Assembly (NCBI RefSeq): GCF_900013425.1
Contig: NZ_FBXK01000005.1
Location: forward strand, 1,674,001 to 1,738,000
Direction: 5' to 3'
DNA from: Sphingobium sp. Z007
Lineage (GTDB): Bacteria > Pseudomonadota > Alphaproteobacteria > Sphingomonadales > Sphingomonadaceae
DNA length: 64,000 bases
Part shown: piece by piece, positions 1 through 64,000 of the stretch
Layout of the letters: each line of letters opens with the position of its first letter
How positions within the stretch are numbered: position 1 is the first letter of the stretch
Program-made: the position numbers and the translations under genes
Notes under the pieces: model-generated
The model's input: the letters and a program-made list of their open reading frames with translations, nothing else
What the model was told of the DNA's origin: nothing
The model's database searches: none

Positions 1-723
1 GGGGCGTGGCTGCGCGCCGATTATGCCGATGCGCCGGGCCAGCGCGGCCTGCCGATGATCTCCGATACGCAGTTGCGCAACACGATGAGCCGCGCGGCGA
101 TGGATAATTTCCAGGTCGCCGTCCACGCCATTGGCGATGCGGCCAATCATGAAGTGCTCAACGCGATCGAGGAACTGAACGACACTTATAAGGGTGACCG
201 GCGCTGGCGCGTGGAACATGCACAGATCGTCACGCCGTCGGACCTGCCGCGTTTCGGGCCGCTGGGCGCGATCGCGTCGATGCAGCCGGTGCATGAAGCG
301 TCGGACTGGCGCATGGCGACGGCGCGGCTGGGCGAGGCCAGGCTGAACGGTGCCTATGCGTGGAAGGCGATGCTGGACAATAAGGTGCCGCTCGCCTTCG
401 GCTCCGACGTGCCGGTGGAAAGCCCCAACCCTTTCGCGGGCATTGCCGTCGCGATGAGTCGGGAAGACGCCAATGGCGAACCCGCAGGCGGCTGGATGCC
501 CGAACAGCGGGTCAGCTTCGACGCGGCGTTGGACGGCTTCACCCGCCAGGCTGCCTATGCCGGTTTCGCCGAGAAAAAGTTCGGCAGTCTGGTTCCCGGC
601 CAGCGCGCCGACTTCTTGCTGATCGACCGCGATATTTCGACGGCGCGTCCCGCGGACATACGCCAGACGCAGGTGCTGGAAACCTGGATCGGCGGCAAGC
701 GGGTTTATGTGAAGGGGCAGTGA
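1..723 (+). CDS. Amidohydrolase family 3 protein, C-terminal part (5' end outside window)
   Basis: The reading frame is open from the first base and ends at a TGA at 721-723, so this is the last ~240 residues of a longer metal-dependent hydrolase (full members are usually 530-600 residues). The stretch VHAIGDAANHEVLNAIEEL, the later AFGSDVPVESPNPF with its metal-binding-type Asp, and the closing GQRADFLLIDRD strand are typical of the YtcJ/COG1574 group, which hydrolyses amide or related bonds in unidentified substrates. The first internal ATG (55) lies inside the conserved domain and is not the true start. No signal peptide can be judged. Family call is firm; substrate unknown. Confidence 0.85.
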   Translation, partial: GAWLRADYADAPGQRGLPMISDTQLRNTMSRAAMDNFQVAVHAIGDAANHEVLNAIEELNDTYKGDRRWRVEHAQIVTPSDLPRFGPLGAIASMQPVHEASDWRMATARLGEARLNGAYAWKAMLDNKVPLAFGSDVPVESPNPFAGIAVAMSREDANGEPAGGWMPEQRVSFDAALDGFTRQAAYAGFAEKKFGSLVPGQRADFLLIDRDISTARPADIRQTQVLETWIGGKRVYVKGQ

Positions 724-785
724 AGGCCACGGCCCTGACAATCCTTCGCCGCTCGTATCGAAGGATGACTTTAACATAACCAGAT

Positions 786-904
786 CCGTTCGTGCTGAGT
801 AGGGTCTGAGAGAAGTCGAAGACCCGTATCAAAGCATCAGACGCTGAGCACGATCCTTCGATACGCCATTTCGACTTCGCTCAATGACTACTCAGGACGA
901 ACGG
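786..904. repeat. Imperfect long inverted repeat (dispersed-type palindrome)
   Basis: Arms at 786-801 and 889-904 match at 15 of 16 positions when one is reverse-complemented, and matching continues inward around GAAGTCGAA / TTCGACTTC. It lies in the 203-bp gap between two convergent genes. Similar palindromic units are scattered between genes in sphingomonad genomes; it could form a cruciform or act as a bidirectional terminator. No gene is seen in 724-926. Confidence 0.6.
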
Positions 905-926
905 AGTTGATCTAGGGTCCCGGCGC

Positions 927-2057
927 TTAACGAGACTGGGCAGGGTTCCACACCGTCACGGTCCGCCCCGTCATCGCCTTGGCCACACCCTGAAGTGTCG
1001 CGGCATAGGCGATCAGCACATCGACCAGCGCGGCAAAGGGGCCACTCTTCGCCCGAACGCCGATCCAGATGACCAGCGCCGCGCCCAACGCCCCTGCAAG
1101 ATAGAGCGCAGGCGACACCCGCATCGCCAGCGCGCCGGCCGCCGCCGCGCCGACCAGGATGAACAGCCCGCCGAACCAGCGAACGATCTTGCGCGACGCA
1201 TATTTGAACCGGTCGATCGCCCCCATCCGGCGCAATTGCGCGCGCAAATGGGCATGGGTGTGCCAAGCGCGCGCGGCGATCCGCACCTTGCGCCGATATT
1301 CGTCTTTGCGTGCGGTCACCAGGCGTTCGCGCGCGATCACATCCTTCGCCTTAATGAGGCGCTTGCCTGCGAACAGGACCGCCATCGACACGGTCAGGTC
1401 ATCCAGCACGCTGTCGGGGAAATCGGGATAGAGGCTGCGCCGGATCGAGAAGATCGAGCCATCCGCCCCCAGCACATTGCCGGTACGCGATTCCTCGTCC
1501 TTCAACCGCTCCTCGATCCGCCAGTAGAGCGAGCCCACCGCAGCGGTCGCGCTGTCTTCCGCGCCGATATAGTGGAGCGATCCCAGCACGCCGCCCACCT
1601 GGCTGTCGGCATAGCGCGCCAGCAGATTGTCGATCGCGTCGGCGTCCAGCAACACATTGGCGTCGGTGAAGATCAGCACCTCGCCCCGCGCGCGGGCCGC
1701 CAGTTGCTTCATGCCATGCGCCTTGCCGCTGCGCCCCGGCCCACGAATGAGCGTTACCAGATCACCTTGGGCCGCGATCAGGTCGCCGGTGCCGTCGGAC
1801 GACCCATCATCGAAGGCGAGGATTTCAAGGGTCGGATGACGCTGCTTGAGCATCGCCAGATTGGCGAGTTTCTCTGGCATCGCCCCCGCTTCGTTATAAG
1901 CGCAGAACAGCAGCGAGGCACTGGGCGGCGGACCGCCAACCGGCGCTTCCGGCACGGTCGGCAGTCCCCGCAGGATCAGCGGGTAGAACAGGAACGGCCA
2001 CGCTACAGCGATCAGGCAGAGCAGCAGGACAGCGCCCAGAAGCAGGTCGGTCGCCAT
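927..2057 (-). CDS. Family 2 glycosyltransferase of the XrtA exopolysaccharide locus
   Basis: 376 residues. An N-terminal membrane segment (about 5-30) is followed by a GT-A domain: ASLLFCAYNEAG opens it, LAFDDGSSDGTGDLIA is the nucleotide-sugar site, and LIFTDANVLLDADA carries the DxD-like position. LDDLTVSMAV and a basic RRKVRIAARAW stretch follow, as in processive membrane GT2 enzymes. Three hydrophobic segments close the protein (about 285-365). It probably adds a sugar to the lipid-linked repeat unit on the cytoplasmic side. Its start is 3 bp from the stop of the upstream sugar transferase, so the two are cotranscribed. Last gene of the minus-strand locus. Confidence 0.85.
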   Translation of the reverse strand: MATDLLLGAVLLLCLIAVAWPFLFYPLILRGLPTVPEAPVGGPPPSASLLFCAYNEAGAMPEKLANLAMLKQRHPTLEILAFDDGSSDGTGDLIAAQGDLVTLIRGPGRSGKAHGMKQLAARARGEVLIFTDANVLLDADAIDNLLARYADSQVGGVLGSLHYIGAEDSATAAVGSLYWRIEERLKDEESRTGNVLGADGSIFSIRRSLYPDFPDSVLDDLTVSMAVLFAGKRLIKAKDVIARERLVTARKDEYRRKVRIAARAWHTHAHLRAQLRRMGAIDRFKYASRKIVRWFGGLFILVGAAAAGALAMRVSPALYLAGALGAALVIWIGVRAKSGPFAALVDVLIAYAATLQGVAKAMTGRTVTVWNPAQSR

Positions 2058-2060
2058 CGC

Positions 2061-3467
2061 TCAATAGGCCTTGTGATGGACCAGCACGCCCAACGTCGCA
2101 AAGATGATCCGCAGGTCGCGCCACACCGACCAGTCGCTGACATATTCCAGGTCCGACTGGAGCCGGTCGATCAGATCCTGATGATGGTCGGTCGATCCAC
2201 GATGGCCGCGCACCTGCGCCAGGCCGGTCATGCCGGGCTTGATGCAATGCCGCGCCCAATATCGCGCATCGACTTCCCAGTAGAGGCTGTCCCCCGCCTT
2301 GGCCGCGGCGGCGTGCGGGCGCGGGCCGACGATGCTCATGTCGCCCTTCAACACGTTGAACAGTTGCGGCAATTCATCGATGCTGGTCTTGCGCAGGAAG
2401 GCGCCGACCTTCGTCACCCGATCATCGTCGCGCCGGGTCAGCGTGGCCGCCTTGTGATCGCTCGCCTCGCTGCGCATGGAGCGGAACTTATAGATGGAAA
2501 AGGAACGCGCGTCCTTGCCGATACGCGGCTGGCGGAACAGCGCCGGGCCGGGACTGGTCAGCCGCACCGCGATCGCCGCGCCGATCAAGATCGGCGACAA
2601 CAGGATGGTGGCGAGCGTCGCGACGATGAGGTCGAACAGCCGCTTGATGAGGCGATCGCGGAAATGCAGCGGGCCGCCCGCCACGATGATGGTAGGCTGG
2701 CCGTCAAATTCATCGATCCGCGCCGGGGCGAAGCGCAGCAATTCGGGCACGACGATCTCGCCCCGCGCCGACAGCGATTTCAGCGCCGCCGACCAGTCGG
2801 CCATGCGATCGAGCGGACAGGCGACGATCACCCGCTCCGCCATGCCCACGACAGAGGCGAGCCGCGCCGCCATATCGGCGTCATGCCGTTCGGGATGAAG
2901 GTTGGCGGCATCGGCGTCGATGACATGCATATGCGGGCCGACCGTGATCGATACGCCATCCAGGATAACGGCGGTCAGATGCGGCACATCGCCCAGCAGG
3001 GCAACTGCCAAGCGAGCTACCGCGACACGCACCAACGCGACAGCCACCGCGCTCAATCCCAGTCCGGTGATGAAGGTCAGGCGCGACAGTTGCTCGGCGA
3101 TCTTGCCCAGATAAACGATCAACAGCATCAGCAGCGCCGCCTGCGCCAGCGCCCAGAGCGCGCGAACGATGCCGCGCCGCACACGGTCCAGCGTATTGAT
3201 GCCGTAGGCACCGCCCTGCACCGCCAGCAGCGCATAAAGTGGCGCGACCATCGCGAACATCACGAGGCCATGCGGCTTGCCCGGCTCACCCCACAGCGCG
3301 CCCAGCACGAACCAGTTGGCGGCCAGGAAGGCGCAGAACAGCCCTGCCATGTCCCCCGCCAGGCACAGTGCATAGAGCCGTAATCGCACGACTTCCTTGG
3401 AGACTGTCACCGCTGCGCCCTGCTTATCGCCATGCGTCCCGTTGGCACCGGCAGGCGCGGGTTGCAA
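2061..3467 (-). CDS. Polyprenyl-phosphate sugar-phosphate transferase (EPS initiating transferase)
   Basis: 468 residues. Four hydrophobic segments lie in the first ~130 residues, then a central cytoplasmic region, then a bacterial sugar transferase domain from about 265: [18 protein letters not shown] (membrane hairpin), YKFRSMR, the catalytic-type [19 protein letters not shown] and VGPRPHA. This matches WcaJ/WbaP-type enzymes that move a sugar phosphate onto undecaprenyl phosphate and so start each repeat unit. Downstream GT2 is 3 bp away. The annotated ATG gives a ~20-residue leader before [13 protein letters not shown]; a GTG start near residue 21 is possible. Confidence 0.88.
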
Positions 3468-3485
3468 GGGGTTCGAGACCCACGT

Positions 3486-3558
3486 CCGTTCGCTTCGAGC
3501 GCAGTCGAGAAGCGGTCAGCCTTGTGCCCGCGTTTCTCGACACGCTCGAAACGAACGG
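3486..3558. repeat. Palindromic dispersed repeat
   Basis: Arms 3486-3514 and 3530-3558 are near reverse complements (CCGTTCGCTTCGAGCGCAGT... against its complement ending ...GAAACGAACGG). It fills the gap between the sugar transferase start and the amidotransferase stop. A single arm of the same family recurs at 62906-62934 with about 3 differences in 29, so it is a dispersed element, not a local hairpin. Confidence 0.7.
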
Positions 3559-3568
3559 AACTGGGTTC

Positions 3569-5464
3569 CTAGACCCCAAACAACCGCGTCAGCGATTTGT
3601 CCAGCATCAGCAACTGCCACAGCAACCGGCCATGGTCCGACACGCCCGACCGATGGTCGGCTGCCACCTTCGCCAGCATTCCGGTGTCGAACCAACCCGT
3701 TTTCGCCAGCGCCGATCCGCCCGCAATGGCCGTCGCCTCGCCTGCCAACGCGCCCCGGAACCAGGTGCTGATGGGCGTAACGAAGCCCATTTTCTGGCGA
3801 TAGAGAATGTCCTGCGGCAGGAACGGCTCCATTGCCTTTTTCATGATGTATTTGCCGCTATTGCCGCGAATGCGCTGCGCCACTGGCAGGCGCGCGGCGA
3901 ACTCCACCAGGCGGTGGTCAAGCAGCGGCTCGCGCGCTTCTAAACTGACGGCCATGCTCATCCGGTCGGTCTTGGTGAGGATGTCACCGGGTAGCCAGAT
4001 GCGGATATCGGCATATTGCGCGCGGTCCAGCGCGTCGCGCGCGGGCGCATCCGCCATCGCCTTGATATAACGATCCTCGGCCCGATAGGTGCCCAGCCGG
4101 CTTTTCATCTCCTGGCTGAACAAGCGCTGGCGCAAAGCGCGCGGCGTGACGCCGACCGACGCGGCATAGGCTTCGCCGCCCTCCCCCGCTAGTTCGAGGA
4201 AGGTCGATTTGGCCCGCAGCGCGCGGGGCGCCCAGTCGGCCTTGGGATAATATTTGCCAAGCGTCCCGAACAATGGCTGGCGCACGGACGCGGGAATCAG
4301 GCCGCGAATGCGTTCACCCTGCATCTGGAAGCGATGGCGGCGATAGCCCGCGAACGCCTCGTCCGCGCCGTCGCCCGACAGCGCCACCGTCACCTGCTCG
4401 CGCGCCAGTTCGCACACCCGATAGGTCGGCAGCGCGGACGCATCGGCGAAGGGTTCGTCGAAATGGAAAGCCAGCCGGTCGATCAGCCCATAATCGTCGG
4501 GCGATACGATCCGGGTGCGATGGTCGGTTGCGAAACGGCGGGCGATGCGATCGGCAAAAGCGGTTTCATCCAGCGCGGCGACATCGAAGCCGATGGTGCA
4601 GGTCTTCACCGCTTGGCTGGAGGCTTCGGCCATCAGCGCGACGACACTGCTGCTGTCCACACCGCCCGACAGGAACGCGCCCAGCGGCACATCGGCGACC
4701 ATGCGCGATCGCACCGCCTGCCGCATCAGCGCCACCAGTTCTTCTTCCAATTCCTGCGGCTTCGCTTTGCTCCGGTCGGCGAAGCTGACATCCCAATAGC
4801 GCTGCGGCTGCGGCAGGGGCCGCCCGCGCACCAGCCGCAGCGTCTCCCCCGCGCCCAGCTTGCGCACGCCTGCCACCAGACAGGCGTCGTCGGGGACATA
4901 GCCATAGGCCATATAATCCTCGACGGCGCTCAGGTCTGGCGCGCGCCGCAGCAGGGGATGCGCGAGAAGGCTCTTCAATTCCGACCCGAAGATCAGGCTG
5001 CCGTCCGACAATAGCGCATAGTGAAGCGGCTTGACCCCCAGCCGGTCGCGCACCAGCCACAGCGATTGCGCCCGCGCATCGAACAGCGCGAACGCGAACA
5101 TGCCGTTAAAGCGCTGCACGCAATCCTCACCCCATTGGCGATAGCCATGCAGGATGACTTCGGTGTCGCTATGGGTGCGAAAGACGTGGCCCTTCGCCTC
5201 CAGTTCCGCGCGCACTTCCGCGAAATTGTAGATTTCGCCGTTGAAGACGACGGCCAGGCTTTCGTCATCGGTCAACATCGGCTGCGCGCCGGATTCCAGA
5301 TCGATGATCGACAGGCGCAGATGGCCCAGGCCCACGCCCGGCGCGGTCCAGATGCCGCTGCCGTCCGGCCCGCGATGCGGCATGGCGTCCAACATCGCGC
5401 GCACCCGCAAAGGGTCCACGGGCTTGGCCGTTTCGAGATGGAAGATGCCCGCTATGCCGCACAT
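3569..5464 (-). CDS. XrtA/PEP-CTERM system amidotransferase (asparagine synthase type)
   Basis: 631 residues. The Met is followed directly by the catalytic Cys (MCGIAGIFHLE), as needed for the class II glutamine amidotransferase; HRGPDGSG and FNGEIYNFAEVR are its substrate loops. The second half is an ATP-PPase synthetase domain with LSGGVDSSSVVALMAE and SGDGADEAFAGYRRHRF. Paralogs of AsnB in exosortase A loci form a distinct group thought to amidate a sugar or an unknown EPS component, not free aspartate. Start is fixed by the Cys2 requirement. Upstream gene is xrtA, 11 bp away. Confidence 0.88.
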   Translation of the reverse strand: MCGIAGIFHLETAKPVDPLRVRAMLDAMPHRGPDGSGIWTAPGVGLGHLRLSIIDLESGAQPMLTDDESLAVVFNGEIYNFAEVRAELEAKGHVFRTHSDTEVILHGYRQWGEDCVQRFNGMFAFALFDARAQSLWLVRDRLGVKPLHYALLSDGSLIFGSELKSLLAHPLLRRAPDLSAVEDYMAYGYVPDDACLVAGVRKLGAGETLRLVRGRPLPQPQRYWDVSFADRSKAKPQELEEELVALMRQAVRSRMVADVPLGAFLSGGVDSSSVVALMAEASSQAVKTCTIGFDVAALDETAFADRIARRFATDHRTRIVSPDDYGLIDRLAFHFDEPFADASALPTYRVCELAREQVTVALSGDGADEAFAGYRRHRFQMQGERIRGLIPASVRQPLFGTLGKYYPKADWAPRALRAKSTFLELAGEGGEAYAASVGVTPRALRQRLFSQEMKSRLGTYRAEDRYIKAMADAPARDALDRAQYADIRIWLPGDILTKTDRMSMAVSLEAREPLLDHRLVEFAARLPVAQRIRGNSGKYIMKKAMEPFLPQDILYRQKMGFVTPISTWFRGALAGEATAIAGGSALAKTGWFDTGMLAKVAADHRSGVSDHGRLLWQLLMLDKSLTRLFGV

Positions 5465-5475
5465 GCGAATAAGCC

Positions 5476-7020
5476 CTAGCGGATACCGACGCTGCGGTCA
5501 GCCAAAACCCGCACATCGCCCAGATCGGTCAGAAAAGTAGCGATGGCGGCGTCGGATTGATGTCCTTCGCTGTCTTCCGCCGACACCAATAGGGCGACGG
5601 CGCGCTGGTCCTGCCCCAAGAGCCGCGCCTTCATCGTCGCGAGCTTGACCGTAGGCCTGCTGCCCGACAAGGCGCCGCCGCCTACCTGATAGAAGCTCAC
5701 GACGTGCCTCACGACGGGGCCGGGGGCGGTGATCTGTTCGCCATGGCCGTAAGCGGGCGCGGGGGCCGGGGACGACCAGACCCATTCGCCGTCGGGATCG
5801 GCCGCCCCCTGGCCGAAGCCCACCAGTTCGCGACCTTCGTCCTGATGGGCATAGGCGGCAATAGCCAAATCCACGACCTGACCCGCTCCGTTGCGATAGC
5901 GCCCGATGACGAAATGGTCAGCGCCGTCGAAGCGCGGCTTCCACGGATAGGCTTGCCGTGCGTCGGTCCTGCTCCAGCCCTGCACAGTCGGCAGGGTCAG
6001 CACCGGGGGCAGCGGCTCAGCGGTTGCGGCGGTCGCGGCGAGCCAGAGTGGCGCCGCGACGATCATCGCCAAGGCCCCGCCCGCGATTGCGCCGGTGCGC
6101 GACGTCACTGGCACTGCACCTTGCAGGGCGCGCGGATCGAACCAGGGATCGCCGGGCTTGCGATCGAAAAAGGGCCAGGCGGTGGCCATGACGATCGCCA
6201 TGACGATCGCAAAGAAGACCCAGCCATAGACGACATGGTCGAACCCGACGGCGGCATCGACGGTGGTGAGATGCGCGACCAATATGGTGGCGAAGGCGCG
6301 CACGCCATTGGCCAGCACCGACAGGGTGAGCGCGCCGACGATGAACACCGCGCGGCGCGACCAGCTCTTGAAACAGACATTGCAGACCAGCGCGCCATAG
6401 GCGGTCATGGCGATCAGGAATTTCGCGCCGGAACAGGCCTCCGCCACTTCGAAATAGCCGGTCGGCGTAGTGATGAAGATGCCCTCCATATGCGCGGGCA
6501 CGCTCGACAGGTCGAGCAGCAGCATTGCCAGCCGCGCCGTCACCAATTGCAGGGGCGGCACGATCTCCTCACCGAAGGGCACCATGAAGAAGGCATAGAA
6601 AAGCGGGAAGAGAAGCGCCCGCGCCACCGCTGGGCCGAGCAGGGCGATGGTCGCGCCCTGAAGCATCACGATCAGTGCGCCGTGACGCACCATCGCCACG
6701 CCCGCAGCCGCGCCCAGCAGCCAGGCCAGTGCGCCTGCCCCCAGCCAGAGCAGCCCCGGCGTCCAGGCGACCGGCTCCAACTGCCGCAAGCCGGGCAGGC
6801 GCTGCTGCACCAGCCAGGCGATGAGGAAAGGGATGAAGAGGCAGTGGCCAAAGGTCGAGGCGTTCCACCATATCGATACCATGGTGCGAACATCGGCGAA
6901 GAACAGCGCGATGATCGCAAAAGCGACCACGCCCAGCGCGATCAGATGACCGCGCCAGCCGGTCAGGTCCGTGAGCGGCAGCCGGTCCATGGAGATCGCC
7001 CGCTCGTTCACGCTGCGCAC
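5476..7020 (-). CDS. xrtA: Exosortase A fused to an EpsI domain
   Basis: 514 residues. The first ~300 are a multi-pass membrane protein with the exosortase catalytic triad in order: Cys in EVAEACSGAKFLIAMTAYG, Arg in VLANGVRAFATI, His in FDHVVYGWVFFAIVM. The remainder (about 305-514) is an EpsI-like periplasmic domain (VQGWSRTDARQAYPWKPRF, HVVSFYQVGGG). Exosortase A recognises C-terminal PEP-CTERM sorting signals and processes the exported proteins. The ATG used here overlaps the upstream glycosyltransferase by 13 bp; an ATG at 6990 giving MDRLPLTDL is an equally possible start. No PEP-CTERM substrate gene is in this window. Confidence 0.9.
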   Translation of the reverse strand: MRSVNERAISMDRLPLTDLTGWRGHLIALGVVAFAIIALFFADVRTMVSIWWNASTFGHCLFIPFLIAWLVQQRLPGLRQLEPVAWTPGLLWLGAGALAWLLGAAAGVAMVRHGALIVMLQGATIALLGPAVARALLFPLFYAFFMVPFGEEIVPPLQLVTARLAMLLLDLSSVPAHMEGIFITTPTGYFEVAEACSGAKFLIAMTAYGALVCNVCFKSWSRRAVFIVGALTLSVLANGVRAFATILVAHLTTVDAAVGFDHVVYGWVFFAIVMAIVMATAWPFFDRKPGDPWFDPRALQGAVPVTSRTGAIAGGALAMIVAAPLWLAATAATAEPLPPVLTLPTVQGWSRTDARQAYPWKPRFDGADHFVIGRYRNGAGQVVDLAIAAYAHQDEGRELVGFGQGAADPDGEWVWSSPAPAPAYGHGEQITAPGPVVRHVVSFYQVGGGALSGSRPTVKLATMKARLLGQDQRAVALLVSAEDSEGHQSDAAIATFLTDLGDVRVLADRSVGIR

Positions 7021-8234
7021 GCGCTATTGGCGGGCGATCCGAACAGCAGGTCGGGCAACGCCGCCAAGGTTGCGGACCAGCGATAGCGGTCCTCCGTCCG
7101 CGCCCGCGCGGCAAGCCCCAGTCGTTGCGCGCGCGCGGGGTCGGCCAGCAGCGCGACGATCTTGGCCGCTTCCTCCGCCGGATTGGCGGCGACCAGGAAA
7201 TGGACCTCGTCGCGGGCGTCGATGCCTTCGGCCGCTTGGGGCGAAGCGACGACCGGCCGCGCCATCGCCATCGCCTCCAGCACCTTGTTCTGGATGCCGC
7301 GCGCAATCCGCAGCGGCGCGACGACGACATCCGCCGCCGCCAGCCACCCGCGCACATCGGGCACGCCGCCAGTCACGATCACGCCAGGCAGTTGCGCCAG
7401 CGTCTCTACCGCCTTGGCCGGATTGCGCCCCACAATGGCGAAGCGCGCATCGGGATGGACCGTGCGGATCGCGGGCAGGCTCTGGCGGGCGAAGCTCTCG
7501 ACCGCTTCGACATTGGGGCGATAATCCATTTGGCCCGTAAAGACGAGCAGCGGCCCCTCCCCTCGATCGACCGTAGGGAATTCCGCCGCCGGATCGAAAT
7601 AGTCGAGCGCCACGCCATTTTCGATTGCGACCACGCGGTCCGCGCCGAGGCCGCAGGCGTCGCGGAAAAGGGCCGCTTCCGCCTCGCTGACGAAACTGCT
7701 GACGTCCGCCCGCACCGCTGTCCGCCGCTCGAATTCGAGCAGCACCCGCCCCTCGCGCCGGTTGACCCAGCCCATCGGCCCCGCTCCCTGTGCGCCATAG
7801 GTCGCATATTTGGCGGAATCGAAATCGACGAAATCCATCAGGAAACGCACGTCCGCAGGAAGGACTGGCACGAAATGCGCCATCTGCGCCGAATAGGCGA
7901 CGACAGCGCGGATCGGCCGTTCCGCCAGCGTCTGCGCGACCCAGCGATGCAGGCCGGGATGGTCGAACAGCGAGACCAGCAGCGACCGGCGTTTGGTAAG
8001 GCCGATCAGCCCGGCTACCAGTTTGGACCGGTCGCGCATCAGCACGCACTGGCTGGCGGTCACCTGCGCCATCTCGTCTGCGAAGCCCATGTCGCGATCA
8101 TCGTCGGCGAAGCAACCGACATGGACGGGCGCGACCTGCGCCAACCGCTGGAGCAGGTGATAGGACCGTATTTTGTCGCCCCGATCCGGCGGGAAGGGGA
8201 TACGGTGGCACAGGAACAGGATTTCGCCGGTCAT
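7008..8234 (-). CDS. XrtA-system glycosyltransferase, TIGR03087/Stp1 type
   Basis: 408 residues, GT4-like fold. EILFLCHRIPFPPDRGDK at the N-terminus and the C-terminal donor site (VVAPLRIARGIQNKVLEAMAM followed by PVVAS) are characteristic of the PEP-CTERM/XrtA sugar transferase family named Stp1. It should act on the cytoplasmic face during repeat-unit assembly. Its start overlaps the stop of the FemAB-like gene by 4 bp (ATGA), and its end overlaps xrtA, indicating translational coupling through this stretch. Confidence 0.87.
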   Translation of the reverse strand: MTGEILFLCHRIPFPPDRGDKIRSYHLLQRLAQVAPVHVGCFADDDRDMGFADEMAQVTASQCVLMRDRSKLVAGLIGLTKRRSLLVSLFDHPGLHRWVAQTLAERPIRAVVAYSAQMAHFVPVLPADVRFLMDFVDFDSAKYATYGAQGAGPMGWVNRREGRVLLEFERRTAVRADVSSFVSEAEAALFRDACGLGADRVVAIENGVALDYFDPAAEFPTVDRGEGPLLVFTGQMDYRPNVEAVESFARQSLPAIRTVHPDARFAIVGRNPAKAVETLAQLPGVIVTGGVPDVRGWLAAADVVVAPLRIARGIQNKVLEAMAMARPVVASPQAAEGIDARDEVHFLVAANPAEEAAKIVALLADPARAQRLGLAARARTEDRYRWSATLAALPDLLFGSPANSACAA

Positions 8235-9304
8235 CCCAGCCCTCGCGCGATATGCGGCCCGATCAAATTAGCGATCGATTCGGGCAGCTTCTTCCAATAT
8301 TCCACCTTTCGGCGATATTGCGGGGAAAGCGGATTGACGTCGCGCGTGTCCTTGCCCGGCGCGGTGCGCAGATGATAGCCGAGCGGTTCGCCCTCAAACC
8401 CCCATGTCTTCTTCCAAGCGGCAGGGCCGGTGCCGACCTTCGACCGACCGAAATCGAAGACGGCGCAGCCCCGCTCGCGCGCGGCGCGCATCAGGCTGAA
8501 ATAGAGAAATTCGTTCGATCGCATCGCCCGCGCGCCCTCACCCGCGCCATGCCAATAGGGCATGCAGGCGCCGCGATGATAGAAGCTGATGACGGCCGAC
8601 AGCGGCACGCCATCCTTCGACACCAGGGCGATGTCGACGTTGTCGCCGAACCGAGCCATGATCTGATCGAATAAGGCGCGCGGAAACACCGGCGTTCCCA
8701 GATTATGCACGCTATGGGCGTAGAGCCGATAATGGATGTCGCGCAGCCGCTTGCCGCGTCCCACCTCGAAATGCAGGCCGTTCGCCATACCTTTGCGAAT
8801 CTCCGCGCGGTGGCGCTTGGGCACGGCCTTCAGCTCCGCCTCGTCATCGGCGGCCAGCGTCCGCGCGAAGCCCAGATAGGCGTCCGTCTTCTCCTGCCAC
8901 ATCGGACCGCCGGGCGCTTCCCCGCCACGCAATTCCAGCGTGTCGCAACCCAGCCGTTCCGCCAGCGTCCAGGCGGCGTCGGCCAGCGCCGGTCCCGCCT
9001 TGCGATGGCTAGTCAATATGCCGCCATCGACGGCAAAGCCGCTGCCCACCAAGGCGCGTCCGAACAGCGCCGATTTTATATAGGTCAGCGGCAACAGGCC
9101 GACGATCGCCCCATCAATCTGGCGCGCCACCAGCATCTTCGCCTTCTGCCTGGTCCCTGCTTCGACCCCCATGATCCAGCCGGGCCGATGAAAGGGCGTC
9201 GAATCCGGCTGGGCGCAGACCCAGGCGTCGATCTCGGCGACCGTCACTGCGTCAAAGAGACGCGCTTCATCGACAATGACCCCCAGACCGGTGATTGCAT
9301 TCAT
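8231..9304 (-). CDS. FemAB-family XrtA/PEP-CTERM-associated protein (copy 1)
   Basis: About 357 residues, GNAT-fold FemAB type. TPFHRPGWIMGVE, KRHRAEIRKGM, NLGTPVFPRALFDQI and CAVFDFGRSKVGTGPAAWKK are the family landmarks; the last is the conserved C-terminal acceptor-side motif. FemAB proteins transfer amino acids from aminoacyl-tRNA to cell-wall precursors; the XrtA-linked branch has no proven substrate and may aminoacylate the polysaccharide or a lipid intermediate. Three close starts exist (GTG 9325, ATG 9313, ATG 9304); the last puts a normal N-terminus on the protein. A paralog follows directly upstream. Confidence 0.85.
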   Translation of the reverse strand: MNAITGLGVIVDEARLFDAVTVAEIDAWVCAQPDSTPFHRPGWIMGVEAGTRQKAKMLVARQIDGAIVGLLPLTYIKSALFGRALVGSGFAVDGGILTSHRKAGPALADAAWTLAERLGCDTLELRGGEAPGGPMWQEKTDAYLGFARTLAADDEAELKAVPKRHRAEIRKGMANGLHFEVGRGKRLRDIHYRLYAHSVHNLGTPVFPRALFDQIMARFGDNVDIALVSKDGVPLSAVISFYHRGACMPYWHGAGEGARAMRSNEFLYFSLMRAARERGCAVFDFGRSKVGTGPAAWKKTWGFEGEPLGYHLRTAPGKDTRDVNPLSPQYRRKVEYWKKLPESIANLIGPHIARGLG

Positions 9305-9370
9305 GGACGTCATTTCCCTCGTCACCCCCGCCCGAACCTAATGGTCAGGGTTGAATATTTCGTATGCGTA

Positions 9371-10441
9371 TCAACCAAGGCCGCGCGATATCATCGGTCC
9401 CAGCAGATTGGCGACGGGCAGCGGCAGACGCTTCCACAGTTCGATCCGCCGCTGATATTTGGCGCTGGTCGGATTGACGTCGCGCCTGGCGCCATCGACC
9501 GACCAGCCATGATAGACACGCGGGACCGGATCGAAGCCGAAGCTCTTCTTCCACGCCGCCTGCCCGCTGCCCGCCTTCGACCGGCCGAAATCGAAGTGGC
9601 GCATACCGAGGCTGCGACCATGGATCATCAGCCGATAATACATGAGTTCGTTGGAGCGCAATCGCCGCGCATCGGCGACACCGCCGCCCCAATAGGGCAT
9701 CACCCGCCCCTGATGATAGAGCGTCAGCACAGCTGACACAGGTCGATCGCCTTCGCGCACCACTAAAATGTCGGCATCCTGGCCGAACTGCTGCAACACC
9801 GAGTGAAACAGCTGTTTGGGGAAGACGGGCGTGCCAAGGTTGCGAACGCTGGCGGCATAGACGCTATAATGGTCGCGCCGCAGACGATCGCTGCGCCCGG
9901 TTTCGACGTTGAGCGCCGGATTGGCGAGCGCCTTGCGCAGTTCGGCGCGATGCTTGCGCGGGACGGCGCGCAGTTCCGCCTCGTCATCTACGGCCAGCGG
10001 CCGGACGAAGCCGACATATTCGCCTTCACGTCGCTGCCAGTCGTCCCCCGGCGCAGGCCCGCCGCGCAATTCAACGGGTGGTCCGCCTTTATCGCGCGCC
10101 AGTCCCTGGGCAGCCGCAGCGAGCGGCGCAACCGCCCGATCGTCCATGACCAACAGGCCGCCATCTACCGCAAAAGCCGATGATACCAGTGCACCCCCGA
10201 ACAGCCGGCTCCTTACATGGTGCAGCGGCAACAACCCCCGAATCTGGCCAGAGGGCGCAAAGGCGGCGAGCAGCAGCGCACGATGCCCCGTCGCCTGCGT
10301 GATCGCGCGCAGCCAGGCGGTGCGATGAAAGGGCGTGCCGTCGGCATGCGCCATAACGAAAGCGTCGGCGGCCTCGGCCTGGGCCGGGTCATCGATGTCC
10401 AGCATCGTCACCGCCATCCCGGCGGCATTGCCGACCATCAT
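9371..10441 (-). CDS. FemAB-family XrtA/PEP-CTERM-associated protein (copy 2)
   Basis: 356 residues and clearly homologous to the gene just downstream: TPFHRTAWLRAI, RKHRAELRKALANP, NLGTPVFPKQLFHSVL, HFDFGRSKAGSGQAAWKK and NPTSAKYQRRIELWKRLP all have counterparts there. The frame is open much further upstream (to 10894), but that part is antisense-frame noise within the deacetylase gene. The start at 10441 is chosen because its ATG overlaps the deacetylase stop as ATGA, the coupling used elsewhere in the locus. The two copies probably act on related acceptors. Confidence 0.85.
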   Translation of the reverse strand: MMVGNAAGMAVTMLDIDDPAQAEAADAFVMAHADGTPFHRTAWLRAITQATGHRALLLAAFAPSGQIRGLLPLHHVRSRLFGGALVSSAFAVDGGLLVMDDRAVAPLAAAAQGLARDKGGPPVELRGGPAPGDDWQRREGEYVGFVRPLAVDDEAELRAVPRKHRAELRKALANPALNVETGRSDRLRRDHYSVYAASVRNLGTPVFPKQLFHSVLQQFGQDADILVVREGDRPVSAVLTLYHQGRVMPYWGGGVADARRLRSNELMYYRLMIHGRSLGMRHFDFGRSKAGSGQAAWKKSFGFDPVPRVYHGWSVDGARRDVNPTSAKYQRRIELWKRLPLPVANLLGPMISRGLG

Positions 10442-11283
10442 GACGCGCGCGTCGCTTCCGCGTCCGCCAGTGCATCCACGCGGGTCCAGGCGAAATCGCG
10501 GGTCAGGCGGCGCAGCTTGGCCGCCATCACGGACAGGTTGCTGTAGTGGCGCAGGCGCGACCGCAACGGTGCGTCCGCAACGCGCGGCTGGTCCGGGTCG
10601 ATTTCCCAGGGATGGAAGTAAATGATCGCCGGGCGGCCAGCCTGTTCGTTGACCTGCCGGATCGCCCAGCGTGAAAAGGCGTACGGCAACAGGCGGAAAA
10701 AGCCGCCGCCTCCCGCGGCCAATGTGCGCTTGCCCCATTTGGCGGTGGTGACGGGCAATTCGACCAGATCCGATCCCGCCACCGGCTTCCAGGCGAAACG
10801 TGGCGAATCCGGCCAGCCATAATGGTCGTGCCGGATCGGCGCTACGCTGGACGAATAGCGATAGCCTTCTTCGGCCAAAATCGGATGCGCCCACGGCGTG
10901 CGCGGATCGATGGAGAAGCTGGGCGCGCGATAGCCGGTGACCGCCTGCCCGCTCGCATCCTCCAATATCGCACGCGACTTACGCAAATCGGCACGGAACT
11001 GTTCGGGGGTGAAGGTGAAGACGCGGGCATGGTCGTACCCATGGCTGGCGACTTCATGCCCGGCGTCCACAATGCGGCGCATCAGCGCGGGATAGCGTTC
11101 CGCCACCCAGCCCAGGGTGAAGAAGGTCGCCTTGACGTCCGCCTGCGCGAACAGGTCCAGCACGGCGTCGCTATTGGCTTCGACACGGTGAGTCAGGCCG
11201 TCCCAGTCGGCACGTTTCAGCGTGCGCTCGAACGCGCCGACCTGGAACCAGTCCTCGACATCGACAGACAGGGCGTTCTGCAT
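10438..11283 (-). CDS. XrtA-system polysaccharide deacetylase
   Basis: 281 residues, NodB-type carbohydrate esterase fold. The five motifs are present: SVDVEDWFQ (catalytic Asp and metal Asp), SHGYDH (two metal His), the GYRAPSFSID arginine motif, a Trp-containing motif 4 and the late YFHPWEIDP histidine. There is no signal peptide, as usual for the PEP-CTERM-locus family (TIGR03006), so it probably N-deacetylates a cytoplasmic or inner-leaflet lipid-linked intermediate. Thirty bp from the ATPase gene upstream; 4-bp overlap with the FemAB gene downstream. Confidence 0.88.
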   Translation of the reverse strand: MQNALSVDVEDWFQVGAFERTLKRADWDGLTHRVEANSDAVLDLFAQADVKATFFTLGWVAERYPALMRRIVDAGHEVASHGYDHARVFTFTPEQFRADLRKSRAILEDASGQAVTGYRAPSFSIDPRTPWAHPILAEEGYRYSSSVAPIRHDHYGWPDSPRFAWKPVAGSDLVELPVTTAKWGKRTLAAGGGGFFRLLPYAFSRWAIRQVNEQAGRPAIIYFHPWEIDPDQPRVADAPLRSRLRHYSNLSVMAAKLRRLTRDFAWTRVDALADAEATRAS

Positions 11284-11313
11284 GATTCTCCAACCTTATC
11301 CGTCCTACAGGCG

Positions 11314-13104
11314 TCAGGCGGCGACACCAGCCTGCACATCCGCCATCCGCTCTTCCCGCTCGACCCAGTCGACCAGCAACGTCAGCACGCGGCGCAGCGC
11401 CGTATCCTGCTCCTCGGCGCGGAACTCCAGCGCAGACAGTCGTTCCTCGATCAGGGTGAAACAGCTCTTGAGCGCTTCGGGATCGATCTCCGGCTGCACC
11501 GGCTGGCCGAAGGGGACATGCGACTGCACCGCCCGTAGCGAGGCGATCTCGGCGCGCAATGCTTCGATCTCACCCAGCATGTCGGCGCGCAGCATGTCGA
11601 TGTCTGCGGTATCGAACGCCAGGGGTTCCGGCGCATCGTCGGCCATTGGTTCGGCCTGCGCAAAAGGCTCCCTGTCCGCATACGATTCGTGCGACGGGAA
11701 AGCCTCGGCCTCTGCCACGGCTTCATCCTCGGCAAACATGTTGACCCCGGCAGGCGCCTCCGGCTCGCGAGTCGACCATGCGGTGAATCTCGCTACCTCT
11801 GCCTGGTCTTCCACGACCGGATCGGATTCTGACGCAAGGTCTGACTCGACCGCGCGCGGTGCGGAGAATATAGCGAAAGCCGGGCGCGCGAACGGCGCGA
11901 CCACGCTGGGCGTGACAGCCTCAATCTCGTCCGATGCGACATCGTCTTGCGCATCGTCAGGGGCGTCGGCAGCTGCAACCGGCTCGATCGCCGCATCAGC
12001 CCATGTCGGCTCCGCCCAAGCTGCATCCAGTTCGATCACATCCTCTTTGTCGGACGGCTCATAAGCGGCAAATCCATCGTCCGCCGCGACCTTTTGCGCG
12101 ACCGGCGCCTCGTCCGCCAGGTCCAGGATGACCTCATCCTCGACAGGTTCGTCCTCGGCTACAGGCTCGGCCGGAAAGGCAAAAGGCTGGGCCTCAACCG
12201 GCGATTCTTCAACCCGCCCTTCCTCAGCGACAGGCGCCGCGCTCTCTTCGACCGTATCGAGGCTGGACGGGGCGATCGCTTCCGGGACGACGTCGCTATC
12301 CAGGCCCATGTCGGCCACGACGGCACCCACAACCTCTTCGTCGATCACATGCAATTGCTCGATCGCGCCCAGCAGCAGCACCCGGCTGGCCAGCGCGTTC
12401 AAACGGCGCGGCACGCCGCCGGTCGCCGTATAGAGCGCCGAAAACGCGCCTTGCGTGAAGGCCGGATTGCCGTTCCAGCCCGCAATGGCCAGGCGATGAA
12501 GCATATAGGGTTCGACTTCATTCGCCATCATCGGTTCCAGATGATGGGTCGCGATCACGCGCTGGCGCAACTGCTCCAGCTGCGGCGATTTGAGAAGATC
12601 GCGAAATTCCGGCTGGCCCAGCAGAAAAATCTGCAATAGCGATTGGCCGCCCAGTTGGAAATTGGACAGCATCCGCAGTTCTTCGATCGCGGAGACGGGC
12701 AGATTCTGCGCCTCATCCACGATCAGTAGGCTGCGCCGCCCGGCGCGCGCCTGGGCATGGAGCATGGATTCGACCTGTTGCAGGATCGCCGCCTTGGACA
12801 GGCCGTCCGTCGTTAGGCCGAAACTCTGCGCGGCGAGGCGCAGCATATCGTCGCCCTCGACCTGGGTCGACACGATCTTGACCGCGGTCAGCCGCGCCGG
12901 ATCGATCGTCTGCATCAGATGGCCGACCAGCGTCGTCTTACCCGCGCCGATGTCGCCAGTGATGACGATGAAGCCTTCGCCCTGCGCCAGGCCATAGCCG
13001 AGATAAGACAGCGCCTTGCGATGGGTGGCGCTTTCGAAATAATAATGCGGGTCCGGCGTCAGCTGGAACGGACGGCCCTGCAATCCGTAGAATTGATCGT
13101 ACAT
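11314..13104 (-). CDS. XrtA-system ExeA-like ATPase with long acidic C-terminal extension
   Basis: 596 residues. Residues 1-270 are an AAA ATPase of the ExeA/GspA type: FYGLQGRPFQLTPDP at the start, Walker A GDIGAGKTTLVGH, Walker B LLIVDEAQNLP, and the GGVPRRLNALASRVLLLG sensor region. The family (TIGR03015) is normally about 270-350 residues. Here some 220 extra residues (about 275-500) are rich in Ala, Glu, Asp, Val and Pro and look disordered, and the C-terminus (about 505-595) is helical/coiled-coil-like (IEALRAEIASLRAVQ, LIEERLSALEFRAEEQ). The ATPase probably energises assembly or regulation of the EPS machinery at the inner membrane. Confidence 0.85.
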   Translation of the reverse strand: MYDQFYGLQGRPFQLTPDPHYYFESATHRKALSYLGYGLAQGEGFIVITGDIGAGKTTLVGHLMQTIDPARLTAVKIVSTQVEGDDMLRLAAQSFGLTTDGLSKAAILQQVESMLHAQARAGRRSLLIVDEAQNLPVSAIEELRMLSNFQLGGQSLLQIFLLGQPEFRDLLKSPQLEQLRQRVIATHHLEPMMANEVEPYMLHRLAIAGWNGNPAFTQGAFSALYTATGGVPRRLNALASRVLLLGAIEQLHVIDEEVVGAVVADMGLDSDVVPEAIAPSSLDTVEESAAPVAEEGRVEESPVEAQPFAFPAEPVAEDEPVEDEVILDLADEAPVAQKVAADDGFAAYEPSDKEDVIELDAAWAEPTWADAAIEPVAAADAPDDAQDDVASDEIEAVTPSVVAPFARPAFAIFSAPRAVESDLASESDPVVEDQAEVARFTAWSTREPEAPAGVNMFAEDEAVAEAEAFPSHESYADREPFAQAEPMADDAPEPLAFDTADIDMLRADMLGEIEALRAEIASLRAVQSHVPFGQPVQPEIDPEALKSCFTLIEERLSALEFRAEEQDTALRRVLTLLVDWVEREERMADVQAGVAA

Positions 13105-13127
13105 CTCTTCGTCTCCAAGGCGATCGG

Positions 13128-14732
13128 TTAGAAGCTGTAGCGCAGGCCGACCTGCCCCATCGCGCTGATGATTGTGTCCAGATCGTCCGCCTGCACCCCG
13201 TCCAGTCCGAGCGATGCGGACGCAGACAGACGACGGGACAACCCCTTGTAATAGCTAGCGAATGAACCGTAGTTCAGGACATCGGGCCGATCGCCGCTGG
13301 CGTCGAAATAATTGACGTAGCCAACCAGATCGATGCTGTCGCGATCGTTGATCGTATAGGTCACCGACCCGTTGCCATACCAGTTTTCGTCGCGCGATCC
13401 GCGGATCAGCACGGTCTGGCCGGTGGGCGTGATGAACTTTCGCTGCGAATAGCCAGCCCCCAGACCCCAGCCCCACGGGCCGCGTCGCAGCGCATATTGC
13501 GCCGACACGCCGCGATAGCGGAAATTGGCGTCGGTGATGCCCGACAAGGCGTCGTTGAAGCACTGGCCCCCGCCAGTGGTGGAGAAGGCGCAGCCGGTGA
13601 TGTCGCCGGTAAACGGATTGCGCGCCACGTCGAAATTGCTGCCCGACAGGGCGGCGACGTCGGCGGTAATCATGCGACCGAAACTGTCGATCCCGTCGAA
13701 GACGATGACGGCGACATGGCTGTCGCGGCCCTGCCACAGGAAGCTGCCCTGATAGGTCATGCCGCCATAGCGTTCGCCGACCCGCGCCTGGAGCGTCGTA
13801 CGACGGCTGGGCCGCCACAGCACGCCCGCGTCCCAGATGATGTCGTCGAAATCATAGACCAGGGCGCGCGGCGAGCTTTTGTCGGTGACATAGCGGCCGT
13901 TGCGGATCAGCGGCAGGCCATCGGCGCCCAGTTGCGGCGAACGCTGGCTGATTTCGATCTTTTCATAGCCGACGCCGCCGACTGCGGCGAGCGTTGGCGT
14001 AATGGGAACGGTCGCATCGACACGGCCCCACAAATCCTCGAACCGCTGGTCGAGCTGGCTGGCGTCCTCCCGATCATAGCCGCCGCTCGCGGTCAGGCCG
14101 ATGCCCGGCAGCACCGTGTCGGGCGAAAAGCCGATCGATCCGTTGAGGCTGTGGGTCCAGCTGTCGGCAAAGGAGCCGCCGGACTGCCCCTGAACATTAT
14201 TCTGGCTCACGCTGTCATCGACCCGCGCATAGCCCAGGCGATAACCGGCGTTGACGTTGAAGTCGCCAAGCTGCGTCGTATAGGATGGCCCCACATAGCC
14301 GGACCAGACCTGGCTGGTAAAGGTGTCGCGCTGGGTCGATGCACCAGACAGGCCGTCGGTGCGGACCCGCGTGGCAAGGCCGCCAGCCTGGATACCCAGA
14401 CCGCGCGCGACATTGATGGTCGCATGACCAAATCCGCTCAGCACGTCCTGGTCCACCGCCTGGCTGCTCCAGCCGAAGCTGTGATTATATTGCAAGTCGA
14501 CCGCCGCCTCGACGCGCTTGTTCTGCACTTCGGCGGTCAACCCGGCCGTGACGTTCGTATAGGTCAGGACGTCGCCGCCACCCTTGAGCGGCCCCATCAC
14601 GACCTGATCCACCCCGATATAGGGGATCACGTCCAAGCGCTTGTCGTCCGAAGACGATTGCGCGTGGGCAGGCATTGCAGCGGCCAGCGCGACGCAGGAT
14701 GCGCCTGCGATCCAGAGCCGAACGGTCTTCAC
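13128..14732 (-). CDS. XrtA-system outer-membrane beta-barrel protein (TIGR03016 type)
   Basis: 534 residues with a clean signal peptide (RLWIAGASCVALAAAMPAHA, cut before QSSSDD). The mature protein is a string of amphipathic, aromatic-ended beta strands and finishes in MGQVGLRYSF, the C-terminal Phe signature of outer-membrane barrels. It is the member of exosortase A loci thought to form or assist the EPS exit route across the outer membrane, alongside the export lipoprotein. Its start overlaps the autokinase stop by 4 bp; 23 bp separate its end from the ATPase gene. Confidence 0.85.
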   Translation of the reverse strand: MKTVRLWIAGASCVALAAAMPAHAQSSSDDKRLDVIPYIGVDQVVMGPLKGGGDVLTYTNVTAGLTAEVQNKRVEAAVDLQYNHSFGWSSQAVDQDVLSGFGHATINVARGLGIQAGGLATRVRTDGLSGASTQRDTFTSQVWSGYVGPSYTTQLGDFNVNAGYRLGYARVDDSVSQNNVQGQSGGSFADSWTHSLNGSIGFSPDTVLPGIGLTASGGYDREDASQLDQRFEDLWGRVDATVPITPTLAAVGGVGYEKIEISQRSPQLGADGLPLIRNGRYVTDKSSPRALVYDFDDIIWDAGVLWRPSRRTTLQARVGERYGGMTYQGSFLWQGRDSHVAVIVFDGIDSFGRMITADVAALSGSNFDVARNPFTGDITGCAFSTTGGGQCFNDALSGITDANFRYRGVSAQYALRRGPWGWGLGAGYSQRKFITPTGQTVLIRGSRDENWYGNGSVTYTINDRDSIDLVGYVNYFDASGDRPDVLNYGSFASYYKGLSRRLSASASLGLDGVQADDLDTIISAMGQVGLRYSF

Positions 14733-15661
14733 TGGGCTTCCCCTTTGGCGTAATAGCTGCCGAAACGGCGGCCTCCGCTGTTGAAGCGGACGGCATTGAG
14801 CAAAAGCTGCACCTGCGCGCCGCCCTTCAACAGGCCTACAGCGTCGCGCAGGGCGCTTTCAGGCGTCTTGTCGGCGCGCACGACCAGCAGCGCGATGGCG
14901 GCATGGCTGGCGAGCACGGCGGCGGGCGATGCCGCCAGCAACGGCGGCGAATCGAAGATCACGATCCTTTCGGGCCGACCGTCCGTCAGCCGCTTGAGCA
15001 GCTGCTCGGTCCGGGCCGAGGCGAGATATTCGGTGTCGTTATGGCTGCGCTGCCCTGCGGGCAGGACGGCGAGCGAGGGAATGTCGGTGCGGATCACGCA
15101 ATCCTCGATCGCGACCAGCGGGTCGGCGAGTGCGTCCATCAGGCCGGGACCAGCCTCCAGCCCCAGTTGCGCGGGGATGCCGGGCTTGCCGAAATCGGCG
15201 TCAACCAGCAGGATTTCGCGATCCTTCTCCGCCGCCAGGCTGAGCGCCAGGTTGATCGCGCAGAAGGTCTTGCCCTCCCCACTATGAGCGGAGCAGACGA
15301 GAATTCGGTTGCCGCGCGGGTTATTGCGCAGTTGCGACAGCAGGTCGCGCTTGAGCAGGCGGAACTCCTCGCTCATCGTCGTCACCGCGCTGTCGGGACG
15401 CAGGAAGCCGTCCTCCGCCAGCTTAATGCGGTCGATCGCCTGCACCGGCCCGGTCCAGGCCGGGGCACGGAAGGTCGGCGCGGCGGGGGCATCGGCCAGG
15501 AAGGCAGCAGGTGCCGGCTGTGCGACCGGCACGGGCGGCAGATCGGCGGGCACATCGACCGCAGGCGCGGCGCGGCCACGCAGCGCGGCGTTGAAGTCGT
15601 AAATCTCCGTGGCTCGCTCGATCAGCGATCCCCGGCCCTTGATGGAGCTGTGCTGGTTCAT
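14729..15661 (-). CDS. XrtA-associated tyrosine autokinase (BY-kinase)
   Basis: 310 residues from MNQHSSIKGRGSL; the frame continues upstream but that part overlaps the chain-length gene in another frame. The core is a bacterial tyrosine kinase: Walker A ILVCSAHSGEGKTFCAINLA, Walker A' ILLVDADFGKPG, and Walker B IVIFDSPPLL. The C-terminus holds two adjacent Tyr (GSYYAKG), few compared with the tyrosine cluster of Wzc. It should cycle phosphorylation with the chain-length protein, whose stop is 14 bp upstream, to control polymer length and export. Confidence 0.87.
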   Translation of the reverse strand: MNQHSSIKGRGSLIERATEIYDFNAALRGRAAPAVDVPADLPPVPVAQPAPAAFLADAPAAPTFRAPAWTGPVQAIDRIKLAEDGFLRPDSAVTTMSEEFRLLKRDLLSQLRNNPRGNRILVCSAHSGEGKTFCAINLALSLAAEKDREILLVDADFGKPGIPAQLGLEAGPGLMDALADPLVAIEDCVIRTDIPSLAVLPAGQRSHNDTEYLASARTEQLLKRLTDGRPERIVIFDSPPLLAASPAAVLASHAAIALLVVRADKTPESALRDAVGLLKGGAQVQLLLNAVRFNSGGRRFGSYYAKGEAQ

Positions 15662-15675
15662 TTTCCCTGGCTCCT

Positions 15676-17196
15676 TCACGCCATGCCACGCTGGACGAAT
15701 TCGACGACGACCAAGAGCAGGCAGATAGCCACCAGCCCTCCACTCGCCCCGGCGAACCACTTCCGCCGCTGTTTTTCGATCGCGACCTGCGCCGCACTGA
15801 CCGTCTGGCTGATCGATCCGGCGACCGGCAGGCCCAGCGCCTTTTCCAACCGCGCGGCGGTCGGGAAGGTGCCCTTCAGCTGGCCGAGGGCGAAGGCGAC
15901 GCCGATCCCCGCACCGATCCCCAGGATCAGCACGCCCAGCAGCAGCAGCGGCCGGTTGGGCGCTGAAGGCGCAGTCGGGGTGCTGGGCGGCTGGATGACG
16001 CGGAACTGGACGGAGCCGGTTTCGGTCTTCACCTCGCCGCGCAACCGGATTTCCTCGCGATCGCTCATCAGCTTGTCATATTGGGCTTTGATCGCGGCAT
16101 AATCGCTGTCGAGCTTCTCCTGCTCGGATGCGACGCCCGGTTCGTCGACCTGTTTGGACATCATGGTGTTGAGGTCGCCCTGCAACTGCGCCTTGCGCGC
16201 GCTGAGCGCCTGCACCGTCGCGGCGCGTTCGGCCTGCATCGACCTGATCGACAGATAGGCCGGGTTGGGCGTGCTCCCCGCCCCGCCCACGCTGCCGCCG
16301 CCGCTCTTGCGCAGGGCATCGACCTCGCGCTGAGCCGCGATCACATCGGGATGGTTCGCGGTCCAGCCGCGCGCGCGCATCGACGCCAGGTTGGATTGCG
16401 CCTGCGCCAGCGGCGAAGCGCCGCCCGATGCGCCGACGCCCGGCAGGGTCGCAGGTGTGCCGACCAGTTGGCCGTTCATCGCGCTGAGCGCGCTTTGCGC
16501 CTGGACCAGCTGCGAGTCGATATTGTTGATCTCCATCCGCGCAGCGTCCATCCGCTGGCTGATCGATCCCGCGCCAGGCAACAGCCCGACATAGCGCTGG
16601 GCGAATTCGACGCGGCGCTGGTCGGCCGCTTCGAGCTGCTTGCCACGGGCGGCGATCTGCTGGTCCAGGAAAGCGAGGCTCTGCTTGGTCTGGTTGCGGT
16701 CGCCGGAGAGATTTTCTTCCTGGAAGATGTCGATCAGCTTCTGCACGATCTGCTGCGCGATGCGCGCATTGGCGCCGTCGGACAGGCTCGAATCGGCGGA
16801 GATCGCGCTGATGTCGATCATGCTGGGATCGGCCTGCGCCATCACCGTGATATTTTCGCGCAGCGTCGTGATCTTCGCGGCGATATCGCGTGGGCCGGAC
16901 ACGGTCTGAGACAGGTCGGTGTCGCGCACCACCTTCTCCAGATTCTCCGCGCTCGCCAGCGTGCTGCGCACCCGGTCCAGATCCTGCTGCGACTGGACCT
17001 GGGTGATGCCCACCTTGTCCTCCAGCAGCGACTGAGTGTTCACATAGACCCGCGCCTTGGACTGATAGCTGTTGGGGATAAGCGCAACGCCCAGCCATCC
17101 CAGCAAGCACAGGCCCCAGGCGACGCCGAGCGCCACCCAGCGGCGGCTCCATATGCCGTGGAGCAGGACCAACATTTCGTCATAGAGACCGGCCAT
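15676..17196 (-). CDS. XrtA-system polysaccharide chain-length determinant (Wzz/PCP type)
   Basis: 506 residues. One TM segment sits near the N-terminus (WVALGVAWGLCLLGWLGVAL) and another near 425-445 (LLLLGVLILGIGAGIGVAFA), with a hydrophobic segment again at the very end (GGLVAICLLLVVVEFV). The periplasmic region between them is long and helical (QQIAARGKQLEAADQRR; LNTMMSKQVDEPGVASEQEK). PNRPLLL ahead of the second TM is the conserved proline-rich PCP motif. With the separate autokinase it corresponds to the split form of Wzc. Confidence 0.87.
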   Translation of the reverse strand: MAGLYDEMLVLLHGIWSRRWVALGVAWGLCLLGWLGVALIPNSYQSKARVYVNTQSLLEDKVGITQVQSQQDLDRVRSTLASAENLEKVVRDTDLSQTVSGPRDIAAKITTLRENITVMAQADPSMIDISAISADSSLSDGANARIAQQIVQKLIDIFQEENLSGDRNQTKQSLAFLDQQIAARGKQLEAADQRRVEFAQRYVGLLPGAGSISQRMDAARMEINNIDSQLVQAQSALSAMNGQLVGTPATLPGVGASGGASPLAQAQSNLASMRARGWTANHPDVIAAQREVDALRKSGGGSVGGAGSTPNPAYLSIRSMQAERAATVQALSARKAQLQGDLNTMMSKQVDEPGVASEQEKLDSDYAAIKAQYDKLMSDREEIRLRGEVKTETGSVQFRVIQPPSTPTAPSAPNRPLLLLGVLILGIGAGIGVAFALGQLKGTFPTAARLEKALGLPVAGSISQTVSAAQVAIEKQRRKWFAGASGGLVAICLLLVVVEFVQRGMA

Positions 17197-17198
17197 GA

Positions 17199-17843
17199 TC
17201 AGAACATGCTTTCAGGAATGATGATGACGTCACCGGGCGACAGCAGCACATTGGCGCGCGTGTCCCCCTTCTTCAGAAGGTCGCCGAGGCGGACCTGATA
17301 TTCCTTCTGCTTGCCCGTATTCTTGTCGAACCGAACCAGCCGCGCGCGGTTGCCCGCCGCATATTCGGACAGGCCGCCGACCGAGATCATCGCGTCGAGC
17401 AGCGTCATGTTCGCGCGGTAGGGAATGGACGCCGGCTTTTCCGTCGCGCCCACGATCCGAACCTGCTGGCTGAACGTGCCACTGAAATTGTTGACGATCA
17501 CCGACACCAGCGGGTTTTCGATATATTGGGTCAGCGCCAGCTTGATGTCGTCTGACAGCATTTTGGGCGTCTTACCCACCGCCGGCATGTCGGTGATCAG
17601 CGGCGTGGTGATGCGGCCATCGGGACGCACCTGCACCTTGGCCCCCAGTTCGGGATTGCGCCACACGAAGATGGTGAGGTCGTCGAGCGGGCCGATGATA
17701 TATTCTTCGCCCGGCCCTTCCTGGGTCGAGACGAAAGAAGCGGGCGGTAATTGCGGCCCGGACGGCGCGGAGGCGCAGCCCGACAGGGCGATAGCGGGTA
17801 GCGATACGCCGATCAAAAGCCTGGAAACCGACACGAAACGCAT
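17199..17843 (-). CDS. XrtA-system polysaccharide export lipoprotein (Wza-like)
   Basis: 214 residues from the ATG at 17843, preceded by AGAGGTGAG; the frame is open to 17909 but the extra residues would spoil the lipoprotein signal. MRFVSVSRLLIGVSLPAIAL leads into the lipobox LSGC. The mature part has a Poly_export domain (YIIGPLDDLTIFVWRNPEL, VRPDGRITTPLI) and one SLBB domain (VRIVGATEKPASIPY). It should be an outer-membrane-anchored secretin-like ring for EPS exit. Two bp separate its stop from the next start, and it is the first gene of the export/assembly operon. Confidence 0.88.
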   Translation of the reverse strand: MRFVSVSRLLIGVSLPAIALSGCASAPSGPQLPPASFVSTQEGPGEEYIIGPLDDLTIFVWRNPELGAKVQVRPDGRITTPLITDMPAVGKTPKMLSDDIKLALTQYIENPLVSVIVNNFSGTFSQQVRIVGATEKPASIPYRANMTLLDAMISVGGLSEYAAGNRARLVRFDKNTGKQKEYQVRLGDLLKKGDTRANVLLSPGDVIIIPESMF

Positions 17844-17975
17844 ATTCTCACCTCTTTGTGCGGCCATGCACCGGCGGCCGCCAAAGAGGGCAAGGCAACC
17901 GGTCAGCACATGGCTTCGGGCTTCTTCTTGCAGGGAAAGGGTAAAGATACCGTTAGGAGTTAAGTCCCAAGCTAA

Positions 17976-19208
17976 TCAGCCAAGTAAAAGTTCGCGAGGA
18001 CTTGGGTGGCCAAGAAAAGCACCGGGACTTGCCGACGCGCCATAGGCGCCGGCGAGGAAGATGGCGATGAGGTCGCCTTCCTGCACCAGCGGCAACGCCA
18101 CCTTGTCGCCCAGCCGGTCGATCGGGGTGCACAGGCACCCGACCACTGTTACGGGCGCCTCCACCGGCGGCGCGCCGAAGCGGTTGGCGACCGCGATCGG
18201 ATAGTTGCGCCGCACGACCGTCCCGAAATTGCCGCTGGCGGCGAGTTGGTGATGCAGGCCGCCATCGACGACGACGAAGGTTTCGCCCTGGCTGACCTTC
18301 ACGTCGACCACGCGGGTCAGATAGACGCCCGCCTCCCCCACCAACCAGCGGCCCAGTTCGATCGCAAAGGCGCTGCCGGTCAGAATGTCCGGCAAATTCT
18401 CCAACTGGCTGTCCAAAGCCACGCCGATCGGCCGGATATCCAGCCGTTCATCGCCGGGAAAATAAGCCAGGCCAAAGCCGCCGCCCAGATTGACCAGCGA
18501 CGGCGACGCGCCGACGTCGTCCGACAGCCGCGCCGCCAGCGCTATGGTCGCCGCCTGCGTTTCGATGATCGCCAACGGATCGAGATTCTGGCTGCCCGCG
18601 AAAATATGCCAGCCCCGCCAATCCGCGCCAGCATCGATCATCGCTCGCGCCAGCGCCGCGGCCCGATCCGCATCCACGCCAAAGGGTTTGGCCCCGCCGC
18701 CCATGCGCATACCCGATCCCTTGAGATCGAAATCCGGGTTCACCCGCACCGCCAGGCGCGGCACCTTGCCCAGTTTGTCCGCCACCGCCAGCGCGCGGCG
18801 GCCCTCCCCCTCCGACTCCAGATTGACGGTCACGCCGGCGAAAATCGCGGCTTCCAGTTCGTCGTTGCGTTTGCCAGGGCCAGCAAAACTGATCCGATCC
18901 GGCGCCATTCCGGCAGAAAGCGCCATCTCCAGTTCGCCGCCTGACGCGATGTCAAATCCGTCTACCTGGCCTGACATGCGCGCCAGCAGCGGCGCATAGG
19001 GGTTGGCCTTGATCGCATAATGGAGATGCAGCGCTTCAGGCATGGCGGCGCGAAAGCGACGGACCTGCGCTTCCACGATATCCATGTCATAGGCGAAAAG
19101 CGGCGTGTCGCCCGCCTCGTCGACCAGGCTAGCCGCCCCGCAGCCGCCGATTAGCAGCATGCCTTCCTCAGCCCCGAACCAGGCAGGAATCGGCCCCATC
19201 GGCTTCAT
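17976..19208 (-). CDS. PLP-dependent decarboxylase, exosortase A system-associated
   Basis: 410 residues, alanine-racemase-like barrel plus beta domain (Orn/DAP/Arg decarboxylase group 2). HYAIKANPYAPLLARM contains the PLP-binding Lys; LVNLGGGFGLAYF is the glycine-rich phosphate loop; VVVDGGLHHQLAASG and VVGCLCTPIDRLG mark the second active-site half with its Cys-x-x-x-Asp. The family found in exosortase A loci (TIGR03099) acts with the adjacent ligase, whose stop it overlaps by 4 bp. Expected chemistry is decarboxylation of an amino-acid-like substrate, possibly while bound to a carrier; the actual substrate is unknown. Confidence 0.87.
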   Translation of the reverse strand: MKPMGPIPAWFGAEEGMLLIGGCGAASLVDEAGDTPLFAYDMDIVEAQVRRFRAAMPEALHLHYAIKANPYAPLLARMSGQVDGFDIASGGELEMALSAGMAPDRISFAGPGKRNDELEAAIFAGVTVNLESEGEGRRALAVADKLGKVPRLAVRVNPDFDLKGSGMRMGGGAKPFGVDADRAAALARAMIDAGADWRGWHIFAGSQNLDPLAIIETQAATIALAARLSDDVGASPSLVNLGGGFGLAYFPGDERLDIRPIGVALDSQLENLPDILTGSAFAIELGRWLVGEAGVYLTRVVDVKVSQGETFVVVDGGLHHQLAASGNFGTVVRRNYPIAVANRFGAPPVEAPVTVVGCLCTPIDRLGDKVALPLVQEGDLIAIFLAGAYGASASPGAFLGHPSPRELLLG

Positions 19209-20752
19209 GCGCCATGCTCCAGAGTGAGCGCGACCCGGTCGATCTTGCCATTGGGGTTACGGGGAAAATCCGGGCGCACGACGATATCGTTGGGCTGCAT
19301 GAAATTGGGCAGTTCGCTTTTGAGATGCGCGGCGACGGCCTGTGCCACGGCGGCGTCGCTGGCGCGGATCAGCAGCCGCACCGCCTGCCCCAGCCGATCG
19401 TCTTTGATGCCCAGCGCCACCGCTTCCGCGACGCCGGGAACGGCGACAGCCGCTTCCTCTATCTCGGTCGGGCTGATGCGATTGCCCGCCGACTTGATCA
19501 TCGCATCATCGCGGCCGACGAAATAGAGCAGGCCATGGGCATCGCGGCGCACCGTGTCACCGGACCAGACCGCCATCCCACCATAGACCGAGGTTGCGGG
19601 CGCGGGCTTGAACCGCTCGGCGGTCCGCACCGGGTCGCGCCAATAGCCCTGCGCCACCAGCGGCCCGCAATGGACCAGTTCGCCCGGCTCGTCATCGTCG
19701 GTGATGCCGCCATCCGGGCGGACCACCAATATCTCGGCAAAGGGAATCGCCCGGCCCATCGAATCGGGATGGCTGTCCACCAAGGCGGGTGGGAGATAGG
19801 TGGACCGGAACGCCTCGGTCAGGCCGTACATCGGATAGAGGTCAGCCTGGGGAAACAACGCGCGCAGCTTCGCCACCAATGGCCGGGTCAGCGCCCCGCC
19901 GCTGTTGGTCAGGCGGCGCAGCTTGGCCGCCACCGCCTCCGGCCAGTCGAGTTCTGTCAACTGCACCCACAGCGGCGGCACCCCCGCCAGCGTCGTGATG
20001 TCGCGCCGATCGATCAGCTTCATCACGTCGCGCGGCGTCAGATAGTCGAGCGGATAGACACAGCCGCCCCCATACCAGGTCGAAAGCAGCTGGTTCTGGC
20101 CATAGTCGAAACTGAAAGGCAAGACGCAGGCGGTGCGATCCTCCTGCGTCAGTTCCAGATAATCGGCCACCGCCACCGCGCCCAGCCACAGATTGGCATG
20201 GCTGAGCATCACCCCCTTGGGCCGTCCGGTCGAACCGCTGGTGTAGAGAATCGCCGCCAGATCTTGCGGATCGGCCGCCGACGGCCCGATAGCCTGGCCG
20301 CCGCTCATCGCGCAGGCGGCGTCATCCTCCCGGTGCAGTTGGCAGCCAGCTGGCACTTCGTTAGGCGACAGGCTGTCGAGTCGCGCCGCCGTCCCGATCA
20401 GCAGCAACGCGCCGCTATCGGCCAGGATATGCGCGACCTGGGCATGTTTGAGCAGCGGATTGGCCGGCACATGGACCAGCCCCGCACGCGGCGCGGCGAG
20501 CGGCATCAGCGCGGCGACCGGCCCCTTGGCGATCCAACTGGCGACTCGCGCGCCCTTTTCCAGTCCGAATCCCGCCAGCCAGCCCGCCAGCCGTCCCAGC
20601 GTCTCTTCCAGTTCGGCATAGCTGTAGCTGCCCGAGCGGCCGTCGAGCGCGGCCCGCGCCGGATCGCCGCGCAGCAGCAGATGGTCGATCGGCCGCACCT
20701 GCGCGCCGTCGGGCATCAGACGATCCTGTAGCAAGGGAGGGCTTAACTCCAT
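19205..20752 (-). CDS. Acyl-CoA/ACP ligase (AMP-forming), exosortase A system-associated
   Basis: 515 residues of the ANL adenylating superfamily. LAAILYTSGSTGRPKGVML is the P-loop (A3), YPMYGLTEAFRSTYLP is A5, YFVGRDDAMIKSAGNRISP covers A8, and NPNGKIDRVAL near the end contains the catalytic A10 lysine. TIGR03098-type ligases accompany exosortase A and are thought to load a carboxylic or amino acid onto the nearby acyl carrier protein. Transcribed with the decarboxylase and divergent from the acetyltransferase-ACP pair, leaving only 24 bp between the two start codons. Confidence 0.87.
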   Translation of the reverse strand: MELSPPLLQDRLMPDGAQVRPIDHLLLRGDPARAALDGRSGSYSYAELEETLGRLAGWLAGFGLEKGARVASWIAKGPVAALMPLAAPRAGLVHVPANPLLKHAQVAHILADSGALLLIGTAARLDSLSPNEVPAGCQLHREDDAACAMSGGQAIGPSAADPQDLAAILYTSGSTGRPKGVMLSHANLWLGAVAVADYLELTQEDRTACVLPFSFDYGQNQLLSTWYGGGCVYPLDYLTPRDVMKLIDRRDITTLAGVPPLWVQLTELDWPEAVAAKLRRLTNSGGALTRPLVAKLRALFPQADLYPMYGLTEAFRSTYLPPALVDSHPDSMGRAIPFAEILVVRPDGGITDDDEPGELVHCGPLVAQGYWRDPVRTAERFKPAPATSVYGGMAVWSGDTVRRDAHGLLYFVGRDDAMIKSAGNRISPTEIEEAAVAVPGVAEAVALGIKDDRLGQAVRLLIRASDAAVAQAVAAHLKSELPNFMQPNDIVVRPDFPRNPNGKIDRVALTLEHGA

Positions 20753-20776
20753 TTCCAGACTTTTATCCTATGCCGC

Positions 20777-21820
20777 ATGGTGGTTTTGGATCGGGGTTGG
20801 GGCGGAGATAGTCGGTTGCTGGCGGCAAGGGAATATCAGACGCTCGATGAAGCGCGGCAGGCTTTGGCCGGCCGGCTCGACCGCGCGCATGGATTGCCCC
20901 TGTTCGACCGGATCGACTGGTTTGTGGCTCTGCATGATTACTGCTTCCCTGACCAGCCCGTCCGCATCGTGCTGGCGCAGGAGGGCGATGCGCAGGCGTG
21001 GCTGTTCCTGCTGGCCCCCGCCCCCCGGCGCGCCAGCGCGCTCGCCAACTGGTACAGCTTCGCCTGGGCGCCCGTCTTTATCGGCGAATCCGATGCGGCG
21101 ACCCGACAGCGGCTGCTGGAAAAGCTCGCCCGGCATCTGCTGGCGACCAGCGCGCAGATCGATCTTTATCCGCTGGAGGATGCCGCGCCCCTGCTGGCCG
21201 CGCTGCGCCGTGTCGGCTGGTTTGCGGTGCAGCGGGCTATGGGTGGTCGCTATCTGCTGGAGGTAGAAGGGCGCAGCTTCGCCGATTATTGGGCGTCGCG
21301 GCCAGGGCGGTTGCGCAATCTGGTCAAGCGAAAGGGACGCGGCAACCCGTTTGCGTTGTCGATCGCCACGCGGCTGACCGACGACCTGTGGCGGGACTAT
21401 GTCGATGTGCATGACCGCAGCTGGAAGGAGGCCGAGCCGGGCCTGGATTTCCTGCGCGACCTGACCGAGCGGGAGAGCGCAGCGGGGACGTTGCGGCTTG
21501 GTTTCGCGCGACTGGACGGGCGTGCGGTGGCGACCCAGCTTTGGACCGTGGAGCAGGGCGTCGCCCTGATCCATAAGCTGAGCCATGACAGCCATTTCGA
21601 CCATGCTTCCCCCGGCACGTTGCTGAGCCATGCGATGTTTGCGCAGGCGATCGACCAGAATCGCGTGCGCATGATCGACTATGGCACCGGCGATAATGGC
21701 TACAAGACCGACTGGATGGACCGGCGCATTGCGCTCCACCGCATCGACGCCTTCAATCCGCGTTTCGCTTCCGCCTGGCTGCCGGCGGCGCGGACCGCCA
21801 TTTCCGCGCTTGTCGGTTAG
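20777..21820 (+). CDS. GNAT/BioF2-like acyltransferase of the exosortase A locus
   Basis: 347 residues. The C-terminal half (about 165-330) is the Acetyltransf_6 fold also seen in CelD and FemAB relatives: RPGRLRNLVKRKGRG, ATQLWTVEQGVALIHKLSHD and MIDYGTGDNGYKTDWMD. Two lysine/aspartate motifs near the end are conserved in this group. It most likely transfers an acyl or aminoacyl group, and the ACP gene 27 bp downstream suggests that the donor is carrier-bound. Acceptor unknown. Divergent from the ligase-decarboxylase pair. Confidence 0.75.
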   Translation: MVVLDRGWGGDSRLLAAREYQTLDEARQALAGRLDRAHGLPLFDRIDWFVALHDYCFPDQPVRIVLAQEGDAQAWLFLLAPAPRRASALANWYSFAWAPVFIGESDAATRQRLLEKLARHLLATSAQIDLYPLEDAAPLLAALRRVGWFAVQRAMGGRYLLEVEGRSFADYWASRPGRLRNLVKRKGRGNPFALSIATRLTDDLWRDYVDVHDRSWKEAEPGLDFLRDLTERESAAGTLRLGFARLDGRAVATQLWTVEQGVALIHKLSHDSHFDHASPGTLLSHAMFAQAIDQNRVRMIDYGTGDNGYKTDWMDRRIALHRIDAFNPRFASAWLPAARTAISALVG

Positions 21821-21847
21821 ACTTTATATCCCTATTCACCCCGCACC

Positions 21848-22135
21848 ATGCAGGCGCACAATTCCCAGCCGGACGACCGGACCCTCAATGTGGACAGGCT
21901 GATGCGGGCGCTGCTCCGCGACGTTCTCAGCTTGCCCCAGGCCCAGGTCGATAGCCTCGATACAGACACCCCCCTGTTCGGCGCGCTACCGGAACTGGAC
22001 TCCATGGCGGTCGCGGGCCTGCTGACCGAGATCGAGGACCGTTTCGACATCCTGATCGAGGATGACGATATCGACGGCGACACGTTCGAGACGTTCGGGT
22101 CGCTGGTCGCCTTTGCGCGGGCGAAGGTCGGCTAA
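21848..22135 (+). CDS. Acyl carrier protein, exosortase A system-associated
   Basis: 95 residues with the phosphopantetheine attachment site in PELDSMAVAGLLTEIEDRF; the Ser of DSM is the predicted modified residue. The surrounding helices (EIEDRFDILIEDDDIDGDTFE) are acidic, as in ACPs. Length and acidic content fit a stand-alone carrier, distinct from the fatty-acid acpP at 49803-50036. It probably carries the product of the adjacent ligase for decarboxylation and transfer. Confidence 0.88.
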   Translation: MQAHNSQPDDRTLNVDRLMRALLRDVLSLPQAQVDSLDTDTPLFGALPELDSMAVAGLLTEIEDRFDILIEDDDIDGDTFETFGSLVAFARAKVG

Positions 22136-22161
22136 AAGCCCACCCCGCCCGCGGCGGAGGC

Positions 22162-23124
22162 TTAGGCCTCCACCATTGCCTCGAAATCCTGTTCCGCCAG
22201 GAATTTTTCAACGTCGAGCGCGGCCATGCAGCCCATGCCCGCCGCGGTTACGGCCTGGCGGTAGATTTTGTCGGTGACGTCGCCGGCCGCGAACACGCCG
22301 GGGATCGCCGTGTGGGTCGTGCCCTTTTCCACCAGCAGATAGCCTTCGTCCATCGGCAGCTTGCCAGTGAACAATTCGGTCGCGGGATGATGGCCGATCG
22401 CGACAAAGCCGCCGTCGGTCGGCTCATGCGACTTCTCGCCAGTCACCGTGTCGATCAGGTCGACGCCGACCAGGCCTTCGGGCGTGCCGCCGCCCACGAA
22501 TTTATCGACCGCCTTGTTCCAGAGCACTTTGATGTTCGGATGCGCGAACAGCCGCTGTTGCAGGATCTTTTCCGCGCGCAGCGAATCGCGGCGGTGGATC
22601 AGGGTGACGTCATGGCTGTGGTTGGTGAGGTAGAGCGCTTCCTCGACCGCGGTGTTGCCGCCGCCGATCACCACCACCTTCTTGCCGCGATAGAAGAAGC
22701 CGTCGCAGGTGGCGCAGGCGGACACGCCCTTGCCCTGCAAATGCTCCTCGCCCTCCACGCCCAGCCATTTGGCCTGCGCGCCGGTGCAGATGACCAATGT
22801 GTCGGCCACATAGAGCGTGCCGCCGTCGCCGCGCAGGCGGAAGGGGCGTTCCGAGAGGTCCACGTCGACGATCTGGTCATACATCATCTGCGCGCCGACA
22901 TGCTCGGCCTGCGCCTGCATCTGCTCCATCAGCCACGGTCCCTGGATCACGTCGCGAAAGCCGGGATAATTTTCGACGTCGGTGGTGATGGTGAGCTGCC
23001 CGCCCGGCTGCATCCCCTGCACCACGATCGGCGCCAGGCCCGCGCGCGCGCCGTAGATGGCGGCGGACAGGCCCGCGGGGCCGGAACCGAGGATCAACAT
23101 GCGGGTGCTGTGGGTGGCGGTCAT
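22162..23124 (-). CDS. trxB: Thioredoxin-disulfide reductase
   Basis: 320 residues, the normal length. FAD site GSGPAGLSAAIYGARAGL, redox-active CATC in GVSACATCDGFFYRGKK, NADPH site VVVIGGGNTAVEEALYL, and the second FAD motif GVFAAGDVTDKIYRQAVTAA are all present. It reduces thioredoxin with NADPH in the cytoplasm. It is convergent with the ACP gene, with a 26-bp gap, and appears monocistronic. Housekeeping gene. Confidence 0.95.
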   Translation of the reverse strand: MTATHSTRMLILGSGPAGLSAAIYGARAGLAPIVVQGMQPGGQLTITTDVENYPGFRDVIQGPWLMEQMQAQAEHVGAQMMYDQIVDVDLSERPFRLRGDGGTLYVADTLVICTGAQAKWLGVEGEEHLQGKGVSACATCDGFFYRGKKVVVIGGGNTAVEEALYLTNHSHDVTLIHRRDSLRAEKILQQRLFAHPNIKVLWNKAVDKFVGGGTPEGLVGVDLIDTVTGEKSHEPTDGGFVAIGHHPATELFTGKLPMDEGYLLVEKGTTHTAIPGVFAAGDVTDKIYRQAVTAAGMGCMAALDVEKFLAEQDFEAMVEA

Positions 23125-23638
23125 ATCAGGCTTTCAGATGCGATTCGGGTGGGCGACAGAGATAGGCGGCGCGCGTCGGGGTGCAAGCGAAGGATTTGCT
23201 TGGGGGCGTGTAAGCGGGGCTGTGGTGGAGGCGTGCGGGACGCGACGGGCCGAAGTTCACACCGTTGTCGGGCTTTTCGGGCCGGAAGCATCTGCGAAGC
23301 TATCGGCAAGCCACTGGGAGGCAACGCCAAGGTCACAGCAGGGTCACAGCGACGCGACGCCGAAGTCATGGCGACGCGCCAGGCACGCGCCACCCAGGCG
23401 GCGAAGACGCGCCGGATGCGTAGCGGCGACGCAATAGTTGGCCCGCCGGGGTGGCGTGGAGAAGCAAGGCTGAGCGTGCGCGAGCGGGTCCATCCGATAG
23501 GATAGATCAGGAATATTCCTACATTGGAAGGGGTTGGGTCAGAAAGCAGACGGTCTTGAAGCGACCATTTCTCGCCGCTGCTGCGCCTACCGAAACTCGC
23601 CAATTACAGACGTTTCCCATTGTGATATTTCCAGGTCC
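23125..23638. other. 514-bp intergenic region, no gene supported
   Basis: Between the trxB start and a small hypothetical gene. Open frames here have Arg/Ala/Pro-rich translations with no recognisable fold and no ribosome binding site. It should hold the trxB promoter at its left end. A short stretch (about 23290-23410) has an irregular series of GGTCACAG / CGACGCGACG / CGACGCGCC words but no regular repeat unit. Confidence 0.5.
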
Positions 23639-23824
23639 ATGAAAGCAAGTCAGAAGAAGCTGCGCCTGACCCTGGCGACTGCCCTTTACTTGCGCCAGAT
23701 CGGACGGAAGGCGCAAAAAGGCGAAGAACCGAACGATCGCGGCTTCGATCGCAAGCTCGATGAAAAACTAAAACGAATGCGGCCTGAGGACGTCGATGCC
23801 CTTTTTCGCGGCGAAGAAGACTAG
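23639..23824 (+). CDS. Hypothetical 61-residue basic protein
   Basis: MKASQKKLRLTLATALYLRQ begins a short, charged, helical protein ending in RMRPEDVDALFRGEED. It contains about 13 Lys/Arg in the first 45 residues and no membrane segment or Cys. An in-frame ATG upstream (23534) gives an unlikely leader. No family recognised. The codon use resembles neighbouring genes, which supports it being real, but evidence is thin. Confidence 0.4.
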   Translation: MKASQKKLRLTLATALYLRQIGRKAQKGEEPNDRGFDRKLDEKLKRMRPEDVDALFRGEED

Positions 23825-23922
23825 CGCTTCAGCAGCGGGGGCAGGCGACCATCTGTCGGCACTCATGTTAATGGCGCGCGCGCCGGATTGCAGCCATGGC
23901 CAGTGGGAGGTTATGTAGAAGG

Positions 23923-24249
23923 ATGGCTGAGACGATCCTTACTTTGGAGCAGATGGATACAGAGGTGATGTTCTATCACCCTGCTGACGAACGAGCCTAT
24001 TTCGAATGGCTCGATCGCATTCCCTGCGTTGAAAGCGTCAAAGGCGAAGACGCGAAAGGACTGGTAGTCAAATTAAAGGGGAGGCCGGGAGATGACGACT
24101 TGAGGCAAATTCTTGCTTTAGCTTTTCGCTATGGTCTGGACATGCGGAAGTTTGCGAAGTTCGAGACCGAGGCAAACCGGAAGTGGTTCCGTGATCCGAA
24201 AATGTATTGGTTCAAGAGTGTCTTTGGCAAGGAAGAGCGTTCGAACTGA
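23923..24249 (+). CDS. Hypothetical protein, 108 residues
   Basis: MAETILTLEQMDTEVMFYHP starts a mixed alpha/beta protein. The middle (FEWLDRIPCVESVKGEDAKG, LVVKLKGRPGDDDLRQIL) looks like a small beta-alpha-beta fold, and the end is YRKFAKFETEANRKWF-like, aromatic and basic. An alternative start at 23896 adds nine residues; the sequence AGAAGG touches the ATG at 23923, so the start is uncertain. Base composition is lower in GC than its surroundings, a possible sign of transfer. No known domain recognised. Confidence 0.5.
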   Translation: MAETILTLEQMDTEVMFYHPADERAYFEWLDRIPCVESVKGEDAKGLVVKLKGRPGDDDLRQILALAFRYGLDMRKFAKFETEANRKWFRDPKMYWFKSVFGKEERSN

Positions 24250-24410
24250 ACGGCAGTTATGATTTGCGCCTAAGTTCAACGCCGACATTCGCCTAACCAC
24301 CCTCGATCGTCGTTCAGCACGTTGATTCGGCTTCGATCGTAGCGACACTTGCCCGTCCGGTTTCAAGCGAAAGATCGGACCGCGCGGAAGCGACCAAAGG
24401 CGGACATTTT

Positions 24411-24528
24411 CCCCCTCCCGCTGGCGGGAGGGGGTTAGGGGGTGGGCGCGACGCCGCGATAGCCCACCCCGCTGCGACTAACGCGCTTCGCGCGTAAGTC
24501 TCGCTGCCCCTCCCGCTAGCGGGAGGGG
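24411..24528. repeat. Pair of REP-like palindromes
   Basis: Two near-identical palindromic units, 24411-24434 and 24507-24528, share the core CCCCTCCCGCT(G/A)GCGGGAGGGG. The segment between them contains GGTGGGCGCGACG... and AACGCGCTTCGCGCGTAAG, the latter another short palindrome. This lies within the 350-bp gap 24250-24599, otherwise without a gene. Typical of dispersed extragenic palindromes; may act in transcript termination between the convergent genes on either side. Confidence 0.7.
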
Positions 24529-24599
24529 AGTGTCTTATTTCCACCCTTTTCGCCATTCTAGCGCAGGCCGAATGGCGCGGCGTTTATGCCCTGCCCTGT

Positions 24600-25337
24600 T
24601 CAATCCAAGACGTTGGGCAAATCCTCAAACCCCTTGCGCAGCGCCGCGCCCCAGCTTTGGGAGATGGTGACAAACTCCTCATTGTCCGCCTCGATCCGGG
24701 TGCGGACACGGAAGTCGAAGGCGTCGGTGGGGATGACCGTCAGGTCGAGCGGCATGCCGACCGATAGGTTGGAGCGCAGGGTCGAATCCATCGAGACCAG
24801 CACCGCCTTGGTCGCGTCCTCCAGCGTGGTTTCGCGCTTGATGATGCGGTCCAGGATGGGCTTGCCATATTTATGCTCGCCGATCTGGAAGAAGGGCGTG
24901 TCTTCGGTCGCTTCGATGAAATTGCCGGCGGAATAGATGAGGTAGAGGCGCGGCTTGCCGCCCTTGCGCTGGCCCGCGATCATGATCGATGCGCCCGAAC
25001 CCGATCCGCCCATTTCGATATTCTCGCGATAGCGCTGCTGCATCTTTTGCATCGCGTCGCCCACGATCTGCGCCACGCGGTGCATGGTGTCACAGTTCAG
25101 GATCGTTTCGACATCGGGGTCAAGTTGCGATTCCTTGATCGCCTTGCTCAGCGTCGCCTTCACCCCCTGGGTGATCGACAGATTGCCCGAACACATCAGC
25201 GTGATCGCGCGCTCGCCCGGCACATGATAGGTGAAGCTCTTTCGAAAGCGCGCGATATTGTCCATGCCCGCATTGGTGCGGGTGTCGGACAGCATGACCA
25301 GTCCCTGATCGACGCGCACGGCCACACAATAAGTCAC
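24600..25337 (-). CDS. Anbu-type proteasome-like peptidase
   Basis: 245 residues from a GTG at 25337; after removal of Met the chain starts TYCVAVRVDQGLVMLSDTRT. Counting that Thr as 1, Asp17 and Lys32 fall at (or one from) the proteasome catalytic positions Thr1/Asp17/Lys33. The frame is open upstream to 25586, but that leader is Arg/Ser-rich noise and would bury the nucleophile, so GTG is the start; AGGGGGCC precedes it. Anbu (ancestral beta subunit) forms spiral or ring assemblies in the cytoplasm. Downstream member of a four-gene operon with a transglutaminase, an alpha-E protein and an ATP-grasp. Confidence 0.88.
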   Translation of the reverse strand: MTYCVAVRVDQGLVMLSDTRTNAGMDNIARFRKSFTYHVPGERAITLMCSGNLSITQGVKATLSKAIKESQLDPDVETILNCDTMHRVAQIVGDAMQKMQQRYRENIEMGGSGSGASIMIAGQRKGGKPRLYLIYSAGNFIEATEDTPFFQIGEHKYGKPILDRIIKRETTLEDATKAVLVSMDSTLRSNLSVGMPLDLTVIPTDAFDFRVRTRIEADNEEFVTISQSWGAALRKGFEDLPNVLD

Positions 25338-25416
25338 GGCCCGCTGGCCCCCTGTATTTTGTTTGTCGCGATTGGCCGAATCACTGAATGCGCCATTCGA
25401 CCTGCGATCGCTTCTA

Positions 25417-26289
25417 TTAACCCGTCTGTTCGGGCGGCGGGACGCTTTGTTGTTGCTGCCGTTGCAGCTGTCGTTCCTCGACGCCGTCCTCCGCCTGCGC
25501 GATACGAACGTCCGCGTCAATCCAGATATCGCCCGCGACGGTGACGGAGCCACGGATCGGCGCGGCGTCGTCGGCGTCCAGGCCACTCGCCAGGCGCAGA
25601 TAGCGTTCGGTTACGCACACCCGGTTGGACGGATCGAATCCGATCCAGCCCAGGCCCGGCACATGCGCTTCGGCCCAGCCATGGGTTTCATGCAGCGCGC
25701 TGCTGTCGCCGGCCAGCAGATAGCCCGACACATAGCGGGCGGGCCGCCCCAGCGTGCGGGCGGCGGCGATGAAGATCTGGGCATGGTCCTGGCACACGCC
25801 CGCGCCCAGCGCGAAGGCCTGCGCCGCTGTGGTGGCCGACGTGGTGACGCCGGATCGATACTGGACCGCGTCGCTGACCGCGGCCGAGAGCGCATGAAGC
25901 TGCGCCAGTGGGCCTGCGCCGGGCGGCACCGCGCGGGCCATGGCGGCGATGGCGTCCGACGCTTGGGTCAATGGCGTGTCGCGCAGGAAATAGCGGGTAT
26001 CGACGCGGCTATCGAGGTGACCGACCACGCCATGGCTTTCGCGGGTATCGACCAGCCCCTCCGCCACGATCACCGCATGGTCGAGCCGGTCGTGGCGAAT
26101 CCAGATCGTCTCCATCTCGCCATAGCTGTTGCGGCGGAAATTGGTGAGCGGCGCGTCGTTGATGCTGACCCGCCAGTCCAGCACGGTCTGCGTGGGCGTA
26201 TCGACCGGCATCAGCTTGAGCCGCATCGCCACCCGGCCCGCGGTGGCGGCGTAGCGATAGACGGTCTGGTGGCGAACCAGCAATTTCAT
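25417..26289 (-). CDS. Transglutaminase-like cysteine protease family protein
   Basis: 290 residues. The N-terminal ~80 are a bacterial transglutaminase-associated beta domain (HQTVYRYAATAGRVAMRLKL). The catalytic core follows: Cys in GAGVCQDHAQIFIAAA, His in ETHGWAEAHVPGLGW and Asp in IGFDPSN. The last 25 residues are Gln/Pro-rich and probably disordered. In this operon type it is predicted to cut or form isopeptide-like bonds in peptides made by the ATP-grasp partner. 79 bp from the Anbu gene, 45 bp from the alpha-E gene. Confidence 0.88.
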   Translation of the reverse strand: MKLLVRHQTVYRYAATAGRVAMRLKLMPVDTPTQTVLDWRVSINDAPLTNFRRNSYGEMETIWIRHDRLDHAVIVAEGLVDTRESHGVVGHLDSRVDTRYFLRDTPLTQASDAIAAMARAVPPGAGPLAQLHALSAAVSDAVQYRSGVTTSATTAAQAFALGAGVCQDHAQIFIAAARTLGRPARYVSGYLLAGDSSALHETHGWAEAHVPGLGWIGFDPSNRVCVTERYLRLASGLDADDAAPIRGSVTVAGDIWIDADVRIAQAEDGVEERQLQRQQQQSVPPPEQTG

Positions 26290-26334
26290 CGACGCTCCCC
26301 CTAACCAGCCTGGCCCCGGCCGCCCCTTTCCCGA

Positions 26335-27267
26335 TCAGCCGAAATGATAGGCCTGCGCGATTTCCCCGCCCAGCCGGTTGGTCATCGAGAGGCCGTGCTG
26401 CACCGTTTCATGCAGGCCGAAGCGGAAGATTTCGCCGCTGTCGAGCTTTTCCAGCGCCACGACCATATCGTGCACCGTATCGTGACAGGCGGCGCGAGCG
26501 TTATGCCAGCCCGCGAGGCGATTGAGCCGATAGGCCAGTTGGTCGTAGCAATAGGCGACGCTGCGTGGGAACATGCGGTTTAGCATCAGGAAATCAGTGA
26601 TCTGCCAGGGGGTGTAGGTGCCGCCATAGACATGATGATAGGCGCGGCTGCCCGACAGAGCGTGCAACACCGAAGTCCATTGATAATGGTCACGATTGCC
26701 GCCGATCACTTCGGTTTCGGGCAGGAGGACATAATATTTGACGTCAAGCAGCCGCAGCGTCATCTGCGCCCGCTCCAGCGCGGAGCCGCAGCGCAGGAAA
26801 TCATGGCCTTCATTGCGCAACTGACCGGAATGGGTGGCGCCGCGGAAGGTCATGACGCGTGTCTTGACCCAATCGATCAGCGTGGGCAGTTGCTGGCGCG
26901 CTTCGCCGACATCATAGCTGTCGAGCTTGCGCCAACCGTCGTTCAACGCTTCCCACATATCCTGGGTCAGCATGGTGCGGGCGGACTTGGCGTTGGACCG
27001 CGCCTTCAGCAGGCAGGAGCGGATCGAGCTGGGATTGTCGGCGTCCAGCATCAGGAAGGCGACGGCGTCGCTTTCGGTGACGGTTGTGCCTTCGGGGAAG
27101 CGATGTTCCGCCCCGGTGGCGCGCACGACCGATCGCCATTCGTCGCGATGATGCGCGCCGGGCAGGATCGCCATGCGCTGCCCCATGGTCAGCAGCCGCG
27201 CGGTGGCCTCCGCCCGCTCCATATAGCGCGCCATCCAGTAGAGATTTTCGGCGGTCCGGCTCAGCAT
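26335..27267 (-). CDS. Alpha-E domain protein (COG2307)
   Basis: 310 residues, all-helical. MLSRTAENLYWMARYMERAE is the family signature start; NAKSARTMLTQDMWEALND, FLRCGSALERAQMTLRLLD and YCYDQLAYRLNRLAGWHNAR follow. Its function is not established. It is nearly always encoded beside the COG2308 ATP-grasp and a transglutaminase, so it is thought to be a partner of a peptide-bond-forming (amidoligase-like) enzyme. Cytoplasmic, no signal peptide. Confidence 0.88.
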   Translation of the reverse strand: MLSRTAENLYWMARYMERAEATARLLTMGQRMAILPGAHHRDEWRSVVRATGAEHRFPEGTTVTESDAVAFLMLDADNPSSIRSCLLKARSNAKSARTMLTQDMWEALNDGWRKLDSYDVGEARQQLPTLIDWVKTRVMTFRGATHSGQLRNEGHDFLRCGSALERAQMTLRLLDVKYYVLLPETEVIGGNRDHYQWTSVLHALSGSRAYHHVYGGTYTPWQITDFLMLNRMFPRSVAYCYDQLAYRLNRLAGWHNARAACHDTVHDMVVALEKLDSGEIFRFGLHETVQHGLSMTNRLGGEIAQAYHFG

Positions 27268-27313
27268 TTGGTCATGCCCTGTCCTTGTGTGGGGCTAGTA
27301 AAGGATATGGCCA

Positions 27314-28723
27314 TCAATCCTGCAACACCCAGGTATCCTTGACCCCGCCGCCCTGGCTGGAGTTCACCACCAGCGACCCTTCGGTCAGCGCGACGCGGGT
27401 CAGGCCGCCGGGGACCAGGCGAATCTGCTTGCCGACCAGGCAATAGGGGCGGAAATCGGCGTGGCGGCCGACGACCGCCGCGGGACCGAGCGTCGGCACG
27501 GTGGACAGGTCGAGCGTCGGCTGGGCGATGAATTCGCCGGGATTGGCCCTGATCCGCGCGGCATAGGCAGCGACCTCGTCCTTGGTCGATTTGGGGCCGA
27601 TCAACATGCCATAGCCACCGGATCCATGGACTTCCTTGCCGACCAGTTCGTGCAGATTTTCCAGCACATAGGCCAACTCGTCGGGCTTGCCGCACTGCCA
27701 GGTCTGGATATTGTCGAGGATCGGCTTTTCGCCCAGATAGAAGCGGATCATCTCCGGCACGTAGATATAGACCGCCTTGTCGTCCGCGATCCCCGCGCCC
27801 GGCGCAGACGCCAGCGTGACGCCGCCGTTGCGATAGACGTTGAAGATGCCCGGCACGCCGAGCAGGCTGTCGGCGCGGAACACCAAGGGATCGAGATATT
27901 CATCGTCGATGCGGCGATAGATGACGTCCACCGCCTTCGGACCCAGCGTGGTCTTCATCCACACCCGGTCTTCGTCGACGAACAGGTCGGCCGGTTCCAC
28001 CAGTTCGACGCCCATCAGGTCGGCGAGGAAGCTGTGCTCATAATAGGCGCTGTTGAGCGAACCGGGGGTCAGCACGACCACGACCGGATCGCCCTTGCAC
28101 GCAGGCGGTGCGACTTCCTTCAGGCTTTTGAGCAGTTCGGCGGGATAATCGTCCACCGGCGCGACGATGCCCTGGTTGAACAGCTCCGGGAACATGCGCG
28201 TCATGATCTCGCGATTTTCGAGCATGTAGGAGACGCCGGACGGGGTGCGGCAATTATCCTCCAGCACTTCGAAACTGCCAGGACCAGTGCGCACGATATC
28301 GATGCCCACGATATGGCTATAGACCTTCCCCGGCGGGGTGAAGTCGGCCATTTCCGCCAGATAGGCGCTGTTCTTGTAGATGATGTCGGCGGGCATGATG
28401 CCAGCCTTCACGATTTCGCCGCGATGATAGACGTCGTGCAGAAAGGCGTTGAGCGCCCGCGCCCGCTGGCGGATGCCCTTGTCCAGCACGCGCCATTCGT
28501 TCGCGGTGAAGATACGCGGCAACAGGTCGAAAGGGATCAGTCGTTCGGGATCGCCGCCCTCGCCATAGACGGCGAAGGTGATGCCGATGCGGCGGAAGAT
28601 CGCCTCGGCCTCATCCATGCGGCGATTGAGTCCGGCAATGCCCGTTCGCTCCACCCACTTCTGCACTTCGTCATAACAGGGGCGTATCGAACCATCCGGC
28701 TCAAACATTTCATGGAAGGGCAA
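27314..28723 (-). CDS. Circularly permuted type-2 ATP-grasp protein (COG2308)
   Basis: 469 residues using a TTG start at 28723 with GGAGG about 8 bp before it; an ATG at 28708 (MFEPDGSIRPCYDEV) is the alternative, and the open frame back to 28903 is not coding. FEVLEDNCRTPSGVSYMLEN, VVVLTPGSLNSAYYEHSFLA and VMLIGPKS-like GYGMLIGPKSTKDE are family motifs. The permuted ATP-grasp fold ligates carboxyl and amino groups with ATP, so peptide or amide synthesis is expected. First gene of the four-gene operon ending in Anbu. Confidence 0.88.
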   Translation of the reverse strand: MPFHEMFEPDGSIRPCYDEVQKWVERTGIAGLNRRMDEAEAIFRRIGITFAVYGEGGDPERLIPFDLLPRIFTANEWRVLDKGIRQRARALNAFLHDVYHRGEIVKAGIMPADIIYKNSAYLAEMADFTPPGKVYSHIVGIDIVRTGPGSFEVLEDNCRTPSGVSYMLENREIMTRMFPELFNQGIVAPVDDYPAELLKSLKEVAPPACKGDPVVVVLTPGSLNSAYYEHSFLADLMGVELVEPADLFVDEDRVWMKTTLGPKAVDVIYRRIDDEYLDPLVFRADSLLGVPGIFNVYRNGGVTLASAPGAGIADDKAVYIYVPEMIRFYLGEKPILDNIQTWQCGKPDELAYVLENLHELVGKEVHGSGGYGMLIGPKSTKDEVAAYAARIRANPGEFIAQPTLDLSTVPTLGPAAVVGRHADFRPYCLVGKQIRLVPGGLTRVALTEGSLVVNSSQGGGVKDTWVLQD

Positions 28724-28942
28724 TTGGGCGTTCCTCCCCAGGCCGACAGGGCCGGTTGTGCATTGCAATATTAGTGCGCCGCGTTGTGACGATTGCAAGG
28801 CAAAAATGGCGAGCGGGCAAAAGGTTGCCTGGCCATTCAAAATATATGGCGGAAAAGGCATGCGCTTTCGTTCCTGCGCCCGACCATTGACCGCTTTGCG
28901 CATCCGGTGCCAGGGAGCATATGAAGTGGGAGAAAAGCAAGG

Positions 28943-29791
28943 ATGAGCCGTTTTAGCCGGGCCCTGGCGTCAGGCGCGATTGCCGTGTCGCTCACCCTGA
29001 CCGGCTGTGCTGGCGCGGTGCGCGATCAGATTTACAAGGCGAACGAGGCGCCAATCGATATCGCCCAATGGACCCGTGTCCAGCCGCAGACGCTGCCGGT
29101 GCGGACGGCGGACGGGCTTGCGCTGACCGGCTATTACTGGCCCGGCGACCCGATGGACCGCGACGTCATCCTCTTCTTTCACGGCCGGGGATCGAACCAG
29201 GGCGTGGCAGCCCGCTACGCCGAACATCTCACCGGCCGCGGCGACCATGTCATCGTCGTGTCCTATCGCGGCTTTGGCGGCAATCCGGGCAGCCCGACGC
29301 AGGCCGGGCTGATGACCGACGGCCGCGCCTATATCGATCGGGCGCGCCTGCTGATCGGATCGAACGTGCGCATCTTCCTGGTCGGCCATTCGCTGGGCGG
29401 GGCGGTGGCGCTGCATGTCGCGGCGACGGTGCCGGTGGCTGGCGTCGTCACCCTGTCCACCTTCGACAAGCTCGCTGAGTCCGCACCGGGCGGGGTGAGC
29501 GCCCTGCTGCCCGACAAATGGAATAATCTGGACGCAGCGACCAAGATAAAGGCGCCGCTGGTGATGATCCACGGCACCGCCGACGACCGCGTCGATATGG
29601 GTCAGGCCAGCGCCCTGTTCGCCGCCGCCAGCCATCCTGCCGACTGGCTGATCGCGCCGGGCGCTGGCCACAATCCCGATATGGCGACGCTTGGCCCGCT
29701 GGTCAGCGAGGCGATTGAGGCGGTGGATGACGACGCCCTGGACAGCTATCCCGCCGCCTTGCCCGCCGGTTGGGAAGTCCGGCGGAAATGA
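28943..29791 (+). CDS. Alpha/beta hydrolase lipoprotein
   Basis: 282 residues. A lipoprotein signal runs MSRFSRALASGAIAVSLTLT with lipobox LTGC. The catalytic triad is Ser in VGHSLGGAVAL, Asp in HGTADDRVDMG and His in GAGHNPDMATLG; FFHGRGSNQG supplies the oxyanion region. Close to the YfhR/BAAT-like membrane hydrolases, probably an esterase, lipase or peptidase acting at the periplasmic face. Divergent from the ATP-grasp operon with a 219-bp gap and followed by the tRNA-Met gene. Confidence 0.85.
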   Translation: MSRFSRALASGAIAVSLTLTGCAGAVRDQIYKANEAPIDIAQWTRVQPQTLPVRTADGLALTGYYWPGDPMDRDVILFFHGRGSNQGVAARYAEHLTGRGDHVIVVSYRGFGGNPGSPTQAGLMTDGRAYIDRARLLIGSNVRIFLVGHSLGGAVALHVAATVPVAGVVTLSTFDKLAESAPGGVSALLPDKWNNLDAATKIKAPLVMIHGTADDRVDMGQASALFAAASHPADWLIAPGAGHNPDMATLGPLVSEAIEAVDDDALDSYPAALPAGWEVRRK

Positions 29792-29887
29792 TCGCACAAG
29801 ATTTGCGCAAAGCCCGTTGACCGACCCGCCCGCGCTGCGTATAGCGCCGCCTCACCGCAGGGCGCAGCGCCCGGCGAGGCCCCTTGG

Positions 29888-29964
29888 GGCGGAGTAGCTC
29901 AGCTGGTTAGAGCAGCGGAATCATAATCCGCGTGTCGGGGGTTCAAGTCCCTCCTCCGCTACCA
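29888..29964 (+). tRNA. tRNA-Met (CAT anticodon, elongator type)
   Basis: 77 bases including the encoded CCA. Acceptor GGCGGAG pairs with CTCCGCT (position 1 is a G-U pair); D-arm GCTCAGCTGGTTAGAGC; anticodon stem GCGGA/TCCGC around ATCATAA, giving CAT; T-arm with GTTCAAGTC. The G-purine start and lack of the initiator C1-A72 mismatch favour elongator Met. The 3' end is the integration site of the element that follows. Confidence 0.95.
29950..29964. other. Left attachment site (attL core)
   Basis: The last 15 bases of the tRNA-Met gene, CCTCCTCCGCTACCA, recur exactly at 43996-44010. The bases on the outer side of this core differ between the two sites. The tRNA stays intact, as expected when an element integrates in a tRNA 3' end. 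Confidence 0.88.
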
Positions 29965-30023
29965 TTCAAGTCATTTATCGCTTTGTGTTCAAAGGATAAA
30001 TTGACTTTTTCGGAAAATCGAAA

Positions 30024-30041
30024 CCACATTCGTTCCCACAT
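30024..30041. repeat. Putative integrase arm-type site, left end
   Basis: The 18-mer CCACATTCGTTCCCACAT is repeated with one mismatch, in the same orientation, at 43860-43877 near the other end. It lies about 60 bp inside the left attachment core. It is followed by TTTTGTGTGGG, making a local hairpin with CCCACA. The paired placement suggests binding sites for the integrase or excisionase; binding itself is inferred. Confidence 0.5.
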
Positions 30042-30064
30042 TTTGTGTGGGTCGGAATGGGCTG

Positions 30065-30883
30065 TTATGCCCCTTTCTGGGATCGTGTCGCGGCCTCCAC
30101 TGGCGTTGCGGCTGTTTCCCCTTCTGGACTGCTTTGACGAATCTTGACGGTGCATCGGACTGCCTGCTTCGAGGTTGCAGCGGACTTCCGACAAGCGTCA
30201 ATGGCATCGCGGTTGTCGCGTTGGATGTCAGCGGACTGCACTAGTGCATTCCATGCCTCAGGGATGTCGCTCTGCATCAGCCGTGCACCTGCACCCCAGC
30301 GCGTGGATGAGCCAACCATCCGCGCCGCCATACGCTCGGGCCAGTGCCAGCTTTCCGGCATCGCGCGGGCAATGGTGCCTGGAAGGAAGGACCATAGCAG
30401 GATTCCTGCCAGCAACGCTCCGCCTGCTACCTGGTAGAGCTGCTGCCGCTGCTCGGTGGCGGTGCGCGCATGGGAGATGACGCTGCGCATCTCCTGAGCG
30501 GCGTGGCTCAAGTCGCTCCGGGCCTGACTGATCCTGTCCTGATCGCTGCGCCGCGCGGCTTCGGCTGCGGCGGCAATCCGATTGCCGATGCTGTCAGGCG
30601 TCATCTGCATCGCCGGATTACTGGCCATGGCCTTCAGGTTGTCGCTGATTGCGCCCATCCGCTTGGCCATGTCGGTCAGGGTTGCGCCATAATCGGGGAT
30701 GACAATGTCGGCGCGTTCGGCTGCGAGGTGCTGGACCGCCCGGCGCATGAGCGCCAGTTCGCCTTCAAGGCGGGCGAAGGCCTCAGCGGCGGGATCGCAT
30801 GCGACATCTGGGGCTGGCGGGTCGGGATCGGGTTCCGGCTCAAGGTCCAGGGTCAGTTCCACGTCATCCGTATCGGTATTCAT
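30065..30883 (-). CDS. DUF6118-like membrane-anchored protein of the mobilization module
   Basis: 272 residues from MNTDTDDVELTLDLEPEPDP; the longer frame to 31021 overlaps traA and is not used. An acidic Pro-rich N-terminus is followed by a helical region (AFARLEGELALMRRAVQHLA, YGATLTDMAKRMGAISDNL) and one TM segment (VAGGALLAGILLWSFLPG). The C-terminal part (ARAMPESWHWPERMAARMVG) is probably periplasmic. Found beside traA relaxase genes in sphingomonad elements; role unknown, perhaps anchoring the relaxosome. Ten bp from the traA stop, so cotranscribed. Confidence 0.65.
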   Translation of the reverse strand: MNTDTDDVELTLDLEPEPDPDPPAPDVACDPAAEAFARLEGELALMRRAVQHLAAERADIVIPDYGATLTDMAKRMGAISDNLKAMASNPAMQMTPDSIGNRIAAAAEAARRSDQDRISQARSDLSHAAQEMRSVISHARTATEQRQQLYQVAGGALLAGILLWSFLPGTIARAMPESWHWPERMAARMVGSSTRWGAGARLMQSDIPEAWNALVQSADIQRDNRDAIDACRKSAATSKQAVRCTVKIRQSSPEGETAATPVEAATRSQKGA

Positions 30884-30893
30884 CGTGTTTCTC

Positions 30894-33779
30894 CTACAGG
30901 CCCAGACCGATTGACCGGCTCCGCTCCATCGAGATGGAAGCGGCAAGGTCGCGGGCCAGATCGCGACCGAGTTCTGTCTTGATGCCCAGCTCGCGGGCGC
31001 GGCTGCGCAGCAGGGATTCAACCTGCGCGTCGCGCTCCAGCCCCTTCGCCATGTCCGTCATGCGGTTTGTGAGCCTCTGCGCGCCCTTGCTGTCGCCATC
31101 GCGCTGCATCGCCTGACGCGCCTGCCCAAGCCGCTGCCAGTCGCTGACAAAGCGGTCTGCACGCTGAGTGGGATCGACGCGGATTTCAGCTTCGAGCTGC
31201 ATGGCCCGGATCGCGCCCTGGCTGCGACCATCGGCGGCCTCACGGGCCAACGAGGGTTGGCGCTGCAAGGCGCTGGCGAGGTCGGCTGTGCCATGGGGCC
31301 GGATTGCGTCGAGCGCCTTTCCGGCCTTCTCCAGCGCGTCGCGCTGGTGTGGCAGGATCGGCAATCCCTGCTCGCGCATTTGTCCGATATCAGCGGCGGC
31401 GCGAGCGTAGCGTTCGACGGCCCGGCGCTGATCGGAAAGACCAACCTGTTCGGTGGGCAGCGCTTCGAGCCGGTTGGCCTGCGGACGGAAGCCTGCGAAG
31501 ATCGACTTCGCCCGTTCCGGCAATTGCCGGGCGATCTCCACGATACGTTCGCGGAAGGTGATGCCGCGCCGTTCGGCGAACTGCTGTTCGGGTTTGTAGT
31601 CGCTCGCCATGTCCTTGCCGCGCTCGCGGCTGAGCGTGCGGACAAGTTTGGACTGATCGGCGAAGTCATCGCGCCCATAATGCAGGGCAAGGCCATCACG
31701 GTGGCGGGACAGCGCGACATAGGCCCCGTGGCTGTCCATCCCCGGCGTTGCCAGCACATGTGTGCGGTCCACTGTCATGCCCTGCGCCTTGTGGATCGTC
31801 GCGGCGTAGCCATGATCGAGGTGAGCATAGTCTTTTGTGTCGAAGGCAACGTTGCGGCCATCGTCGGTGCGCACGGCCATGCGCTGCGGCGTCACCTGCT
31901 CAATGGTGCCCAGTGTGCCATTCTTGACGCCCAGGCACCGCTCATTGCGCAGGAACATGATGCGGTCGCCGCTGGCGAACTGGCGCTCGCCGCGCTCGGC
32001 GCGGATGGTCACGTCGTCGCCCAGCTCGCCACTGGTGCGCAGCTTTCCGCGCGCCGCGTCATTGAGTTCCCGCACCTCGTCATTGGTGTGGGTGAGGATG
32101 ATCCGCGTATCACCGGGGCTGGCCTGCCGGTCGCGATTCCAACGCTCGATCAGCTCGCCACGCGCCGCCTCCCGCATCTCCGCAAAATGCACCATGCCGC
32201 GTTCGCCATAGGCCTGGATGGCTAAGCCTGTGCGCCCTGTAGCGAGATGACGGGTGGCATCCTGCTGCCAGCCTTCGTGCTGACGGCGGACCTCACTGAT
32301 TTCGACGCCGCCGTGCCGTTCATGGACCGCGCGAAAGGCTGCTCCGGCTTCGATGGCCTGAAGCTGCTGCGGGTCGCCGACGAGGACAACTTTCGCGCCA
32401 GCATTGGCGGCATGGGAGAGGACGCGCTCCATCTGGCGCGTGCCGACCATGCCTGCTTCGTCGATGACCAGCACATCGCGCGACGTGAGCAATTCGCGGC
32501 CCTGGCCCCATTGATGTTCAAGGCTGGCGATGGTGCGCGAGGCAATGCCCGAACCGTGCTCCAGCCCCTCGGCGGCAATGCCGGACAGCGCGGCACCGCG
32601 AACGGTATAGCCCGCGCTCTCCCATGCCTCGCGCGCGACGCCCAGCATCGCGCTCTTGCCGGTCCCAGCATAGCCGACAATGACACTGAGGCCGCGCCCA
32701 TCGGTGACATGCTCGAATGCTGCGCGCTGCTCGCCGGATAGCACCATACCGCGTTCCGTAGCGAGCGCTAGCGCTCCTTCCCGGCCACGATCTTCGACCT
32801 GATGCCGCTCGCGTTCCGCCAGCAGTTCCGATGCGCGACCAAGCCGCTGCTCGGTCTCGATCATCTGACGCGATGTGAAACGCTCTTCGCCGCGTCCGTT
32901 CTTGCCCAGTGCGACAAGGTCGGATGATCCGCGAACCGCGTTCATCGCCAAATCGAATTGCTCTTTCCCGTCGCTGTGCCGGTGCACGAACATGGCAAGG
33001 TCGCGGTTCGTGAAGGTGGCCTGGCTGTGCGTGATCGCGTCGAGCGCGACAGCGGGATTGGCGATAATCCGCTCGCCATTGCGCTGTGCGACAGCGCGGT
33101 GTTCCTCGATCCGCTCGGCCTCAAGCCCGCGCACGCCCATGCGCGATGCGGCGGGACCGATCTTGTCCTGCGGCTCCAGCGGGATGCCTTGCGCCTCCAG
33201 GCTGCGGTGATCGATCCGCGCGTCGATATCGAGTTCTGCGAGGCGCTGGTTGACATGCTCGGCCCAGCGCTCGCGCCATTGCTCGACCAGTTCGGCCTTG
33301 TTCCAGTCGCGCACCTTCGGGCCGAACCCGTCTTTGCCGACTCCGCGCATGGTGAGCATGACATGCGCGTGGGGCTTGGGCTGGCCGTCTGCGCCAATAT
33401 CCCAATGGACATTGAGATCGGCAATCATGCCCTTTTCGACGAATTCGGCCTCGGCAAACTCCCGTGCCAGTTCGATGCCCTGTTCCTTTGTCAGCTCGCG
33501 CGGAATGGCGAATTCGACCTCGCGGGCAAGCTGCGCGTCCTTGCGCTTCTCGGCGGCTTCGACCGCGTTCCAGAGTTTTTCGCGGTCGGCGAATTCCTCC
33601 GGCGCGCCTTCCGGCAGCAGCACTTCGGAATGGACGACCCCGTCCTTGTTGGTGAAGTCATGATCGCGGTCGAGCCGTTCGTCGTGCAGCCGCTCAGCCC
33701 CGCGATAAGCTGCGGCGGCCACGGCGCTGCGCCCGCTCGACCGGCTGATGACTTTGACGGAGAGGTGGAAGATCGCCAT
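30894..33779 (-). CDS. traA: Ti-type conjugative relaxase/helicase TraA
   Basis: 961 residues from MAIFHLSVKVISRSSGRSAV; an open frame continues 13 codons upstream but this start matches the MobA/MobL family. The N-terminal relaxase (about 1-230) holds the histidine metal site in PHAHVMLTMRGV. A RecD-like helicase follows: Walker A VGYAGTGKSAMLG, Walker B VLVIDEAGMVGTRQM, GDPQQLQAIEAG and the late HGYAATIHKAQGMT. The C-terminus is helical. TraA nicks oriT and unwinds the strand for transfer. Divergent from the traC/traD-like genes across the predicted oriT, as on Ti plasmids. Confidence 0.93.
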   Translation of the reverse strand: MAIFHLSVKVISRSSGRSAVAAAAYRGAERLHDERLDRDHDFTNKDGVVHSEVLLPEGAPEEFADREKLWNAVEAAEKRKDAQLAREVEFAIPRELTKEQGIELAREFAEAEFVEKGMIADLNVHWDIGADGQPKPHAHVMLTMRGVGKDGFGPKVRDWNKAELVEQWRERWAEHVNQRLAELDIDARIDHRSLEAQGIPLEPQDKIGPAASRMGVRGLEAERIEEHRAVAQRNGERIIANPAVALDAITHSQATFTNRDLAMFVHRHSDGKEQFDLAMNAVRGSSDLVALGKNGRGEERFTSRQMIETEQRLGRASELLAERERHQVEDRGREGALALATERGMVLSGEQRAAFEHVTDGRGLSVIVGYAGTGKSAMLGVAREAWESAGYTVRGAALSGIAAEGLEHGSGIASRTIASLEHQWGQGRELLTSRDVLVIDEAGMVGTRQMERVLSHAANAGAKVVLVGDPQQLQAIEAGAAFRAVHERHGGVEISEVRRQHEGWQQDATRHLATGRTGLAIQAYGERGMVHFAEMREAARGELIERWNRDRQASPGDTRIILTHTNDEVRELNDAARGKLRTSGELGDDVTIRAERGERQFASGDRIMFLRNERCLGVKNGTLGTIEQVTPQRMAVRTDDGRNVAFDTKDYAHLDHGYAATIHKAQGMTVDRTHVLATPGMDSHGAYVALSRHRDGLALHYGRDDFADQSKLVRTLSRERGKDMASDYKPEQQFAERRGITFRERIVEIARQLPERAKSIFAGFRPQANRLEALPTEQVGLSDQRRAVERYARAAADIGQMREQGLPILPHQRDALEKAGKALDAIRPHGTADLASALQRQPSLAREAADGRSQGAIRAMQLEAEIRVDPTQRADRFVSDWQRLGQARQAMQRDGDSKGAQRLTNRMTDMAKGLERDAQVESLLRSRARELGIKTELGRDLARDLAASISMERSRSIGLGL

Positions 33780-33808
33780 GACGGCAATCCATCTACGCCA
33801 TGAGCGCC

Positions 33809-33839
33809 ACGTCGGCACGACGTATAAGCGCGCCCTCCC
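33809..33839. other. Candidate origin of transfer (oriT) with nick region
   Basis: In the 172-bp divergent gap between traA and traC. A perfect inverted repeat ACGTCG-GCA-CGACGT (33809-33823) directly precedes ATAAGCGCGCCCTCCC (33824-33839). Hairpin followed by TAAG(N)GCGCCCT is the layout of RSF1010/Ti-type (MOBQ-like) oriT sites, whose nick falls at the GCG/CCC junction. Position between divergent tra genes supports it; nicking is inferred. Confidence 0.7.
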
Positions 33840-33951
33840 ATGATAAAATCCTGCTCGGGACTATCTCGTATCAAGCCGTCTCGACGACTCTACAGCATTG
33901 GGAGACCATCGATATTATCATCAGTGCATCACCTCTCAATGGAGAACTTCA

Positions 33952-34251
33952 ATGCGTAAACCCCGTGACTTTGATTCGGAACTGAAAGCGCTCGCCGACA
34001 AGGCGAGGCAACTGAAGGAACGCCGCGTGCAGCAGCTCGGCGAACTGGTGATCGCCACCGGGGCCGATGCGACCGACGCGGAAACGCTGGCCGGTGCGCT
34101 GCTCGTCATCGCGGAAACCAGCGAAGCCCAACGGAAGGAGGCGTGGCGCAAGCGCGGCGCTGTCTTCTTTCAGAGCAAGACGCGCAAACGTGGCGACGGA
34201 ACTCAAGGCCAGCCGGATGGCACTCTCCCGCTTGACGGCGGCGCGGCATAG
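33952..34251 (+). CDS. TraC-like conjugal transfer accessory protein
   Basis: 99 residues from MRKPRDFDSELKALADKARQ; TGGAGAA precedes the ATG. The helix LKERRVQQLGELVIATGADA resembles the small TraC/MobC-like proteins encoded beside Ti oriT, which help the relaxase open the nick site. Rich in Lys/Arg, no membrane segment. The gene overlaps the next one. Symbol withheld because this small family is easily confused with TraD. Confidence 0.7.
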   Translation: MRKPRDFDSELKALADKARQLKERRVQQLGELVIATGADATDAETLAGALLVIAETSEAQRKEAWRKRGAVFFQSKTRKRGDGTQGQPDGTLPLDGGAA

Positions 34252-34501
34252 GCTTGAGGCAACAAAGGCACGAACCGACATGCGCGAATGGCAGGTCAAG
34301 CGGCGCGAGCGGACGCGACAACTGATCGAACTCGGCGGCCTGGTCGTGAAGGCTGGGCTGGTTGAACTCGCCGACGATGATCGCGCTACGCTCTACGGCG
34401 CGTTTCTCACCGTCGCGGCCAAACTGCGGGGCGAGGAACGGGAAAAGGCGCTGGTGTTGTGGAAACGCAAAGGCAAGCGGGCATTTGAAGAGAGTAACTG
34501 A
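34217..34501 (+). CDS. traD: TraD-like conjugal transfer accessory protein
   Basis: 94 residues from the ATG at 34217 (MALSRLTAARHRLEATKART), with AAGG ahead; a GTG at 34190 is another possible start. The core RRERTRQLIELGGLVVKAGL is the hallmark of TraD of Ti-like plasmids. Overlaps the upstream TraC-like gene by 35 bp in another frame. On Ti plasmids traG follows, but here the mobilization module stops and the oppositely oriented cargo operon ends 156 bp further on. Confidence 0.75.
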   Translation: MALSRLTAARHRLEATKARTDMREWQVKRRERTRQLIELGGLVVKAGLVELADDDRATLYGAFLTVAAKLRGEEREKALVLWKRKGKRAFEESN

Positions 34502-34656
34502 ACCCAGACCGCGCAGTAGCACTGCAAAGGCGGTTACATGTGTTTCAGGCATCACCAGACTATGCGCCCCTAGTTGCGCCAGCAAAACCGGCAAATGGCG
34601 CAGCTGCTCACGGGTCGCACTCCACCGTGAATAAAATCGCACGAACGGGCGGCAGA

Positions 34657-35595
34657 TCAATGTTCGATGGATTCGACCCTTACTCGCCGCTCGTTCAGGC
34701 GAATGGGAATGCGATCCGTGGGTGCCGCTGCCACTTTTGCGCGCCCAACGTCGCCGGACACGGATGGCTTTCTTGTGCCCGCGTCGCCGGTGCCTTTCGA
34801 CCGTTCGACAAGCTCCCCTCCGCGCACCCGCGTGACTCTCTCGGCCACAAATTCCTTCCGTTCGGTCTGGAACCCGCGCATGCACCGGACCCGCGCTGCT
34901 GGGTCGGATGTGCGGCACACATCGACAACCTGATCCTGCAACCAGTACGCGATGGCGTCAGGTCGCGATGCCAACAGGAATTCCACCCGGCGGTTCCAGC
35001 CCATGTTGGTATCGCTGGTATTGGGATAAAGCGGTACGCTTTTGCCGAACCCGATGGTCCACAGCGGTGTCGGCCGCTTCTTGGCACTCTCCAGAATACG
35101 CGCAACCGATCGAGCACGCTCGATCGAGAGGTTGTGATTGTACACCTCCCCCCCCCGGCTGTCGGCATGACCAGCGATGAACATGCTGACATCGGGCACG
35201 TCCCCGTCGACCATCGCCGCCATGGCCTGGATGATCGGGATCGCCGAAGGCTTTACCTCGCTCGAAGCCGTGTCGAAAAAGGTATTCTCTGGGAACACGA
35301 TACGCAGCACCGGAATGTCGTAGTAGAAATCTGAAGGCATGAAGCGCCGCGGCACGACATAGCTGTGGAACTCCGGCTCGGGATAGACGCCGAACGTTTG
35401 GGCGAGGCGCTTCAGGCGCGAAAATCTCGTCTGGTGCTCCAGAGCCAAGGCTTCCTCGTCGGAAAGGTAAGTGATCTGCTGCGCTGATGCCGGAACCGAT
35501 ACGACGACGGTCGGGGCAAGTGCGAGCATGCACGCGGCCATTAGTAGCAAGCGCGGCCCGAGTTCACGGATGCGTTTAAAAACCTGCATAGGCAC
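34657..35595 (-). CDS. OmpA-domain periplasmic protein of the cargo operon
   Basis: 312 residues. Signal peptide (LLLMAACMLALAPTVVVSVPASA, cut before QQITY), a linker, then an OmpA-like peptidoglycan-binding domain at about 95-215: PENTFFDTASSEVKPSAIP, MFIAGHADSRGGEVYNHNLS, IERARSVARIL and NMGWNRRVEFLLA, including the Asp and Arg that bind diaminopimelate. The ~95 C-terminal residues have two Cys pairs (DVCRTSD, RVRCMRG) and a basic tail. A GTG start with AGGA about 8 bp upstream is used; an ATG two codons on is possible. Last of five overlapping or tightly spaced genes (20-bp overlap upstream). It should fix the encoded complex to the cell wall. Confidence 0.8.
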   Translation of the reverse strand: MPMQVFKRIRELGPRLLLMAACMLALAPTVVVSVPASAQQITYLSDEEALALEHQTRFSRLKRLAQTFGVYPEPEFHSYVVPRRFMPSDFYYDIPVLRIVFPENTFFDTASSEVKPSAIPIIQAMAAMVDGDVPDVSMFIAGHADSRGGEVYNHNLSIERARSVARILESAKKRPTPLWTIGFGKSVPLYPNTSDTNMGWNRRVEFLLASRPDAIAYWLQDQVVDVCRTSDPAARVRCMRGFQTERKEFVAERVTRVRGGELVERSKGTGDAGTRKPSVSGDVGRAKVAAAPTDRIPIRLNERRVRVESIEH

Positions 35596-35962
35596 CGCGC
35601 ACTTCCTGGATCAGCATCTGCACGTTGGGCGAAGAAGCATTCTGCAATTCGATCACGTACCAGCCCTGAACTCCTTCCGACTGGGTGATGCCGTACGTAA
35701 CAGTTGCACGTGACGCGCTTGCCACCACTTCGGCCCTGCAGGTGCGTGCGTTGTAGCTTGAGTTCAACTCCTCGAAGCCACTGACCGTCATGATCGCCGC
35801 CAGCCGGACCGGATCTGGACGGGTGTCCGCCGGAACAGCCAACTGTCGCATGAGGCCTAGTCCGGTCTCGTCACAGGGCGGTGTCATGTTGAATTGCGAG
35901 CACCCGCAAAGCAGCATTGTCGCAACGCCGCCCAAGGAGAGCGCACCGAGCTTTGGGATCAT
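35576..35962 (-). CDS. Small lipoprotein of the cargo operon
   Basis: 128 residues. MIPKLGALSLGGVATMLLCG leads to lipobox LCGC. The mature protein has two more Cys (PPCDET, ARTCRAEV) that could form a disulfide, and a beta-rich end (VQGWYVIELQNASSPNVQML). No family recognised. Its ATG overlaps the upstream gene's stop by 4 bp and its end overlaps the OmpA-domain gene, so translation is probably coupled and the products work together. Confidence 0.72.
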   Translation of the reverse strand: MIPKLGALSLGGVATMLLCGCSQFNMTPPCDETGLGLMRQLAVPADTRPDPVRLAAIMTVSGFEELNSSYNARTCRAEVVASASRATVTYGITQSEGVQGWYVIELQNASSPNVQMLIQEVRGAYAGF

Positions 35963-36666
35963 ATCACCACGTGTCCGGAGTTGATCTTCTGCTTCTTGAA
36001 TGCATCACTGGTCACCCAAGTGTCGCCATTGAGACAGGCTATGTCGGTTCCGTCTGAGACGACCTGACCGTCGACGTCATAGACCACCCGGCTCTTGCGG
36101 CACACCAGTTCCCGCGAGGACTCGAACGAGGCTTTGACCAGCTTGGGCGCATCGGCTGCAGCCTGGCGCGATAGGATTTGGTCCTTGGGATACCAGCTGT
36201 CGCCAATGCGGCACTGGTCATCGCGGCGGCATTCGATCGAACCTGTGCTGGTCATTAGCAACTTGCCGTCACCCTCCGGCATAACCGCCAACTGCACCGT
36301 GGCGCCTTGGTCGGTAGACCAAGTATCCTGCTGCTGTGTGTTGCTGTTCAGCGCCGCAAGCTGTGCGTTGCGAACACGCTCCTTGTCCTTGTCGCTTGCC
36401 GCCTTCATCATTAGCGCGCAGACTAGCCCGCCTAACCCTGCGCCCACCAGCGCGCCATCCTTGCCCTTTATCGCGGCACCAAGACCTGCCCCCAGAAGTA
36501 CCGCAACGACGCACTTGCCTATGGCCTTCTCGACGAAGGTTTTGCCCGCAAGCTTCTGGCCTTGGGCATTGTAGGTCGCCTGTGCCAGCGCCTGTTCGGA
36601 CGCAACCGGGTTGAGTATGGAGACACCGATGACGAGCGCCGCCGTCATTTTCCATTTTTGCAGCAT
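35959..36666 (-). CDS. Glycine-zipper membrane protein of the cargo operon
   Basis: 235 residues; GAGGGGGA precedes the ATG. Signal sequence to about residue 29 (ALAQATYNA cut region), then a glycine-zipper hairpin at about 50-90: VVAVLLGAGLGAAIKGKDGA and LVGAGLGGLVCALMM. Such segments oligomerise in membranes. The remainder is a soluble, Cys-containing domain (GSIECRRDDQCRIGDSWYPK; RELVCRKSRVVYD; IACLNGDTW). Periplasmic or outer-membrane placement is likely. No family recognised beyond the zipper. Fifteen bp from the upstream lipoprotein gene. Confidence 0.7.
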   Translation of the reverse strand: MLQKWKMTAALVIGVSILNPVASEQALAQATYNAQGQKLAGKTFVEKAIGKCVVAVLLGAGLGAAIKGKDGALVGAGLGGLVCALMMKAASDKDKERVRNAQLAALNSNTQQQDTWSTDQGATVQLAVMPEGDGKLLMTSTGSIECRRDDQCRIGDSWYPKDQILSRQAAADAPKLVKASFESSRELVCRKSRVVYDVDGQVVSDGTDIACLNGDTWVTSDAFKKQKINSGHVVI

Positions 36667-36681
36667 GATATCCCCCTCGAT

Positions 36682-37944
36682 TTAGTTCGAACGCTTCGCG
36701 GTGAAGCTGATATCGCCAGTTTCACCGACGTAGATGATCGGGTCGTAGATCCGTCCCTTAAGCGTCTGTCCGTCGTCCTTGCCGCTGATAAGGCGCATAC
36801 CCCCGAACGGTCCGTCGACGAGAGGCTGCGGCTGCATACCGGGCTCGGTGCGCCAGCGCTGTCCCAGCGTCCCTTCCGGATCGCCGCGCAATTCGCAGCC
36901 GTCCGAGGCGCAGGCAAACTGCCCGGCTATCGGCGTGCGCCGCTGGCCCTTGGAACCGGTGTAGGAGATCCACGCTCCGACCAGCGAGCCATCGGCAGCG
37001 GTTGGCAAGCGCAGTTCCATAGGGCTCATTACTTCGGGCGAAAGCGGCAACTGGCCAGTGTAGCTGTTGATCCGCACCGGAGCCTTGGCCAGCGAATCCG
37101 GCGTGAACGCGCCGACATGACGCAGGTCCGCGCCGCTGCTCAGGAACCAGGCATCGAGGAACGCGCGCTGCGTATTGCCGACGGTGCCGCCGCCCGGCAC
37201 GAGATAGAGTTCCGACATGCCTAGATTGGTCTGGGCAGTCTGCGCCTGATCGAAGCCCGCCTGACGGGCCTGTACGAAGTCCTCGGGCACCGACGACAGC
37301 GCTCCGCCCGGATTTGCAAAGACGATCAGACGACGGATCTGGCCAGCCGTGCCTGCGCCCGGCCCGATCACCTTGATAGTGCGTGCGAAGTTTGAATCGT
37401 TAAAACTGTCGCCGCCCCGGCCGCCACCGGTGCCGGCCACCTGAGCCACCATCAGCACCGCCTTGGTCAGGAAGCTGCTACGCGCCTCTTCGAGCTTCGA
37501 TCCCATATCAGACCCGAAATAGGAATCCATCGCGCCGTCTTCGCCCTTGGTCTTGCGCTCGGCCAGTTCCTCCTTCGACATGGCCGGAAGGCATCCTGAG
37601 AAGATCGGACTTAGCCCGCCGGTCTGCGCATTGGCCAAGGCGATCGTCAGATGCTCGCGCGGCGCCATTGCCCCGGTATCCAGCGCGCGCGTGGCATCGG
37701 CGAGGCCGACCACCACTGCGAACAGCTCGGCATTTTCGGTCTTGAACGTCTCAGGCTTCGAAGGCTTCACCGAGTTTTCATCGATCACCAGCACCGTCTC
37801 GCGCAGGGCCGGCTTCAGCCCCGGCATGGTGCAGAACGCATCGAGCTTGACCGCTTCGCCCGGCCCAGTGGCACCGACCTTGTCGATACCATCATCGCAG
37901 CCACCCAGCATCGCGAAGGCCGCAAATATAAGCACTTTACGCAT
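36682..37944 (-). CDS. Large lipoprotein of the cargo operon
   Basis: 420 residues with lipobox LGGC right after MRKVLIFAAFAM; GAGAGGA precedes the start. ALRETVLVIDENSVKPS looks like the first strand of a von Willebrand A-type domain, and GQIRRLIVFANPGGALSS and NLGMSELYLVPGGGTV could be later strands, but the DxSxS metal motif is incomplete. GTGGGRGGDSFNDS is a flexible loop. The C-terminal third is beta-rich with a possible disulfide (FACASDGCELRG). No confident family. Ten bp from the upstream membrane protein gene. Confidence 0.7.
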   Translation of the reverse strand: MRKVLIFAAFAMLGGCDDGIDKVGATGPGEAVKLDAFCTMPGLKPALRETVLVIDENSVKPSKPETFKTENAELFAVVVGLADATRALDTGAMAPREHLTIALANAQTGGLSPIFSGCLPAMSKEELAERKTKGEDGAMDSYFGSDMGSKLEEARSSFLTKAVLMVAQVAGTGGGRGGDSFNDSNFARTIKVIGPGAGTAGQIRRLIVFANPGGALSSVPEDFVQARQAGFDQAQTAQTNLGMSELYLVPGGGTVGNTQRAFLDAWFLSSGADLRHVGAFTPDSLAKAPVRINSYTGQLPLSPEVMSPMELRLPTAADGSLVGAWISYTGSKGQRRTPIAGQFACASDGCELRGDPEGTLGQRWRTEPGMQPQPLVDGPFGGMRLISGKDDGQTLKGRIYDPIIYVGETGDISFTAKRSN

Positions 37945-37954
37945 GTCGATCCTC

Positions 37955-39253
37955 TCAGATGTCGTAGCCTAGCGCGATCTGGAGCGAGGCGTACTCGTCA
38001 CCTGTCAGCATCGCGTGGTCCGCAATCGGCAGCAGCATTTCATGCGAACCGCCGGGATAGCGGAAGATCCGCGCCTTCGACCGGGGCCCCATCGCCTGCA
38101 GCAGCGCGTGGCGGTATTCGATCAGCACGCCAACGATTTCCTGATCCTTGTTGACGATCTGGTTCGCCCATTCGCGCAACTCGCCATGACGCGGGCCGCG
38201 TGCGGTCGCATCTTGGTTCACCGCTGCCTTGACGTCGGCACTGAGGCCGTGCGCCAGATCTTGCTGGACTAGCCCGCGCTCTTTTTTAAGTTCCTCCATG
38301 CGCTTGCTCATCTTGCGCAGTTTCTGGTCCTGTTCGGCAAAAATCGGGTTGGGATCGTGCATCGTATAGGCGACCAGCAGGCCGACGATGTAGGCGACGA
38401 CATTGCCCAGCAGCATGAAAACGATGCCGCCGAACAGCGAAGGCGCGGCAACGCCGAGGATCGAGGCTTCGACGATGTATTGGCGCAGGTAGTAGTAGCG
38501 CGCTCCACCGACCATCAGCAAAGCGATCGAGAGCAGCACCGTGCCGATCGCAAGCCTGCGCAGCGCATCATTGCGGCGGTTCTCCACTGCCATTTCGGCG
38601 CTTTCCTGCGGCCGGAAATGAAAGGACCACTGGCGGAACACCACGCCATGGAAGTGCGCCGAAAAGCCGACGCCAAGGCCGACCGCCATGGTCGCACCTG
38701 TCGCCAGAAAGGGGCTGGTGATGTAGGGAACCTTCATGAAGCTTTCGAAATTGATGAAAGCCTCAAGCAACACGATCAACAGAAGGGCCATGACATAGAG
38801 CCACTTCCTGGTGCGCACTGGTTCGCGGCCCATCTTGGCGCGCAAGTTCTTGTAGCTTTCGAGGGTCTGGTCCTGATCGATCACTTCAGTCTTGTGCTTG
38901 TCACTAAAGGCCGTCGCCTTGTCGATCGAGGCATTGATCGTCTTCTGCCGGGCAGCATCGCGAACATTTTCGAGATAGATGCCGGCGGCAGCGCCGGTGT
39001 CACGGCTGTCTGCTTCGAATGCATTCTTCATTTCGGAAATAGCGGCAACGCGCGAAGCTGCAATATTTTTGCCGAACCAAGCCGCCATTCCTTGTGTCAG
39101 CAGGCCAGGCTGACGCGCATTGTAGAGGTTTCCAGCGCCGGTAAGGCCGATCGTTTCCGCTTTGGCCTCGTTCGCGACCGAACCCAGAAGGGCCGAGAGC
39201 AAAGGGCTTCCGTCAGAAACGCTGAGATTTACATAGTCTACTACGGCTTTCAT
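37955..39253 (-). CDS. Four-TM membrane protein with cytoplasmic coiled coil, cargo operon
   Basis: 432 residues from MKAVVDYVNLSVSDGSPLLS (ATG 39253, GGGGGA ahead); the frame is open a little further. An N-terminal region of ~150 residues without a signal peptide precedes TM1-2 (WLYVMALLLIVLLEAFINF; LATGATMAVGLGVGFSAHF), then TM3-4 (LAIGTVLLSIALLMVGGARY; GGIVFMLLGNVVAYIVGLLV). A coiled coil (QKLRKMSKRMEELKKERGLV) and a C-terminal domain follow, ending LPIADHAMLTGDEYASLQIA. Probably the inner-membrane core of the complex. No family recognised. First of the five tightly spaced genes. Confidence 0.72.
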   Translation of the reverse strand: MKAVVDYVNLSVSDGSPLLSALLGSVANEAKAETIGLTGAGNLYNARQPGLLTQGMAAWFGKNIAASRVAAISEMKNAFEADSRDTGAAAGIYLENVRDAARQKTINASIDKATAFSDKHKTEVIDQDQTLESYKNLRAKMGREPVRTRKWLYVMALLLIVLLEAFINFESFMKVPYITSPFLATGATMAVGLGVGFSAHFHGVVFRQWSFHFRPQESAEMAVENRRNDALRRLAIGTVLLSIALLMVGGARYYYLRQYIVEASILGVAAPSLFGGIVFMLLGNVVAYIVGLLVAYTMHDPNPIFAEQDQKLRKMSKRMEELKKERGLVQQDLAHGLSADVKAAVNQDATARGPRHGELREWANQIVNKDQEIVGVLIEYRHALLQAMGPRSKARIFRYPGGSHEMLLPIADHAMLTGDEYASLQIALGYDI

Positions 39254-39443
39254 TGGTCCCCCGCTGACGAATCGCCCCTGTATCAGTATGGCTACCATTC
39301 GCGGAGAATTGCGTGCTTGTGAATACGCTGTATGTCGTTTTGGGTGTGTTTCTAAATTTCCCCGCGCTTATCGGAGGACATTTGATTTGACGGTACTGTC
39401 ATTGTGGTTGCAAATTCTGTGCGAATTGGGAGTACGACGTTAA

Positions 39444-40211
39444 TCAGTCGCTTGGCTCAACCGCTGTCTGGAGACCTCGGCCACGTGCTTCGACTGCTGC
39501 CTGAGCCAGGAAATTCTCGATGGCGGCAACGGAGTGCTGACGACATAGGTTGAGGGCTTCGACTTCCGTGAGGCAGTCGATCCCGTAGCCGAATTGGCTT
39601 TGCCAGAAGTCGTCAAGTGTTTGGCCATACTGCTCCCATAGCACAATTCGGGTCGCGGGCTGCAATGAAATTATACGCGCGTCCCGGCTCTCGGTCAGGG
39701 TCGTGATCGCGATGACCTCTCCACCCCGTGCCTCGACGTAGCCGCGCAGGTTGGCGAGCGTACCGCCAAGGCCGACGTGGTCGTCCACGAGCAAATAGTT
39801 TCCGCCCGGTTGGACCTGTCCTTCAAACGTCGCAGGGGTGACCAACCGCTGAAATGCCGGGGCACGGGTATGCCCAACCTTGTTCGTCTGGACAATTTCA
39901 CCGGCGATCACCGGCAAGCCGAGCTTGCTCCCTAGAACTTGGGCCATCGCATCGGGGATTGCGTTGAAACCGGTCAATTCGTCAGCGACCACCGGCAGAA
40001 GAAGGGTAGGGCGGCCTGCAACCAGTGCCTTGATGCGAGCCAACCCGTCAGGAGAGAGGAGGTCCGCGGCCAGCATCAGAGCTGCGTCTGCTTCACCGCT
40101 CTTTGCCGCGGCGTATCCTGGGTGGCTGTCACGTGTGCGAACGTCTGTGTGGATGACCACGTCAGGAAAGTTCGCAGGCCAAGGAAGCCGGGTAGGAAAT
40201 TCGTCATTCAT
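39444..40211 (-). CDS. Type I phosphoribosyltransferase-domain protein of the cargo block
   Basis: 255 residues from MNDEFPTRLPWPANFPD; the open frame upstream to 40304 has no ribosome binding site. NYLLVDDHVGLGGTLANLRG is the PRPP-binding loop of type I phosphoribosyltransferases (two acidic residues, then a G-G-T turn), preceded by the flexible-loop region NKVGHTRAPAFQRL. Substrate base unknown; not a standard pyr, apt, hpt or ComF enzyme by sequence. Encoded in the same direction, 190 bp upstream of the five-gene envelope operon, and may be cotranscribed. Cytoplasmic. Confidence 0.75.
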   Translation of the reverse strand: MNDEFPTRLPWPANFPDVVIHTDVRTRDSHPGYAAAKSGEADAALMLAADLLSPDGLARIKALVAGRPTLLLPVVADELTGFNAIPDAMAQVLGSKLGLPVIAGEIVQTNKVGHTRAPAFQRLVTPATFEGQVQPGGNYLLVDDHVGLGGTLANLRGYVEARGGEVIAITTLTESRDARIISLQPATRIVLWEQYGQTLDDFWQSQFGYGIDCLTEVEALNLCRQHSVAAIENFLAQAAVEARGRGLQTAVEPSD

Positions 40212-40304
40212 CGACCCAACATGCCTATTGGCTATCTGAAAAGCCAGAACTGGATCGTGCACCTGCGTGAACCGCAAGGCGAAGGCTGATTCGCGCGCAA
40301 GCAT

Positions 40305-40586
40305 CGCTAGTTTTGGCGCAAATATCCGCCGCTTGAGCGCAGATTTAGCGGCATGATGCCGCGTCTGCTCGGATCACGTCACAAAAATTCCGCCTAAAGG
40401 CACCCCGTATTTGCGTCCGCTGTCTTCTCTACTCTTCCGTATCCGTGCCTATCCTTCCGCAAGTTATTCTATCCGCATTTGCGATGGCCGTGTCAGGGAC
40501 TGCGAATTCTGTTGCGCTGGATGCCTCATAGCGAAATTCTTGGATCAGGGGGCACCAGTAACTGCCAACGGATGGAAGCAAGTCCC
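40305..40586. promoter_or_regulatory. Divergent control region between cargo block and AlpA
   Basis: 282 bp with no supported gene. It separates the leftward phosphoribosyltransferase-envelope block from the rightward alpA-xis pair, so promoters for both should lie here. The words GGCGCAAATATCCGCCGC and GAGCGCAGATTTAGCGG form a loosely repeated, AT-richer stretch near 40313-40352 that could be an operator. Role is inferred from position only. Confidence 0.35.
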
Positions 40587-40793
40587 ATGTCCAACTCTGA
40601 CAAGATAATCCGCCTCAAGACCGTTCTCGCCCGCACCGGCCTGTCCCGCTCCACCATGTATCGCAAGATCGCAGAGGGGACTTTCCCGTCCCAAGTAAAA
40701 ATCAGCGTTCACGGTGCGGGCTGGCGGGAATCCGCCGTGAACCGCTGGATTGATGATCCGGTATCTTATCGGAATGAGAGCGCGGCGCAGTGA
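40587..40793 (+). CDS. AlpA-family transcriptional regulator
   Basis: 68 residues from MSNSDKIIRLKTVLARTGLS, with GGAAG about 10 bp upstream; longer in-frame starts lack a binding site. The winged helix-turn-helix (TGLSRSTMYRKIAEGTFPSQ) followed by GWRESAVNRWIDD is the AlpA/phage regulatory protein pattern. AlpA-type proteins switch on excision genes of integrated elements. It overlaps the next gene by 4 bp (GTGA), so both are made together. Confidence 0.85.
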   Translation: MSNSDKIIRLKTVLARTGLSRSTMYRKIAEGTFPSQVKISVHGAGWRESAVNRWIDDPVSYRNESAAQ

Positions 40794-40984
40794 CAGCGCC
40801 GCCTCCGGTCGAGCCGATCTGCGTAAAGGTCAATGACGCTGCGCGCATGATCGGCGTCGGTCGTACCAAGCTCTACGAGCTGATTGCGTCAGGCGAAATC
40901 GAGGCCATCAAGCTCGGCAAGTCAACGCGCATCACAACCGCCAGTTTGCACGAACTAATCATGCGGCAACGCGGGCGGGAATAG
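40790..40984 (+). CDS. Excisionase-like helix-turn-helix protein
   Basis: 64 residues from a GTG. KVNDAARMIGVGRTKLYELI and SGEIEAIKLGKSTRITTASL form the MerR-like HTH_17 fold used by small excisionase and recombination directionality factors. With AlpA it probably controls excision of the element. The last 26 bp overlap, on the opposite strand, the 3' end of the interrupted integrase gene, so the two genes are convergent and share sequence. Confidence 0.8.
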   Translation: MTAPPPVEPICVKVNDAARMIGVGRTKLYELIASGEIEAIKLGKSTRITTASLHELIMRQRGRE

Positions 40985-41107
40985 TCTCGCCTGCCACCTG
41001 ATCTGCTGCCGGGGCGCGATTGCCCAGATAGTCCGCCCATTGCGACATCAGGGTCCGGCGCTTCTCGAAGAAATCGGTTCGGCGGTAGGCGGCTTCGACC
41101 TTGTTAG
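40959..41107 (-). pseudogene. Tyrosine integrase, C-terminal fragment cut off by IS1380
   Basis: Read on the minus strand this gives NKVEAAYRRTDFFEKRRTLM and runs on to a TGA at 40959-40961. EAAYRRTD carries the catalytic tyrosine of P4-type integrases. It continues the frame broken at 42754 once the insertion sequence and one TTAG copy are removed (ALAHKLPN joins NKVEAAY). No start signal of its own is visible, so it is not expressed as a useful product. Confidence 0.85.
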
Positions 41108-42753
41108 CCCGCCTTATTCACCAAAAGTGTCCTGAAGGGTTGGCGGGAGTGGCGTAAGCCTCTGATCTGAATTAGGAACTGGGTGTCTAAGCCGAACCTG
41201 CCGCAGGGCAGAAAATGCCACGGGCCACACCCGCCATGAACGATGATATCGCAAGCTCATTTGGATTCCCAGCAGTCGGCCGCAAGAAAATCACAGCTGC
41301 GTTCGACGGTGGCCGGCTTACCTCGGATGGCGGTGTTCTACTGCTTGCACAGGCCGAGCGCGCGATGGGGATTTGCCAGCGCCTGGCGGCTTGTATTGCC
41401 GATCCGCGCGATCCAGCGCGGGTGATCCATCGCCTGGATGACATTCTGCGTGCCCGTGTGTTCGCGATTGCGTGCGGCTATGAGGATGCCGATGATCTCG
41501 ATGCTCTGCGCGACGATCCAGGCTTCCGCCTGGCGCTCGGCAAGCTGCCGGAATCGGGCGCGGGGCTGGCCAGCCAACCGACGATGAGCCGGTGGGAAAA
41601 TGCACCGACTACGCGCGAACTGGCCAGCATGATGGCCGCGATGATCGACATCTACTGCGCCAGCTATCCCGCCCCTCCGACAGCGGTCACGCTGGATATC
41701 GACGACACGTGCGACGTCGTGCATGGCTATCAACAGCTCTCGTTCTGGAACGGGCATCATGGGGAGCGCTGCTTCCTACCGATCCATATCTACGACACCG
41801 CGACCGGCAGGCCGGTGGCCATGCTGCTGCGCACAGGCAAGACGCCTTCTGGAAAGGAGGCGGCGGGGCACATCCGACGCCTGGTGCGTCACCTGCGCCG
41901 TAATTGGCCCGATACCCACATCACTATCCGCGGCGACGGGCACTATGGTCGACCCGAGGTCATGGCCTACTGCGATGCGGCCCGCGTCGATTACGTGTTC
42001 GGCCTGCCCACCAATTCAGCGCTGCGCGCCGATCCCGCCATTGTTGCGGTCGCCGATGCCTGCGCGGTCAAGCGCGCCCAGCGTCAGTGTCCCGTCCTGC
42101 GCAACTATGCCGAGACCCGCTATGGGGCAAAGACCTGGAAGTGCCAGCGTCGCGTCGTTGCACGGATCGAGGCCAGCACGCTGGGCATGGACATCCGCTA
42201 TGTCGTCACCTCGTTGGCAACAGGATCGGCCGAGCACATCTACGACACGCTCTACTGCGCGCGTGGTCAGGCCGAGAACCTGATCAAGCGCCACAAGTCC
42301 CAGCTCGCCAGCGACCGAACCTCGTGCCGCTCGGCCAATGCCAATCAGATGCGCCTGATACTGCACACTGCCGCATACTGGCTGCTATGGCGCATCCAGC
42401 AGGCGATGCCCAGGACCGCTGCTCTGGCAAGCGCGGAGTTTACCACCTTGCGCCTGCGGCTGCTCAAGGTCGCTGCGCGCGTCGTAGAAAGTGCTAGCCG
42501 CATCCGCATTGCCTTCGCTTCCGCCTGTCCGGATGCCGACCTGTTCCGCGCCCTCGTTCTCCGGCTGAAGCCTGCGCCGACGTAGCCCATGCGGCAGCGC
42601 CGCAGAACTCCGAGCCCAGCCCTTCAACCCGAAAAGCCCATCAATCCGAATGCGGTGAAACAAACGCCAGCGATGCCGGTCGTCCGCGCAATACAGCCAG
42701 CCGCAGCAAATGCCCAGAGCGGGCCCGAAACCGAGCGTCGTGAATAAGAGAGG
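41108..42753. mobile_element. IS1380-family insertion sequence, complete
   Basis: 1646 bp. Terminal inverted repeats CCCGCCTTATTCACCA (41108-41123) and, reverse-complemented, CCTCTCTTATTCACGA (42738-42753) match at 12 of 16 positions. It is flanked by the 4-bp direct repeat TTAG at 41104-41107 and 42754-42757. It carries one transposase gene and interrupts the integrase. Intact ends and target duplication suggest a fairly recent insertion. Confidence 0.9.
41215..42585 (+). CDS. IS1380-family transposase
   Basis: 456 residues, the usual size for the family. AAFDGGRLTSDGGVLLLAQAE is the N-terminal signature; TLDIDDTCDVVHGYQQ and ITIRGDGHYGRPEVMAYCD hold the DDE-type acidic residues, and RGQAENLIKRHKSQLASDRT near the C-terminus is the conserved E-containing region. 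An internal ATG eight codons on (41236) is a possible start. The frame is undamaged, so the element may still move. Confidence 0.93.
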   Translation: MPRATPAMNDDIASSFGFPAVGRKKITAAFDGGRLTSDGGVLLLAQAERAMGICQRLAACIADPRDPARVIHRLDDILRARVFAIACGYEDADDLDALRDDPGFRLALGKLPESGAGLASQPTMSRWENAPTTRELASMMAAMIDIYCASYPAPPTAVTLDIDDTCDVVHGYQQLSFWNGHHGERCFLPIHIYDTATGRPVAMLLRTGKTPSGKEAAGHIRRLVRHLRRNWPDTHITIRGDGHYGRPEVMAYCDAARVDYVFGLPTNSALRADPAIVAVADACAVKRAQRQCPVLRNYAETRYGAKTWKCQRRVVARIEASTLGMDIRYVVTSLATGSAEHIYDTLYCARGQAENLIKRHKSQLASDRTSCRSANANQMRLILHTAAYWLLWRIQQAMPRTAALASAEFTTLRLRLLKVAARVVESASRIRIAFASACPDADLFRALVLRLKPAPT

Positions 42754-43805
42754 TTAGGCAGCTTGTGGGCGAGAGCCTTATCGGCGACTTCCTTGGGAAA
42801 GTCGGTGCATTCGGCGGCCCAGTCCGTGAAGGTAGATCGGAAGCCGTGCACTGTGATGCTGGCGAAACCATCGTCGCGCAGAAGCTTGGTCATGGTCATG
42901 TCGCTGATCGGCTTCTTGCCATCGTTGGAAAAGACCAAGCCTGTATCGCTGGTCCGCTCGTTCCAGCGTTTGCGCAGCAGTGCCACAACCGGTGCCGAAA
43001 GCGGAACGATGTGGGTTTCGCCCGCCTTCATCCGTTTAGCGGGAATGGTCCATACCGCCTTTTCGAGGTCGAACTCGGTCCATACCGCAAGGCGCGTCTC
43101 GTTGGACCGGACGGCGTTGTAGATCGTGAAGCGCAAGGCGTCGCGTCCCGTCGTTGGGGAGGCAGCGGCAAGCTTCTGCATCAGCGCCGGGACATCGGAA
43201 TAGGGCATGGCCTCCATATGCCCCCGCTTGTCGTTCTGACGCGGCAGCCCCTTGCGCACCGAACGCAACGAAACCTCTTCCGGCACCCAGCCTTTCACAT
43301 GCGCGAAATCGAGCACTACGCCGATGCGCTGGAGCAAGCGTCGCGCTGTTTCCGGTATCTCCAGCCATATCGGGGACAGCGCCTCAACCACGCAGGCGCT
43401 GTCAACCTTGTCGACCGGCTTCTTGCCGATGCGCGGAAAAAGGTGGCGCTCGAACCCGGATAGCCAGCGGGCATGATGCCCGTCCTTCCATCCGTCCCCC
43501 AAGGTTTCATGGCACGAGCGGGTTGCGGCTTCGAAGGTCGGTATGATCTTCCGCGCCTTGCGTCGCTCGGCGACAGGATCGAAACCGTCACGAACCCGGC
43601 GGCGCAATTCCGCTGCCGCTGTTCTGGCATCGGTCAGCGAGACATCATGCGCCGATCCCAGCCCATAGTCGCGGCGATGGCCTTTCAACTGCATGCGAAG
43701 CACCCAGGTGCGCGCGCCGCTGGGCTTTACGACAAGGCACAAGCCCCTGCCATCGACATGGCGACCGGGCTTCGCATTCTTCACTTTCAATACTGTCAGC
43801 GCCAT
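42754..43805 (-). pseudogene. Tyrosine integrase (P4 type), N-terminal part, disrupted by IS1380
   Basis: About 350 residues of a ~398-residue integrase. N-terminal arm-binding DUF4102-like domain (MALTVLKVKNAKPGRHVDGR), then the catalytic domain with Arg in YNAVRSNETRLAVW, the HxxR motif VHGFRSTFTDWAAE and a late His in DKALAHKLPN. The frame then reads into IS1380 sequence to a stop at 42624, adding ~43 foreign residues and losing the catalytic Tyr, which lies at 40959-41107. Site-specific excision by this gene should therefore be impossible. Confidence 0.9.
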
Positions 43806-43859
43806 CAGGTTCGAGTCCCTGTCAGGGATTCATACCGCCAAAAACTGGGGTATTTGGTC

Positions 43860-43877
43860 CCACAATCGTTCCCACAT
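43860..43877. repeat. Putative integrase arm-type site, right end
   Basis: CCACAATCGTTCCCACAT matches the site at 30024-30041 in 17 of 18 positions and in the same orientation. It lies 118 bp inside the right core and between it and the integrase start. Symmetry of placement suggests recognition by the integration machinery; this is inference. Confidence 0.5.
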
Positions 43878-43995
43878 ATCAGCGGGAATTCAGGCGATTC
43901 AGGGCGACCGACCGCGAACACGTTACAAGATAAATCGCTGATTTTACAGAGTAGTTGGAGACGCTCTGAAATTGCCTGAGACGAAAGTTATAGCG

Positions 43996-44010
43996 CCTCC
44001 TCCGCTACCA
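43996..44010. other. Right attachment site (attR core)
   Basis: CCTCCTCCGCTACCA, identical to the last 15 bases of tRNA-Met at 29950-29964. The rest of a tRNA is not present here, so this is the duplicated 3' fragment created by integration. Chromosomal sequence resumes at 44011. Confidence 0.88.
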
Positions 44011-44101
44011 AATATCACCCCATCGACAGACATCGCCCTTGCCTCCCGCCCAAAATCGCGCCAATCACCGGCGCAAACGGGGCAAAGAGGATAGTGGGCG
44101 G

Positions 44102-45328
44102 ATGAGCTATTATGACGTTCTGATCGTGGGCGCGGGCCATGCCGGTGCGCAGGCGGGGATCGCGCTGCGACAGGCGGGCTTCGAAGGATCGATCGCGATG
44201 ATCGGTGACGAGAAATATCCGCCCTATGAACGTCCGCCGCTGTCCAAGGAATATTTTGCGGGCGATAAGAGCTTCGACCGCATCCTGATCCGCCCTGCGA
44301 CCTTCTGGGGCGAACGTCATATCGACATGCTGCTGGGTCGGCGGGTCAGGAGTGTGGATCCGCAAGGCAAGTTCGTGACAGCGGGCGACGCGGAGATCGG
44401 CTATGGCAAGCTGATCTGGTGCACCGGCGGCAGCCCGCGAATGCTGACCTGCAACGGCGCGGACGCGCATAATGTCCATGCCGTGCGCCGCCGCGACGAT
44501 GTGGACGCGATGATGGCGAAGATCGACAGCATCAACCATGTCACCATCATCGGCGGCGGCTATATCGGGCTGGAGGCGGCGGCCGTCCTGTCGAAATTCG
44601 GCAAGACCGTCGTGCTGCTCGAAGCGCTGGACCGGGTGCTGGCGCGCGTCGCGGGTGAAGAGCTGTCGCGCTTCTATGAAGCGGAGCATCGCGCCCATGG
44701 CGTGGACCTGCGCACCGGCGCGCGGATGGACTGTATCGAGGTGACGGACGGCCAGGCGACCGCCGTGCTGATGCAGGATGGCGAGCGGATCGAAACCGAC
44801 ATGGTTATCGTCGGTATCGGCATCATCCCCGAAACCGGGCCGTTGATCGCTGCGGGCGCGGCGGGCGGCAATGGCGTGGACGTCGACGAATTTTGCCGCA
44901 CATCGCTGGACGACATCTATGCTGTTGGCGATTGCGCGGCCCATGCCAACCGCTTCGCGGGCGGCGCGCAGATGCGGCTGGAATCGGTGCAGAACGCCAA
45001 CGACCAGGCGAAGGTCGCCGTCGCGCATATCATGGGCAAGGAAGACGCCTATGACGCCGTGCCCTGGTTCTGGTCGAACCAATATGATCTGAAGTTGCAG
45101 ACGGTGGGGCTGTCCACCGGATTCGATCAGGCGATCCTGCGCGGCGATCCGGCCACGCGCAGCTTTTCCGTGGTTTATCTGAAGGGCGGCAAGGTGATTG
45201 CGCTCGATTGCGTCAACATGATCAAGGATTATGTGCAGGGCCGCGCGCATGTGATCGGTGGTGCGGCGCTGGACGTGGCGCAGCTGGCCGATGCGAGCGT
45301 GCCGTTGAAGGAAGTGGGGTTGGCCTGA
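44102..45328 (+). CDS. FAD-dependent ferredoxin reductase-type oxidoreductase
   Basis: 408 residues from [20 protein letters not shown], which opens with the FAD-binding GxGxxG; the upstream in-frame ATG at 44039 falls next to attR and is not used. [17 protein letters not shown], the NAD site [17 protein letters not shown] and the second FAD motif [15 protein letters not shown] match putidaredoxin/rubredoxin reductases that pass electrons from NAD(P)H to a ferredoxin serving a cytochrome P450 or oxygenase. No partner gene lies nearby. First chromosomal gene after the element. Confidence 0.9.
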
Positions 45329-45460
45329 GGGGTGGGTAGCCGTTCGCTTGCCGGATGGCAGCGGACGGTGTGCGGCTATTGCCCGAAATGGCGGATACGG
45401 ATGGGGAGCGGACTGTCGGGTTTAAAGGAGCAATTGCTGTAGAGCGGATTGAAAATCCAC

Positions 45461-45493
45461 CGTCACCCCAGCGAAGGCTGGGGTCTCAGGCGG
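45461..45493. repeat. Left arm of a perfect 33-bp inverted repeat around a GIY-YIG gene
   Basis: Starts CGTCACCCCAGCGAAGGCTG and contains the palindrome CCCCAGCGAAGGCTGGGG. It is exactly reverse-complementary to 45804-45836. Only 19 bp separate it from the GIY-YIG start codon. Confidence 0.9.
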
Positions 45494-45512
45494 CCGCGCG
45501 CTACGGTAGGGC

Positions 45513-45803
45513 ATGGCGCGAGGCGGCTACACCTATATCTTGACCAACAAGCCGAGGGGCGTTCTTTATGTCGGTGTCACAGCCGACATTGCAGCACGGG
45601 CCGAACAAGATCGAAACGGCACTGGTTCGGCTTTTTGCAAGAAGTACGGGTTGACCCGCCTTGTTCTGGTCGAACCACATGATGACATCATGCTCGCCAT
45701 TGCCCGCAAGAAGGCGCTCAAAGTCTGGATGGGGGAATGGAAAATCCGGCTTGTCGAAGAGAGGAATCCAGGTTGGCGCGATATTTCAGACGTTATCTCG
45801 TGA
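45513..45803 (+). CDS. GIY-YIG nuclease domain protein, single domain
   Basis: 96 residues. GGYTYILTNKPRGVLYVGVT contains the paired Y(I/L)L...LYVG strands of the GIY-YIG fold; an Arg in AARAEQDRN and a late Glu/Asn (VEERNPGWRD) complete the site. KKYGLTRLVLVEPHDDIMLA and RKKALKVWMGEWKI follow the COG2827/UPF0213 pattern. Stand-alone members have no clear role. The stop codon is directly followed by the right copy of the 33-bp inverted repeat, and the left copy lies just upstream, as in a mobilised or palindrome-spreading unit. Confidence 0.88.
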   Translation: MARGGYTYILTNKPRGVLYVGVTADIAARAEQDRNGTGSAFCKKYGLTRLVLVEPHDDIMLAIARKKALKVWMGEWKIRLVEERNPGWRDISDVIS

Positions 45804-45836
45804 CCGCCTGAGACCCCAGCCTTCGCTGGGGTGACG
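45804..45836. repeat. Right arm of the perfect 33-bp inverted repeat
   Basis: Begins at the base after the GIY-YIG stop codon. Reverse-complementary to 45461-45493 over all 33 positions. The inner CCCCAGCCTTCGCTGGGG hairpin could also end transcription. Confidence 0.9.
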
Positions 45837-45930
45837 ATGAGGGAAACGGCCGCTTCTGGACAAAGGCACACCATGTTTTGAAGGCAAAAACTGGTCGTTT
45901 CCCGACCGTCCGCATTTCCTCCCTCCGCCA

Positions 45931-46449
45931 CTACCCCCTGAACATCGCCTTCATCGCCAAGTCCCAAGGCCCGCCGCGATAGTGCCAAGCGGCGAGGCCC
46001 GCGATCGCGAAGGAGCGGGGGCGGAAATCCGCCGCCAGTTGCGCGGTCAGCACCTTTGCGACGTCCGGCTTGACCTTGTTCTGGACCGTGACGTGGAGGC
46101 GCGGGCGGGCCTGGTCCTGCGGCGTCAGCAGGCCGGTAAAGGCGTCGGCCAGTGCATCGCGCATCGCCATCAGGCCGGGACTATCGATGCGATAGGCGAC
46201 CCCCTGCCCCAGCGACATGACCGCAGCAAGCGTCGCCGCGGGCGCGGGACCGCGGCACAGCCCTTTCAACCGGTCCGACAGTTCCGGCAGCAACGAGGGC
46301 GGCAGATGGTGGAACAATGTGATATGCGCCGACAGCATGTTGCGCTCCGGCGGAAAATGCGCGCGGCGCAGGCCGTCCGCCCAGGCGAAATCGGCCGCGC
46401 CCATCAGCGCCGTGACGATGATCGGGGCGCTCTGTTCCGCTGTCGTCAT
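45931..46449 (-). CDS. 2'-5' RNA ligase / cyclic phosphodiesterase family protein
   Basis: 172 residues with the two HxT/S motifs of the 2H phosphoesterase superfamily: SAHITLFHHLPPS and PRLHVTVQNKVKPD, about 80 residues apart. Members cleave cyclic phosphates or reversibly join RNA through 2'-5' bonds; the physiological role in bacteria is unclear. Single gene, convergent with the GIY-YIG gene and divergent from the next one. Confidence 0.85.
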   Translation of the reverse strand: MTTAEQSAPIIVTALMGAADFAWADGLRRAHFPPERNMLSAHITLFHHLPPSLLPELSDRLKGLCRGPAPAATLAAVMSLGQGVAYRIDSPGLMAMRDALADAFTGLLTPQDQARPRLHVTVQNKVKPDVAKVLTAQLAADFRPRSFAIAGLAAWHYRGGPWDLAMKAMFRG

Positions 46450-46536
46450 CTATCTTCCTGTCCAACGCCATGGGGTGTATGATCTGCGCCTAGCGTCCTG
46501 CACGGCGCAGCGGCGCGAGGCAAGGAGTGGGGCATC

Positions 46537-46959
46537 ATGGCCACGTTGCGCAGCGTCACGATCATCGGCGTCATCCTGCTGCTTTGGGGGCTGATCGGCA
46601 TCGCCGCCTTCACTTTCCAATATAGCATGGACCTCGACGCACTGGCGCGGACCGATCCGGCCGGCGCGCGCGCCTTTGCGCTGATGCCCGCCTGGGTCTG
46701 GACCGTCTATGCCATCGCCGTGGCGACCGGCATGCTGGGCGCGATCGCGCTGCTGCGGCGCAAGGCGACCGCGGCCTTCCTGTTCCTGATCTCGCTGGTC
46801 TGCGTAATCGTGCAGTTCGGTTTCACCTTCCTGGGCACCGAGCTGATGGCGGACAAGGGCTGGGCGGTCGCCATCCCCTTCCCCGCGTTCGTCATCGCGG
46901 TCGCGCTGTTCGAATGGCTCTATGCCCGGTCGCTGGTGGGCAAGGGGGCGCTGCGCTGA
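46537..46959 (+). CDS. Hypothetical four-TM inner-membrane protein
   Basis: 140 residues with four hydrophobic helices: VTIIGVILLLWGLIGIAAF, VWTVYAIAVATGMLGAIALL, ATAAFLFLISLVCVIVQFGF and VAIPFPAFVIAVALFEWLYA. Short charged loops, no signature residues for transport or catalysis. Common as a small uncharacterised gene in sphingomonads. Orientation is divergent from the RNA ligase-like gene. Confidence 0.7.
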   Translation: MATLRSVTIIGVILLLWGLIGIAAFTFQYSMDLDALARTDPAGARAFALMPAWVWTVYAIAVATGMLGAIALLRRKATAAFLFLISLVCVIVQFGFTFLGTELMADKGWAVAIPFPAFVIAVALFEWLYARSLVGKGALR

Positions 46960-46975
46960 CTGGCGCGCGGCGGGA

Positions 46976-47347
46976 TCAACGCGCGTTGCGGCTCATCGCC
47001 TTGAGCGCTTCCCCGGCTGCGCTGATCTCACCACCGCGCTGCTGTAGTTCACCGCCACATTGGACGAGCAGTTCCTTGGTTCGGCGCTCGTCTATATCGA
47101 CCGCCTCGCGCTTCATCAGGCTCGTAAGGTCGATATTCGGTTCCGCGCCGAAAATCTGACCCGCGAAGAAAAGCGACCCCATCAAACCCGACATTTTAAG
47201 CGTCGCATCCTCGCTGGACGCCAGCGACGCCACCACGATCAGGCAGCGGGCGGAATGACGGATCGCCGGGTCATATGTTTGCGCGGCGGCGTGGACAGGC
47301 ACAAGCGCCGCAGCGAACAGACCGAGCGACCAAAATCGCACCGTCAC
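46976..47347 (-). CDS. Hypothetical secreted protein coupled to mltG
   Basis: 123 residues from a GTG at 47347 that overlaps the mltG stop as GTGA; this start gives a clean signal peptide (VRFWSLGLFAAALVPVHAAA, cut before QTYDP). The longer frame to 47380 would spoil it. The mature part is helical with two Cys (HSARCLIVVAS; LLVQCGGELQQRG), possibly disulfide-linked. No family recognised. Translational coupling suggests a periplasmic role connected to cell-wall metabolism, but this is inferred. Confidence 0.6.
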   Translation of the reverse strand: MTVRFWSLGLFAAALVPVHAAAQTYDPAIRHSARCLIVVASLASSEDATLKMSGLMGSLFFAGQIFGAEPNIDLTSLMKREAVDIDERRTKELLVQCGGELQQRGGEISAAGEALKAMSRNAR

Positions 47348-48339
47348 AATTCTCCACGCGCCCTGCGGATTTCGAACCATTTGCGCACATTTTCATTATG
47401 CTGCTGGTAGGTGTCGGCGAAGATATGGCCGCCCTTGCCGTCGGCGACGAAATAGAGCGCCCTGGTCTGCGCCGGATGCAGCACCGCCAGGATCGACAGC
47501 CGCCCCGGATTGGCGATCGGCCCCTTGGGCAGGCCGACCATGGCATAAGTGTTGTAATCGTTGACCGCCGCGATTTCCGACTTGCGGATGCGACGGCCGA
47601 GCGGCTTGCCGCGCGTGATGGGGTAGATGATCGTCGGGTCCGCCTGGAGCATCATATTGGTGCGCAGCCTGTTGCTGTAAACGCCTGCGACCATCGGTCG
47701 TTCGGACGGGACGCCGGTTTCCTTTTCGACGATGCTGGCCAGGATGATCGCTTCCCTGGGCGATTTCGCGACGGTTTCGGGCGCGCGTTCGGCCCAGAGC
47801 TTCGCCAGCGCCTTGTCCATTGCCGCCTGCATCCGCTTGAGCACGGCGGCGCGCGGCTCGCCCTTGTCGAAGGCGTAGCTGTCGGGCAGCACGCTGCCCT
47901 CTTCCGGTACCGGGATGCCGCCGGTCAACTGGTCGTTCGCCATCAGCCGTTCGTGCACCAATATGGACGGCATGCCTTCGGGAATGGTGATGAGCCGGGT
48001 CAGCGTCTTGCCGCCCTGCAGGATCGAGAGGATGTCGCTGTTGCTCGCCCCGGCGGGGATGATAAATTCGCCCGCCTTGATCGACTTGCCCGCGCCGAAC
48101 ACCTTCGCCCGAGTCAGAAAGGCGTCGGCGGAGCGCACCGCGCCCGCCCGCTTGAGCAGCACCGCCGCATCGGACAGAGTTGCCCCGTCTGGCACGGTAA
48201 TGCTGACATCCTGCTTGGCCGGCCCCTGCTCGCTCCAGCCATAGACGAAGCGAAAGCCGATGAAGGCCGCGACGGCCAGGCCGATCAGCAGGACGATGCC
48301 AGCGAGGCGGCGCGTTGGATTGCCCGATCGTTTCGCCAT
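47344..48339 (-). CDS. mltG: Endolytic murein transglycosylase
   Basis: 331 residues. One N-terminal TM segment (AGIVLLIGLAVAAFIGFRF) anchors a periplasmic YceG domain: SVTI-like LysM start region, LPDSYAFDKGEPRAAVLKRM, the catalytic Glu in ILASIVEKETGVPSERPMVA, YSNRLRTNMMLQADPTIIY and SRLYNTY-like DYNTYAMVGLPKGPIANPG. It cuts nascent glycan strands and so ends peptidoglycan polymerisation. Follows fabF by 22 bp in the usual alphaproteobacterial fab-mltG order. Confidence 0.95.
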   Translation of the reverse strand: MAKRSGNPTRRLAGIVLLIGLAVAAFIGFRFVYGWSEQGPAKQDVSITVPDGATLSDAAVLLKRAGAVRSADAFLTRAKVFGAGKSIKAGEFIIPAGASNSDILSILQGGKTLTRLITIPEGMPSILVHERLMANDQLTGGIPVPEEGSVLPDSYAFDKGEPRAAVLKRMQAAMDKALAKLWAERAPETVAKSPREAIILASIVEKETGVPSERPMVAGVYSNRLRTNMMLQADPTIIYPITRGKPLGRRIRKSEIAAVNDYNTYAMVGLPKGPIANPGRLSILAVLHPAQTRALYFVADGKGGHIFADTYQQHNENVRKWFEIRRARGEL

Positions 48340-48361
48340 AGCCGTCAGCCCAAGATCAACG

Positions 48362-49621
48362 TCAGATCGCCTTCATGATGAGCGAAGCATTGGTGCCGCC
48401 AAACCCGAAGCTATTGTTCAGCACCGCGCGCACCTTGCGCTCCTTCGCGACGTGCGGGACCAGGTCCACGCCCCTGCAGCTTTCGCTCGGTTCATCGAGG
48501 TTGAGCGTCGGCGGCACGATGCCGTCACGCATGGCGAGGATGCAGAAGATGCTTTCCACCGCGCCTGCGCCGCCCAGCAAATGGCCGATCGCCGACTTGG
48601 TGGACGACATCGACATTGCGCCGATCTGGTCGCCGAACAGGCGGCGCACCGCCCCCAGTTCCAGTTCGTCGCCCAGCGGAGTTGACGTGCCATGCGCGTT
48701 GACATAATCGATGTCTTCGAGCGCGAGGCCGGACTTTTTCAGCGCCATCTGCATCGAACGGAACGCGCCAGAACCTTCTGGGTGCGGGGCCGTCACATGA
48801 TAGGCGTCACCCGACAGGCCATAGCCCAGCACTTCGGCATAGATTTTCGCACCGCGCCGTTTGGCGTGCTCATATTCTTCGAGCACGACCACGCCTGCGC
48901 CTTCGCCCATGACGAAGCCGTCGCGGTTGACGTCATAGGGGCGGCTCGCCTTTTCGGGCGTGTCGTTGAAATTGGTGCTGAGCGCGCGCGCCTGCGCGAA
49001 GCCGGCGATGCCGATCGGGCAGATGGCGCTTTCCGCGCCGCCCGCCAACATGACGTCGGCATCGTCCATCGCGATCATGCGCGCAGCGTCGCCGATCGAA
49101 TGAGCGCCGGTCGAACAGGCGGTGACGACCGCATGGTTCGGCCCCATCAGGCCATATTTGATCGATACCTGGCCGGAGATGAGGTTGATCAGGCGGCCAT
49201 GGACGAAGTGCGGGGACACCCGGCTCGGTCCCTTGTTCGCCAATACCAGTGATTCGCTTTCGATGCCCGGCAGGCCGCCGATGCCCGACCCGATCGAGCA
49301 GCCGGCGCGCAGCCGTTCTTCCTCCGACATATTGTCGAGGCCCGCGTCGCGCAGCGCCTGGCTGGCGGCGGAAATGCCGAACACGATGAACAGGTCGACC
49401 TGGCGCTGGATCTTGTGATCGACGTCCAACCCCGGATCATAGCCATATTCGTGGGTCGCTGGCTTCACTTCGCATGCAATGCGGCACTTATAGTCGGTCG
49501 GATCGAAGCGCGTGATCGTCGCCGCGCCGGATTTGGACGCGATGATGTTCTTCCAACTGGTTTCCACATCCCCGCCCAGTGGGCTGACCATGCCAAGGCC
49601 GGTTACGACGACACGACGCAT
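48362..49621 (-). CDS. fabF: Beta-ketoacyl-ACP synthase II
   Basis: 419 residues, standard length. RRVVVTGLGMVSPLGGDVET opens it. The Cys-His-His active site is in VTACSTGAHSIGDAARM, VNAHGTSTPLGDELE and STKSAIGHLLGGAGAVES, with the glycine-rich NNSFGFGGTNASLIM close to the end. It condenses malonyl-ACP with growing acyl-ACP in fatty-acid elongation. Between acpP (181 bp upstream) and mltG (22 bp downstream). Confidence 0.96.
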   Translation of the reverse strand: MRRVVVTGLGMVSPLGGDVETSWKNIIASKSGAATITRFDPTDYKCRIACEVKPATHEYGYDPGLDVDHKIQRQVDLFIVFGISAASQALRDAGLDNMSEEERLRAGCSIGSGIGGLPGIESESLVLANKGPSRVSPHFVHGRLINLISGQVSIKYGLMGPNHAVVTACSTGAHSIGDAARMIAMDDADVMLAGGAESAICPIGIAGFAQARALSTNFNDTPEKASRPYDVNRDGFVMGEGAGVVVLEEYEHAKRRGAKIYAEVLGYGLSGDAYHVTAPHPEGSGAFRSMQMALKKSGLALEDIDYVNAHGTSTPLGDELELGAVRRLFGDQIGAMSMSSTKSAIGHLLGGAGAVESIFCILAMRDGIVPPTLNLDEPSESCRGVDLVPHVAKERKVRAVLNNSFGFGGTNASLIMKAI

Positions 49622-49706
49622 ATGCTTGCTCCGAAATATTCCATGTGGCTTCGCGCCGTCCCGTCTAGCCGCTTGCGGCGGACTTGTGAACGGCGCGCCA
49701 GATACG

Positions 49707-49748
49707 AAAAGGCTCCCCGCATTCCGGGTTCACCGGACAGGAGGAGCC
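49707..49748 (-). terminator. Intrinsic terminator between acpP and fabF
   Basis: On the minus strand GGCTCC (49748-49743) pairs with GGAGCC (49716-49711) around an inner hairpin, followed by TTTTC. It is placed to end or attenuate the short abundant acpP message before fabF, a known arrangement that keeps ACP in excess. Confidence 0.65.
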
Positions 49749-49802
49749 AATTCCTAACGCGCAGGGCGGCCCGGCGCGCAAAGGCGCGGGCCGCGAAACG
49801 CC

Positions 49803-50036
49803 TTACTGCTTGCTGTCGATATAATCGATCGCATCCTTGACGGTCGCGATCTTTTCGGCAGCGTCGTCGGGGATTTCAACGCCGAATTCTTCTTCGAACG
49901 CCATCACCAGTTCGACGATGTCCAGGCTGTCCGCGCCCAGATCGTCGATGAAGCTGGCGTCCTCGGTCACCTTTTCGGCTTCAACGCCCAGATGCTCGAC
50001 GACGATTTTCTTTACGCGATCCGCGGTCTCACTCAT
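49803..50036 (-). CDS. acpP: Acyl carrier protein of fatty-acid synthesis
   Basis: 77 residues from [20 protein letters not shown]; the open frame back to 50141 is upstream noise. The phosphopantetheine Ser is in [19 protein letters not shown], nearly invariant for AcpP. Strongly acidic. It carries all acyl intermediates for FabD, FabG and FabF encoded in this region. AAGGACCACTC-type leader precedes the start. Terminator downstream (49707-49748). Confidence 0.95.
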
Positions 50037-50239
50037 GAGTGGTCCTTCTTGACTGGTATCGTTGGTGGTCTGAACAACCGTTAAGGCAGCCCTAGTGCCA
50101 AGCTCCGATAGAGGCAAGAGGCTAGGTCGCCAAGCCCCCACATTGGCTGACGCGACGATCCGGCAGCAAAAAGTGGCGTATGGCGCGCCGATAACCGTCT
50201 GTTTACCAAAATTTCAGCCGCTTATGCGAGGGATGACAT

Positions 50240-51481
50240 ATGGCCAGCGTCCCTTCACTCGACCCCTTCGTCACCCGCGCGCGCGTCCGGCTGACGGCGA
50301 TATTGGTGCTGGCGGCGACTGTGATCGGCCTATCATACCTCTTTGAGACCGCGCATGGGACGGTGGATTCGCTCGGCCGACCGCTCGGCACCGATTTCTC
50401 CAATGTCTGGACCGCCGGACAGATGGCCGATCATGGCCGCGCGGCGGCGGCGTGGGACTGGCCCACCCATTATGAAGTCCAGAAACAGGTCCATCACGAT
50501 CGCGCCATTCCCTTTTACGGCTGGCATTATCCCCCGCCCTTCCTGATCATCGCCACCCTGCTGGCGCAATTTCCCTATGTCGCGGCGCTGCTGATCTGGC
50601 AGGGGCTGACGCTGATGCTGGCCCTGGCGCTGGTGCGGCGCATCCTGCCGAACGATCGCGACGCGATGCTGGCGGCGCTGGGCGCGCCGGTGGTGCTGGT
50701 GTGCCTGGGGCATGGTCAGAACGCCTTCCTGACCGCCAGCCTGCTGGGCGCGGGGATGTTGCTGCTCGACCGGCGGCCGTGGATCGCCGGGATGCTGCTG
50801 GGCGCACTGGTCTATAAACCGCAATTCGCCGTGCTGATCCCGGTGCTGATCCTGGCGCGGGGCAATATCCGCGCCTTCGCGTCGGCGGGCCTGACCGTCG
50901 TAGCGCTCTGCCTGCTGACGCTGGCCATCTGGGGCTGGCCGGTGTGGCAGGCCTTCATCGATTCCCTGCCGTTGACGCAGCATGTCATCATAGAAGACGG
51001 CGCGACCGGCTGGGAAAAAATCCAGAGCCCTTTCGCCGCCGTCCGCCAATGGGGCGGATCGATTCCGCTGGCCTATGGCGTGCAGGGCGTCGTCATCGCG
51101 ATCGCGATCGCCGCGGCGGGGCTTGCCGCCCGATGCGGGTCGATGGAGGTGCGCGGCGCGGCGGCGCTGAGCGCGGCTTTGCTCTGCACCCCTTATGTGC
51201 TGGACTATGATTTCGTGTTGCTGGGCGTCGCCATCGCCTTCATGGCGGCGGACATGCGCAAGCGCGGCGCGCTGGCGTGGGAGCCGACATGGCTCGCCTA
51301 CGCCTGGATCGCGCCGCTGTTCGGCCGATCGCTGTCGGAACTGGCGCATGTGCCGGTGAACCTGATCGCCGCCATCGCCGTGCTGGCGCTTGCGCTGCGG
51401 CGCACCATCCTGCTGGACGGCGCGCCTCGCCAGATCAGATCATGGCCATCCCGCCATTCACATGCAGCGTCTGGCCGTTGA
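50240..51481 (+). CDS. GT87-family polyprenyl-phosphate mannosyltransferase-like protein
   Basis: 413 residues with about ten hydrophobic segments. TDFSNVWTAGQMADHGRAAA and YGWHYPPPFLIIATLLA, with the conserved D and YPP, are typical of GT-C enzymes of family 87 (DUF2029), which take sugars from polyprenyl-phosphate donors in the periplasm. Product and acceptor unknown. It lies on the opposite strand within the fab cluster, between acpP and fabG, and its 3' end overlaps fabG by 47 bp tail to tail. Confidence 0.82.
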   Translation: MASVPSLDPFVTRARVRLTAILVLAATVIGLSYLFETAHGTVDSLGRPLGTDFSNVWTAGQMADHGRAAAAWDWPTHYEVQKQVHHDRAIPFYGWHYPPPFLIIATLLAQFPYVAALLIWQGLTLMLALALVRRILPNDRDAMLAALGAPVVLVCLGHGQNAFLTASLLGAGMLLLDRRPWIAGMLLGALVYKPQFAVLIPVLILARGNIRAFASAGLTVVALCLLTLAIWGWPVWQAFIDSLPLTQHVIIEDGATGWEKIQSPFAAVRQWGGSIPLAYGVQGVVIAIAIAAAGLAARCGSMEVRGAAALSAALLCTPYVLDYDFVLLGVAIAFMAADMRKRGALAWEPTWLAYAWIAPLFGRSLSELAHVPVNLIAAIAVLALALRRTILLDGAPRQIRSWPSRHSHAASGR

Positions 51482-52175
51482 CGTAGCCGGCCTCCTTGCT
51501 CGCCAGATAGACGACCGCCGCGCCGATATCATCGCCGCTGCCCAGGTCGCCGACCGGGATTTTGGTCAGGATCGCACTCTTCTGCGCATCGTTCAGCGCA
51601 TCGGTCATGGCCGAACGGATGAAGCCGGGGGCGACGCAGTTTACGGTGATGCCCCGGCTCGCCAATTCCTGGCCCAGCGATTTGGACATGCCGATGATGC
51701 CCGCCTTCGACGCGCAATAGTTGGATTGGCCGGGGTTGCCGGTGACGCCAACGACCGACGTGATGGAGATGATGCGGCCGAAGCGCGCCTTCATCATCGG
51801 CTTGGCGGCGGCGCGGACCAGGCGGAAGGCGGCCTCCAGATTGACCTGGATCACCTGGCTCCATTCCTCATCCTTCATGCGCAGGATCAGGTTGTCGCGC
51901 GTGATGCCGGCATTGTTGACCAGGATGTCCAGCCGGCCGCCAAGCGCTTCGACCGCCTGCGGCACCAGCGCATCGACCGAGGCCGGGTCGCTGAGGTTGC
52001 AGACGATCGTTTTATGGTCACCCCCCAGTTCGGCGGCGAAGGCCTTCAGCTTCTCCTCATTGCTGCCCGAAAGCGCAAGCGTCGCGCCCTGCGCGGCCAG
52101 CGCCCTGGCGATCGACGAACCGATGCCACCGGAAGCGCCGGTCACCAGCGCGGTCATGCCTGTTAGGTCGAACAT
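51435..52175 (-). CDS. fabG: 3-oxoacyl-ACP reductase
   Basis: 246 residues, short-chain dehydrogenase. NADPH site TALVTGASGGIGSSIARAL; NAG motif ILVNNAGITRDNLI; catalytic Ser/Tyr/Lys in RIISITSVVGVTGNPGQSNY followed by CASKAG; NCVAPGFIRSAMTD. C-terminus VNGQTLHVNGGMAMI is typical of FabG. It reduces 3-oxoacyl-ACP in elongation. Nineteen bp after fabD. Its last 47 bp are shared with the convergent GT87 gene. Confidence 0.96.
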   Translation of the reverse strand: MFDLTGMTALVTGASGGIGSSIARALAAQGATLALSGSNEEKLKAFAAELGGDHKTIVCNLSDPASVDALVPQAVEALGGRLDILVNNAGITRDNLILRMKDEEWSQVIQVNLEAAFRLVRAAAKPMMKARFGRIISITSVVGVTGNPGQSNYCASKAGIIGMSKSLGQELASRGITVNCVAPGFIRSAMTDALNDAQKSAILTKIPVGDLGSGDDIGAAVVYLASKEAGYVNGQTLHVNGGMAMI

Positions 52176-52194
52176 GTCTTTATTTCCTGTCCTG

Positions 52195-53130
52195 TCAAAA
52201 AGCCGCCAGCGCGGCCTCGATATCGTCCATCGTCACGATGCTGCGCACGGTTGCGTCGGGGGCGATGCGCTTGACCATGGGGCCAAGCACCTTGCCGCCG
52301 ACTTCCACGAAATCGGTGACGCCCGCGTCCCACATCGCGGCGACGGATTCGCGCCAGCGGACACGGCCGGTGACCTGTTCGACCAGGCGGGCCTTGATCT
52401 CTTCGCCGTCGGCGATCGGGGCGGCCAGCACATTGGCATAGACCGGCAGCAGCGGCGCGTTGATCGTCGCCTTAGCGAGCGCCTGCGCCATCGCGTCGGC
52501 GGCGGGCTGCATCAGCGGGCAGTGGAAGGGGGCCGACACGGGCAGCAGCACGCCGCGCTTGATGCCGTAATCCTTCACCATGGCGACCGCGCGCTCGATC
52601 GCGCCGCGATGGCCGGAAATCACGACCTGGCTGGGGTCGTTGTCGTTGGCAACGGTGCAAACCTCGCCCTGCGCCGCGGCATCGGCGAGCGCCTGCGCCT
52701 TTTCAATGTCCGCGCCCAGCAAGGCCGCCATCGCGCCTTCGCCCACCGGCACGGCCGCCTGCATCGCCCGGCCGCGCAGCTTGAGCAGGCGCGCGGTGGT
52801 GGTGATGTCGAACGCTTCGACCGCACAGAGCGCGCTATATTCGCCCAAAGAATGACCCGCGACATAATCGCCCCTGTCGGCCAGGGTCAAGCCGCCCTCC
52901 TTCTGCATCACGCGCAGCGTGGCGATGGCGTTGGCCATGATCGCGGGCTGGGCGTTCTCGGTCAGGGTCAGGGCGCTGTCCGGCCCCTCCACCATGATGC
53001 GGAACAGATTTTGCAACAGGGCGGCGTCGACCTCCTGGAACAGCTCCCGCGCCGCCGGGCTGGCGTCGGCCAGCGCCTTGCCCATGCCGACGGACTGGCT
53101 GCCCTGCCCCGGAAAAAGAAATGCCCGCAT
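52195..53130 (-). CDS. fabD: Malonyl-CoA:ACP transacylase
   Basis: 311 residues from MRAFLFPGQGSQSVGMGKAL; the upstream extension to 53178 lacks family character. Nucleophile Ser in GHSLGEYSALCAVEAF, the first oxyanion Gln in PGQGSQ, and the catalytic His in SAPFHCPLMQPAADAM. GCVTDFVEVGGKVLG-like VTDFVEVGGKVLGPMVK closes it. Transfers malonyl from CoA to ACP. First gene of the fabD-fabG operon. Confidence 0.95.
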   Translation of the reverse strand: MRAFLFPGQGSQSVGMGKALADASPAARELFQEVDAALLQNLFRIMVEGPDSALTLTENAQPAIMANAIATLRVMQKEGGLTLADRGDYVAGHSLGEYSALCAVEAFDITTTARLLKLRGRAMQAAVPVGEGAMAALLGADIEKAQALADAAAQGEVCTVANDNDPSQVVISGHRGAIERAVAMVKDYGIKRGVLLPVSAPFHCPLMQPAADAMAQALAKATINAPLLPVYANVLAAPIADGEEIKARLVEQVTGRVRWRESVAAMWDAGVTDFVEVGGKVLGPMVKRIAPDATVRSIVTMDDIEAALAAF

Positions 53131-53310
53131 CGATAATCCCCTGGCCAGAAACGCATAAAAGCGTTCAAATTCAAACACGATACACTTTGAGACATAAATG
53201 TCATTGAGCCGTACATGCCCCTGCGGCAGTCAGGAGCCGGCGTCTCAACCCCCTCTTACGATCGGGGCAGCGTGGCCGCCCCTTTAACGACGACGGAGTG
53301 CAAGGAAAAG

Positions 53311-54774
53311 GTGCGATATCGCATAAGCTGGATCAGCGGCACGGCGCTCCTGCTGCCTGCGCTTTTGGCCGCCTGCGCGGCGGGGCCTGACTATCGGGCG
53401 CCGCAGGGCGCTGCGTTGGGCCTGCCCGCTGCCTATAGCCAGGGAGACGGAGCGCCCGTCGCCGACGCCGACCTGTCCAACTGGTGGACGCGGCTGAACG
53501 ATCCGGCGCTGAGCGGGCTGATCGACCGCGCGATCGCAAACAATCTGGATATCGTGCAGGCGCAGGCGCGGTTGCGGCAGGCGCGGGAATCGCTGCGCCA
53601 GGCCAATGCCAGCTTCGTGCCGCAATTGAGTGGCGCGGCGTCGGGGGGCCGCAACTACAGCAACCAGGACGCAGGCGGGCGGCTGGACAGCAGCGGCAAT
53701 CCGATCGGCGGCGGAACCGGCAATTGGTCGAGCAGCTACTCCGGGCGCATCAACGCAAGCTGGCAGATCGACCTGTTCGGCGAATTGTCCCGCACCGCGG
53801 AAGCCGCCCGGGCGGACCTGGCCGCGTCTGGATATGACCTCGCCAATGTCCGCATGACGATCGTCTCCGAACTGGCGACCAATTATATTCAGGCGCGGCT
53901 GGCGCAGGAACAGTTGCGGATCGCGCGCGAAAGCCAGGCGGTCCAGCGGGATAATTATAATATCGCCAACTGGCGGTTGCAGGCCGGCCTCGTCTCCTCG
54001 CTCGACGCCGAACAGGCGCGGGCGCAACTGGCGCAAACCAACGCGACCATCCCGCAGCTTGAAGCCAGCCTAAAGGGTAGCCTCAATCGCATCGCGGTGC
54101 TGACCGGCCAGGCGCCGGGCGAAGCGACCCGCGCTCTGGAAGCACCGGCCTCCATTCCGGTGGCATCGACGCAGATCGCGATCGGCATCCCCGCCGACAC
54201 GCTGCGCCAGCGGCCCGACGTGCGCAGTGCCGAACGGGCGCTGGCCGCCGCCACGGCGCGGATCGGCGTGGCGCAGGCGCAGCTTTATCCCTCGCTGGGG
54301 ATCAGCGGCAATATCGGCACCACGTCCAATGCGTTCAGCGACCTGTTCAGCCTGATTACCGGCGGCGTCTTCGCCAATGTGGCGCAGACGATCTTTGATG
54401 GCGGACGGCTGCAATCGCAGGTGCGATCGCAAAAGGCCGCGACCGACGCCGCCTTCGCCGCCTATAAGCAGAGCGTGCTGAACGCGTTGGAGGATGTCGA
54501 GAATGCGATGGCGCAATTGGCCAGCGCCCGTGCCCGCAAGGCGGAGTTCGCCGTCGCCTATGATGCGTCGAACAACGCCGCAATCCTGGCGCGCAGCCAG
54601 TATCAGGCGGGACTGACCGACTTCCAGACGGTGTTGACCAGTGAATCCACCCTATTGAACGCGCGCAACAGCCTGGCTTCCGCGCAATCCGACGAGGTTC
54701 TGGCCATCGCCCAGCTCTATAATGCGCTGGGCGGCGGCTGGCAGAGCATGGACAATCGCCCAAATGAGCAATGA
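53311..54774 (+). CDS. Efflux outer-membrane factor lipoprotein, NodT family
   Basis: 487 residues from a GTG at 53311 (AAGGA just upstream), giving a lipoprotein signal VRYRISWISGTALLLPALLA with lipobox LAAC. An ATG at 53215 in the same frame would add 32 unlikely residues. WWTRLNDPALSGLIDRAIAN and the paired TolC repeats (RLRQARESLRQANASFVPQL; RPDVRSAERALAAATARIGV) are characteristic. It forms the trimeric exit duct for the MacA/MacB-like pump encoded downstream. Its end overlaps the adaptor start by 11 bp. Confidence 0.88.
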   Translation: MRYRISWISGTALLLPALLAACAAGPDYRAPQGAALGLPAAYSQGDGAPVADADLSNWWTRLNDPALSGLIDRAIANNLDIVQAQARLRQARESLRQANASFVPQLSGAASGGRNYSNQDAGGRLDSSGNPIGGGTGNWSSSYSGRINASWQIDLFGELSRTAEAARADLAASGYDLANVRMTIVSELATNYIQARLAQEQLRIARESQAVQRDNYNIANWRLQAGLVSSLDAEQARAQLAQTNATIPQLEASLKGSLNRIAVLTGQAPGEATRALEAPASIPVASTQIAIGIPADTLRQRPDVRSAERALAAATARIGVAQAQLYPSLGISGNIGTTSNAFSDLFSLITGGVFANVAQTIFDGGRLQSQVRSQKAATDAAFAAYKQSVLNALEDVENAMAQLASARARKAEFAVAYDASNNAAILARSQYQAGLTDFQTVLTSESTLLNARNSLASAQSDEVLAIAQLYNALGGGWQSMDNRPNEQ

Positions 54775-56281
54775 TGTGACCAAGGATCAGGATCTTGACG
54801 ACTTTCTGGGCGCGAAGCCGGAAAAGCCGTGGCGCAAATGGGTGATCCGTGGCGGCATAGCCGTCGTGCTGCTGGTCGCGATCCTCTTGCTTGCCCGGTG
54901 TTTTTCCAGCGACGACAAGCCCAATTATGCGACGCGTGAGGTGCGCACCGGCGACCTGACCGTCAGCGTATCGGCCACCGGCAATTTGAAGCCGATCAAT
55001 CAGGTCGATGTCGGGTCCGAACAGTCGGGCAAGATCACCGCCGTCTATGTCGACGTCAATGATCGCGTGACCAAGGGGCAGAAGCTGGCCGAACTGGACA
55101 CCCGCCGTCTGGTCGATACGATCAACCAAAATCGCGCGCAGGTGGTGTCGTCGCAGGCCAGCGTCGCGCAGGCGCAGGCCCAGGTCGCCTTGACGAAGGC
55201 GACGCTGGATCGGCAGTTGAACGTCTTCACCCTGTCGGGCGGCAAGGTGCCTGCCAAGACGGAAATCGATACGGCGCGCGCCAATTATCAGTCGGCGATC
55301 GCCACCCTGCGATCGCAACAGGCGCAGGTGGACGTGTCCCGCGCGCAACTGTCCACGGCGCAGACCAACCTGTCGATCGCGCAGATCGTGTCGCCGGTAA
55401 ACGGCGTGGTCCTGTCGCGTGACATCGAACCGGGCCAGACAGTCGCCGCATCGCTCAACGCGCCGGTGCTCTTCACCCTGGCCGAAGACCTGACGCAGAT
55501 GGAGGTCGAAGTGTCGGTGGACGAGGCGGACGTCGGCCAGGTGAAGGAAGGCCAGAGCGCTACCTTCGCCGTGGACGCCTTTCCCGGCCGCACCTTCCCG
55601 GCGAAGGTCACGCGGGTCAATGTCGGGTCGAACAGCGCCAGCACATCGTCCTCCTCCAGCACGACGACGACCAGCACGACCGGTACGGTGGTCGCCTACA
55701 CCGCCGTGCTGACGGTCAACAACAGCGACGAAACCTTACGCCCCGGCATGACCGCAACCGCCGATATCGTAACGCAGGAATTGCAGAATGTGCTGCTGGT
55801 CCCCAATAGCGCGCTGCGGTTCAAGCCCGTCAGCGCCGCGCAGGGCGGCGGCATCACCAGCGTCCTGCCGGGTCCGGGCCGCATGCGCCGCGGCGGCGCG
55901 AAGCGGCAGGTCAATTTCGGCGCGGGCAGCAGCCAGACCGTCTATATCGTCGGCGAAGACGGCAATCCCAAGGCGATGCAGGTGACCGTGGGCGCCAGCG
56001 ACGGATCGCGCACCGCCGTCACCGGGGGCGCTTTGAAGCCAGGGATGCGCGTCATCACCGGCCAGCTTGCCGCTGGCCAGGAACCGCCCGCAGAGGATCA
56101 GAAGGCCGACCAGGGCGGCAACGTCAAGAGCGACGACCGCCGCCGCAATCCCTCAGCCGACGGCAGCCCCGCGACCGTAGGCAAGCTCGGCAATTCGGGC
56201 GACGCCGCGCCCGAAACCGCACCGGTTGCGCCCGCCGCGACAACCCAGCCGCGCGGCGCCAACCGCCAGAACGGCAGCTGA
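54764..56281 (+). CDS. MacA-like periplasmic adaptor (HlyD/RND membrane-fusion family)
   Basis: 505 residues from MSNDVTKDQDLDDFLGAKPE, overlapping the NodT stop. One N-terminal TM (GGIAVVLLVAILLLARCF), a lipoyl half-motif (VDVGSEQSGKITAVYVDVND), a helical hairpin (QAQAQVALTKATLDRQLNVF), a second lipoyl half (IVSPVNGVVLSRDIEPGQ) and beta-barrel domains. A Ser/Thr-rich insert (about 295-310) and a long Asp/Lys/Ala/Pro-rich C-terminal tail (about 445-505) exceed normal MacA (~370 residues). It joins the permease to the outer-membrane duct. Confidence 0.88.
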   Translation: MSNDVTKDQDLDDFLGAKPEKPWRKWVIRGGIAVVLLVAILLLARCFSSDDKPNYATREVRTGDLTVSVSATGNLKPINQVDVGSEQSGKITAVYVDVNDRVTKGQKLAELDTRRLVDTINQNRAQVVSSQASVAQAQAQVALTKATLDRQLNVFTLSGGKVPAKTEIDTARANYQSAIATLRSQQAQVDVSRAQLSTAQTNLSIAQIVSPVNGVVLSRDIEPGQTVAASLNAPVLFTLAEDLTQMEVEVSVDEADVGQVKEGQSATFAVDAFPGRTFPAKVTRVNVGSNSASTSSSSSTTTTSTTGTVVAYTAVLTVNNSDETLRPGMTATADIVTQELQNVLLVPNSALRFKPVSAAQGGGITSVLPGPGRMRRGGAKRQVNFGAGSSQTVYIVGEDGNPKAMQVTVGASDGSRTAVTGGALKPGMRVITGQLAAGQEPPAEDQKADQGGNVKSDDRRRNPSADGSPATVGKLGNSGDAAPETAPVAPAATTQPRGANRQNGS

Positions 56282-56287
56282 CGCGCC

Positions 56288-56992
56288 ATGGCGATCGCTG
56301 ATCCGATCATCTCGCTGCGCGGCGTAACCAAAGTCTATGGCGAAGGACCGACCGCGTTCCAGGCGCTCAAGGGCATCGACCTGGATATCGCGCAGGGCGA
56401 TTTCGTGGCCGTCATGGGTCCGTCCGGGTCGGGCAAGTCCACGACGATGAACATTTTGGGCTGCCTCGACGTGCCATCGGCGGGGACGTTCCTGTTCAAG
56501 AATCATCATGTCGAAACGCTGGACCGCGACCAGCGCGCCCTGCTGCGCCGCCGCTATCTGGGCTTCGTTTTCCAGGGGTTCAATCTGCTGTCGCGCACCA
56601 CCGCGCTGGAGAATGTGGAACTGCCGCTCATCTATCGTGGCGAGGACAAGAAGACCCGTTATGATCTGGGCATGGCCGCGCTCGACAAGGTGGGCCTTAA
56701 GGACTGGTGGGACCATACGCCGGCCGAACTGTCCGGCGGGCAGCAGCAACGCGTCGCCATCGCCCGCGCCATCGTGACCAGCCCCGACGTGCTGCTGGCC
56801 GACGAACCGACCGGCAATCTCGATTCGGAACGGTCGGTGGAAATCATGGAATTGCTGACCGACCTCAACAAGAATAGCGGTATCACCGTGCTGATGGTGA
56901 CGCACGAACCCGACATGGCCGCCTTCGCGCGGACGATCGTCCATTTCAAGGATGGGCTGGTCGAACGGATCGAAGAGGGCTTGGCGGCGTGA
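56288..56992 (+). CDS. MacB-like ABC transporter ATP-binding protein
   Basis: 234 residues. Walker A GPSGSGKSTTMNILGCLDV, signature LSGGQQQRVAIARAI, Walker B VLLADEPTGNLDSE, and H-loop LMVTHEPDMAAF. Belongs to the MacB/LolD group. Six bp after the adaptor gene. The permease is a separate gene 178 bp downstream, so MacB is split here into ATPase and membrane parts. Confidence 0.93.
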   Translation: MAIADPIISLRGVTKVYGEGPTAFQALKGIDLDIAQGDFVAVMGPSGSGKSTTMNILGCLDVPSAGTFLFKNHHVETLDRDQRALLRRRYLGFVFQGFNLLSRTTALENVELPLIYRGEDKKTRYDLGMAALDKVGLKDWWDHTPAELSGGQQQRVAIARAIVTSPDVLLADEPTGNLDSERSVEIMELLTDLNKNSGITVLMVTHEPDMAAFARTIVHFKDGLVERIEEGLAA

Positions 56993-57170
56993 TGGGGATA
57001 GCGATCGAGCCTTCTCCCCGCGGGGGAGAAGGATATGGAGCCTTGGCGAGGAACGAGCCTAGGCGCAGTTGGAAGAGGGGGATATGCGCGCGCCCCCCTC
57101 TTCAAGCAACGCTAGCCAGCAAGCTGGCAAGCTCCGCTATCCTCTCCCCCAAGGGGCGAGGAACATTACC
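56993..57170. repeat. Palindromic insert between ABC ATPase and permease genes
   Basis: CCTTCTCCCCGCGGGGGAGAAGG at 57010-57032 is a perfect palindrome. A degenerate, partial counterpart (CCTCTCCCCCAAGGGGCGAGG) lies at about 57139-57161. The unit resembles the palindrome at 24411-24528 in layout. It sits inside what must be one transcript and may shape a hairpin that sets the ATPase-to-permease ratio. Confidence 0.6.
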
Positions 57171-58376
57171 ATGCTAGGCACCACCATCACTCTCGCCTTT
57201 CGCGCGATCAACCGGCACAAGCTGCGGTCGTTCCTGACCACGCTGGGCATCATCATCGGCGTCGCCGCGGTCGTGACCATGGTGACGCTGGGCAACGGCG
57301 CGACGGCCGCGGTGCGCGAACAGATCAGTTCGCTGGGCGCGAACGTGCTCCAGTTGCGTCCCGGCCAGGGCTTTGGCCGCGGCGGCGGGGGTCCGCGGCC
57401 ACCCGACTTCAAGGAGCGTGACCTCACCGCGATCGAAAATCAGCTAACCGGCGTGCGCGCGGTCGCCCCGGTGGTGCAGTCCAGCGGCACGGCCATTTAT
57501 GAAGGCAATAACTGGTCCACCACCGTCTATGGCACCACGTCCGCCTATTCCGAAGTGCAGCAGTGGAAAATCGCCGACGGCCGCCTGTTCCTGGCGGAAG
57601 AGGAAGAGGCCGGCCGCCCCGTGTGCATCATCGGCAATACGGTGCGCACCAACCTGTTCCAGGGCACGGAGCCGGTCGGCAAGCGGATGCGGATCAAGGG
57701 CGTGTCCTGCCAGGTCGTCGGCGTGTTGGCGACGCGCGGCCAGGGCGGCTTTGGCGACCAGGACGATGTCGTCGTCATGCCGATCAAGTTCGTGCAGCGC
57801 CGCTTCACCGGCGACCGCGACATCAGCCAGATCATGGTTGCGGTGGACGACGCCTATGACACCAGCACGGTCCAGGCGAGCTTGGAAGAGCTGATGCGCG
57901 AACGGCGCAAGGTGAAGCCGGGCGCGGAGGATAATTTCAACGTCTTCGACACCAAGCAGATCAGCGACACGCTGACCGGCACCACCACCATCCTGACCCA
58001 GATCGTCGGTGCGGTGGCGGCGATTTCCCTGTTGGTGGGTGGCATTGGCATCATGAACATCATGCTGGTGTCGGTGACGGAACGGACGCGCGAGATCGGC
58101 ATCCGTTTGGCGATTGGCGCTGTCGCGCGTGAAGTGCTGCTGCAATTTCTGGTGGAGGCCATCGTGCTGTCCTGCCTGGGCGGCCTGATCGGACTGTTCC
58201 TGGCCCTGATCGCGACGGCCGCCATCGCCCCGCTGATGCAGGTGCCGTTCCTGTTCGATATCAAGGTCAACATCATCGCCTTCGTCTTTTCGGCGGCGAT
58301 CGGGGTGGTGTTCGGCTATTTCCCGGCACGGCGCGCGGCGGCGCTCAATCCGATCGATGCGTTGCGGCACGAGTGA
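57171..58376 (+). CDS. MacB-like ABC transporter permease
   Basis: 401 residues from MLGTTITLAFRAINRHKLRS; the frame extends to 57069 through the palindromic insert, which is unlikely to be translated. TM1 (FLTTLGIIIGVAAVVTMV) precedes a large periplasmic MacB_PCD domain, then an FtsX-type triple TM block (VAAISLLVGGIGIMNIMLVS, ALIGLFLALIATAAIAPL, IAFVFSAAIGVVFGYFPA). TERTREIGIRLAIGA is the ABC-coupling motif. Works with the ATPase, MacA-like adaptor and NodT duct to export a toxic compound or peptide from the periplasm. Confidence 0.92.
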   Translation: MLGTTITLAFRAINRHKLRSFLTTLGIIIGVAAVVTMVTLGNGATAAVREQISSLGANVLQLRPGQGFGRGGGGPRPPDFKERDLTAIENQLTGVRAVAPVVQSSGTAIYEGNNWSTTVYGTTSAYSEVQQWKIADGRLFLAEEEEAGRPVCIIGNTVRTNLFQGTEPVGKRMRIKGVSCQVVGVLATRGQGGFGDQDDVVVMPIKFVQRRFTGDRDISQIMVAVDDAYDTSTVQASLEELMRERRKVKPGAEDNFNVFDTKQISDTLTGTTTILTQIVGAVAAISLLVGGIGIMNIMLVSVTERTREIGIRLAIGAVAREVLLQFLVEAIVLSCLGGLIGLFLALIATAAIAPLMQVPFLFDIKVNIIAFVFSAAIGVVFGYFPARRAAALNPIDALRHE

Positions 58377-58440
58377 CGAACGCGGATGCGGACCGATGAG
58401 GCCCGCACTCAGAGTCTGATGACCTTAGATTGACCTGCTC

Positions 58441-58508
58441 CGTCATTGCGAGCGAAGCGAAGCAATCCAAACGCGCCGTTAGATTGCTTCGCTTCGCTCG
58501 CAATGACG
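58441..58508. repeat. 27-bp perfect inverted repeat (REP/hairpin)
   Basis: Arms 58441-58467 and 58482-58508 are exact reverse complements beginning CGTCATTGCGAGCGAAGCGA, with a 14-base loop. It is the main content of the 323-bp gap 58377-58699 and follows the efflux operon; no gene is seen in the gap. AT-rich sequence near 58560-58605 likely includes the promoter of the next gene. Confidence 0.85.
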
Positions 58509-58699
58509 ATTCAAGCAAAGTCATCACGCTCTAAATCGCTGACATCCGTCGTTTCTGAACAATAGTTCAGCTTAAATTTCAAATTGTTACAATTTCCGAC
58601 AATCTAACCCCGTCCATGACACATCGTCGCGACATGCGGCTCCTATCTCTGTCTTCGACGCCACGGAATGGCGCCTCTAACAAGGCAAAGGAGCCAACC

Positions 58700-59128
58700 A
58701 TGTTCAAGAAGATCCTCATCGCCCTGGCCACCACCACTTTGGTCGCCAGCCCCATCGTTTCCGCTCAGGCGCAGGCCCAGGGCTACGGCGCGCAGCATCG
58801 CCAGGAACAGACCCGGACGGTCGTGAAGCAAAAGCCCAATGGTCGCACCGTCGTCAGGCAGAAGACGGTCGTGCGCAACAATGGCAATGCCCAGCGCGCC
58901 ACCGTCTATCGCCCCAACCGCAATGCGGTGGTCAACCATCGCTGGGCCAAGGGCCAGCGTTTCGATCGTCGCCAGGCCAATAACTATCGGGTCATCAGCA
59001 ATTATCGCGGCTATCGCCTGAACGCTCCGCCGCGCGGCTATCAGTGGGTGCAGTCGGGCAATGACGCCGTGATGATCGCCATCACCAGCGGCCTGATCGG
59101 CGCCGTCGTCGGCAACGCGATCCGGTAA
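58700..59128 (+). CDS. RcnB-family periplasmic protein
   Basis: 142 residues from MFKKILIALATTTLVASPIV, with AAAGGAG ahead; the frame opens at 58616 but that is before the signal peptide. Signal cut near SAQAQAQ. A basic, Asn/Arg-rich middle is followed by the RcnB landmark: YRLNAPPRGYQWVQSGNDAV and an end MIAITSGLIGAVVGNAI. RcnB of E. coli helps limit nickel and cobalt loss; most relatives are of unknown role. Single gene. Confidence 0.8.
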   Translation: MFKKILIALATTTLVASPIVSAQAQAQGYGAQHRQEQTRTVVKQKPNGRTVVRQKTVVRNNGNAQRATVYRPNRNAVVNHRWAKGQRFDRRQANNYRVISNYRGYRLNAPPRGYQWVQSGNDAVMIAITSGLIGAVVGNAIR

Positions 59129-59262
59129 ATCCTTCCAAACAGAGTTCGCACGATGCTCCGGGGCTTCTCTCCCCCCGGAGCATTTTTGCGTCATCGACCA
59201 TGATCGAGGTTAAATACCCGATATTAAGGGATTATGCCGCAAAGAGGCTGAGCCGGGGGGCC

Positions 59263-59685
59263 ATGTCGGGAATGTCCATGTCTTTACATCAGATCATGTA
59301 TATCAGTACGGTAGTCGGCACCTTCACGCCTCAGGAATGCGCGGCGATCGCGCAACTGTCCGCGACCAACAATCGGCGGGACGACGTGACCGGGTTGCTG
59401 CTGTTCAATTCGCGGCGCTTTCTGCAGGTGCTGGAGGGGCCGAAGGATGCCGTCGATCGCATCTTCAACCGCATCAACGCCGATCCGCGCCACCGCGCCG
59501 TCGTCAAGCTGCGCGAAGGGCCGGTCGCTACGCGGGAATTTGGCGAATGGGCGATGGCGTTCGATGATCCCGCGCGCCCTTCGGCCGATCTGAAGGACAA
59601 GGTCGCCGCCTTGCTCGTGCAGGCCGGGCCTTCGACCCGTGCGCATTTCATCGGTTCGGCGGACATGCACCGCCCGGCCGCCTGA
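59263..59685 (+). CDS. BLUF-domain blue-light sensor
   Basis: About 140 residues from MSGMSMSLHQIMYISTVVGT; other ATGs at 59272 and 59278 are equally plausible starts. The BLUF fold is shown by the flavin Tyr in MYISTVV, the Asn in SATNNRRDDVTGLLLF, and the Gln in RRFLQVLEGPKDAV. FNRINADPRHRAVVKLREGP is the usual following helix. No output domain is attached, so it should signal by protein contact. Convergent with GntP, 3 bp apart. Confidence 0.88.
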   Translation: MSGMSMSLHQIMYISTVVGTFTPQECAAIAQLSATNNRRDDVTGLLLFNSRRFLQVLEGPKDAVDRIFNRINADPRHRAVVKLREGPVATREFGEWAMAFDDPARPSADLKDKVAALLVQAGPSTRAHFIGSADMHRPAA

Positions 59686-59688
59686 GCC

Positions 59689-61089
59689 TTACACCAGCCC
59701 GGTCAGATAATAGACGGCGATGACGATAAATACGGTCATCGTCTTGATGAGCGTCAGCGCGAAGATGTCCTTATAGGCCTGGCGATGGGTGAGGCCGGTT
59801 ACCGCCAGCAGGGTGATGACCGCGCCATTATGCGGCAGGCTGTCCATGCCGCCGGACGCCATGGAGGCGACACGGTGCAGCACTTCGCGCGGGATGCCAG
59901 CCGCATCGCCCGCCGCCGCGAATTGCTCCGCCATCGCGGCGAGCGCAATCGACAGTCCGCCCGACGCCGATCCGGTGATGCCGGCGAGCGAAGTGACAGT
60001 GATGGCTTCGTTGACCAGCGGATTGGGGATGGCTCGCAGCGCATCCTTGACCACCAGGAATCCCGGCAGCGCGGCGATCACTGCGCCGAACCCATATTCG
60101 ACCGCCGTGTTCATGCCCGCCAGCAATGCGCCGCCAACTGCCGCCTTCGACCCGTCGGCAAAGCGCTTGGCCACGGTGCGAAAGGCGAAGAGCAGGATCG
60201 TGCCGATGCCCAGCAGCAGCGCGCCCTCCACCGCCCAGAGCGCCGACACCTGCGCCACCTTTACCGTTACTGGTTCCGCCATGCCGGACAGCGATAGCGA
60301 CACCTCCTCGCCTGCCACCCAACGCGGGATAGCCAGCGTCAGCAGCAGATTGCCGACGCCCACCACCAGCAGCGGCAGCAGCGCGATCAGCGGGTGGACG
60401 GGCGCTTTCTCCTCGACCGCTTCCGGTTCGTTGACCAGCGTTTCGGGCGCGCCATAGCCCTCCCCCGCCGCCAGCATCGCCCGACGCCGCCAGCCCAGAT
60501 AGGCAAGGCCGATCCCCGCGATGAATACTGACCCGATCAGGCCCAGCACCGGCGCCGCCCATGTCGTCGTGCCGAAGAAACTGGTCGGGATGATATTCTG
60601 GATCTGCGGGGTGCCGGGCAGCGCATCCATGGTGAAGGTCAGCGCGCCAAGCCCAATGGTGGCGGGCACCAGCCGCTTGGGAATGTCGGCGCGGCGGAAC
60701 ATCTCAGCCGCGAAGGGATAGACAGCGAACACCGCGACGAACACCGACACCCCGCCATAGGTCAGCAGGGCCGTCACCGCCATGATCGCGGGAATTGCGC
60801 GGCCCGCGCCGATGACGCCGATCACTGCCGTTACGATCGCACGGGAAAAGCCCGAAATCTCGACCAGCTTGCCGAAGAGGGCACCCAGCAGGAAGACGGG
60901 GAAATAGAGTTTGAGGAAACTCGCCACCCGTTCCATGAACAGGCCGGAAAAAGCCGCCGGCACCGCGGCGGGATCGGTCAGGAACACGGCAAGCATCGCC
61001 AGCAATGGTGCCATGATGATGACGCTCATCCCCCGATAGGCGGCAATCATCAGCAGGATGAGCGACAATGCTGCGATCGCGACTGCCAT
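59689..61089 (-). CDS. GntP-family gluconate/organic-acid permease
   Basis: 466 residues, 12-13 hydrophobic segments. VTALLTYGGVSVFVAVFAVY, FTMDALPGTPQIQNIIPTSF and SGGMDSLPHNGAVITLLAVT are conserved loop motifs of the GntP proton symporter family. MAVAIAALSLILLMIAAYRG starts it with a good TM. Substrate (gluconate, keto-acid or hydroxy-acid) cannot be told. Single gene, divergent from the ribosomal-protein operon with 291 bp between. That gap contains CGAAGTGCC/TTCGACAAGCGCAGG-type dispersed-repeat words and the rpsF promoter region. Confidence 0.88.
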   Translation of the reverse strand: MAVAIAALSLILLMIAAYRGMSVIIMAPLLAMLAVFLTDPAAVPAAFSGLFMERVASFLKLYFPVFLLGALFGKLVEISGFSRAIVTAVIGVIGAGRAIPAIMAVTALLTYGGVSVFVAVFAVYPFAAEMFRRADIPKRLVPATIGLGALTFTMDALPGTPQIQNIIPTSFFGTTTWAAPVLGLIGSVFIAGIGLAYLGWRRRAMLAAGEGYGAPETLVNEPEAVEEKAPVHPLIALLPLLVVGVGNLLLTLAIPRWVAGEEVSLSLSGMAEPVTVKVAQVSALWAVEGALLLGIGTILLFAFRTVAKRFADGSKAAVGGALLAGMNTAVEYGFGAVIAALPGFLVVKDALRAIPNPLVNEAITVTSLAGITGSASGGLSIALAAMAEQFAAAGDAAGIPREVLHRVASMASGGMDSLPHNGAVITLLAVTGLTHRQAYKDIFALTLIKTMTVFIVIAVYYLTGLV

Positions 61090-61380
61090 TCATCCGTCCC
61101 CTTCCAACATCGTTCGCACTGAGCCTGTCGAAGTGCCTTATTTCTTCCTGCCACGATAGAAAGAAGTATGAGCGTTCGACAAGCGCAGGCCGAACAGCTT
61201 TTTTGCCTTCGCGCTGCGCACCGATGCCGCTTGCCTTTGCCCCCCCTTTCCGTCATAGGCCCGCCTTCGCAAGAACGCCGGGGTGACTCGGCGGACCTGT
61301 GGATATGCAAGACGACAGCCGGAGGGGCGTTCCACATGGGGTGGGCGTCAGCGATCGGCCAACAGAAGAAGGTACTATCC

Positions 61381-61836
61381 ATGGCTCTTTACGAGCATGT
61401 GTTCCTTGCGCGCCAGGATCTGGCACAGGCGCAGGTGGACGCGCTGGCGGAAACCGCCACGAAGATCGTCGAGGACAATCAGGGCAAGGTGACCAAGGTC
61501 GAGACCTGGGGTCTGCGCAGCTTGGCCTATAAGATCGCCAAGAACCGCAAGGCGCACTATGTGCAGCTGAACATCGATGCCCCCGGCAACGTGATCGCTG
61601 AGCTGGAGCGCCAGACCCAGATCAACGAAGACATCATCCGCTATATGACCGTCAAGGTCGACGAGCTGGAAGCCGGCCCGTCGGTGATGATGCGCAAGCA
61701 GGACCGCCCCGAACGTGGCGATCGTGGTCCCCGCGGCGATCGTGGTGACCGTGGCCCGCGTGGCGACCGCGAAGGCGGTTCGCGCGACGATCGTGGCCCG
61801 CGCCGCGACCGCGATGAAGCCCCTGCTGGCGAATAA
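61381..61836 (+). CDS. rpsF: 30S ribosomal protein S6 with RGD-rich tail
   Basis: 151 residues from [20 protein letters not shown]; the upstream frame to 61168 is not coding. The fold ([48 protein letters not shown] [11 protein letters not shown]) ends at about residue 103. After that ~45 residues are a repetitive Arg-Gly-Asp/Pro tail ([20 protein letters not shown]), longer than the tail seen in E. coli S6. Binds 16S rRNA with S18. First gene of the rpsF-rpsR-rplI operon. Confidence 0.95.
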
Positions 61837-61850
61837 GGAGACATTAGACC

Positions 61851-62075
61851 ATGGCACGCCCATTTTTCCGCCGCCGCAAGAGCTGCCCCTTCGCCGCCAA
61901 GGATGCGCCGAAGATCGATTATAAGGACGTTCGTCTGCTGCAGGGCTTCGTGTCCGAGCGCGGCAAGATCGTCCCCAGCCGCATCACGGCCGTTTCGGCC
62001 AAGAAGCAGCGCGAACTGGCCCAGGCCATCAAGCGCGCCCGTCATCTGGGCCTGCTGCCCTACATTGTGAAGTAA
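61851..62075 (+). CDS. rpsR: 30S ribosomal protein S18
   Basis: 74 residues. [40 protein letters not shown] and [19 protein letters not shown] match S18 throughout. AAGGAG is placed before the start, 14 bp after rpsF. Pairs with S6 in the small-subunit platform. Confidence 0.97.
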
Positions 62076-62089
62076 GGGAGTAGAAACCC

Positions 62090-62695
62090 ATGGAAATCAT
62101 CCTGCTCGAACGCATCGAGAAGCTGGGCGCAATCGGCGACGTCGTCACCGTGAAGGACGGCTATGCCCGTAACTTCCTGCTGCCCAACAAGAAGGCGCTG
62201 CGCTCCAACAACGCCAACAAAAAGGTCTTCGAAGCCAACCGCGCGAAGATCGAAGCCGACAATGCGGCCCGTCGTTCGGACGCCGAAGCGGCTGCCGATG
62301 GCGTCAACGGCAAGCAGATCGTCCTGATCCGCCAGTCGTCCAACGCCGGCGCGCTGTACGGTTCGGTCGCCGTGCGCGACATCGTCGATGCGCTGCACGC
62401 CGATGGCGTGACCAACGTCACCAAGGCGATGGTCGTGCTGGAACGTCCGATCAAGACGCTGGGCGTGTTCGACGTCAAGGTTGCGCTGCATCCTGAAGTC
62501 GTGACCACCATCACCGTGAACGTCGCGCGTTCGCCGGAAGAAGCCGAACTGCAGTCGCAGGGCGTCGACGTGATGGCCGACCTGTTCGAAAAGGACGAGA
62601 GCGGCTTCACCGAAGATTATGATCCCAATGCCGAACCGGGCGAAATCGCTTCGGTCAGCAAGGAAGAAGACGAAGAGCCGGCGCAAGAAGCCTAA
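62090..62695 (+). CDS. rplI: 50S ribosomal protein L9
   Basis: 201 residues. MEIILLERIEKLGAIGDVVT and VKDGYARNFLLPNKKALRS form the N-terminal rRNA-binding domain; the connecting helix and C-domain follow (GALYGSVAVRDIVDALHADG). It is longer than the ~149 residues of E. coli L9, ending in an acidic tail (EPGEIASVSKEEDEEPAQEA). 14 bp after rpsR and followed by a clear terminator. Confidence 0.96.
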   Translation: MEIILLERIEKLGAIGDVVTVKDGYARNFLLPNKKALRSNNANKKVFEANRAKIEADNAARRSDAEAAADGVNGKQIVLIRQSSNAGALYGSVAVRDIVDALHADGVTNVTKAMVVLERPIKTLGVFDVKVALHPEVVTTITVNVARSPEEAELQSQGVDVMADLFEKDESGFTEDYDPNAEPGEIASVSKEEDEEPAQEA

Positions 62696-62719
62696 GTCTT
62701 TCGATCGTATCGTACGAGA

Positions 62720-62747
62720 AAGCCGCCCGGCAACGGGCGGCTTTTTT
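62720..62747 (+). terminator. Intrinsic terminator of the rpsF-rpsR-rplI operon
   Basis: AAGCCGCCCG (62720-62729), loop GCAA, CGGGCGGCTT (62734-62743), then a run of T to 62747. A perfect 10-bp stem with a GNRA-like loop, 24 bp after the rplI stop. Confidence 0.93.
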
Positions 62748-63113
62748 GTTGGCGATCGGTGGCGGAGCGGAAGATCGGCTGCTCTTAATCCTTTCCCGTC
62801 TTCACGGGAGAGGCAACGAAGACTCGGCAGGCCGCTATCTATTCGTAGTCGATGATCGTCTTTTGTTCTTTCCAGAGCCTGATGATTTCAGATCGACCCA
62901 CTTTATTCCGTTCGTTTCGAGCGCAGTCAAGAAACGTGGGTGTGGCGCTACTGGCTTCTCGACTTGGTTTGTTGTTCCCCGGCCCATGAGCGGCACAGGC
63001 CTTTCTCTTTCAAAGGAAGGCGTACGAGGACCAGCGACCGCCCAATCACCTGCAACAAAAAGGCCGAAGGATCGCTCCCCCGGCCATTCGCGCCGTCACG
63101 CGATCCCCAGCGT
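62748..63113. other. 366-bp intergenic region with one dispersed-repeat arm
   Basis: Between rplI and the convergent outer-membrane protein gene. Open frames here run through both repeat and non-coding sequence and have no family resemblance. 62906-62934 is an arm of the repeat seen at 3486-3558. Nothing else recognised. Confidence 0.55.
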
Positions 63114-63734
63114 TCAGAAGCGGAAGCCGCCGGTCACCGAAACCTGCTGGCGCGTTACGTCGATGCCGCTATCGATATCGGCGATCTTGTAGCTGCCATA
63201 GTCGCTATAGCGATATTCGATCCGCGCAAAATGGGTCGGGTTGGCGAATTCCACACCGCCGCCCAGGCGCCAGCCGCCCAGCGTGTCGCTATCCGTGGCG
63301 ATAAGATCGAGATCAGCGCCACCATCATAGGTCAGCTTGACGCGGCCATTCACATAGCCGCCCTTGGCATAAATCAACAGATTGGGACTGACCGGGATGC
63401 CGATGCGCGCGCCGACATACAGGTCGCGCCCTGCCGCCAGCTTGGCGCTGTCGCCTGCCAAAAGCAGGTCGGTATAGCGCTGCTTGGTTGAACTGTCGCT
63501 CGCCTCCAGCTCCAGGCCGATCACGGCATTTCCCAGGTCCAGGTCGTACCCTGCGGTTACGCCATAAAGGACGCCATCGTCGCTGGCGCTGACGTCTTCA
63601 TATTCCAGGCTGACCTTGTCATAACCGGCAACGACGCCCAGCTTGAACCCACCGAAATTGCTCGCTTCCTGCGCTTGGGCAGGCATGGCAAAGACGCCAG
63701 CCGTGCATAGAACCGGCACCAGATATCGGATCAC
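63114..63734 (-). CDS. Outer-membrane beta-barrel protein (Omp25/porin-like family)
   Basis: 206 residues from a GTG at 63734 preceded by AGGGGGA. Signal peptide IRYLVPVLCTAGVFAMPAQA, cut before QEASN. Eight-strand barrel pattern (FKLGVVAGYDKVSLEYEDVS, VGARIGIPVSPNLLIYAKG, RLGGGVEFANPTHFARIEYR) ending in QVSVTGGFRF with terminal Phe. The family includes small surface porin-like proteins; function unknown. Confidence 0.85.
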   Translation of the reverse strand: MIRYLVPVLCTAGVFAMPAQAQEASNFGGFKLGVVAGYDKVSLEYEDVSASDDGVLYGVTAGYDLDLGNAVIGLELEASDSSTKQRYTDLLLAGDSAKLAAGRDLYVGARIGIPVSPNLLIYAKGGYVNGRVKLTYDGGADLDLIATDSDTLGGWRLGGGVEFANPTHFARIEYRYSDYGSYKIADIDSGIDVTRQQVSVTGGFRF

Positions 63735-64000
63735 AGATAGTCCCCCTGAAATGACATGGGCATGGCCATGCAGCAGCCTCCCACCTGACAGACGTCGGTA
63801 AAGAAAGCGCTAAGTCTAGAAGTGGACCGGAAGACAGCGCCTGTCGTAGCGGTTTTGGCGATGGTCCGTGACAGTCGAACGCTTTCCATCCCTCCGCACC
63901 CCATGACGGCGCGCCGGTCGGTCCATCTCGATGCGATGGCGGAACGGTCGCCCGTCACGCGCGTTCGCACATCATGGAAGATCGCTCCCTTATCGAACGT
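63735..64000. other. Terminal 266 bp, no gene supported
   Basis: Upstream of the outer-membrane protein gene. A short minus-strand open frame (63731-63970) overlaps the porin start region and has no ribosome site or recognisable features. Probably promoter sequence plus the edge of the next gene. Confidence 0.45.

Follow-up and report, generated by a model that had tools for sequence, protein, structure and literature searches.

The window, i.e. the whole stretch of 64,000 nucleotides analysed here, contains an operon of five envelope genes, which is the cargo of an integrative mobilizable element. The unit to which these genes belong consists of four core genes, coding for a membrane protein (TM), an exported protein with a lipobox (LIP), an exported glycine-zipper protein (GZ) and an exported OmpA-type protein (OMP), plus a small lipoprotein (SLP) that is seen in one other locus. 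It is not the six-gene module of the original prediction: the five envelope genes fill a cargo slot and four of them are conserved together, but the sixth, a phosphoribosyltransferase (PRTase) gene, is part of the element backbone. Four proteins of obscure role appear as one conserved unit across distant bacteria, with a sister form in which some genes resemble those of Zorya. A joint function of the four core genes is probable, and well supported by their conservation; the envelope-spanning system that they would form is apparently undescribed so far.

The mobilizable element and its cargo slot

The element, of about 14 kb, is an integrative mobilizable element inserted in tRNA-Met: an integrase, att repeats at the tRNA gene and a relaxase are all found. 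Its features are the following.

29888 to 29964, plus strand: tRNA-Met, the integration target; its 3' end (29950 to 29964) is one att repeat
30894 to 33818, minus strand: Ti-type relaxase TraA (MobQ); NCBIfam TIGR02768 948 bits for a cut-off of 590, MobQ 266 for 200
33898 to 34251, plus strand: small mobilization-type accessory protein, backbone, presumably MobC-like; identity 83% in L039 and 89% in L040
34492 to 39441: variable cargo slot, which holds exactly the five envelope genes in the window
34657 to 35595, minus strand: OMP, exported, OmpA-type peptidoglycan-binding domain at residues 106–198
35576 to 35962, minus strand: SLP, small lipoprotein, lipobox-like LCGC
35959 to 36666, minus strand: GZ, exported glycine-zipper protein
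36682 to 37944, minus strand: LIP, exported, LGGC lipobox; N-terminal vWA-like part and C-terminal Cys-containing part
37955 to 39253, minus strand: TM, membrane protein of 432 aa, with a soluble N-terminal part, then about four membrane segments and a C-terminal part that resembles a coiled coil
39444 to 40304, minus strand: KfrC-like type I PRTase, element backbone, outside the module
40479 to 40793, plus strand: AlpA-like regulator, backbone, syntenic in L028, L037, L039 and L040; annotated AlpA in L037
40790 to 40984, plus strand: small HTH/excisionase-like protein, backbone
41106 to 42752: insertion sequence that interrupts the integrase gene in its 3' part; it has a transposase ORF at 41215 to 42585 (plus strand)
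42753 to 43805, minus strand: integrase, interrupted; residues 1–351 align with relatives, and the insertion sequence truncates the 3' end
43996 to 44010: second att repeat, a 15-base copy of the 3' end of tRNA-Met

One integrase relative is annotated as a site-specific integrase. The insertion sequence, which we take to be of the IS1380 type, is missing at the syntenic point of L028, L037, L039 and L040.

The idea that the envelope genes are cargo on a mobilizable element is backed by the att repeats and by the precise limits of the slot. DNA homology of the backbone to the sister elements L039 and L040 ends at 34490–34491 and restarts at 39433–39442, and the sister elements keep the same backbone around a slot whose content varies: L040 has efflux-type genes there and L039 a GIY-YIG-like gene (judged by eye in both cases), and L037 has annotated tet(G)/floR. 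In L037 the slot is viewed from one side, the fetched stretch having yielded no relaxase side. The cargo of the slot is interchangeable. In the window, the slot contains no enzyme or obvious effector. Now that it is delimited, this slot of a sphingomonad mobilizable element is a place to seek further protective genes.

The PRTase gene is part of the backbone in L028, L037, L039 and L040, beside the integrase and AlpA genes; the genes near it in the sister elements code for AlpA, an HTH protein and an integrase, and kfrB lies next to it in L038. It occurs without the envelope module in L039 and L040 (and likewise in L037, within the stretch covered). Since, in addition, no PRTase match is present in the stretches of any of the 12 module loci described below, the PRTase is not a member of the module, and the KfrC-like backbone and the cargo can be cleanly told apart.

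The domain assignment of the PRTase is based on a Pfam PF00156 match below cut-off (13.3 bits for 26.3), the presence of the acidic PRPP motif LVDDHVGLGGT, and solved PRT chains that match residues 167–205 at E 0.0023. Among the plasmid matches listed, one relative stands at 86% and 29 others have an identity of 39–44% over 81–86% of the sequence; many of these are annotated as KfrC, stable inheritance protein or phosphoribosyltransferase. The identity to the KfrC of LC623925 (and others) is 44% over 84%. KfrC of RA3 contains a type I PRT domain, according to the accessible part of its description (PMC8124265). The window PRTase and the KfrC of IncP-1/IncU plasmids thus have in common this domain and a sequence relation, but the window element is integrated, and the likeness covers the PRTase only and not the envelope unit.

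The candidate function of the PRTase as a ShosT-type toxin was rejected, the similarity being marginal (E 0.0048 and 0.08). This weak similarity and the position of the gene, on the same strand and 190 bp upstream of TM, are what speaks for a six-gene module in which the PRTase would make a nucleotide signal or a toxin for the envelope complex. We consider it extremely improbable and already contradicted: in L037, L039 and L040 other genes adjoin the PRTase, which is backbone in four elements, has annotated KfrC relatives on plasmids and is missing from the module loci.

The envelope operon and its conservation

The predicted layout of the operon is matched to the base by the ORF coordinates. 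From OMP to TM, the genes successively overlap by 20 bp and 4 bp and are separated by 15 bp and 10 bp; the gap of 190 bp to the PRTase is counted from the ATG at 39253, where the relatives of TM begin, the TM ORF itself extending to 39298. Promoter and terminator patterns in the region do not rise above shuffled expectation and are uninformative regarding a separate transcript, and no RNA family was found there.

A hydropathy scan of TM calls membrane segments at residues 151–169, 230–248 and 260–295. An additional segment near 180–200 is called in relatives such as that of L007, so that about four segments are likely, in line with the four-TM protein that had been anticipated. In the first segment, E164 and N168 are invariant in 30 sequences. 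The lipobox-like LGGC of LIP and LCGC of SLP fit the lipoproteins expected, and cysteines 38, 118, 345 and 350 of LIP are invariant in 11 sequences. The OmpA-type peptidoglycan-binding protein is also as predicted, the OmpA domain of OMP scoring 49.2 bits in Pfam (cut-off 27.2) behind a signal-peptide-like N-terminus with a lipobox-like MAAC; the domain has a conserved D/R pair. The glycine-zipper label fares like that of the PRTase domain: the matches exist, but both are below the Pfam cut-offs (16.5 bits for 28.9 in the case of GZ). A plausible lipobox is seen in 7 of 12 GZ relatives. For TM, LIP and SLP, neither Pfam nor NCBIfam gives a match above cut-off, and the search of PDB sequences with TM and LIP profiles gave nothing useful.

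The N-terminal part of LIP may be described as vWA-like on the basis of weak matches. No VWA profile of Pfam matches any of 11 LIP members, VWA_2 matches one of 13 sister proteins at E 0.15, the best PDB match is ITIH4 (E 0.2), and no DxSxS (MIDAS) motif is seen by eye. L026 and L049 have short vWA-like proteins, with which plasmid searches gave nothing useful.

Homologues of TM, LIP, OMP and GZ occur together in all 12 other loci examined, from at least eight families and two classes and in three gene orders, and this co-location shows that the grouping of the envelope genes is more than chance. The co-occurrence that had been proposed as a check is thus observed in distantly related bacteria for the four core genes, but not for the PRTase, nor for SLP, whose only relative among the 12 loci is in L007. 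The count rests on a scan of all ORFs; it leaves out H3, H4 and H5 (L068, L069; annotation only) among the seven plasmid TM matches, as well as G576 and G568, which have just the TM and vWA-like genes, and G380 (E 5e-4), for which no partner gene was found. Several of the core-gene profiles include sequences that they match, the hits in L047 and L048 being independent of the profiles. The E-values of the locus scans (core genes, fusion, sister operons, accessory genes) were computed on small sets. The stretches of L007 and L048 reach a short way beyond the unit, and the GZ match of L006 is spread over two overlapping ORFs. Divergence is correlated among the core genes (r 0.79–0.93). In L057, a glycine-zipper/OmpA fusion adjoins a membrane protein and a vWA-like gene.

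Some loci have additional genes next to the unit. In L003 (N. resinovorum) it is followed by hxsA, D, B and C (HxsB 578 bits, cut-off 370), in three related Rhizobium plasmids it adjoins an SNase-type gene, and in L004, L005 and L020 one further protein comes after OMP. It may be that the unit is an apparatus for the maturation, export or display of a modified peptide or a periplasmic enzyme, with accessory genes that vary by lineage. This is improbable, considering that HxsB/HxsC are found in only one of the 12 loci and that the slot of the window has no exporter ATPase, no SNase or Hxs gene and no partner of this kind; relatives of the accessory genes tested occur in few module loci.

The distribution of the unit is patchy: apart from the TM of the window itself, five strong matches were found in 385 genomes of the class. 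Six of the seven plasmids with a TM match are predicted to be conjugative, and at least one copy is chromosomal (that of G675, on a contig of 4.8 Mb). Carriage on a mobilizable element and on conjugative plasmids would suit surface or entry exclusion, in which the element bars related elements or plasmids from the host by altering the envelope. Against this hypothesis, which is unlikely, close sister elements lack the unit, the G675 copy sits on a large contig, and the exclusion systems known to us consist of one or two proteins. No TM relatives were found in viral contigs or phage records, so that the unit is not supported as a phage module.

Sister operons and known systems

Plasmids of Paracoccus, Rhizobium and Sinorhizobium carry sister operons (TM, vWA-like, ZorA-like and OmpA genes). 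Profile comparison relates TM to the sister TM family (Prob 99.2, E 6.7e-20) and LIP to the sister vWA-like family (Prob 98.6, E 1.2e-15). The sister vWA-like gene is present in 24 plasmid records; in the seven loci examined, the TM/vWA-like pair always precedes two genes that resemble ZorA (weakly) and ZorB. The resemblance to ZorB is clear in one locus and weak in others; E-values include 5.4e-25 in L060 and 7.4e-32 in L058, where an SNase is fused to the ZorB-like protein. According to the record annotations, SNase-type genes lie near four of the seven sister operons. The best PADLOC E-values of the three ZorA-like genes tested are 1.5e-6, 9.6e-6 and 5.5e-5, partly over a coiled coil. The PDB test of the third and fourth genes is weak as well: a solved ZorA-type chain (E 0.017) ranks below unrelated helical proteins, and a MotB-like chain is matched at E 0.0047.

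The sister operons and the window unit share adjacent, profile-homologous TM and vWA-like genes and an OmpA-type gene. They differ in that the third gene of the sister operons has a weak MotA/ZorA resemblance, no glycine-zipper gene is annotated in them, and their vWA-like protein lacks the C-terminal part of LIP.

Regarding Zorya itself, the window unit likewise combines an OmpA-type peptidoglycan-binding partner with an inner-membrane protein that has a coiled coil. On the contrary, the slot has neither a MotA-like ZorA nor an effector of the nuclease or helicase type: ZorA models do not match TM at E≤1, and neither ZorC/D nor ZorE was found in 34492–39441, the slot alone being searched. OMP matches ZorB1 at E 7.8e-10 over residues 97–221, which is the OmpA region, and its N-terminus is signal-peptide- or lipobox-like, unlike Zorya. 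No counterpart of LIP or GZ, nor the term vWA, appears in the accessible part of the Zorya description (PMC11890865). The window unit was therefore rejected as a member of Zorya. It had been proposed that the likeness is limited to the OmpA domain; the lack of a ZorA match to TM agrees with this, but the sister operons provide a further link, in which the ZorA similarity is weak.

Among the defence systems of PADLOC, the module gives nothing but marginal hits and cross-hits of its OmpA domain to ZorB, none beyond generic domains. PdsO (TIGR03789), a named OmpA-like protein, has weak hits to TM (24.0 bits, E 2.7e-5), GZ (18.9 bits, 9.7e-4) and OMP (41.5 bits, 1.2e-10), far below the cut-off of 152.2, and there is no sortase gene in the slot. 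No described family was matched above cut-off, as expected from the predicted lack of a known counterpart, and no description of the four-gene unit was found in searches of the openly licensed PMC literature, which is weak evidence of novelty. Tol-Pal offers a parallel to the envelope unit.

Possible functions of the unit

We tentatively favor the hypothesis that the unit is a motorless, peptidoglycan-anchored trans-envelope device, which perhaps protects against phage or incoming DNA. What we infer for the five-gene operon concerns complex formation, topology, sensing and defence. TM would be embedded in the inner membrane and expose its N- and C-terminal parts to the cytoplasm, the vWA-like LIP and SLP would be on the periplasmic side, OMP would bind peptidoglycan, and the glycine-zipper protein would join or perturb a membrane. 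The complex would most likely sense that the wall or membrane is disturbed, for example by the entry of phage DNA, or physically resist this; the change might be passed to TM via the conserved polar residues of its first membrane helix, and the carrier of the element would gain protection.

This hypothesis is supported by the presence of the core genes in 12/12 loci with correlated divergence, the fusion in L057, the interchangeable cargo, the profile relation of TM and LIP to the pairs that precede ZorA/ZorB-resembling genes, the plasmid that carries both operon types, the recurring SNase genes and the patchy distribution. It is weakened by the effector-free slot, which also lacks SNase and Hxs genes, the generic or marginal PADLOC matches of the module, the weak ZorA label of the sister genes, the weak vWA matches and the mostly metabolic families among the neighbours. 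The neighbourhood evidence on defence is mixed: PADLOC families are few among 121 neighbour proteins (IetA/S is among the names), these matches are not tied to loci and some, such as a DnaG-like one, may be housekeeping genes; the neighbour Pfam families are mostly metabolic among the 25 of 97 that are listed.

These metabolic families would also suit an envelope-integrity or stress-tolerance complex, in which a Pal/OmpA-like tether and a membrane protein stabilise the outer membrane or the wall against toxic compounds, with no role against phage. The components do resemble envelope proteins, efflux or resistance genes occupy the same place in two sister elements, and the G675 copy fits as well. 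This alternative is rather doubtful; patchy distribution and carriage by plasmids and elements are odd for a housekeeping tether, and it does not explain why the unit is related to sister operons that have ZorB-like and SNase genes.

Coming back to the protective device, a broader and doubtful proposal is that both operon types belong to an undescribed superfamily, in which the TM/vWA-like pair would be combined either with a ZorAB-like motor or with a motorless OmpA/glycine-zipper scaffold and with periplasmic effectors that can be exchanged (an SNase nuclease, a modified His-Xaa-Ser peptide or others), and would act on phage or foreign DNA that crosses the envelope. The motorless and the putatively motor-bearing forms allow phage protection to be compared, i.e. 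what a motor would add. Both operon types are found about 9 kb apart on a plasmid of S. fredii, where a PD-Lambda-1 match lies beside the sister operon.

The conserved envelope unit

The original prediction joined six minus-strand genes of the window into one envelope/phosphoribosyltransferase module. On the present reading they encode a membrane protein (TM), an exported vWA-like protein (LIP), a glycine-zipper protein (GZ), a small lipoprotein (SLP), an OmpA-type protein (OMP) and, 190 bp upstream of TM, a KfrC-like type I phosphoribosyltransferase (PRTase). The layout is confirmed: an ORF listing of the window returns the same coordinates and spacings. OMP is the sole product with a Pfam domain above cut-off; the PRTase and Gly-zipper Pfam matches are below it, and TM, LIP and SLP give nothing above cut-off in Pfam and NCBIfam. 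A hydropathy scan predicts about four membrane segments in TM, lipobox-like motifs are present in LIP, SLP and also OMP, and the N-terminus of GZ, read by eye, is signal-peptide-like. In PADLOC, OMP cross-hits to ZorB through its OmpA domain, and the resemblances of PRTase to ShosT and of TM to LeoB are marginal.

Relatives of TM are rare. A single-sequence search matched 2 of 396 genomes of the order (the window's own and one short, weak match). A TM profile matched 8 of 385 genomes of the class (its own, five strong, two weak) and 5 of 398 of the phylum (its own, two shared with the class search and two new, one of them from another class); seven plasmids and one Caulobacteraceae contig gave further matches. 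We fetched 12 strong loci (L003–L007, L020–L024, L047 and L048), which with the window represent, by the family numbers assigned to the genomes, at least eight families. GZ, TM, LIP and OMP are all together in 12 of 12 (all-ORF profile scan), ordered OMP-TM-LIP-GZ in five, GZ-TM-LIP-OMP in six, and TM-LIP-GZ-SLP-OMP in L007, as in the window. That the content is conserved despite the shuffled order argues for a joint function of these four core genes. The pairwise divergences of their products are strongly correlated over the 13 loci (r 0.79–0.93, a level reached by no more than 1 of 5000 label permutations), a correlation to which shared ancestry contributes. SLP occurs, among these loci, in the window and L007 only.

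Accessory genes vary with lineage. SNase-type genes adjoin the unit in three Rhizobium plasmids that are related to one another (L004, L068 and L069; Pfam-checked in L004 only), and a further protein gene follows OMP in three of the 12 loci (L004:12390-13232, L005:12396-13205, L020:12066-12989); by eye, the product of the latter has a CxSSCA motif, as in a ClpP-type fold. In one locus, N. resinovorum pSA2, hxsA-hxsD-hxsB-hxsC (radical SAM peptide modification) follow GZ (L003:12449-15661). In genome G712 (L021), about 120 bases separate the end of the four-gene unit from a tRNA-Met gene (7952-8028), the tRNA type used by the window's element.

The cargo slot and the phosphoribosyltransferase

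The mobilizable element that carries these genes has the following landmarks in the window.

29888-29964: tRNA-Met gene
41106-42752: insertion sequence interrupting the integrase gene in its 3' part, absent from all four sister stretches compared

The last 15 bases of the tRNA-Met gene are repeated at 43996-44010, and between gene and copy lie a Ti-type TraA relaxase gene, a small mobilization-type gene, the six genes, and AlpA-like, HTH-like and integrase genes. With its integrase gene broken by the insertion sequence, this copy of the element may be fixed in place. Its backbone (29947-44010) is covered by L039, from genome G130, in three stretches of 85, 89 and 92% identity; two window stretches are absent from L039, 41106-42752 and about 34492-39441, and the latter is replaced by other DNA. 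The slot borders given by L040, from genome G180 (34490 and 39433), agree to within ten bases. By eye, the slot of L039 holds a HIRAN/GIY-YIG-like protein with small membrane proteins or lipoproteins as alternative cargo (10235-12570), and that of L040 an efflux operon of OprM/EmrA/EmrB type. The Porphyrobacter plasmid pYT40 (L037) shares the integrase, HTH, AlpA and PRTase genes, after which come tet(G), floR and a gene for DHA2 efflux; in the stretch covered, the relaxase side of its slot was not found. In the window, the slot thus carries exactly the five envelope genes.

PRTase lies outside the slot and is kept with integrase and AlpA genes in L028, L037, L039 and L040. A translated search of the fetched stretches matched it in none of the 12 module loci (L007 and L048 being short on one side), and a profile scan found no core genes in L039 or L040. 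Judged by this position and distribution, PRTase is therefore element backbone, and its membership in the module is not borne out. Among 157 plasmid records of relatives, one is at 80-90% identity and 156 are below 60%; many are annotated KfrC or stable inheritance protein, and one adjoins kfrB on an IncP-typed plasmid. Protein searches (E<=0.001) returned 916 relatives of PRTase versus 43 of TM, each search scoring the roughly 8000 candidates with most words in common. For the KfrC protein of plasmid RA3, a type I PRT domain is reported; the title of that paper calls KfrC a switch between lateral and vertical dissemination (PMC8124265). What stands of the original interpretation is a real, conserved and apparently undescribed envelope unit carried as exchangeable cargo, made of four genes plus one rather than six.

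Sister operons resembling Zorya

Two weaker TM matches come from genomes G576 and G568; in both, the next gene encodes a short exported protein similar to LIP's N-terminal part (Prob 96, E 4.5e-9), and a search with this pair matched 6 of 372 class genomes, counting these two. TM-like and vWA-like genes are adjacent in G499 and G471 (TM profile E 2.9e-10 and 7.8e-4). G693 has, after a Gly-zipper/OmpA fusion, a membrane protein that does not match the TM profile and a vWA-like gene. G459 has, behind its vWA-like gene, a ZorA-like gene (best E 2.9e-8) and then a gene whose product joins a ZorB-like part to an SNase domain (ZorB2 E 7.4e-32, SNase E 9.7e-7). The G459 protein matches 24 plasmids, and in all seven examined four homologous genes follow one another: TM-like, vWA-like, a third gene and an OmpA-type gene.

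L058:2714-4726: the G459 fusion of a ZorB-like OmpA protein with SNase, at the start of a contig and adjoining the ZorA-like and vWA-like genes
Four-gene sister operons carried by plasmids of Paracoccus, Rhizobium and Sinorhizobium:
L060:5508-9812
L061:5509-10256
L062:5500-9908
L064:3444-7784
L065:3497-7842
L066:3515-8133
L067:3500-7911

By record annotation, SNase-type genes lie near four of these seven (L061, L062, L066 and L067). The three sister operons scanned with PADLOC give matches to ZorA for the third gene (E 1.5e-6 to 5.5e-5) and to ZorB for the last (E 5.4e-25 in L060, about 1e-5 in L061 and L062), with nothing beyond ZorA/ZorB-type and coiled-coil cross-hits. Against solved structures, the third-gene profile reaches a MotA/TolQ/ExbB-type chain at E 0.017, ranked behind unrelated helical proteins, and the fourth-gene profile reaches TssL (E 0.0032) and a MotB-like chain (E 0.0047). 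A 'motor' is thus no more than plausible.

Profile comparisons relate the TM family to the sister TM family (Prob 99.2, E 6.7e-20; 30 vs 11 sequences) and the LIP family to the sister vWA-like family (Prob 98.6, E 1.2e-15; 11 vs 13 sequences). Both TM alignments have an invariant E and N four residues apart; in the window's TM, the two fall within the first membrane segment. The envelope unit is distantly tied to the Zorya-resembling operons. On the Sinorhizobium plasmid pSfreNXT3b the two operon types occur together, separated by about 9 kb in which a CHAT-domain gene and an antitoxin gene lie; close to the sister operon is a strong PD-Lambda-1 match (E 5.8e-170). L056:4643-9296 has in a row TM-like and vWA-like genes and, by eye, genes for nucleotide-binding-looking, MotA-like and single-span membrane proteins; the last three have no NCBIfam match.

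Possible function

TM, LIP, OMP and GZ may form a peptidoglycan-anchored complex, which would sense or resist envelope disturbance. In the mechanism proposed for Zorya, as reported in PMC11890865, wall damage is sensed by the peptidoglycan-binding domain of ZorB, and nucleases are recruited through the ZorA rod. The window's unit likewise has wall-binding and membrane parts, but neither motor nor effector, so that, if defensive, it would need to be a barrier or a channel or to work via host factors.

A role in defence is favoured by the patchy carriage, the cargo status and the sister operons, and is weakened by a scan of the neighbourhood. At E<=1e-10, 15 PADLOC families each have a single match among the 121 proteins encoded next to the unit in the 12 loci (more than one family can hit a given protein), and the Pfam families are mostly metabolic among those listed (25 of 97).
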